Virus record (IMG/VR): IMGVR_UViG_3300038456_000483
Coordinates: 1 to 22,955 of that record
DNA length: 22,955 nucleotides
Origin: a virus
Strand: one strand, 5' to 3'
The notes below the pieces were generated by a model. The model saw nothing but the letters and a program-made list of their open reading frames with translations. It searched no databases and was not told the origin of the DNA. A program made the translations under genes and the position numbers. Position 1 is the first letter of the stretch, and each line of letters begins with the position of its first letter. This document shows, one piece after another, positions 1 through 22,955 of the stretch.

Positions 1-1221
1 ATGCCGCAGTCTACCAAAAAGAACCCCAAAAACAAACCCGCCAAGCCCCGCTCTGACTTCCCTCTCTTCCCTCATGCCCGCGGCTACTGGGCAAAGAAAA
101 TCCGGGGCAAACTCCATTACTTCGGGAAGATCGCCGACGATCCGGACGGCCAAACCGCTGAAGCCAGGTGGCTTCAAGACAAAACCGAACTGCTCGCCGG
201 CCGCACACCTCGCGTACACCCGGAGGGCTTGACCGTCCGCGAACTAATTGACCGATTTATGGTGGGCAAACGCGACAGGCTCACTAACCAGGAAATCACC
301 GCGAAGCACTTCGCCGAGTTGCACGCAACATGCCGGCGCATTGCCGACGCCTTCGGTCTTGACCGCTTGTGCATCGACCTCGCCGCAGATGACTTCCAGC
401 AACTTCGAAAGGCAGTCGCGAAGGTCTGGGGGCCAATCCGCCTTGGAAACGAAGTTCAGCGAGTCCGCCAGGTGTTCAAGTTCGGCTTTGAGAACGGGCT
501 GCTTGACAAACCTGTCCGCTTTGGTAGCGAGTTCAAGAAACCAACCCGTAAAACCATGCGGCTCAACCGCGCGAGAAACGGCAAGCGCCTCTTCACCGCC
601 GCCGAATTGCAAACGATCATTGGTGCCGCCACGCAACCGATGAAGGCCATGATCTTGCTCGGCATCAATTGCGGGTTCGGCCCCAGTGACGTGGCGAACC
701 TGCCCACCGGCGCCGTCGATCTTACTGCAGGATGGATTGACTACCCGCGGCCGAAAACCGGCATCGACCGCCGCATACCACTTTGGCCCGAAACGGTCAC
801 CGCCATCAAAGCCTCGATCGACAAGCGCCCCGCTGCCAAAGCAGCCGACGCGGCCCGCCTGCTCTTCATCACGAAGCACGGCCACAAATGGGCAAAGGAA
901 GGCGTGAGCGAGCCAGACAAAGAAACCGGCAAAATCACGGTCACCAACAACGTTCCCGTGGTCCAGGAGTGCATCAAACTCCTGAAGCGGCTAAAACTAC
1001 ACCGCCGCGGGATCGGCTTCTACACGCTATGCCACACGTTTGAGACCGAGGCCGGTGGGTCCAAAGACCAGGTTGCCGTCAACGCCATCATGGGGCACGT
1101 AGACGAGACCATGGCCGCCAACTATCGGGAGCGGATCGACGACGCCCGCCTGCAGGCCGTGGTCGATCACGTGCATCGCTGGCTCCGGCCGCCTAAACCA
1201 GAGTCGGACACGCCAGCCTAG
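1..1221 (+). CDS. int: Tyrosine recombinase / phage integrase with degenerate catalytic site
   Basis: This 406-aa protein has the layout of a tyrosine recombinase, which integrates and excises DNA at att sites. A basic N-terminus (residues 1-60) precedes a SAM-like core-binding region (about 75-195) and the catalytic domain (about 195-395). The beta-hairpin lysine is in PKTGIDRRIPL (K252). The box II region reads YTLCHTFETE (341-350), the second histidine is in IMGHVD (H366), and the nucleophile is Y375 in ANYRERI. Box I is GINCGFGPSD (221-230), which has Gly where the classical Arg would be; I associate this form with planctomycete integrases. The box II Arg is Cys344 (codon TGC, 1030-1032), one C-to-T change from CGC. 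Activity is therefore doubtful. The gene starts at the first base of the window, so upstream signals are not visible. It sits at the end of the phage module, as expected for an integrase. The family call is secure; function is not. Confidence 0.92.
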   Translation: MPQSTKKNPKNKPAKPRSDFPLFPHARGYWAKKIRGKLHYFGKIADDPDGQTAEARWLQDKTELLAGRTPRVHPEGLTVRELIDRFMVGKRDRLTNQEITAKHFAELHATCRRIADAFGLDRLCIDLAADDFQQLRKAVAKVWGPIRLGNEVQRVRQVFKFGFENGLLDKPVRFGSEFKKPTRKTMRLNRARNGKRLFTAAELQTIIGAATQPMKAMILLGINCGFGPSDVANLPTGAVDLTAGWIDYPRPKTGIDRRIPLWPETVTAIKASIDKRPAAKAADAARLLFITKHGHKWAKEGVSEPDKETGKITVTNNVPVVQECIKLLKRLKLHRRGIGFYTLCHTFETEAGGSKDQVAVNAIMGHVDETMAANYRERIDDARLQAVVDHVHRWLRPPKPESDTPA

Positions 1222-1223
1222 CA

Positions 1224-1235
1224 CGCTGGCCAGCG
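1224..1235. repeat. 12-bp perfect palindrome after the integrase stop
   Basis: CGCTGGCCAGCG is a perfect 12-bp palindrome lying two bases after the integrase TAG. It could be a small hairpin or a protein-binding site. It lacks a T-tract, so it is not itself a terminator. It precedes the stronger hairpin at 1251-1283. Confidence 0.4.
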
Positions 1236-1250
1236 ATTCACCGACGCCGC

Positions 1251-1283
1251 GAAATGGCTCCCAAACGGGGGCCATTTTCTTTT
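1251..1283 (+). terminator. Rho-independent terminator downstream of the integrase gene
   Basis: The left arm AAATGGCTCCC (1252-1262) pairs with GGGGGCCATTT (1267-1277) across the loop AAAC, with one G-T wobble, giving an 11-bp stem. It is followed by a T-rich tract (TCTTTT, 1278-1283). The position 30 bases after the integrase stop suits a transcription end. It would separate integrase transcription from the downstream excisionase-like gene. Confidence 0.7.
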
Positions 1284-1310
1284 GGCCCTCCAAATGACCG
1301 TTTTCGAATC

Positions 1311-1320
1311 GTACGCGTAC
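1311..1320. repeat. GTACGCGTAC palindrome, possible operator or att core
   Basis: This perfect 10-bp palindrome lies in the spacer between the integrase terminator and the HTH gene. The spacer is visibly more AT-rich than the coding DNA around it. Spacers between integrase and excisionase genes often hold attP arms or operators, so the site is a candidate for either. I see no second copy near the other end of the window that would establish an attachment core. Confidence 0.25.
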
Positions 1321-1377
1321 TAAATTGCGGCGAAGCCAGCCACGCAATGAATCGACCTCCGGACAGTCAGCGCCACG

Positions 1378-1623
1378 ATGACCCCAGTCTATCGCATCAA
1401 AGACGTTGCCGCCCGCCTAATGGTCGACCCCGGCCGCGTGCTTGGGTGGATCAAGGCCGGCAAACTGCTCGCGATCGACGTAAGCGAGGGCAGCGGCGAA
1501 CGCCACCGCTGGAGGATCACACCGGAAGACCTGGCCGCGTTTGAGGCCAGCAGGAAAAACCAGCCGCCGGCCAAAGTGAGACGGCGATGCGCAAAATCAG
1601 GATGGAATTACCAATACTTTTGA
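1378..1623 (+). CDS. Small winged-helix DNA-binding protein, excisionase-like
   Basis: This 81-aa protein has the MerR/excisionase-type (HTH_17-like) pattern. YRIKDVAARLMVDPGRVLGWI forms the helix-turn-helix (residues 4-24). KAGKLLAIDVSEGSGERHRWRI follows as the wing. TPEDLAAFEASR is the closing helix (residues 47-59). The tail is basic. Proteins of this family bind DNA and act as recombination directionality factors or small repressors. Its place between the integrase and the packaging genes suggests control of integration and excision or of the late operon. The start ATG at 1378 lacks a clear Shine-Dalgarno sequence; no better start gives a complete HTH. It is the only recognisable regulator in the element. 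Confidence 0.75.
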   Translation: MTPVYRIKDVAARLMVDPGRVLGWIKAGKLLAIDVSEGSGERHRWRITPEDLAAFEASRKNQPPAKVRRRCAKSGWNYQYF

Positions 1624-1702
1624 TCCAGAAAGGACGCGGCACGGTTGTCCAACCAGAAAGCTGGCGGCAACGGAACGGAGAACCCGATGAGAAGTCCCGC
1701 TG

Positions 1703-1752
1703 CCACTGAAGCGCCCGCCGGCATGTCTCGAACTCGGCCGACGCTCCAGTGG
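1703..1752. repeat. Long-loop inverted repeat upstream of the terminase
   Basis: CCACTGAAGCG (1703-1713) pairs with CGCTCCAGTGG (1742-1752) at 10 of 11 positions across a 28-base loop. The right arm touches the -35-like hexamer of the candidate promoter. It may be an operator, an integrase arm site or a packaging signal; the sequence alone does not decide. Confidence 0.45.
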
Positions 1753-1779
1753 ACAGGGGACGACTGCATATAGTATACA
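1750..1779 (+). promoter_or_regulatory. Candidate sigma-70-like promoter for the late operon
   Basis: TGGACA (1750-1755) matches five of six bases of the -35 consensus. It is followed after 18 bases by TATACA (1774-1779), a partial -10 in a locally AT-rich patch (GCATATAGTATACATAAG). The terminase start lies about 190 bases downstream. The match is only moderate and planctomycete promoters are poorly known to me, so this is a candidate only. Confidence 0.3.
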
Positions 1780-1889
1780 TAAGTTCACACCGTCGGCAAG
1801 CCGTTCGGCCATACAAAATGTTGTGTGGAGTACGAAACCGCTCTACCACAGGTTGAAAGGCGCGCCCCACCGCGGTGAAGTGCGTTCCG

Positions 1890-1919
1890 GAAATTCAGAA
1901 TTTCGCGGCTCCGCCGCGA
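1890..1919. repeat. Pair of abutting palindromes upstream of the terminase
   Basis: GAAATTC-A-GAATTTC (1890-1904) is a perfect 7-bp inverted repeat with a one-base centre. TCGCGGC-TCC-GCCGCGA (1903-1919) is a perfect 7-bp inverted repeat with a three-base loop, overlapping the first by two bases. One arm pair is AT-rich and the other GC-rich. The pair sits 55 bases before the terminase start. An operator, an RNA hairpin in the leader or a dispersed chromosomal repeat are all possible. Confidence 0.5.
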
Positions 1920-1973
1920 TAAGGCTAGTGAACGAGCTTTGTCCAAAGACCGTAGCCGCCCGTACATAAGGGT

Positions 1974-3413
1974 ATGGCCGCTGACTTGGGACCAACACCC
2001 GCGCAAGAAATCTACGCCCGCCGCCAGGGCCGCCGCGGCCTGCTGGACTTCACGACGTACACCAAGCCCGACTACAAGACCAACTGGCATCACGCCGCTC
2101 TCGCCGCGCGGCTCGATCTCGTCGCCGCCGGCCGCTGCCGGCGGCTGATGGTCTTCATGCCCCCGCAGCACGGCAAAAGCGAGCTGGTTTCCCGCCGCTT
2201 TCCCGCCTACATGCTCGGCAAGAAGCCGGAAATGCGGCTCATCCAGGCCAGCCATACTTACGACCTGGCCTGCGCCATGAACCGCGACGTGCAGCGGATC
2301 ATGACCGACGACCCGTATCGTCGACTCTTCCCCAACAGTACCTTGAGCGAGCGATTCAACCGCGACAAGATCGCGGCCCGCCGCACGATGGATCTCTTCG
2401 AGCTGCCCGGCCATCGCGGCAGCCTCCGTTCCGCTGGCGTTGCCAACTCCATCGCCGGCAACCCGGCCGACGGCGCCATCATCGACGACCCATTTGGGAA
2501 ACGCGAGGACGCCGACAGCCCGACCATGCGCCAGAAGGTATGGGACTGGTACACCAACGACCTCTTTACGCGCCTATCGGCCGAGGCCTGGATTGTCCTG
2601 ACCCATACCCGCTGGCACCGCGACGACCTGGCCGGCCGCTTGCTCCGCAAAATGGCCGACCGCGCGGCCGACCAATGGCACATCCTCAGCCTGCCGGCCG
2701 TGAAAGAAGAAGGCCCCGGCGATGCCTGCGACCAGCGCCAGCCGGGCGAGACCCTTTGGCCGCAATTCAAATCGACCGAAGACCTGGCCATCATCCGCCA
2801 GCAGGACGCAAAGGCCTACGCGGCTTTGTATCAGCAGAACCCGAGTGACGCCTCAAACGCCGAATGGCCGCCGGAACTTTTTGGCGAAAGCATTTGGTGC
2901 CAGCCCGAACACTGGCCCAAACACTTTGACTTGCGGGTCTTGTGCCTCGATCCCAGCAAGGGCAAGACCGACAAGACGGGCGATTACTGCGCCATTGTCT
3001 TTCTCGGTGTAAAAGGCGACCTGCTGTACATCGACGCCAAGCTCGAGCGCATCCCTATGGACCAGATTGTGCGGGTCACGCTGGCCATGGCTGCGCAGCA
3101 CAAGCCGCAGATGATCGGCATCGAATCTGTCGCCTTCCAGGAAATGCTGGTCCACGAATTCCGCCGCCAGAGCGGCGCGGCATTCGGCCTGACCTGGCCG
3201 ATCTACGCCATGCAAACCGGGGCAGTGCCCAAGGTGCAGCGGATTCGACGGCTGAGCCAGTACGTGATCAACCGGCAACTCCGCTTCCGGGCCGACTCCC
3301 CTGGCTGCCGCCTGCTTGTGGAACAGATGATTGACTTTCCCCTGGGCGATCACGACGACGGCCCCGACTGCCTGGAAATGTGCGTCCGCCTGCCGTTCGA
3401 GGCCATGAAATGA
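1974..3413 (+). CDS. terL: Phage terminase large subunit (packaging ATPase-nuclease)
   Basis: This 479-aa protein is the DNA-packaging motor. The Walker A-type loop is PPQHGKS (residues 63-69), in the form used by many TerL proteins. The Walker B segment is GAIIDDPF (167-174). The C-terminal RNase H-like nuclease begins at LCLDPSKGK with acidic residue D326, and its later acidic cluster is DHDDGPD (459-465). The length is normal for the family. The start ATG at 1974 has a purine-rich AAGGG close upstream. The gene ends in an ATGA overlap with the portal gene (3410-3413), which implies translational coupling. No small terminase is recognisable upstream; the preceding 350 bp is non-coding and the HTH protein is the only small DNA-binding candidate. 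Confidence 0.95.
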   Translation: MAADLGPTPAQEIYARRQGRRGLLDFTTYTKPDYKTNWHHAALAARLDLVAAGRCRRLMVFMPPQHGKSELVSRRFPAYMLGKKPEMRLIQASHTYDLACAMNRDVQRIMTDDPYRRLFPNSTLSERFNRDKIAARRTMDLFELPGHRGSLRSAGVANSIAGNPADGAIIDDPFGKREDADSPTMRQKVWDWYTNDLFTRLSAEAWIVLTHTRWHRDDLAGRLLRKMADRAADQWHILSLPAVKEEGPGDACDQRQPGETLWPQFKSTEDLAIIRQQDAKAYAALYQQNPSDASNAEWPPELFGESIWCQPEHWPKHFDLRVLCLDPSKGKTDKTGDYCAIVFLGVKGDLLYIDAKLERIPMDQIVRVTLAMAAQHKPQMIGIESVAFQEMLVHEFRRQSGAAFGLTWPIYAMQTGAVPKVQRIRRLSQYVINRQLRFRADSPGCRLLVEQMIDFPLGDHDDGPDCLEMCVRLPFEAMK

Positions 3414-6400
3414 CCGTCGCCGTGCACGAAGCCGAAACGACCGCCAACGCCGCCGCAGGTCAGCAGCAATCCGCGCCGCCGTTGCCGCCGGATGCGCCGG
3501 CCGAACGGATGACCCTAAAACAGCTTACGCGCCGCCTCCGCCTGGCCGAAAGCGCCTGCGACATGTTTGACCAACTGGTCGATATGTCCGACATCGCCAA
3601 TTTCGGCGACCCCGGCGAGAATAACCGGCTCGTGGGGGGCGAACTCACGGACTTGCCAACCGCCTATAGCCGATCGCTGATCTACCCGGGCGCCACGGCA
3701 TGGGCCTACATCAACGAAATCGAGCTTCGCCAGATCCGCGCGCGGACCCGCGTCTTCGGCCAGACCAACCCCTACGCCATCGGCGCCGGCCGGAACCGCA
3801 TCGCCTACACGGTGGGCAATGGCCACACCTACAAAGTCACGCCGCGCGATCCGAGCGTCGGGGGCGACACGGTCGAAGCCGCCCTGACCGTGATTGAAAA
3901 CTTCCGCAAGCGGAACAAGTGGAACAAGCGGCAAAAAGAAACGGTACGGCGACTCGACCGCGACGGCGAGCGATTCTTGCGGCTCTTTATCGACGACAAG
4001 AAAGGCGAGCTCAACGTCCGCTTCGTGGAGCCGCTGGAAATCCAGAACGATCCCAAAGCCACCAGCCACAGCGGCGCTTACTTCGGCATTCAGTTCGCCC
4101 AGGTAGTCGCCGACGAGCCCGGGACCACCGCGGCGGTGTGGGACATCGAAACGCCCACGCACTACTACCTCGTCAACATCGGCACTCTAGGCGAAGTGAT
4201 CAGCCTCCGCGAAAAAGTGCCGGCCGATCAGATGCAGCACCTCAAGGCCAATGTCGATATGACCTGGCCCCGCGGCCTGCCGACCTTTTGGGCCTTGATG
4301 CCCAACATGAACAACGCCATCCAGACGCTGAAGGCCACCGGCAAAATCGTCGAATTTCGCGCCCGCATCGGCATGATCCGCCGGCATATCAACGCCGCCA
4401 AGGAGAGCGTCACGCGGTTTGTCGAGCAGCAGAAGAACGCCAAGGACCGGCCCACGCCCACCGCCAGTAAGTACCCTTACGCGGCGATCATCGACACCAG
4501 CGACGCCACGGAATACCAGTTCCCCGCCGGCACCGTGCCCGTGGACGGCAACGTCGCTGCCATCCAGGCCGAGCTCCGCACCTGCGCGGCCGCCCTGGCC
4601 ATGCCCGAGTACATGCTTTCCGGCGATGCCTCCAACGCCAACTTTTCCAGCACGATGGTTGCCGAAGGCCCGGCCGTGAAGACTTTTGAGGAAATGCAAG
4701 GCGAACTGATCGAAGCCGACGTCGAAATCATGGAGCGGCAATTGGCGATCGCCGCCAAGGCTGGCCTGATCACCAATTCCTCGGGCGACCCGGAGGCCCC
4801 GGATTACGTCCTCAATCTCGTCAAGGTCGAGGCCGAGCCGCCGATCATCAAGCACGAAGACGCCCTCATGGAAGCGCAGGCCGACCAGATTCTCAATCAG
4901 GCCGGCGTACTCAGCAAATCGACATTTGCCGCCCGCCACGGCCTGGAGTGGGCCGACGAAAAGCCGCTCATCGAAGCCGACCAGGCCGAAGACTTGAAGC
5001 GGCAAGCGGCGCAGCAGGCCCTTATGCCGCAGCCCGTCGCAGCGGCCCCTGCCACCGAGGAAAACGTCACCGAGGAAAACGTCACCGAGCAAATTACCAC
5101 CGAGGACTACATCGAACCGACCGCCAGGGGCTGGCTGGTTTGCCGCCGCAACACGGCCGGCCGATTGCTCTACAGTTGCCACCGCGCGACACTCCCCGCG
5201 GCGATGCAGGCCTTGCAGGAGTACGACGAGAACCAGCCACGGCACGCCGCCGGCACGGCAGAGGGCGGCCGGTTCAAAAGACTAGATGACAACGACCCCG
5301 ACGACACAGACACGCCCTCCGAGAACGACGCCTACCGCGTAGCCGCCCGCGCTATCGCCGCCGGCCAGGCATTGACGGCCAATAGCACGTCGGCGGAAAT
5401 CACCATTGCCGCCCAGGAACACCAGGCGGCAGCCCGCGGATGGAGACTGGCGGGAAACGAAACCGAAGCCGCCAAGCACGACGCCGCCGCCGATGCCCTG
5501 CAAAGCCAGGCCGACCCGGTCTACGCGACCTATTCAGCCATCACACACGGCATGAAAGCGGCCGCCAACACCGCCAGCGACCTCATCACGAGCGGCCGCC
5601 AGGTGATCGACTCCATCCTCAACCTCTGGCAAGCCGACGAACACCCGCTCATCGTCCGCGCCCTGGACATAGGCCACGGCGGGGCCGTGATGATTCACTT
5701 GCCCAACGGCAAGACGATGCTCTTTGACGCCGGCAAAATGGGCGCGCCCTACACGGCATCGGCCACCATCCGCGAGTACCTCGACTGGTATGACCCGCTC
5801 GGCTCGCCCAAGAGCAAGGGCATACTCAGCCCCGACATGAGCGTCCGAATCCATGTCGCCGGCGACGGCACGGTCACAAAGACCTCCGGCCATTTCATCA
5901 ACTACGTGGTCCTCTCGCACCCCGATACCGACCACTACAACGCCCTGCCGGACCTCGTCGCCCCGCAGCCGGCCATGAATCCACGCTGGGGAATCAGCCT
6001 ACCGCACAACGCGGCCAGCATGATCGCCTTCAAAGGTGAACCACCTATAAGCCCGTCAGAGCTTGAACCCCTGGCCGAATTCGAACAGTTCACCGGCGAG
6101 ACCATCACGCCCGAAGAGTACGCCGCGGCCGACGCCGAGGCGCCGCAACGCTACGCCCCGTACGAAAAGCTATCCGACGCCGAATACGCCGCGCAAAACC
6201 CCGAAGGAGTCTACGCCAGCGTCGAAAAAGCAGCCGAGCAGAGGGCGGGCCAGGCAGAGCCAGAACCGGCCCCGTCAAAAGCCGCCCGCATCAACGAAAT
6301 CCGCCGCGAACTGAACCGCATCAAAGAGCGCCGCGACCACACCCCGCCGGCCCTCAGCGTCGGCGCCGTTTATGTCCCGCCGCAGATGTTCAAGCCCCGC

Positions 6401-7915
6401 GGCATGAATGAGCAGACCCGCTATCTCTACCGCACCCTTAGCGAGACCAAGACCCCGATCCGCGTCATCAGCGACGGCGACACCTTTGACGGCGGCCACG
6501 GCTGCACGGTAAAAGTCCTCAACCCGGCAAAGAACCCTCGCAATGCCGCGAGCAACGCCCGCGCCATCGCGCTGGAAGTAAATTACCAAGGCCGGTCGAT
6601 GCTCCTGACCAGTGACCTGGTTGCCCCGGGCACGGATGACGTGCTCGCCAGGCGGCCGAAGCACTACGACCTGATCACGGCCCCGCACCACGGCAGCGTC
6701 GATCCCATCGCCAGGGCCGACGCCCTCGCCAGGTGGGCCACTCCCAGCAGCACCATCGTGCAGGCCGATCATCGCTGGAATACGGATAAGACCGAAGCCG
6801 AATACGCCAAGTACGGCATCGTCTACCACACGCAGGATGTGGGCAACGTCAAGGCCACGATCACGCACGGCCACACCACCGTGGAAAGCTACCTGCCGCT
6901 CCTTGACGCGCACCAACTCAAGGGCAAGGCTCAGACGTCTGACCAGCCCGCGATTGTCCACCGCTACACGGAAGACGATTACGAGCCCCGCGACTACCAC
7001 GGCCGCTGGACGAAGGACTCCCGGCCGGCGCCCTACGACTACGAAGGCGAAGTCGAGCAGGACGAAGACCGCGCCCGACACGCCCTGTTCCCAGCGACAC
7101 GCAGCCCCCGCGCCAACCCGATGTCACCTGCCGAAACGAATCCACGCAAGCCCGACCCGAAGAACCCGTGGCCGATGCCGCCGTGGGACGACAGCATGGC
7201 CAAGCTAGGTCGCCTGAAAGATCCGGAGAAGATCAAAGCCAAGATCGCCCAGGACCGGGCCAAGTACGAAGCGGAAGTCGCCGAGGAAGCTAACCGGCAT
7301 GGGGTCGTACACGACACGATAAAACCGCTGTACGAATTCAAGCACACGATAGCACGCGAGCTAAACGACCTCACAGGCATCAGCAGCGAGACACCGCTCG
7401 ATATTCCCGGCGCGTTCCGGCCCGACCCGACGCCCACGGCCCCGATCGAAGTCAGCGAAAACGACGCGAAGAACAACGCCGTCAACGAACCTGGCCGGCC
7501 GTTGACCAACGCCGACACCCACGACGACCTCAACGACCCCGATGCCGACGCGCCGCCGGAGAAGCCGGCCTACACCGCTGCCCGCCGGGCACTCAACGAC
7601 GCCATCGACGCCGCCCAGGCCGCCGAGGCGACTTTTGACAACTACAGCCCGACAATCGACACGATCGCCGCCGCCAAGAAGGCAGCCGCCGCCTACCGGG
7701 CGGCAGCCGCCGCTTTTCGCGCATCCGCACGAGACCAACCCGCACACGCCCACACCGCCGCAATCGCCGAACGGACCGCCATGGATTACGATGCCATGGC
7801 CGCCAGCAGCCGGACCTGGATTATCAACAACCATTGGCGCGGCAGCGGCGGCGCCTTTGGGGCAGAGGGCAAGACCGAAACAAACCCGCTGGCCGGCGAA
7901 GGCCACTCACACTAG
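3410..7915 (+). CDS. Giant phage portal protein fused to a ComEC-like metallo-beta-lactamase domain
   Basis: This 1501-aa protein is about three times the usual portal length. Residues 1 to about 540 look like a portal, the ring through which DNA enters the head, supported by the position directly after terL and before the protease. A Thr/Glu linker with a 15-bp tandem repeat follows (5054-5083), then NQPRHAAGTAEGGRF (608-622) and an Ala-rich helical segment. Residues about 750-1165 form a ComEC/Rec2-type metallo-beta-lactamase domain: LDIGHGG (752-758), FDAG, HPDTDH (837-842), TSDL with D1069, and PHHGS (H1093, H1094). All expected metal ligands seem present. A charged insert of roughly 150 residues splits the domain. 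After it come PRDYHGRW (1193-1200), a long polar region and a second Ala-rich helical segment. I chose ATG 3410 because it makes an ATGA overlap with terL; a GTG at 3380 lies inside terL. The domain may cut nucleic acid inside the capsid or be injected, but that is inference. Confidence 0.88.
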   Translation: MTVAVHEAETTANAAAGQQQSAPPLPPDAPAERMTLKQLTRRLRLAESACDMFDQLVDMSDIANFGDPGENNRLVGGELTDLPTAYSRSLIYPGATAWAYINEIELRQIRARTRVFGQTNPYAIGAGRNRIAYTVGNGHTYKVTPRDPSVGGDTVEAALTVIENFRKRNKWNKRQKETVRRLDRDGERFLRLFIDDKKGELNVRFVEPLEIQNDPKATSHSGAYFGIQFAQVVADEPGTTAAVWDIETPTHYYLVNIGTLGEVISLREKVPADQMQHLKANVDMTWPRGLPTFWALMPNMNNAIQTLKATGKIVEFRARIGMIRRHINAAKESVTRFVEQQKNAKDRPTPTASKYPYAAIIDTSDATEYQFPAGTVPVDGNVAAIQAELRTCAAALAMPEYMLSGDASNANFSSTMVAEGPAVKTFEEMQGELIEADVEIMERQLAIAAKAGLITNSSGDPEAPDYVLNLVKVEAEPPIIKHEDALMEAQADQILNQAGVLSKSTFAARHGLEWADEKPLIEADQAEDLKRQAAQQALMPQPVAAAPATEENVTEENVTEQITTEDYIEPTARGWLVCRRNTAGRLLYSCHRATLPAAMQALQEYDENQPRHAAGTAEGGRFKRLDDNDPDDTDTPSENDAYRVAARAIAAGQALTANSTSAEITIAAQEHQAAARGWRLAGNETEAAKHDAAADALQSQADPVYATYSAITHGMKAAANTASDLITSGRQVIDSILNLWQADEHPLIVRALDIGHGGAVMIHLPNGKTMLFDAGKMGAPYTASATIREYLDWYDPLGSPKSKGILSPDMSVRIHVAGDGTVTKTSGHFINYVVLSHPDTDHYNALPDLVAPQPAMNPRWGISLPHNAASMIAFKGEPPISPSELEPLAEFEQFTGETITPEEYAAADAEAPQRYAPYEKLSDAEYAAQNPEGVYASVEKAAEQRAGQAEPEPAPSKAARINEIRRELNRIKERRDHTPPALSVGAVYVPPQMFKPRGMNEQTRYLYRTLSETKTPIRVISDGDTFDGGHGCTVKVLNPAKNPRNAASNARAIALEVNYQGRSMLLTSDLVAPGTDDVLARRPKHYDLITAPHHGSVDPIARADALARWATPSSTIVQADHRWNTDKTEAEYAKYGIVYHTQDVGNVKATITHGHTTVESYLPLLDAHQLKGKAQTSDQPAIVHRYTEDDYEPRDYHGRWTKDSRPAPYDYEGEVEQDEDRARHALFPATRSPRANPMSPAETNPRKPDPKNPWPMPPWDDSMAKLGRLKDPEKIKAKIAQDRAKYEAEVAEEANRHGVVHDTIKPLYEFKHTIARELNDLTGISSETPLDIPGAFRPDPTPTAPIEVSENDAKNNAVNEPGRPLTNADTHDDLNDPDADAPPEKPAYTAARRALNDAIDAAQAAEATFDNYSPTIDTIAAAKKAAAAYRAAAAAFRASARDQPAHAHTAAIAERTAMDYDAMAASSRTWIINNHWRGSGGAFGAEGKTETNPLAGEGHSH
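5054..5083 (+). repeat. 15-bp tandem repeat coding a TEENV linker
   Basis: ACCGAGGAAAACGTC occurs twice in tandem (5054-5068 and 5069-5083), followed by a partial third unit starting ACCGAG at 5084. It encodes TEENVTEENVTE at the boundary between the portal body and its C-terminal extension. This is an in-frame repeat in a flexible linker. Confidence 0.75.
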
Positions 7916-7931
7916 AAAGCACGGCTCACGA

Positions 7932-8126
7932 ATGGCAAAACAGCGAGGCATTGAAGAGAATCAACTCATCCGCCTGGCCCACGAGCGCCTTGACCAGGTC
8001 ATCCGCGAAATGGAAGCCAACAGCGATTCCGGCCAGGCCGGCGTGGAACTCAACTTCCACCGCGGGGTGGTCACATCGATCCACCGCACGCTGAGCGGAT
8101 ACGACAAACCCGCCGGCGGCAGATAA
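7932..8126 (+). CDS. Small helical protein of unknown function between portal and protease
   Basis: This 64-aa protein is not recognised. Residues 1-35 are a charged amphipathic helix (EENQLIRLAHERLDQVIREM), and a more mixed tail ends in KPAGGR. It follows the portal stop by 16 bases in the same direction, with no clear Shine-Dalgarno sequence. I chose ATG 7932 because the frame upstream of it runs through the portal gene and reads as a low-complexity Pro/Arg-rich out-of-frame product. The position between portal and protease is where minor head proteins often lie. It is followed by a strong terminator hairpin and is thus probably the last gene of the first transcript segment. Confidence 0.65.
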   Translation: MAKQRGIEENQLIRLAHERLDQVIREMEANSDSGQAGVELNFHRGVVTSIHRTLSGYDKPAGGR

Positions 8127-8201
8127 TCTTAGTTGCGTTTGACCATTTCCGCCGCCGCCGCGTATTACCAATAGACACACGGCCACTAATCGCCCACGGC
8201 G

Positions 8202-8241
8202 AAGCCGACTTGCCCCCGAAGCAAGCCGGCTTTTTTGTTTT
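8202..8241 (+). terminator. Strong rho-independent terminator abutting the protease start
   Basis: AAGCCGACTTGC (8202-8213) pairs with GCAAGCCGGCTT (8221-8232) with one A/C mismatch around the loop CCCCGAA. The tract TTTTTTGTTTT (8231-8241) follows. The protease ATG is at 8242, immediately after the last T. This is the clearest intrinsic terminator in the window. It separates the portal module from the protease-capsid module, or acts as attenuation in between. Confidence 0.85.
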
Positions 8242-9444
8242 ATGACCTCAACCGCCCAACTCGAATCGATCCAGGAATACGCCGACAATGCCGGCGCGAG
8301 ACTTCGCGTCGACCGCACCGCCGGCATCATCCCGAGCGTAAAACTCCTCGGCCGAATCTCCAAAAAAGGCCGCGAGTATCCGGCCGCCGTCATGGCCAAG
8401 GCCCTCCCGCTCTACGAAGGCATGCGGGTCAACATCGACCACGTCGATCCCAACCAGCGCCGCAGCCTCCGCGACCGCATCGGGCTGGTCAAAAACGTGA
8501 CGCTCAAGGAAGACGGCCTTTACGGCGACTTCCATTACAACCCCAAGCACGCGCTGGCCGAGCAGATCGCGTGGGACGCCGAGAACGCCCCGCAGAACTT
8601 GGGATTCTCCCATGACACCCGCGGCGGCAGCCGCAACATCGGCGGCAAGGTGGTCGTGGAGTCGATCGACAAAGTGCTTAGCGTCGATCTCGTCGCGAAT
8701 CCGGCCACGACCAGCAGCCTCTTTGAAAGCGAAGACACCATGCCGGACCCCGTACTGCAAGAAATGTGGTCCCCCGAATCACGGCAAGCCGCAGCCAGAG
8801 CCCGAGCCGCCAAGCACGGCGCGGCCGCCCATGCGGCCACTGCGAAATGCGTCGAACTCGATACCCCGATCGACAAGGCCGGCGGCTGCAAAGGTAGCTG
8901 GGACGAACGCGCGGCCGCCCATAAAAAGGCCGGCCAACTAAACCGCCATGCGGCGGCAGCCCACCGCGCCGCCGGCGACCACGCCGCCGCCGCCGCACAC
9001 GACGCCATGGCCGCTAAGCACGAAGCCACGCACCACCAAATGACGGACGAAGACCCCGCCGACAAAGCCGAGCGCGACCAGCAATCCGAAGGAGACCTTT
9101 CCGTGACCGACAAAGAAGAACTAACCGCCCTCCGCGCCGAGAAGGCCAACCGCATCTTGCAGGAGACGATCACCAGCGAACTCAAGACCGCTGGCCTTGA
9201 TCCAACCAATAAGGCCGCCGTCAGCGACGTCTTCATGGAGGACCTTGTCGCTACGGCCGACGCCAACAAGCGGCAAGCCAAGATCACGGACCGCAAGGCC
9301 CTCCTGACCGGAACCGGAACCGAAACCCACCGTCAAGCGGCCTACTCGCCCAGCCCGCTCGTGGAATCGGCCGACGCCAATCTCCAAAACGTGCCGCCAG
9401 CGACAGCCCCACTGCCCGACCGCATCCGCCGTTTCGCCAAGTAA
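8242..9444 (+). CDS. Capsid maturation (prohead) protease with scaffold-like C-terminal region
   Basis: This 400-aa protein has an N-terminal domain (about 1-160) resembling phage prohead proteases, which cleave scaffold and capsid proteins during head maturation. The visible family features are KLLGRISKKGREYP, LYEGMRVNIDHVDP (H67), a YNPKHALAEQ segment with AENAPQNLGFSHD (S123, H124), and VLSVDLVANPATTSSLFES. I infer that H67 and the S123/H124 pair are close to the active site. An Ala/His-rich helical region follows (about 180-275), and then a charged helical scaffold-like region (about 288-365). The C-terminus ends with PLPDRIRRFAK. The order portal, protease, decoration, capsid is classical. 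The start directly follows a terminator T-tract and has no Shine-Dalgarno sequence, so either the message is leaderless or the true start is downstream. Confidence 0.85.
   Translation: MTSTAQLESIQEYADNAGARLRVDRTAGIIPSVKLLGRISKKGREYPAAVMAKALPLYEGMRVNIDHVDPNQRRSLRDRIGLVKNVTLKEDGLYGDFHYNPKHALAEQIAWDAENAPQNLGFSHDTRGGSRNIGGKVVVESIDKVLSVDLVANPATTSSLFESEDTMPDPVLQEMWSPESRQAAARARAAKHGAAAHAATAKCVELDTPIDKAGGCKGSWDERAAAHKKAGQLNRHAAAAHRAAGDHAAAAAHDAMAAKHEATHHQMTDEDPADKAERDQQSEGDLSVTDKEELTALRAEKANRILQETITSELKTAGLDPTNKAAVSDVFMEDLVATADANKRQAKITDRKALLTGTGTETHRQAAYSPSPLVESADANLQNVPPATAPLPDRIRRFAK
9088..9105 (+). promoter_or_regulatory. Strong internal ribosome binding site with GTG start inside the protease gene
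   Basis: GAAGGAG (9088-9094) lies eight bases before an in-frame GTG (9103-9105). This is one of the best Shine-Dalgarno and start combinations in the window, while most annotated starts here have weak or no such sequence. It points to a separately translated C-terminal product. Confidence 0.5.
9103..9444 (+). CDS. Putative internally initiated scaffold protein nested in the protease gene
   Basis: The reading frame of the protease can restart at GTG 9103 (protease residue 288) and gives a 113-aa product. It begins with TDKEELTALRAEKANRILQ, a charged helix suited to coiled-coil formation, and ends with the protease C-terminus. In lambda, the scaffold Nu3 is made in this way from inside the protease gene C, and many tailed phages share the plan. 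The evidence here is the internal Shine-Dalgarno sequence, the change from Ala/His-rich to charged helical sequence at that point, and the absence of another scaffold gene. It shares its frame with the parent gene, so coding statistics cannot separate the two. Confidence 0.45.
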   Translation: MTDKEELTALRAEKANRILQETITSELKTAGLDPTNKAAVSDVFMEDLVATADANKRQAKITDRKALLTGTGTETHRQAAYSPSPLVESADANLQNVPPATAPLPDRIRRFAK

Positions 9445-9452
9445 GACTGCCG

Positions 9453-9473
9453 ACCTCTGACCGCTGACCTCCG
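9453..9473. repeat. Degenerate heptamer repeat before the decoration gene
   Basis: Three head-to-tail heptamers, ACCTCTG, ACCGCTG and ACCTCCG, occupy the spacer between the protease stop and the next start. They belong to the same repeat family as 10101-10156 and 13467-13500. Confidence 0.6.
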
Positions 9474-9498
9474 ATTCCCCGACCACGAAAGCCAAATC

Positions 9499-10101
9499 AT
9501 GAGTTCCAACGCCCGATATGTCCGCGGCGATGTCTGTGCTAAGCCGGTCCTCTGCGACGCCAATTATCCGATCGAAATCGGCGACCTGCTCTTTCGCGAG
9601 CCGACGAACGCCCTGGCCCGGCCGGCCAACGCCATGATCGAGCAAGGCAGCGAGACGCTCACGCAGCAGGAATTCCACAATCTGTTCTTGGGCGTCGCGC
9701 TGCAGAAGAACGGATTGCAGCCGGGTGAGACGGTGCCATTGCACGGCCCGCTAACGCACCAGCCGGCCAATTGCATCATGGTTGCCACCCAAGGAATCTT
9801 CCGCTTCCCGATCCAGGGCAGCGATACGAGCGTCTTCCAGGGGGGCGAATCCATCGGACCGGCCACGGTGACCGACAGCGCCGGAACCCAGTTGCAGAAC
9901 CAGGTGGTCGAGAAAGTCGCCAACATTCAGAACAGCATCGGCCGCGCCTCGCCCAGCGCCGCGTCGATCAACGCCACCGCCCAGGCCTTTGAAGGCCAGC
10001 CGCCTACGCTCACCAACAGCGTCGAAGTCGAAATCCTTTCCACGATCTTCTACGGTGGCGAGGCAGCCCCCGTCGTCGGATCCAGCAGCGGCCCGGCGTA
10101 A
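9499..10101 (+). CDS. Putative capsid decoration or head-stabilising protein
   Basis: I infer the role of this 200-aa protein mainly from its place between the protease and the major capsid gene, where lambda gpD-type decoration proteins sit. It has a beta-rich N-terminal half with residues such as GDLLFREPTNALARPANAM, a GVALQKNGLQPGETVPLHGPL stretch typical of small capsid-surface beta-barrels, and a helical middle. The C-terminus is EAAPVVGSSSGPA, carrying the SSSG motif shared with other structural proteins of this element. Start ATG 9499 is preceded by CGAAAGCC, a weak ribosome site. Heptamer repeats flank it on both sides. The structural role is likely; the exact decoration function is inference. 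Confidence 0.6.
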   Translation: MSSNARYVRGDVCAKPVLCDANYPIEIGDLLFREPTNALARPANAMIEQGSETLTQQEFHNLFLGVALQKNGLQPGETVPLHGPLTHQPANCIMVATQGIFRFPIQGSDTSVFQGGESIGPATVTDSAGTQLQNQVVEKVANIQNSIGRASPSAASINATAQAFEGQPPTLTNSVEVEILSTIFYGGEAAPVVGSSSGPA

Positions 10102-10156
10102 CCTCCGACCTCTGACCTCTGACCTCTGACCTCTGACCTCTGACCTCTGACCTCTG
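10101..10156. repeat. Tandem heptamer (ACCTCTG)n directly upstream of the major capsid gene
   Basis: One ACCTCCG unit (10101-10107) and seven perfect ACCTCTG units (10108-10156) fill nearly the whole 64-bp spacer between the decoration and capsid genes. The capsid ATG follows nine bases after the last unit. The strand is pyrimidine-rich and carries no Shine-Dalgarno sequence. Shorter related arrays lie at 9453-9473 and 13467-13500, and a trace (CACCTCACACCTC) follows the capsid gene. Confidence 0.92.
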
Positions 10157-10165
10157 GACAAAACC

Positions 10166-11497
10166 ATGCAAATCGCAGCCAAGCATATCGCCCGCGGACT
10201 CCGCACGGAAGGAGTCCAGAACCGCGGCCGGCAGGCCATCCTCAACTCGCGGACTTGGAGCGATTTGCAGGAAGCCCTCGACGCCGGCAGCGCGGGCACG
10301 CCCGGCGGCATCGCGCCCAAGGATTTCCGCTTGCGCGACCTCGCCGCGCACACGATCTTCAGCCGCAACGGCGACCCGGTGGGCTACGAATTCGTCGAGG
10401 AGTTTTTCGACCCCACGAACCAGTACCTGCAGGAAGGCATGGCGGCCGTCGATGCCTCGGCGTTTGCCGGCATTACCGGCCAATTGCTCATCAACCGCGT
10501 CCTGGCCGCGTTCCAGGCCGAAGATTTCGTGTTCAGCAAACTGATCCCGAACCAGCCGACACGTCTCAACGGCGAGCGGATCCCCGGCGTCGCGCTTCCT
10601 CGCGACGCGGGCGAAGATTTCGTAGTGGCCGAGGAAATGGACGAACTGCATTACGTCGGCTTCACGGAAGAGTACATCGAGACGCCGGCCACGACGAAGC
10701 GCCAAGTCGGCATCGCGATCACCAAGGAGGCGATCTTCTTCGACCGCACCGGTCTGGTCCTCGACCGAGCCAGTTACGTCGGCACACTCCTTGGCCTGCG
10801 GAAGGAAAAGAACCTCATCCTGACGGCAATCGGGGCCAACGAGACCTACCAGGAAAAGCGCACCGGCGACTCGGCCGCAGTCTCGCTCCCTACGTACATG
10901 GCGGCAGACGACGCCGGCCGCTGGATCAACCACCTCGACGGCAACGGCCTGACGGACTGGACCAACATCAACCTGGCCGAGCAGACGTTCGCCCAAATGG
11001 TCGATCCGAACACCGGCGAACCCATCATCCTCCCGGGCCGGCGCGTGCTGATCGCTCCCCAGGTCCAGGCATTGAGCCTGAACCAGTTGATGCAGGCCCA
11101 GCAAGTCTGGAAGGCCACCCAGGGCGGCATCACCGCGACGACGCCCCCCGGCGTGGCGACGATCGGCGCGAATCCCTTGATGGACTTGCAGATCACCATG
11201 GCCTTGAGCCGGCAGATGCTGAAGCAACTCACCGCCGCTTTCGGCCTGGCCATCACCGACGCCGCCAACTATTGGCTCTACGGCGACCCGGCCGCCTTTG
11301 CCTACATGGAGAACTGGCCGATCACTGTCGTCCAGGCCCCGACCAACAGCGAGGCCGAATTCACCCAGGACATTGTCGTGCGGTTCAAGGCCAGCGAACG
11401 CGGCGAGGCAGCCATCATCGAACCCCGCCGCATGATCCGCAGCCGCGCCATTTCGACCAGCAGCAGCAGCGGCGCGAGCCTGCCCGTAATCGTGTAA
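10166..11497 (+). CDS. Major capsid protein (HK97-fold, probable)
   Basis: This 443-aa protein forms the head shell by position and composition. The N-terminal region (about 1-110) is helical and polar and could be a scaffold-like delta region trimmed by the protease. A capsid-like core includes GYEFVEEFFDPTNQYLQEG and FSKLIPNQPTRLNGERIPGV. It also has ETPATTKRQVGIAITKEAIF, resembling the E-loop and spine-helix region of capsid proteins, and LPGRRVLIAPQVQ in the A-domain. The C-terminal part has NWPITVVQAPTNSEAEFTQDIVVRFKASERGEAAI, a pattern common at capsid protein ends. The tail is STSSSSGASLPVIV with the SSSG motif. The start ATG at 10166 follows the heptamer array and has no Shine-Dalgarno sequence. 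Confidence 0.85.
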   Translation: MQIAAKHIARGLRTEGVQNRGRQAILNSRTWSDLQEALDAGSAGTPGGIAPKDFRLRDLAAHTIFSRNGDPVGYEFVEEFFDPTNQYLQEGMAAVDASAFAGITGQLLINRVLAAFQAEDFVFSKLIPNQPTRLNGERIPGVALPRDAGEDFVVAEEMDELHYVGFTEEYIETPATTKRQVGIAITKEAIFFDRTGLVLDRASYVGTLLGLRKEKNLILTAIGANETYQEKRTGDSAAVSLPTYMAADDAGRWINHLDGNGLTDWTNINLAEQTFAQMVDPNTGEPIILPGRRVLIAPQVQALSLNQLMQAQQVWKATQGGITATTPPGVATIGANPLMDLQITMALSRQMLKQLTAAFGLAITDAANYWLYGDPAAFAYMENWPITVVQAPTNSEAEFTQDIVVRFKASERGEAAIIEPRRMIRSRAISTSSSSGASLPVIV

Positions 11498-11533
11498 GCC
11501 GCGCACCTCACACCTCAAGCTTTGGCGGTAAAC

Positions 11534-11866
11534 ATGAGCAACGAAAAAGAGCAAACGGAAGAGCGCATCGACGCGCGGCGCGACCGCAAGAACAGCAATT
11601 GGCTGGCCCTGGGGCTGTTTATCGCCACGATCCTCAGCGTCTACGTCGTCGTTCGCGCCAACGGCGAGACGGCCGCCGCCGACCGGCAAAAGACGGCCGA
11701 CGCCGTAACCGAGCTTCAGCACCAGGTCGCGGCCCACGACGAACATTTCAAGATCACCGACGCCGCGCTTACGCGGATCGAAAAGGACCTGGCCATCATC
11801 AAGTATATTCTCGATCCGCACGGCGACGCCGCGCGAGAGATGGCCGCCAAGAAGAAAACCGAATGA
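11534..11866 (+). CDS. Small membrane protein with one TM helix and coiled coil, spanin- or holin-like
   Basis: This 110-aa protein has a charged N-terminus, a single membrane helix (about residues 23-40, LALGLFIATILSVYVVV), then a polar helical region with heptad-like spacing (AVTELQHQVAAHDEHFKITDAALTRIEKDLAIIKYIL), and a lysine-rich tail. The N-terminal anchor followed by a coiled coil is the plan of i-spanins, which help disrupt the outer envelope during lysis. It precedes a two-TM holin-like gene by nine bases. I chose ATG 11534 over TTG 11522 because of codon preference and a GGCGG upstream; the extra four residues would not change the reading. A structural membrane anchor is the main alternative. 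Confidence 0.6.
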   Translation: MSNEKEQTEERIDARRDRKNSNWLALGLFIATILSVYVVVRANGETAAADRQKTADAVTELQHQVAAHDEHFKITDAALTRIEKDLAIIKYILDPHGDAAREMAAKKKTE

Positions 11867-11875
11867 CAGGCCAGC

Positions 11876-12100
11876 ATGACCGACCTCGCGACCTCGATTA
11901 CGATGACGTTGACTTTCGCCGCCGGCGCGCTCGCGTGGGACGCTTATCTTGCCGTTCGCGGCCACCTGGCCAGCGGCGGTGACTTTTGCGACGGGTGGCG
12001 GGTCATCAACAAATACACCGGCGGCCTCTTCGCGCTAACGCTTCTCGCGCTCTGGTGGCACTGTTTCGGCTATATGCCGCCATCATGGCGAGGGTTTTAG
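11876..12100 (+). CDS. Small two-TM membrane protein, holin-like
   Basis: This 74-aa protein has two hydrophobic segments: about residues 8-27 (ITMTLTFAAGALAWDAYLAV) and about 48-66 (TGGLFALTLLALWWHCFGYM). A short polar loop with GGDFCDGWR lies between them, and the tail PPSWRGF is aromatic and basic. Size and topology match class II holins, which make lethal holes in the membrane at the end of infection. It follows the spanin-like gene closely and the two may form a lysis cassette. No endolysin is visible nearby, so the lysis function is unproven. It is not similar to any protein I can name. Confidence 0.55.
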   Translation: MTDLATSITMTLTFAAGALAWDAYLAVRGHLASGGDFCDGWRVINKYTGGLFALTLLALWWHCFGYMPPSWRGF

Positions 12101-12107
12101 ATTTTAA

Positions 12108-12971
12108 ATGCCCAACCCAGGCGGAATAAGCACGGCACCAATCACCTGGCTGGACGCCTCGCTCCTGACCGCGGGCGCGAACATCTATAGCTGGAGCGAT
12201 TTGAGTAGCACGGCCGACAACATGGTCGCCACCTACAATCCGCCGTACTGCGCCGGATCGTATTTGAATGGCCTCGGTTGCGCGGACTTCTACGGCGGGC
12301 AGTGCCTTTATGGGACCGTTCAGCTTTCGTCGATCGGCGACCTGTTCCTCGTCATGAATTATGCCGGGGACCTGCCCAACGATACCAACGGGCCGTCCCT
12401 GTGCAGCTTTGATCCCTCTTTCGAATCCGTGACCAATTTCAATGTCCCGACGTGCGTCTATCCGGCTTTCTGGGGCGCGAGCGATGGCGACATCATGGAG
12501 CAAATCAGCATGGTCAACGGCACGGCGACGCCCAGCGGGTTTGACCTGACGACGGTCGGAGCCGGCGCATTCCTCGAAGTTGAAGCGTATCTGTCCTACT
12601 CGAACATGTACCTCAACCTCGGCCAACGCAATGGGGCATGGTGGAACGGCTACCTAGCGGAGTTGATCCTCTTTGCCGTGAACCTCTCATCGAGCGATCG
12701 CACGGCGGTCCGCAATTACCTCGGCCAAAAATGGCTCGGTTGGACGCCGCCGGCCAGCAATCCTGGCACGCCGCCAGCCATCCGCACGGGCGGCAATCTC
12801 TCGAACACAGGCATCTACACAGGAGGCAGGCTATGTCACTCACGTTTCCCAAGGTTCCGTTCCCGGGCCCCGGGCCGGCTAATCCTACCATCACGTACGG
12901 CGGCAACACGTATACGTTCGATGCGGGGCTGCTCACGCAGCGTGTCGGCGATTGGGTCAACGGCGTCGTAA
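12108..12971 (+). CDS. LamG/concanavalin-like domain protein, probable adhesin; aberrant C-terminus
   Basis: This 287-aa reading frame encodes a jelly-roll type lectin-like domain. The C-terminal signature NGYLAELILFAVNLSSSD followed by RTAVRNYLGQKWLGW is typical of LamG-like domains that are abundant in planctomycete surface proteins; I expect glycan or surface binding. The N-terminus has TWLDASLLTAGANIYSWSD, also typical of this group. The domain ends near residue 220. A Pro/Gly-rich segment follows up to TGIYTGG, and the last 45 residues (RLCHSRFPRF..., basic) overlap the next gene by 139 bases and look like out-of-frame translation. The ancestral stop codon was probably near 12833. The gene starts seven bases after the holin-like gene. 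Confidence 0.7.
   Translation: MPNPGGISTAPITWLDASLLTAGANIYSWSDLSSTADNMVATYNPPYCAGSYLNGLGCADFYGGQCLYGTVQLSSIGDLFLVMNYAGDLPNDTNGPSLCSFDPSFESVTNFNVPTCVYPAFWGASDGDIMEQISMVNGTATPSGFDLTTVGAGAFLEVEAYLSYSNMYLNLGQRNGAWWNGYLAELILFAVNLSSSDRTAVRNYLGQKWLGWTPPASNPGTPPAIRTGGNLSNTGIYTGGRLCHSRFPRFRSRAPGRLILPSRTAATRIRSMRGCSRSVSAIGSTAS
12821..12826 (+). promoter_or_regulatory. Strong Shine-Dalgarno AGGAGG setting the start at 12833
   Basis: AGGAGG lies six bases before ATG 12833. It is the best ribosome-binding match in the window and fixes the start of the downstream gene, rejecting a much longer upstream extension of that frame. It sits inside the end of the LamG-like reading frame, so translation of the two genes may interfere or couple. 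Confidence 0.8.
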
Positions 12972-13465
12972 CGGACCGCTGGCGGCTCTACGACTACGAG
13001 CATGCCCACCTGATCACCGACCAGGAAGCGGAGCTGCTCGGCATCGCGCCCGAATACCTGGTCGTAACCAGCAACATCCTCGGATTGGCTGAGGCAGACA
13101 GCTACCTCGCCGACACCGTGCTTAAGAACCTTGGCTCGGCGATCGTGGCCACCCTCCTGCCCGCGGTCGCCGCTGCGCAACTGAAGCTGTCCGTTGATAC
13201 CGCCGACCTGGCCGCGGCCAACACGGCGCGGACCAACCTCGCCGCGGACCAGGCCGCCTCGGCTGCGGCCGCCGCCGCATTGGCCGCCAACCCCACGAGC
13301 ACTTCGCTGCAGGCCGCCGCCACGGCCGCCACCAACAAGGTAACGCAAGACAACGCGCTCATCGCCACCATCCCCGCGCTGCAAACCCTTGTGAGCACAA
13401 CCGACCCGGCAGCGATTGCCGCGGTCCAGGCCGCCATCACGGCCATTGAAACCCAGTTCGCCTAA
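12833..13465 (+). CDS. Ala-rich helical structural protein of unknown function
   Basis: This 210-aa protein is unrecognised. The first 30 residues are Pro/Gly-rich (FPKVPFPGPGPANPTITYGG). The middle contains RVGDWVNGVVTDRWRLYDYEHAHLITDQEAELLGIAPEYLVV. The C-terminal half is an Ala/Thr-rich coiled-coil-like helix (TADLAAANTARTNLAADQAASAAAAA). A tail of short helices ends in AITAIETQFA. Similar Ala-rich helices occur in phage fibres and shafts. The start is fixed by AGGAGG at 12821. The gene ends just before a heptamer repeat at 13467 and precedes the BppU-like gene. I infer a fibre or connector role only from position and composition. Confidence 0.65.
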   Translation: MSLTFPKVPFPGPGPANPTITYGGNTYTFDAGLLTQRVGDWVNGVVTDRWRLYDYEHAHLITDQEAELLGIAPEYLVVTSNILGLAEADSYLADTVLKNLGSAIVATLLPAVAAAQLKLSVDTADLAAANTARTNLAADQAASAAAAAALAANPTSTSLQAAATAATNKVTQDNALIATIPALQTLVSTTDPAAIAAVQAAITAIETQFA

Positions 13466-13466
13466 G

Positions 13467-13500
13467 CCTCCGACCTCTGACCTCTGACCTCCGACCTCCT
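13467..13500. repeat. Heptamer repeats before the fibre-like gene
   Basis: After a partial CCTCCG unit come ACCTCTG twice, ACCTCCG and ACCTCCT in tandem. They belong to the same family as 10101-10156 and fill the spacer between 13465 and the next start at 13512. Confidence 0.85.
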
Positions 13501-13511
13501 AGCTTCCTCCC

Positions 13512-14969
13512 ATGCCCACCTCAACCGGATTCAGCGGAATCGACGTACGGGCCTCGCTCTTGGGCGGCGCCAGCGCCCTGGTCTGCGCCGCCTCGCTCAA
13601 AAACTCCTCCGGAGCGCAGGTCACCTCGGGCACGATCCGTCTGCGCATCTTCAAGGTCATGAGCGACGGCACGTTGCGGCAGTATGACTTTTCGACCAAC
13701 GCGTTTTTGTCGAGCGCGTCAAGCAGTCCCACCACGGGATACGTGGCGATGACCCAGCGGACGATTGGCGACAGCAGCTTCACGAATACCGGGTTGTGGA
13801 CGTATGCTTTGACAACGCTTACGGGCTTCACCGTCGGCGGCGTGTATATCTTCGACGTGTCGGACGAGAGCGGAACGCCGACGGCCTTTCCGCCGCAGCA
13901 AGAACGCCAGTTTCAGTTCGGCCAGGCCGAGGGCGACGTGGGCGCGGCCCTGTCCCTGAACACCGCCGGCACGCCGGCAATGTGGAGTGTCGCGGGGAGC
14001 GACGATATCGAGTCGGCCTCCGACACGCTGAACCTGCTCGCCGAGGTCCTCAGCGGCACGGAGCTGATGGTCATCGTCGGCTTCGGCAACCTGGTCCCTG
14101 ACGTGACGGGCATTTACGCGGACAACTCGGCCGATCCCGGGGTAGGCGGCAATTTGACCCGGCTGGACGGCGCGTATTACATCAGCGGCGGATACATCAT
14201 TCGCACCTCGGACAATACGAACCAGTTTCAGTTGCCCTATTTCACGAACAATCAGTCGCAGGTCGCCGCCATCTACGGCGGCGGCACGGGAAGCGGCCTG
14301 GCCTTCAGCGTTGCCGCGGCCGGTCAGGCCGGCGGAGTAGCGATCTTGGCGAACAATGGGTCTGTCCAAGTCGACGTTGCCAATGCACTCCTCGGGTATG
14401 ACGCGCCCACAGTCGGCGACCTGCCAGCCGTCGACGCAATCAGCGGAACGAACTATGCCCGCGTTACGCTGTATGGATTCTTCGGCGCGCTAGTCGCCAA
14501 CACCTCAAGCGCCTGGACCAAGATCGCCGCGGCCTTCGTCAACTTCTTCAATGCCGCCAGTCCAACAGGCACCATCAATAGCCTGCCGGCAGCCGTCCCC
14601 GGCGCGACCGGCGGTGTCGCGATCCAGGCCGCGGGCGGGAGCGTCAAGAGCGACGCCACTGCCGCCCTGACGGCCGCGGCCGGCGGCGCGATCCCAAGCG
14701 TCGCGCAGATCGCAGCCGCCTTGCCGACCAATACGACCATCCAAACCGCCGCAGCCGCCGCGCTAACGGCAGCCGGTATCCCAGCCGCCACCGTCGCCGC
14801 CGCCATAGTCGCACTGGAAGCTGCCGGGATCCTGCAACAGGTGCCCGGCCAATCCTCCAGCAGCGGGCAAAGCGAAGAACCCTTGCAATTCACCGCCCAG
14901 GCGTTGGCCAACGCAAGCGGCGGCACGACAAACAACATCACCAGCGAAACGATCACCATCCAGAGCTAG
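13512..14969 (+). CDS. Fibre- or baseplate-like structural protein with Ig-like N-domain and Ala-rich tail
   Basis: This 485-aa protein starts with an Ig-like beta-sandwich region (about 1-125, including GYVAMTQRTIGDSSFTNTG and a VYIFDVSDESG end strand). Its style resembles BppU-type baseplate or fibre N-domains. The middle (125-270) is beta-rich. The second half has two related segments, GGVAILANNGSVQVDVANAL and GGVAIQAAGGSVKSDATAAL, each followed by an Ala-rich helix with an APT- or IPS-type kink, as in phage fibre shafts. QSSSSGQ lies about 40 residues from the C-terminus. The start ATG 13512 follows a heptamer array and has no Shine-Dalgarno sequence. The N-domain is related in pattern to the next gene. 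A receptor-binding or shaft role is likely but unproven. Confidence 0.65.
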   Translation: MPTSTGFSGIDVRASLLGGASALVCAASLKNSSGAQVTSGTIRLRIFKVMSDGTLRQYDFSTNAFLSSASSSPTTGYVAMTQRTIGDSSFTNTGLWTYALTTLTGFTVGGVYIFDVSDESGTPTAFPPQQERQFQFGQAEGDVGAALSLNTAGTPAMWSVAGSDDIESASDTLNLLAEVLSGTELMVIVGFGNLVPDVTGIYADNSADPGVGGNLTRLDGAYYISGGYIIRTSDNTNQFQLPYFTNNQSQVAAIYGGGTGSGLAFSVAAAGQAGGVAILANNGSVQVDVANALLGYDAPTVGDLPAVDAISGTNYARVTLYGFFGALVANTSSAWTKIAAAFVNFFNAASPTGTINSLPAAVPGATGGVAIQAAGGSVKSDATAALTAAAGGAIPSVAQIAAALPTNTTIQTAAAAALTAAGIPAATVAAAIVALEAAGILQQVPGQSSSSGQSEEPLQFTAQALANASGGTTNNITSETITIQS

Positions 14970-14990
14970 AGCGCCAGCGCCACTAAAAGC

Positions 14991-15476
14991 ATGCAACTCG
15001 TCGTCATCAAAACATGGAAGGTCAACGGTACGCCAACGAACCCGACGAGCGTAACGCTCACATCGCTCGTCGAAGATGACAACTCGGCCGTGATTGCCTC
15101 CAACGTCGCGATGACCCAAACCGCGACCGGCGTTTACCAGTACGTCAACGCCAGCGTCAACGGCGGGACGACTTACACGGCCACGATCACCGTCGTTTAC
15201 AACGGCCAGACGATCACGGAAACCGTCGTCGTGCCGCCCGACGTCAACCCGGCGCAAATCTGCTGGCCGCACGGCTTCACAACGATCCTCAACCAACTCA
15301 TGAGCCTTGCGGCACAGATAACCCTCAGCCCGAACCCGACATATAGCGTCGAAGGCCACAGCTACCAGAAAGGCGAGTACCTCGAAATACTCGGCCGGCA
15401 AATCGAGCAGTTTTCAAAACTCAACGCCCAGGCGAATCCCTTTGAAATCATAACGCGAGGCGACCAATGGGACTAA
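14991..15476 (+). CDS. Ig-like domain protein with helical C-terminus, probable structural accessory
   Basis: This 161-aa protein has an N-terminal Ig-like beta domain (about 1-85) with VAMTQTATGVYQY, echoing VAMTQ...TGLWTY of the preceding gene. After WPHGFTTILNQLMSLAAQI comes a helical hairpin containing YSVEGHSYQKGEYLEILGRQIEQFSKL and ending PFEIITRGDQWD. The SVxGxxYxxxEYLxxLxxQI pattern is one I recall from small phage head-tail accessory proteins. The stop overlaps the next start by ten bases (15467-15476), so the two are probably co-translated. Exact role unknown; a neck accessory is possible because the neck genes follow. Confidence 0.6.
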   Translation: MQLVVIKTWKVNGTPTNPTSVTLTSLVEDDNSAVIASNVAMTQTATGVYQYVNASVNGGTTYTATITVVYNGQTITETVVVPPDVNPAQICWPHGFTTILNQLMSLAAQITLSPNPTYSVEGHSYQKGEYLEILGRQIEQFSKLNAQANPFEIITRGDQWD

Positions 15477-16240
15477 CCCTCGACTTCAGCGCCGATTTCT
15501 ACACCCTCGACATCCTCGATCCGCTCACACTCCGCATCAGCGGCAGGGCCGACCAGCCGATCCCCGGCGCGATGGACCATCCGCCCGACCTCAAGGACCC
15601 CGACCAGGCGGGCGGCCAGGTGGTGGAAGGTGATCGCTTTTGGGTGTGGCCAATCGTCGCCACACCCGCCGCCCCGCCGCTAGGCTCCCTGTTGTTGGAA
15701 AGCGACGGCACGACCTGGACGATCCTCAACCTGACCAAGAAGAAAACCCCGCAAGGCGTCTGGACGGCCCACACACGCAACCTCGCAGTCGCCTACGGCC
15801 TCAACAACGTCGCCGCAGTTTGGAAGGCAACCTACGCCAAATCGTCCGCAGGCGAAGCCCTAGCGACGTATGCCGCCGTTTTGACGGGGATCCCGGCCCG
15901 CTTTCAGCCGCTGGACACGACCGAGCAAATCCTGGAAGACGCCGAATACCCGAAAACGACCTACCACGTCATTCTCGGGACCGACATCTTTTCGCCCAAC
16001 ATTCCCGTTGAGCCGGCATCGGCCGACTACCGACTCGTCGACAACGCAGGCCGCCACTACCGCATCACCAAATACACCCGCGCCGCAAGAATCGATGTCC
16101 TTCCGATCGCCCAGTGCGTACTTGTAATTGAAGGCAGCGAAGGAAACGCCATCGACAACCTGGCCAGCAGTAGCGGCAGCGAACCCAAATGGCAAAAGTA
16201 CGAATCACCCTCACGATCACGCACAAGAGCCGGCGACTAG
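15467..16240 (+). CDS. Putative head-closure/connector protein with SSSG tail and run-on C-terminus
   Basis: This 257-aa protein is placed at the head of the neck cluster. It is beta-rich, with RFWVWPIVATPAAPP, TTWTILNLTKKKTPQGVW and a C-terminal block (YHVILGTDIFSP, DYRLVDNAGRHYRITKYTRAARIDVLPIAQCVLVIEG) reminiscent of head-tail joining proteins. They close the portal after packaging. The motif LASSSGSEP occurs near residue 235. The last roughly 17 residues (from the Q of WQKYESPSRSRTRAGD onward) overlap the next gene by 52 bases and look out-of-frame, so the ancestral stop probably lay just after the SSSG motif. The homology is at the level of position and composition only. Confidence 0.6.
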   Translation: MGLTLDFSADFYTLDILDPLTLRISGRADQPIPGAMDHPPDLKDPDQAGGQVVEGDRFWVWPIVATPAAPPLGSLLLESDGTTWTILNLTKKKTPQGVWTAHTRNLAVAYGLNNVAAVWKATYAKSSAGEALATYAAVLTGIPARFQPLDTTEQILEDAEYPKTTYHVILGTDIFSPNIPVEPASADYRLVDNAGRHYRITKYTRAARIDVLPIAQCVLVIEGSEGNAIDNLASSSGSEPKWQKYESPSRSRTRAGD

Positions 16241-16563
16241 CCAAAGATCTGGCCCTCGCCGGCCGCGACGGCCTGAATCGCGCCGCGGACCTCCTCGTCG
16301 CCGAACTGCAGCGGGTTGTATCGAAGCCCAACCCAAACCGAAAAACCCGAAACGAACACAACGCCCACGCCGGCGAACCGCCGATGACCCGCACCCGCGC
16401 GGGACTACGGTCGATCCACCGCACGGCCGCCGGCCGAATTTCCATGCTGGCCTACATGGCCGACCTCGACCTTGGCACCCACCGCATCGAGCCTAGGCCG
16501 TGGTACCAAGTCACGATTAAGCGCCTCGCCAGCGAACTCACCAAGACCGCGATGGGAAAGTAA
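16189..16563 (+). CDS. HK97 gp10-like neck / tail-completion protein
   Basis: This 124-aa protein shows the HK97 gp10 family plan: an N-terminal helix with NRAADLLVAELQRVVSK, a basic Pro/Asn loop (PNPNRKTRNEHNAHAGEPP), a TGAL-like TRTRAGLRSIHR stretch, and a C-terminal PRPWYQVTIKRLASELTKTAMGK helix following the conserved PRPW/F element. Such proteins sit at the junction between head and tail. It begins 52 bases inside the preceding reading frame at ATG 16189, and the next gene starts one base after its stop, so the neck genes are tightly packed. Confidence 0.8.
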   Translation: MAKVRITLTITHKSRRLAKDLALAGRDGLNRAADLLVAELQRVVSKPNPNRKTRNEHNAHAGEPPMTRTRAGLRSIHRTAAGRISMLAYMADLDLGTHRIEPRPWYQVTIKRLASELTKTAMGK

Positions 16564-16564
16564 T

Positions 16565-17032
16565 ATGGACCTCGGAACCATCGCCGGCGCGGCCAACCTC
16601 GAATCGGCGATCAACACGATCTGGGCGAACAACGCCGCGCTCGTCGCCGTCGTCCCGGCTGACGGCCTGATCACCGGCCGCGTACCGCCCAGCCAGAAAA
16701 TGCCGTACGTCCGCCTTGACCCGCAAGGGGGCCAAGAGGAATACCGCTCCAACGTCAGCGTCTACGCCACGGAGCGGATCGCGTTTCACGTCTGGACCGA
16801 CACGGTTGACGCCGGCCGCGCGATCGCGCCCGTCATCCGCGACGCCTTCAACTCCAATGAATTTAACTGGACCGTGGGCGCGGTCCTCGACATGAAGTGG
16901 GACGGCCCACCCGAAACCCAACAGGTCACCGATCCCGAAATCAAGGCCTGGCAGACCACCGTACACTTTACCCTCAAGACATGGACGCAGCGGCAAGACA
17001 CCAGCGCCATCACATCCAGCAGCGGAGACTAA
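16565..17032 (+). CDS. Tail terminator-like protein (DUF3168-type)
   Basis: This 155-aa protein matches the pattern of tail terminator proteins that cap the tail tube and dock it to the neck. It has an N-terminal LESAINTIWANNAALVAVV helix, the segment GRVPPSQKMPYVRL, a strand block ATERIAFHVWTDTVDAGRAI, and a C-terminal KAWQTTVHFTLKTWTQR strand. The order gp10-like, terminator, tube is the usual one. I chose ATG 16565, directly after the upstream stop. The C-terminus is DTSAITSSSGD, with the SSSG motif. The codons for this motif contain GGAG, which lies eight bases from the next start (17036), so the tail codons also serve as a ribosome-binding site. Confidence 0.75.
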   Translation: MDLGTIAGAANLESAINTIWANNAALVAVVPADGLITGRVPPSQKMPYVRLDPQGGQEEYRSNVSVYATERIAFHVWTDTVDAGRAIAPVIRDAFNSNEFNWTVGAVLDMKWDGPPETQQVTDPEIKAWQTTVHFTLKTWTQRQDTSAITSSSGD

Positions 17033-17035
17033 CAC

Positions 17036-17488
17036 ATGCCCGGACCGACACAAGGCATGGGCCAACAGAACGGCGACTGCCATCTCGGCAGCACGCAAAT
17101 GCTTGAAGTTCTCATGTGGCAATTCGAGCCCGAGCAAAGCCTCGGCGAAGTGGTCACGAATGTCACCGGCGGCTTCAAAGGCCAGGTCATGGGGGCCGTC
17201 GGCGGCCGCGGCAACGTCAAACTACTGATTCCGAAGACCGGCTACCAGACGCCGCCGCAATTCGGCACCACGCCCATCCTGAACCTCTATGCGGACGCCG
17301 CCAAGCTCCACGGCTACACGCAAATGCCGATCGCGGTGGAAAAGAACAGCGTCAAGATCGACCTCAACTCGCCCGAGGGCATTACCCTCACGTTCAACTT
17401 CAGGGCCAACGGACCCTACAACGCCACCGGCGCGTTTGCCGTCCTCGGCGCGTTCAACGACGAATCAACCAGCAGCAGCGGAACGTAA
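17036..17488 (+). CDS. Putative major tail tube protein
   Basis: This 150-aa protein follows the tail terminator, where the tail tube gene normally lies. It is beta-rich and includes EVVTNVTGGFKGQVMGAVGG, a KLLIPKTGYQTPPQFG turn, and PILNLYADAAKLHG, in the spirit of tube subunits. The chain ends LGAFNDESTSSSGT, with the SSSG motif. The size (150 aa) fits the family. GGAG in the end of the previous gene supplies its ribosome-binding site. The call is from position and composition. Confidence 0.6.
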   Translation: MPGPTQGMGQQNGDCHLGSTQMLEVLMWQFEPEQSLGEVVTNVTGGFKGQVMGAVGGRGNVKLLIPKTGYQTPPQFGTTPILNLYADAAKLHGYTQMPIAVEKNSVKIDLNSPEGITLTFNFRANGPYNATGAFAVLGAFNDESTSSSGT

Positions 17489-17504
17489 TCCCAACAACCA
17501 AAAA

Positions 17505-17804
17505 ATGGCAATTGAACTCGAAACGGCCGAGATCGCCATCGACACCGTTGGCGCAGAAGCCGTCCAGCAGACGCTGGACGCGCTAGGCGTGCAGGTCGAC
17601 GAAGTCAACGCGGCCGCCGGCGTATCGGACGACGCAGCGGCCGAATTCACGCCCGCCGCAAAGCAAGAGGGCTACGCGACCGCTCAGGCCGACGTGAGTC
17701 CCAACATCGGCGACCTGCTCGCCGAGCAACGGCGCACGAACGACCTGCTTGAACGCCTGATCGAACTTACCGAGCAACACCAACACAACGCACCGACCTA
17801 TTGA
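17505..17804 (+). CDS. Small acidic coiled-coil protein, possible tail assembly factor
   Basis: This 99-aa protein is unrecognised. It is acidic and Ala-rich (MAIELETAEIAIDTVGAEAV, AAGVSDDAAAEF), then ends in a coiled-coil-like helix (IGDLLAEQRRTNDLLERLI) and a His-rich tip (EQHQHNAPTY). It follows the tube-like gene, where tail assembly chaperones usually lie. No tape-measure gene follows. I chose ATG 17505; the reading frame upstream runs through the preceding gene in the wrong frame. Confidence 0.6.
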   Translation: MAIELETAEIAIDTVGAEAVQQTLDALGVQVDEVNAAAGVSDDAAAEFTPAAKQEGYATAQADVSPNIGDLLAEQRRTNDLLERLIELTEQHQHNAPTY

Positions 17805-17805
17805 C

Positions 17806-18054
17806 ATGGCACTCCCCAGAAAATACCAGGCTCGATCGACGGTCACCGCGGCGCAGCACAGCCATCTTGTGAACAGCGCCGCCGCCCTCCGCAAACAAAA
17901 GATCGAGCTCTTGTCAGCGAAACCGAACCCGGACGGAACCGTGACGGTCACCTTTTGCGGACATGGCCTAGGAAAAAACGCCATGCCAGTCCCGCCGGCG
18001 GCCAGCGTCGCCATCGCCGCCGACGGCACAATCAGCGTAACGCCAATCGAGTAA
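17806..18054 (+). CDS. Small beta-rich hypothetical protein
   Basis: This 82-aa protein starts one base after the preceding stop. A basic helical part (residues 1-35, ALPRKYQARSTVTAAQHSHL) is followed by two beta blocks, NPDGTVTVTFCG and DGTISVTPIE, which have the DGT-V/S turn of short beta-hairpins. I do not recognise a family. The tight spacing on both sides argues that it is a real gene of the tail operon. Confidence 0.6.
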   Translation: MALPRKYQARSTVTAAQHSHLVNSAAALRKQKIELLSAKPNPDGTVTVTFCGHGLGKNAMPVPPAASVAIAADGTISVTPIE

Positions 18055-18060
18055 GCAATT

Positions 18061-18828
18061 ATGACCGCACCCTACGGCGTAAAATCCAACAAGGCACGCT
18101 ACACCTACGACGGCTGGGATGCCGAAATGTCATGGGTCCTCGCCGCGGCCGACGTGCCGGCCTTCATCGCGTCGAACTACCTCGACGAGTACGCCGCATC
18201 AACGAACATGGCGGTCGTCGAGATCCTCGACGATCCCTTCATGGACAAGGATGTCGTCGACGACCAGGGCTACAGCCACAGCCGCAAGATCACGGCCCGC
18301 TTCAAAATCGTCTATCTCGACGTCCCCTGGCCCACTGACATCACCCGGCCCGACTACGCCAGCGGCACGACGCTCAAACTCCACACCGACTTCGGCGGCC
18401 ACATGCAGCCGCTGCCGCCCGGCGCGATCGCGCCGCCGGACGGCCCCATGCCAAGCCCCAACACCCGCCAGCACGTTTACGAAGTCCTCAACACCTACCA
18501 CGTGGAATGGGGGCGCGTGACCGACCTCGATAGCCTCGACTTCAGCGACTATCTCGGCGAAGTCAACTCCGACGATTTTATGGGCGTGCCCGCCGGCCAA
18601 ATGCTCTGCGCCGGCGCAAGCCACCGGCCTACCACGGTGCTCACACCCGGCGAGCCGTTGGCCTGGACGGTCACGCTCACGTTCAAGCAGAAGTCGATCA
18701 CGGACGGCTCCGGCACGCACGGCTGGAACGACTGGTACAACCCGGCCACCGAGCAGTACGAAGCCATGGTACTCAGCAGCGGAGACCCGCCCTACGACGA
18801 CACGACCTTTGGAGGCATTTTTTCATGA
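18061..18828 (+). CDS. Hypothetical tail or baseplate protein
   Basis: This 255-aa protein is unrecognised. It has an N-terminal beta region (TAPYGVKSNKARYTYDGWDAEMSW), a charged segment around EILDDPFMDKDVVDDQGY, and YLDVPWPTDITRPDY. Later come a Pro-rich stretch (LPPGAIAPPDGPMPSPNTRQ) and strands such as GEPLAWTVTLTFKQKSITDG. Near the end, MVLSSGDPPYDD carries a short SSG variant of the recurrent tail motif. The ATGA overlap (18825-18828) with the next gene shows co-translation. A role at the tail tip is inferred from position. Confidence 0.6.
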   Translation: MTAPYGVKSNKARYTYDGWDAEMSWVLAAADVPAFIASNYLDEYAASTNMAVVEILDDPFMDKDVVDDQGYSHSRKITARFKIVYLDVPWPTDITRPDYASGTTLKLHTDFGGHMQPLPPGAIAPPDGPMPSPNTRQHVYEVLNTYHVEWGRVTDLDSLDFSDYLGEVNSDDFMGVPAGQMLCAGASHRPTTVLTPGEPLAWTVTLTFKQKSITDGSGTHGWNDWYNPATEQYEAMVLSSGDPPYDDTTFGGIFS

Positions 18829-19850
18829 CCCGCCCGATCCACATACCACCCGCCAGTTCGCCGCTCACCGGCTTGCACAAGGTGCTTGAGACGATCGGCC
18901 GCGCGGCGGGCCGCGAAGATTACCCGGCCGCGGGCATGACTGCCCGCGATGGGACCGCGACGGCCGACCCGCCGCGAAACGCGATCGGCCTTTTCAAGCT
19001 CACCAGCGGGTTTCTCACGGGGGCCGACGCGAGCCCGACATGGACCAATCGGCCGGCCGATAGTTGGTACGTCGCGCAGGCAACGCGCGTGCAATACTAC
19101 CCGTCCACCGCCAGCCCGGCGAACACCTGGCAGACGGTCACCGAACACGGCGGAAGCGCGCCGCAATGCGACCTGGCCCAGATATGGGCCCCCGGCGCGC
19201 TCCTCCAGAACAGCACGATCGCCCAAAGCGGCGATCGCGTTTGGGCCTACTACGACGAAGGCCCGTGCTGCTGGGTCCTGCTATCAAAGCAACTTCCCTA
19301 CGCCTTCGGTGCCGCCTACGGCGCAGCCCAGCTCTTTACGGGCGGCGGATTCGTGACGCTGTCCGAGGGCTCGCCGCAGAACATGGCCATCGGCAACGGC
19401 ACGACGGGCAACTTTGAGATTACGCTCCCGGGCGCCTACCTGGCCATCGGCAGCCTCAGCGTCGGACCAGGCGCAACCGGCTCCGGCACGCTGGACGTGC
19501 CGCCCAATGCCCAATTCTGGGGCTCGATCAAACAGAACGGAACAACCGCCTGGGTTCAAGCTGACGGCCATTTCCATTGCGTAACCGACCCCGACAACAC
19601 GGCGGTACCGTGGAAAATCCCCGCCGGCCTGCTCGAGGAATCGATCACCTTGCCCCCGGGCGCCGGCGCGATCCTGGCCGTCGACATCGACCTCCCCGAG
19701 CTACCCACCGCCTACGGCAACATTGCCATGGCCGCAATTATCAACTGTGCCGTCAACGACCAGATCGGCCTTTACGTCGATTCCGACTACAACATCGAGG
19801 TTTTTGAGTCATCGCTCGTCCTGGTCTATCTTGGCCCAACCGGAGCATAA
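18825..19850 (+). CDS. Probable tail-fibre or tip protein with beta-sandwich C-domain
   Basis: This 341-aa protein overlaps the previous gene by four bases (ATGA). The N-terminal 130 residues contain RDGTATADPPRNAIGLFKLTS and later a DRVWAYYDEGPCCWVLLS segment. The C-terminal 190 residues form a glycine-rich beta structure with NMAIGNGTTGNFEITLPGAY and GAILAVDIDLPELPTAYGN, ending SSLVLVYLGPTGA. The end resembles the jelly-roll tips of some phage fibres (C1q/TNF-like), but I have only the pattern. Two glycosyltransferase-like genes follow at once, so this protein could be their substrate. Confidence 0.55.
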   Translation: MTRPIHIPPASSPLTGLHKVLETIGRAAGREDYPAAGMTARDGTATADPPRNAIGLFKLTSGFLTGADASPTWTNRPADSWYVAQATRVQYYPSTASPANTWQTVTEHGGSAPQCDLAQIWAPGALLQNSTIAQSGDRVWAYYDEGPCCWVLLSKQLPYAFGAAYGAAQLFTGGGFVTLSEGSPQNMAIGNGTTGNFEITLPGAYLAIGSLSVGPGATGSGTLDVPPNAQFWGSIKQNGTTAWVQADGHFHCVTDPDNTAVPWKIPAGLLEESITLPPGAGAILAVDIDLPELPTAYGNIAMAAIINCAVNDQIGLYVDSDYNIEVFESSLVLVYLGPTGA

Positions 19851-19852
19851 CC

Positions 19853-20887
19853 ATGCACATCTTCGTACTCGGCTACCCCGGCGCCATGGGCGGGGCCAAC
19901 ACCGAAGCCTGGCACACCGCAAAGCTATGGCGCGCGCACGGCATCGACGTAACCTTTATCCCCACGTGGCTCCCCGACCAGAAGGCAAAGCCCAAGCTCG
20001 ACGCCATCGGTTGCAGAACGCTGATCGCCGAAAGCCGGGACCACCTGGCCAAAGTGCCCGGCCTGGCCGGCAGCGTAGTCGTGGCCTTTTGCAATAGCCA
20101 GGCGATGCTGGAGCGGAAGACGCTCAAGGAGCTCGGCTGCCGCATGGTATGGGTCAACTGCATGACGTTCCTCTTCGACCAGGAGCGTTTTGCCGCCAAG
20201 ACCTACGGACCGCCCGAGGCCTACGTTTTCCAATCCGAGTACCAGCGCGGTGTACTGGAGCCGCTCCTCATGCCACTCGGATACAACGCTCGACTCGGGC
20301 ACCTCATCCGCGGCGCTTTCGCTTTCGACGAAATCCCCTACGCCCCGCGGCCCCACCCGCCGCAGCAGGACTTTTGGATCGGACGCCTGGCCCGCCCCGA
20401 CCTCGACAAATGGAGCTCCACTCACTGGAAGATTCTCGGCCAGGTCCCCTACCCGGCCCGCCGCGGCCTGGCGATGGGATGGAACGACGCCCTCGACCGC
20501 AAATGCGGACCGCGGCCGGCATGGGCCGAGACCCTCGCCCCGCAGCAGATTGCGGCCCCCGACTTCCTCGGCCGTTGCCACGCCATGCTGGGCCTAAACG
20601 GCGGCGCGCGGGAGAACTGGCCCCGCATCGGCCTGGAGGCCATGGCCGCCGGCGTGCCGCTGGTTTGCCAGAACGAATGGGGCTGGAAGGAAATGATCCA
20701 AGACGGCCTAACCGGCTTTCTCACCAACACCGACGAGGAAATGGCCTACCGCCTGGCCCAGCTCACCTACGACGAAGACCTCCGGCGAACGATCATCGAG
20801 CGCGCCGCGGCGGCCGTCAAAGACCTGGCCTGCCCCGAGCGGATCGGTGCGCAGTGGACCCGCCTCTTTAAATCGCTAGGAGCCTGA
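19853..20887 (+). CDS. GT-B fold glycosyltransferase (GT4-like)
   Basis: This 344-aa protein transfers sugar from a nucleotide-sugar donor. The N-terminus MHIFVLGYPGAMGGANTEAW has the Gly-rich loop of GT-B acceptor domains. The C-terminal donor domain has ENWPRIGLEAMAAGVPLVC, with the E-x7-E pair at E254 and E262, and WKEMIQDGLTGFL, which matches the GT4 family. Residues HRY-type donors are not resolvable by eye. A Shine-Dalgarno GGAG (19842-19845) lies seven bases upstream, inside the end of the fibre-like gene. Phage GTs can modify virion proteins, DNA or host surface sugars; here the position after tail genes suggests tail or receptor glycans. Confidence 0.85.
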   Translation: MHIFVLGYPGAMGGANTEAWHTAKLWRAHGIDVTFIPTWLPDQKAKPKLDAIGCRTLIAESRDHLAKVPGLAGSVVVAFCNSQAMLERKTLKELGCRMVWVNCMTFLFDQERFAAKTYGPPEAYVFQSEYQRGVLEPLLMPLGYNARLGHLIRGAFAFDEIPYAPRPHPPQQDFWIGRLARPDLDKWSSTHWKILGQVPYPARRGLAMGWNDALDRKCGPRPAWAETLAPQQIAAPDFLGRCHAMLGLNGGARENWPRIGLEAMAAGVPLVCQNEWGWKEMIQDGLTGFLTNTDEEMAYRLAQLTYDEDLRRTIIERAAAAVKDLACPERIGAQWTRLFKSLGA

Positions 20888-20891
20888 AACG

Positions 20892-21557
20892 ATGACCTGC
20901 ACGCAATGCAACGGGAACGGCCGAGTATTTTTCGGCGGACTCGGCCGCAAAAGCCACGTCGGACCTTGCCCGCAATGCGCTGCGCCCCCGATCCACGTCC
21001 TCACGCCCTTCTCGCGCCTGCCGATGCTCCCCAAGTTGCAAGCCGTATTGGAACCGCAGCAAGTCACCTGGCACCTGATTTGCCACTTCCCGGTCGAGTC
21101 ACCAGCCCCATGGATTCACGCCCACCAATGCGGCCCGTGCCCGACCGTGGGCTACGATATTTGCTACTGGAAACTGAACTGGTTCCTGCGGAAGCAAGAG
21201 CTCGACCCGGCCGCACGTTACGGGGTGATTTGCGATGACGATGCTTGCCAGCCTGACTATTTCGACCAGATACGGGCGGCCGGCGACGTGCCGGTCGTGA
21301 TCACCTCCCGCGACTTCGGCCGCGGGCACGGCGGCTTTCTCGCCGACAAGAAGAACATGAAACCGGGCAGCGTCGGATTTCAATTCTGGGTAATGGGCCA
21401 TATCCTCGCCAAGCTGGCCTTCGCCAACAGCCGCGCCGGGGACGGCATCATGGCCACCCAACTGGCCCACAATTACCCGACGACTTACCTGCCGAGAGCG
21501 GCAGGGTGGTACAACGCCCTCTCCAACGGCCGCGAGTTCCCCGGCAATTGCCTGTAA
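20892..21557 (+). CDS. Zinc-knuckle plus GT-A-like glycosyltransferase fusion
   Basis: This 221-aa protein starts with a DnaJ-type zinc-binding module: CTQCNGNG (residues 3-10) and CPQC near residues 26-29. The rest is GT-A-like. It begins with PPIHVLTPFSRLPMLPKL, a form of the TPxxRxxxLPxL start I know from family 2 glycosyltransferases, and has the acidic triplet CDDDACQPDYFDQI (D115-D117), a DxD-type metal-binding motif. The later part is rich in Gly and aromatic residues. AGGAG (20878-20882) lies nine bases upstream. It follows the GT4-like gene by four bases, so the two form a pair. It is the last gene of the forward operon. Confidence 0.65.
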   Translation: MTCTQCNGNGRVFFGGLGRKSHVGPCPQCAAPPIHVLTPFSRLPMLPKLQAVLEPQQVTWHLICHFPVESPAPWIHAHQCGPCPTVGYDICYWKLNWFLRKQELDPAARYGVICDDDACQPDYFDQIRAAGDVPVVITSRDFGRGHGGFLADKKNMKPGSVGFQFWVMGHILAKLAFANSRAGDGIMATQLAHNYPTTYLPRAAGWYNALSNGREFPGNCL

Positions 21558-21575
21558 CGCTAACTGGAAAGGGCA

Positions 21576-21926
21576 CTATGGCAATCGCAATAAGGAGCGG
21601 AGATTGCTTTCAAGGACAGACATTTCCGCAGCAGACAATCTGCCAATGACTCGCTCAACACGTCGCTGGTCAATTACCCGAATTTGACTTGTGAGTGCCA
21701 CCGATGGAGATCGGAGGCCGTTCGCATCAGTTGGTTCAACGATGAACGACCCATTAAATTTCTGTGCGGCAAGATTCGTGGTAAACGGAACGATTATCGC
21801 TGTCGACGACTTCGCTAGAGACGGGGTGTCTTGGACAACAACAGCGGGTCGATACCCGAACTGCTCCCTGCCGGCCGATCCCGCCGGACGCGGAATGTCA
21901 ACACGAACGATGTCTCCTCGCCGCAT
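21576..21926 (-). CDS. mazF: MazF/PemK-type endoribonuclease toxin
   Basis: This 116-aa protein is a MazF-family toxin, an RNase that cleaves mRNA at short sequences when its antitoxin is lost. Visible family features are MRRGDIVRVDIPRP at the N-terminus, GYRPAVVVQD, IIVPFTTNL, and SPSVALTSQIRVIDQRRVERVIGRL with the typical QIRxID core. The length is normal. The gene lies convergent to the phage operon, with its stop 19 bases from the GT gene stop. The upstream partner ends 20 bases before its start (21947). Base use is less GC-rich than in the phage genes, which suggests separate acquisition. Confidence 0.93.
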   Translation of the reverse strand: MRRGDIVRVDIPRPAGSAGREQFGYRPAVVVQDTPSLAKSSTAIIVPFTTNLAAQKFNGSFIVEPTDANGLRSPSVALTSQIRVIDQRRVERVIGRLSAAEMSVLESNLRSLLRLP

Positions 21927-21946
21927 CAGTTAAACATCTCCGGCAG

Positions 21947-22183
21947 TCATATATCGAGGCCGGGCCATGCCTCATCACTCGCAGCATCCCACGCTGCCAA
22001 CTCGTCTTGCAAACGCAGTTCATCCGACTGAACGGCTTGCCTTACAGGAAACATTAGGGATGAATCTTCATCCCCCGCGAACAGGCTGTACCCGACCCGT
22101 TCTCGCTTGCACTCGAATGGTGGCGTGAAAACATCATCCTTACCGACCACAATGACTCCGAGTTCTTCAGTACGGTGACGCAT
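21947..22183 (-). CDS. Probable divergent antitoxin of the MazF toxin
   Basis: This 78-aa protein precedes the toxin in the same operon, where the antitoxin belongs. Its C-terminus LQDELAAWDAASDEAWPGLDI is acidic with regularly placed aromatic residues, similar to toxin-binding tails of antitoxins. The N-terminal part (MRHRTEELGVIVVGKDDVFT) is not a clear AbrB/MazE or ribbon-helix-helix DNA-binding domain; FTPPFECKRERVGYSLFAG also fits no fold I know. I chose ATG 22183 over TTG 22198 because GGAG (22193-22196) lies nine bases upstream of the ATG. That GGAG is inside the end of the upstream gene, so the two are coupled. It may be an antitoxin without DNA binding. Confidence 0.55.
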   Translation of the reverse strand: MRHRTEELGVIVVGKDDVFTPPFECKRERVGYSLFAGDEDSSLMFPVRQAVQSDELRLQDELAAWDAASDEAWPGLDI

Positions 22184-22187
22184 TTCT

Positions 22188-22955
22188 TTATTCTCCAATT
22201 TCGGCCGTCAGCGTTGACAGCAGGTCATTTTTCACAAACGATTTGACTTTATCAAGCCGGCCAACGGCGGCATCCGTGGCGTTCTTATCCCAAGGTGCCC
22301 CCACCGGCCATTGACCGCTAACCTCCACGAAGAGTTTTGACGAATCGGCAGCGAACGACTCCACCTTCACCTCTGCTTGCCAGTCAGCCGACGCAACCGT
22401 TTTCGCCTTCTTGCGCTTGCTGGGTTGCTGTTCCTTCAACTCAAAAGCTGGCAGAACCAACCGCAACCCCAAAAGATGAATGGGACGCTTGAGCGGTCCT
22501 AATCTCCGATGATCCATGTGCATGATATGGGTCGTCAGAAAATCCCTGGAATCGCCGTCTATATCCAATGTAGCCGCGGCTTTTGCGGCACTTCCCAAAA
22601 CCAGCCTTGACGGGTTGCGCTCCCGAAATTGCTCCAGAATTATCGGGCAGCGTACCTCAAACCATTCAAGGGGGCTGGATTTCGGAGTTTTCGCGTCAAA
22701 CTGAATTCCTTGCTCCTGAACGACGATCCGAAACTCTCCGCCATCGCCGAAAGGTTGCACGATCTGCCAAGCGTTGTCCTCGATTTTTGCTCCTCGCGGA
22801 TCAATAAACTCTGACAACTTGGACACGAGATCCCATCCATCTTGCCGACCCAGCTTCACCGGCGGATGAAATTGTATCCCAATAAAATAGGCAATGAACT
22901 CAAGGTTCGCTTCTGGCAAAGGGCGGTTGGATGGTTCGCGGCCAGCGCTGCTCAT
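22188..22955 (-). CDS. 255-aa protein of unknown function, first gene of the toxin operon
   Basis: I do not recognise this 255-aa protein securely. It has mixed alpha/beta composition, no membrane segment, and a basic stretch (LKEQQPSKRKKAKTVASADW, about 173-192) that could bind nucleic acid. The later part contains SSKLFVEVSGQWPVG, then DAAVGRLDKVKSFVKNDLLSTL as a helical end. The overall order of elements loosely recalls TIGR04255-type proteins, but the match is weak. Its stop is four bases before the antitoxin ATG, so the three genes form one operon. The ATG is at the last base of the window, so its promoter is not visible. Confidence 0.7.
   Translation of the reverse strand: MSSAGREPSNRPLPEANLEFIAYFIGIQFHPPVKLGRQDGWDLVSKLSEFIDPRGAKIEDNAWQIVQPFGDGGEFRIVVQEQGIQFDAKTPKSSPLEWFEVRCPIILEQFRERNPSRLVLGSAAKAAATLDIDGDSRDFLTTHIMHMDHRRLGPLKRPIHLLGLRLVLPAFELKEQQPSKRKKAKTVASADWQAEVKVESFAADSSKLFVEVSGQWPVGAPWDKNATDAAVGRLDKVKSFVKNDLLSTLTAEIGE

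Follow-up and report, generated by a model that had tools for sequence, protein, structure and literature searches.

The locus studied here raises the question of why the portal gene of a virus should continue, in one reading frame, for some 960 codons beyond the portal itself and into a domain resembling the metallo-beta-lactamase (MBL) part of ComEC, and of what such a domain could do there. The window, that is, the whole stretch of DNA analysed, is 22,955 bases long and spans all of the virus record from which it comes; its features are collected in Table 1. The fusion frame runs from an ATG at 3410 to a stop codon at 7913-7915, with 1501 codons and no internal stop, and its start overlaps the stop of the upstream gene, which encodes the large terminase (phrog_38, 6.4e-94), as ATGA at 3410-3413. 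GC3 was 0.83 in the portal part, 0.81 in the linker, 0.82 in the MBL and 0.79 in the C-terminus, resembling that of the adjacent genes. Codon preference was positive in the fusion frame alone across all its parts, and it was uniform and matched that of the adjacent genes. A separate MBL product from an internal start was also considered. The sole in-frame ATG past aa 400 with an SD-like sequence is that of aa 1064 and, because it sits inside the MBL domain, such a product looks unlikely when ATG starts are considered.

Table 1. Features of the portal-MBL fusion gene and of the gene downstream of it (nucleotide positions in the window).
Feature	Position	Strand	Basis or remark
Portal-MBL fusion gene	3410..7915	+	1501 aa; single open frame; GC3 and codon use even throughout
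Lambda-family portal core, aa 30-530	3497..4999	+	PF05136, phrog_21, Foldseek match to lambda portal
C-terminal extension, aa 531-1501	5000..7912	+	Missing in the closest portals, L133 and L046
Tag-like motif 1, YDENQPRHAAGTAEGGRF, aa 604-622	5219..5275	+	Sequence
Ala/His-rich helical module 1, aa ~640-700	5327..5509	+	Resembles C-terminal region beyond shuffles
Predicted ComEC/Rec2-type MBL domain, aa 745-1165	5642..6904	+	NF008580, TIGR00361, Foldseek match to 9ic4
MBL motif II, HPDTDH, aa 837-842	5918..5935	+	ComEC form HxDxDH
Charged, mostly helical insertion in MBL, aa ~855-985	5972..6364	+	Gap when aligned with other MBLs
MBL motif III, N1049	6554-6556	+	Motif as in PMC8579336
MBL motif IV, D1069	6614..6616	+	Motif as in PMC8579336
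MBL motif V, HHGS, aa 1093-1096	6686..6697	+	Corresponds to M. glycerini ComEC residues H725 and S728
Tag-like motif 2, DDYEPRDYHGRWT, aa 1189-1202	6974..7015	+	Sequence
Ala/His-rich helical module 2, aa ~1385-1465	7562..7804	+	Similarity to module 1 region
Tag-like motif 3, NHWRGSGGAFGAE, aa 1473-1485, weaker	7826..7864	+	Sequence
Probable head maturation protease and scaffold	8242..9444	+	Family-conserved; directly 3' of the portal

The portal signature expected within residues 1-540 was found at aa 105-430 (PF05136, 2.9e-16, 60 bits against a curated cut-off of 32.9), and the phrog_21 portal family matched aa 99-556 (5.6e-31). About 120 homologous portals were matched, with E values down to 0. 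An AF2 model of this part built from 58 aligned sequences (pLDDT 77) gave the lambda portal, 8xow, as the top Foldseek match (9.7e-14), and the gene lies where a PF05136-type portal gene is placed, 3' of the large terminase and 5' of the protease and capsid genes. By profiles and model, residues ~30-530 are thus a lambda-family portal. Conservation of the core stops near aa 530 and the relatives end about 20 aa further on, so that the count of roughly 960 extra residues given in the initial annotation is upheld. The fold being of the lambda type, its C-terminal element should be the crown, which in lambda gpB comprises residues 453-511 (PMC10721106). Since the extension follows the crown, it should lie inside the head and not at the outer DNA entry, which does not agree with the initial proposal that a ring of these domains sits at the channel where DNA enters.

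The next conserved gene downstream of the portal probably encodes a head maturation protease with scaffold. Residues H67, S123 and D149 of its product are invariant across the homologues, one of which matches the head maturation protease phrog_15531 (1e-5). A 65-codon ORF at 7932-8126 lies between this gene and the fusion gene.

Beyond the portal, where an MBL signature had been expected in residues 750-1165, the segment aa 742-1166 matched the ComEC models NF008580 (4.8e-8) and TIGR00361 ComEC_Rec2 (2.3e-7). As these scores fall below the curated cut-offs, which were set for whole ComEC, the homology is to be considered remote. Both models matched over the MBL part only and the competence/channel domain of ComEC was not found in the fusion. 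A phmmer comparison of the whole protein with the ComEC MBL 9ic4 ('Competence protein') gave 9e-4, and the AF2 model of the domain, although of low confidence (pLDDT 39, pTM 0.45), found in Foldseek the same ComEC nuclease domain as the best of 350,542 PDB chains (2.5e-7). A stronger match of profile A5 to 9ic4 in the PDB (3e-20) was set aside as independent proof because the alignment behind that profile holds three other MBL proteins. Weak matches of aa 1135-1212 to nitrite reductase were treated as chance. Sequence profiles and modelling together indicate that residues ~745-1165 are a remotely homologous ComEC/Rec2-type MBL domain, and the portal and this domain share one frame, as initially annotated.

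The catalytic set, claimed as complete, is so by sequence, and motifs II, IV and V were located exactly at the residues given before. Every metal-ligand position of ComEC is kept (H837, D839, D841, H842, N1049, D1069 and H1093), as is S1096. The corresponding residues of M. glycerini ComEC are H598-x-D600-x-D602-H603, H725 and S728 (PMC12455585), and ComEC MBLs have the motif III Asn and the motif IV Asp as well (PMC8579336). The domain differs from ComEC/Rec2 in its attachment to a portal, without OB fold or membrane channel domain, and in the insertion of ~130 residues after motif II. The nearest of the MBLs found were stand-alone proteins with SHPDxDHYN (L192 and L194). Both halves of the domain scored 8-9 SD above shuffles against L192 and, against L194, the first half only did so, at 14 SD.

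The MBL is set between two Ala/His-rich modules. Comparison of aa 556-745 with aa 1166-1501 gave a score of 86, against 43±7 and a maximum of 67 in 300 shuffles, which suggests that an Ala/His-rich helical module was duplicated in the extension. The Ala/His insert of the protease-scaffold gene was also compared with the extension, but its score of 72 (50±7 and a maximum of 73 in 300 shuffles) could be explained by composition. The three tag-like motifs are of the PR..G..W/F type, and motifs comparable to the first of them begin the extensions of three other portals (L108, L030 and L114).

Portals of the same family were recovered from IMG/VR with a degenerate pattern for the portal stretch NFSSTMVAEGP. 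The closest among the matches listed, L133 and L046/L136, show 66-68% identity over the portal part. In them portal, protease, decoration protein and major capsid protein follow one another as at the fusion locus, but their portals stop 3-5 residues past the core, without extension. Therefore the MBL is, as far as sequence comparison tells, an addition specific to this lineage, at a position where relatives carry unrelated domains. Among the matches listed, the 163 relatives with complete 3' ends, which include near-identical records, have a median tail of 20 residues; in 12 of them it exceeds 100 residues and in only 5 it exceeds 250. The same C-terminal position is occupied in L128 by an ADP-ribosyltransferase (PF03496, 2.8e-13) and in L144 by a C39-like peptidase (7.4e-10), both of which had been missed before. 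A weak transglutaminase-like match in L108/L170 (0.0035) was below the cut-off, and the long tails of L030, L114 and L143 gave no domain match. In a tree of 154 portals those bearing extensions are scattered over several places. In having a conserved portal with unrelated C-terminal domains among its members, the family resembles a polymorphic effector carrier.

Further portal-MBL fusions, for which a search had been proposed, were not found in the collections searched, where this one is a singleton. The ComEC model did not match any of 37 portal-family records, nor did the fusion MBL itself, in a search without positive control. When the whole protein or the MBL served as a single query against IMG/VR, genome contigs and phage records, no relative was recovered; the portal region as query recovered only distant portals (E 3e-3 and weaker). 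Scans driven by an alignment of the three closest portals yielded neither a further virus nor a prokaryote genome, and hence no link to a planctomycete or other host. Scanning twice for MBL motifs of the ComEC kind led to six other loci, whose MBL ORFs, at most ~400 aa long, are stand-alone proteins or fragments and in no case joined to a portal.

The design itself has precedents. Enzymes have been described in fusion with portal or MuF proteins; ART, Nudix, 2H, PBECR and InPase are all known from portals, as is an RNase, and such fusions are read as head-packaged and injected (PMC5512222, PMC9503650). The present protein resembles them in joining an enzyme domain and a portal in one polypeptide within a terminase-portal module, and differs in its cargo of ~960 aa with helical modules, tag-like motifs and an MBL. 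With the MuF polymorphic toxins of temperate phages (PMC5576092) it shares a head protein with a variable C-terminal domain, although here the carrier is the portal itself, the domains are few and toxicity is putative. A stretch of phrog_7043 matches the fusion MBL (3.5e-7) and would be a precedent for the presence of an MBL in a virion protein, which by its annotation belongs to the tail and not to the portal. The word 'lactamase' does not occur in the texts of PMC5512222 and PMC9503650, and no description of a portal-MBL fusion was found in the literature searched. The statement of the initial annotation that no described portal has this domain therefore stands, whereas it overlooked that portal-enzyme fusions are a known class, of which, by its sequence, this is the first MBL version found.

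Since the published portal/MuF-enzyme fusions are read as head-packaged cargo, we read the MBL in the same way, and we give a probability of about one half to a head-packaged, portal-borne enzyme whose substrate, at an early stage of infection, would be nucleic acid or nucleotides. What we infer, from the location inside the head to release, delivery, activity and target, is as follows. A lambda-type portal would have gained a C-terminal cargo of ~960 residues with a ComEC-type phosphodiesterase/nuclease domain, and twelve copies of it would be built into the head interior, as the C-terminus of a lambda-type fold follows the crown. At ~105 kDa each, these amount by arithmetic to some 1,500 nm3, a small share of a 60-nm head. 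The portal ring stays in the particle and delivery therefore needs a putative release step; the neighbouring maturation protease may free some or all of the extensions. The enzyme could then leave with the DNA, or else work at the portal during ejection. In the cell just infected it would hydrolyse either nucleic acid or a signalling nucleotide, so that host defence or rival DNA might be weakened. In ComEC the MBL domain is a nuclease that depends on Mn2+ and also acts as a general phosphodiesterase (PMC8579336, PMC12455585). A DNase beside packed phage DNA would have to stay silent in the virion, and RNA and nucleotide substrates were therefore weighed too. Against a head-packaged enzyme count the release step and the silencing that it would require, the single occurrence of the fusion and the small number of relatives bearing extensions. 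A broader proposal, which we put forward tentatively, is that the post-crown C-terminus may be a general slot for exchangeable head-packaged enzymes, marked by tags and released by the protease, the cargo being here of the nuclease type and inactive until ejection.

It could also be considered that the extension is structural, the MBL fold and the helical modules forming an internal core or a DNA binder in which catalysis is irrelevant or lost. The abundance of duplicated Ala/His helical modules, the contact of portal crowns with packaged DNA (PMC7617512) and an active site known from a singleton only are consistent with this. We regard it as unlikely, however, because a structural role does not need all the ligand positions, which are kept, and near relatives with the same head genes manage without the extension.

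Somewhat more doubtful is a counter-defence phosphodiesterase that would degrade cyclic or oligonucleotide immune signals, and not DNA, at the start of infection. Phages do have an MBL-fold enzyme, Apyc1, which cleaves immune cyclic nucleotides (PMC9117128), 2H domains fused to portals have been assigned a counter-defence role (PMC9503650), the ComEC domain has the general activity required (PMC8579336), and such an enzyme would be no danger to packed phage DNA. But the HxHxDH motif of Apyc1 and RNase Z-like enzymes was not found in the fusion, whose motif II is that of ComEC, and the nearest structures are likewise those of ComEC and not RNase Z or Apyc1.

The processing of DNA during packaging by a ring of MBLs had been suggested initially; such a role, for example the trimming or cutting of ends, appears very unlikely. 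The portal is the packaging channel and DNA on its way into a channel is the substrate of ComEC domains (PMC12455585, PMC8579336), but the C-terminus is predicted on the inner, crown side, a large terminase is present for DNA cutting, and the role is disfavoured because the domain is missing from portals that are 66-68% identical and go with the same head genes. Finally, that the contig joins two unrelated pieces is hardly credible: despite the lack of a second copy in the collections searched, the frame stays open for 961 codons, GC3 and codon use are uniform across it, and homologues of the same module flank it (terminase upstream; protease, decoration and capsid downstream).

The head-packaged enzyme that we favour is in keeping with the tendency, already known in phages, to fuse enzymes to proteins of the head. 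If it is active and packaged, this phage would carry a ComEC-like nuclease/phosphodiesterase in a set number of copies at the point where DNA exits the head, and it would become testable how a packed genome escapes cutting by such an enzyme. The ADP-ribosyltransferase and the C39 peptidase found in the same slot suggest that, in environmental phages, the tails of portals may be an underexplored source of effectors that are injected.

Additional domains were also found on portals of other IMG/VR loci (Table). The portal of L128, which belongs to the same family as that of the window, ends in an ADP-ribosyltransferase (profile match) and also matched the Alt-like phrog_802 (1.4e-5). The middle part of this protein matched phrog_595 (head maturation protease) and phrog_2859 as well, so this module is also present on other virion proteins. 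Endolysin phrogs were among the matches of the L144 portal protein. The extensions of the L030, L114 and L143 portals, of 425–520 residues, matched no known family and each starts with a short tag-like motif. In L025, L051 and L079, 280–400 residues precede the portal, as counted from stop to stop, and may be translated as N-terminal extensions.

Table. Coordinates of portals with candidate additional regions and of other window genes.
Locus	Feature	Position	Strand	Detail
L128	Portal	145-2766	-	C-terminal ADP-ribosyltransferase, PF03496 2.8e-13
L144	Portal	1597-3717	+	C-terminal C39-like peptidase, PF13529 7.4e-10
L030	Portal	4357-7203	+	Long C-terminal extension
L114	Portal	2-2257	+	Long C-terminal extension
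L143	Portal	398-3100	+	Long C-terminal extension
L025	Stop-to-stop frame	2729-4978		Candidate N-terminal portal extension
L051	Stop-to-stop frame	1599-4154		Candidate N-terminal portal extension
L079	Stop-to-stop frame	903-3287		Candidate N-terminal portal extension
Window	Tyrosine integrase	1-1221	+	Window edge; PF00589 2.5e-8
Window	Small ORF, ~65 codons	7932-8126	+	Between portal and protease
Window	Probable protease-scaffold	8242-9444	+	Ala/His-rich insert, aa ~166-285
Window	GT4 glycosyltransferase	19853-20887	+	PF00534 3.5e-9

Downstream of the window portal, the small ORF has a counterpart in L058 (51% identical). The protease-scaffold insert, which the close relative L133 lacks, is similar to the helical modules in the portal extension, to a degree not clearly above that expected from composition. 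The glycosyltransferase gene, 41% identical to one in L130, closes the structural gene run. Finally, the tyrosine integrase gene lies upstream of the terminase, which suggests that the window virus is a temperate phage.

Follow-up and report, generated by a model that had tools for sequence, protein, structure and literature searches.

Gene organization of the locus

The window (the whole stretch of DNA that was analysed, a virus record of 23 kb) carries a block of head and tail genes on the plus strand, with a predicted glycosyltransferase gene downstream:

1974-3413, plus strand: terminase
3380-7915, plus strand: portal fusion
8242-9444, plus strand: protease-like protein
9499-10101, plus strand: decoration protein (predicted gpD/SHP-like fold); tail SSSGPA at 10081-10098, with SSSG at 10081-10092, at the end of the protein
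10166-11497, plus strand: major capsid protein; C-terminal tail SSSSGASLPVIV, with SSSSG at 11459-11473
between the capsid and adaptor-like genes, plus strand: accessory genes
13512-14969, plus strand: fibre-like protein; SSSSG at 14853-14867, 33 residues before the end
14991-15476, plus strand: adaptor-like protein
15467-16240, plus strand: head-closure-like protein; SSSG at 16166-16177, 20 residues before the end, then an extension over the next gene
16189-16563, plus strand: 16189-type protein, starting inside the head-closure frame
16565-17032, plus strand: tail terminator (Tail_completion_gp17, PF11367, E 7.5e-7); SSSGD end, motif at 17015-17026
17036-17488, plus strand: tail tube; SSSGT end, motif at 17471-17482
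18061-18828, plus strand: distal tail protein; in most relatives its gene is the syntenic landmark that precedes the GT4 gene
18825-19850, plus strand: unnamed gene between the distal tail gene and the GT4 gene
19853-20887, plus strand: GT4 glycosyltransferase (PF00534, E 3.5e-9), the proposed enzyme acting on the tails
20892-21557, plus strand: protein of 221 aa encoded downstream of GT4; Cys-rich at the N-terminus, contains a CDDD motif

The relatives of this phage are contigs of uncultured viruses and (pro)phages in contigs of planctomycete genomes, most of the records compared being fragments. Genes were called with a codon-usage script of this analysis in 181 loci among the matches listed (at most 80 loci per scan), and these matches include at least 179 capsid homologues. 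No relatives of the capsid, GT4 and 221-aa genes were found in a set of 50,697 records of isolated phages, and a scan started with the window tube protein identified no relatives. The tail tube family was aligned, and its homologues gave weak matches to tail tube models (PF06199, E 0.004; PF18906, E 0.024). An AlphaFold model of the decoration protein (pLDDT 77) resembles, in a Foldseek search, the decoration proteins of Pam3, T1, phiCD508, 21 and lambda; the best E value is 1.4e-3 with the probability of 1.00 and modest TM-scores, and most of the top matches are phage capsid decoration proteins, so that the model assigns this protein a gpD-like fold. Residues 190-200 of the same model have pLDDT below 50, as expected of a disordered end. 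The capsid model (pLDDT 49) is too poor to place the C-terminus.

C-terminal SSSG tails in the window and its relatives

The SSSG motif is present in six proteins of the window (decoration, capsid, fibre-like, head closure, terminator and tube), with 0.1 occurrences expected from composition in the entire window proteome. The original prediction placed the motif near the C-terminus of six structural proteins, with an SSG variant in the gene at 18061. All six SSSG sites are confirmed in the sequence, and the terminal position holds for the decoration, capsid, terminator and tube proteins, in which SSSG lies 1-7 residues before the C-terminus (4 window proteins with the motif in the last 15 residues, versus 0.02 in tail shuffles). 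In the head-closure protein, the motif is 20 residues from the end because the frame continues into the next gene (start at 16189); the homologue in one relative (L003) has SSSGA followed by the stop codon, and 7 other members of the clade described below have no tail. The remaining two sites are not C-terminal tails. The SSG of the distal tail protein, 14-15 residues from the end, is probably incidental, an SSSG tail never being seen in this family, and it is uncertain whether the fibre-like protein, for which one homologue only was found, belongs to the tagged set.

In a clade of 21 loci, the tail is found on the capsid in 18 of 21 members and on the decoration protein in 15 of 21 (for one of these 15, L069, in which the caller merged decoration and capsid into one frame, the entry is the capsid tail), on the terminator and on the tube in 4 of 9 each, on head closure in 1 of 9, and on the portal in 1 of 10; tubes of 4 more of the 9 members have shorter Ser ends. 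Tails recur on five to six unrelated families of virion proteins, and such recurrence of one tag is unusual in itself. The relative L003, for example, has the ends SSSGTV (decoration), SSSSGNTGTFTE (capsid), SSSGA (head closure), SSSSGM (terminator) and SSSGTIE (tube); other examples are the terminator of L006, which ends in SSSSSGSSSGSSGSSSSSG, and the tube of L174, which ends in SSSGA. The tags are restricted to structural proteins, and no tails were detected in this clade on terminases, proteases, adaptors or 16189-type proteins.

The shuffle comparison suggested in the original prediction yielded a strong enrichment at C-termini and not the frequency expected of Ser/Gly-rich proteins. In the 20 loci with an SSSG-tailed capsid (window included), 40 of 205 proteins have S3+G within the last 15 residues; when the order of the 30 C-terminal residues is randomized, with the tail composition kept, 0.68 are expected (maximum 4), and when whole proteins are shuffled, 0.06. 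The density of the motif in relatives with SSSG capsids is 13.0 per 1000 residues at C-termini versus 0.26 internally. Among the remaining loci, in which the capsid has no SSSG tail, 13 of 2265 proteins have S3+G ends. The tail is not a general trait of the hosts, given that 0 of 495 planctomycete genes from four genomes (one of which is the genome of the relative L081) encode it, nor of the capsid family, most homologues of which end in VVKCTG-like cores with no tail.

In a capsid tree built with the tail left out of the alignment, the SSSG clade comprises 18 rows with 99% support and is separate from a second tailed group, in which decoration proteins end in SSPSGV, SSFSGA, SSSGM or SSSSGQ and capsids in GSGSGT, SSSGA or SSSSS. 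The tree requires at least 6 changes of tail state in each of the capsid and the decoration protein.

Codon usage of the tails

An explanation at the level of DNA, namely a recombination seam, slippage in an AGC repeat, or a ribosome-binding site of the next gene lying over the gene end, would be compatible with the AGC-AGC(T)-GGN-like DNA of all six window motifs and, for the terminator, with a GGAG 8 bases upstream of the next ATG. The similarity of the DNA at the motifs, pointed out in the original prediction, is real within the window, where AGC is the preferred Ser codon; across the relatives, however, the codons are thoroughly mixed. The 39 tails counted (16 clade loci) contain 31 different 12-base strings, and their serines are encoded by 59% AGY and 42% TCN codons (rounded), with the two codon families swapping at the same position. 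SSSSG is retained in capsids that otherwise have diverged to about 45-50% identity. Because the tail codons are mixed and so many of the 12-base strings are distinct, these sequences argue that selection acts at the amino-acid level and not on a DNA seam, contrary to the suggestion of a seam for modular gene exchange. Genes and genomes do not share the identical motif DNA that a seam or a repeat element would predict, AGC slippage is contradicted by the codon diversity, and overlap with a ribosome-binding site fits the terminator gene alone, most tails being off the ribosome-binding distance to the next start. A DNA-level cause is hardly credible.

The GT4 glycosyltransferase and its neighbours

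The original prediction mentioned two glycosyltransferases in this phage, the first of which is recognized by Pfam. It matches PF00534 (Glycos_transf_1) with 36.9 bits, above the curated cut-off of 26.4, and contains the EX7E motif, which assigns it to GT4. Members of this family are 39-54% identical to the window protein, share invariant E-N-W-P-R and E262 (the EX7E motif in ENWPRxGLE), and are encoded directly after or a few genes from the distal tail gene. They resemble other GT4-type enzymes in the C-terminal domain with the EX7E motif but differ in being phage-borne, in being located after tail genes, and in the lack of matches among the isolated phage records. The second gene, encoding the 221-aa protein, is unrecognized by Pfam and has no PHROG or NCBIfam match either. 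The cassettes of the relatives also include GT2 genes and a sulfotransferase, and the 221-aa gene occupies the position of GT2 or sulfotransferase genes in relatives, so this protein is possibly a second glycan enzyme.

Among virus records with S/G tails, PF00534 matches were found in the window, L006, L007, L010 and L029, and then in L045, L052 and L183, with a match under the cut-off in L211; the definition of the tail was broadened to S(x)SG after these records were seen, and the same records are no test of it. A profile of the GT4 family was then searched against all loci. In contigs of planctomycete genomes that extend 7 kb or more past the capsid gene, data not used in framing the idea, GT4 is present in 4 of 5 tailed versus 3 of 39 untailed loci (p 0.0012). 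The three untailed loci with GT4 are L085 and L091, with the Thr-rich decoration ends GTTT and GTTAPAS, and L127, with no decoration gene in view and a tail protein that ends in SSSSESSWSSSSEES.

When all loci with a visible post-tail site are considered, S(x)SG tails occur in 10 of 12 loci with GT4 and in 0 of 21 without it (Fisher p 7e-7, a value that, like the other p values for GT4 and tails given here, ignores ancestry); removal of near-duplicates leaves 9 of 11 versus 0 of 20. The two loci with GT4 in this set that have no S(x)SG are, again, L085 and L091. Independent pairs chosen on the tree are mostly 3 concordant and 0 discordant, too few for a sign test at 0.05. The combined Ser and Thr content of protein ends is associated with GT4 in the decoration protein (p 4e-6) and in another tail protein of about 170 aa (p 0.03); the association is marginal in the capsid (p 0.06) and was seen in none of eight other families. 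For Ser counted by itself, the proteases of loci with GT4 have a lower and not a higher content.

The tail protein of about 170 aa, which bears the tail in the second group, stops in GT4-less relatives mostly at a core ending in IVGTSA or VVGVQA, whereas GT4-bearing relatives add SSSGA, SSSGG, GSGSSGT, GSGSGSGSGS or SSSS past this core. Departures from this pattern are L138, which has GT4 and no added tail; L046 and L037, which have a tail with GT4 not seen; and L105 and L158, which are Ser-rich and have no GT4.

Proposed function of the tails

Because the tailed phages carry a GT4 gene just after the tail genes, the tags are likely to be sites of sugar attachment. The SSSG ends would act as acceptor tags: short and flexible, they would sit at the C-termini of proteins in the assembled particle (decoration, capsid, tail tube, terminator and sometimes head closure), and the GT4 enzyme, joined by partner enzymes in some relatives, would add O-linked sugars to their serines (threonines in some relatives), producing a glycan coat on the particle. 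We assign a probability of about 0.55 to this reading. A glycosylation site was one of several options named in the original prediction and is the one best supported, by the co-occurrence with GT4, by location and by the precedent discussed below, the glycosylation itself being predicted from these patterns. Peptides can be displayed on the outside of the particle from the C-termini of lambda gpD, lambda gpV and T7 gp10, in line with the presumed exposure of the tails; modification by GT4 and a benefit such as shielding or adhesion are likewise putative. The Ser-rich tails of L105 and L158 without this GT4 and the Thr-rich, not SSSG, ends of the GT4-bearing L085 and L091 count against the acceptor-tag interpretation, and the GT4 enzyme could have a different target, such as a host surface polysaccharide or phage DNA.

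Alternatively, Ser and Gly might simply keep exposed C-termini soluble or safe from proteolysis with no dedicated enzyme involved, the linkage to GT4 reflecting shared ancestry. The low complexity of the S/G sequence, the low pLDDT at the end of the decoration protein, the variation in length and exact sequence, and the easy loss and gain implied by the 5-6 changes on the tree are all compatible with generic hydrophilic tails. However, the SSSG order is far more frequent than in the composition-matched shuffles, such tails are found neither in the hosts nor on other proteins of the same phages, and the GT4 contrasts all point in one direction, which makes this explanation unlikely. A docking peptide, recognized by some protein of the virion or the host (a protease, a chaperone, or a decoration or tail component) that has to bind several structural proteins, would account for the presence of one peptide on unrelated components that come together in the particle and for the strong conservation of SSSSG in capsids. 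However, no candidate receptor was found, many relatives with the same capsid family have no tail, the bearer proteins differ between relatives, and the association with GT4 is left unexplained; such an assembly or sorting role is improbable. Nothing positive was found in favour of the protease or sorting function named in the original prediction.

Provided that the tails are acceptor tags served by GT4, they might form a portable code, whereby the evolution of an S(x)SG tail is enough to make a virion protein a substrate of the dedicated phage glycosyltransferase. Such tails would have arisen separately on the capsid, decoration, tube, terminator and head-closure proteins of planctomycete phages, with a convergent counterpart in mycobacteriophages that have other motifs and enzymes. 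This generalization is tentative.

Comparison with known systems

According to PMC12619734, which cites Freeman et al. 2023, mycobacteriophages have glycans at the C-termini of the capsid and tail tube proteins; one such glycosylated phage is Che8, with its cluster F1 relatives (PMC11256854, citing the same work). Inspection of the Che8 record in this analysis shows that the capsid ends in KTGS and the major tail protein in SDGS, with a common GS end, and that three glycosyltransferases are encoded together at 56171-58673 (a GT2 with a methyltransferase, a GT2-like enzyme and a GT25). The two systems have in common phage-encoded glycosyltransferase genes and a hydroxyl-bearing C-terminal motif shared by unrelated major virion proteins. 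The enzymes, in contrast, are not homologous: comparisons of the window GT4 and the 221-aa gene with the Che8 enzymes detected no significant similarity, the Pfam families being different, and this dissimilarity also weighs against the acceptor-tag interpretation. The phages further differ in the host phylum, in the tag (GS in Che8, SSSG here), in the number of tagged families (up to five or six in the planctomycete phages), and in that glycans are reported for Che8, at least in the citing accounts, whereas the planctomycete case is predicted from sequence. On this comparison, the system of the planctomycete phages seems to have arisen by convergence; its tag is longer, the number of tagged proteins is higher, and the enzyme is another one. 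No publications turned up in a literature search on Pirellula phages or on glycosylated capsids that have a C-terminal serine. If the glycosylation is real, the trait is not confined to cultured mycobacteriophages but occurs also in uncultured planctomycete phages, and sequence alone could suffice to predict glycosylated virions (a motif shared by the C-termini of unrelated structural proteins and an adjoining glycosyltransferase); these phages would also offer a short acceptor tag that is genetically encoded, together with its cognate enzyme.

The tagged decoration protein is similar in predicted fold to the lambda gpD and phage 21 SHP types, from which it differs in that the SSSG tail is an extension; GT4-less relatives mostly have no such extension, many of them ending in GGPQAAA or a similar sequence.

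Glycan enzymes and Ser-rich protein ends in related loci

L149, one of the loci related to the window, contains a group of genes for predicted glycan enzymes, including a member of the GT4 family, the glycosyltransferases proposed to act on the SSSG-type tails.

16555-19614 of L149: glycan cassette after the tail genes, whose products are GT4, a protein of 214 aa, an enzyme of the Sulfotransfer_2 type (E-value 1.9e-14) and a GT2-like protein

The gene content of this cassette suggests a sulfated glycan. The GT2-type proteins of two other related loci, L045 and L052, share 68-70% identity with the GT2-like protein of the cassette. In L139, GT2 and GT4 domains are fused in a single 569-aa protein (17875-19581), and this phage possesses SSSSGQ and SSSSS tails. 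Long Ser/Glu-rich ends are present in tail proteins of L127 (5001-5693; SSSSESSWSSSSEES) and of L158 (SGSSGSSSASGSSSSSESISE), a goat-gut relative that lacks the GT4 family.

Other features of the window

Tandem heptamers (ACCTCTG, CCTCCGA) lie in the intergenic gaps immediately 5' of the capsid and fibre genes, and a similar but shorter stretch precedes the decoration gene.

9445-9495: similar, shorter stretch ahead of the decoration gene
10101-10156: heptamer tandem array, eight copies, before the capsid gene
13467-13499: heptamer tandem array before the fibre gene

The 3' ends of genes 12108-12971 and 15467-16240 cross the starts of the next genes (12833 and 16189, respectively) in a different frame, so that the final residues of both products come from overlapped DNA.

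The reading frame of the portal gene (3380-7915) runs on as a long extension with a ComEC-like metallo-beta-lactamase domain, which is an uncommon fusion for a portal protein. The extension matches ComEC/Rec2 (E-value 1e-6; residues 990-1161, numbered from the 3410 start) and, weakly, Lactamase_B_2.

Beyond the late genes, on the opposite strand, lies a predicted toxin gene.

21576-21926, minus strand: MazF/PemK-like endoribonuclease toxin (NCBIfam MazF, E-value 1.7e-8)
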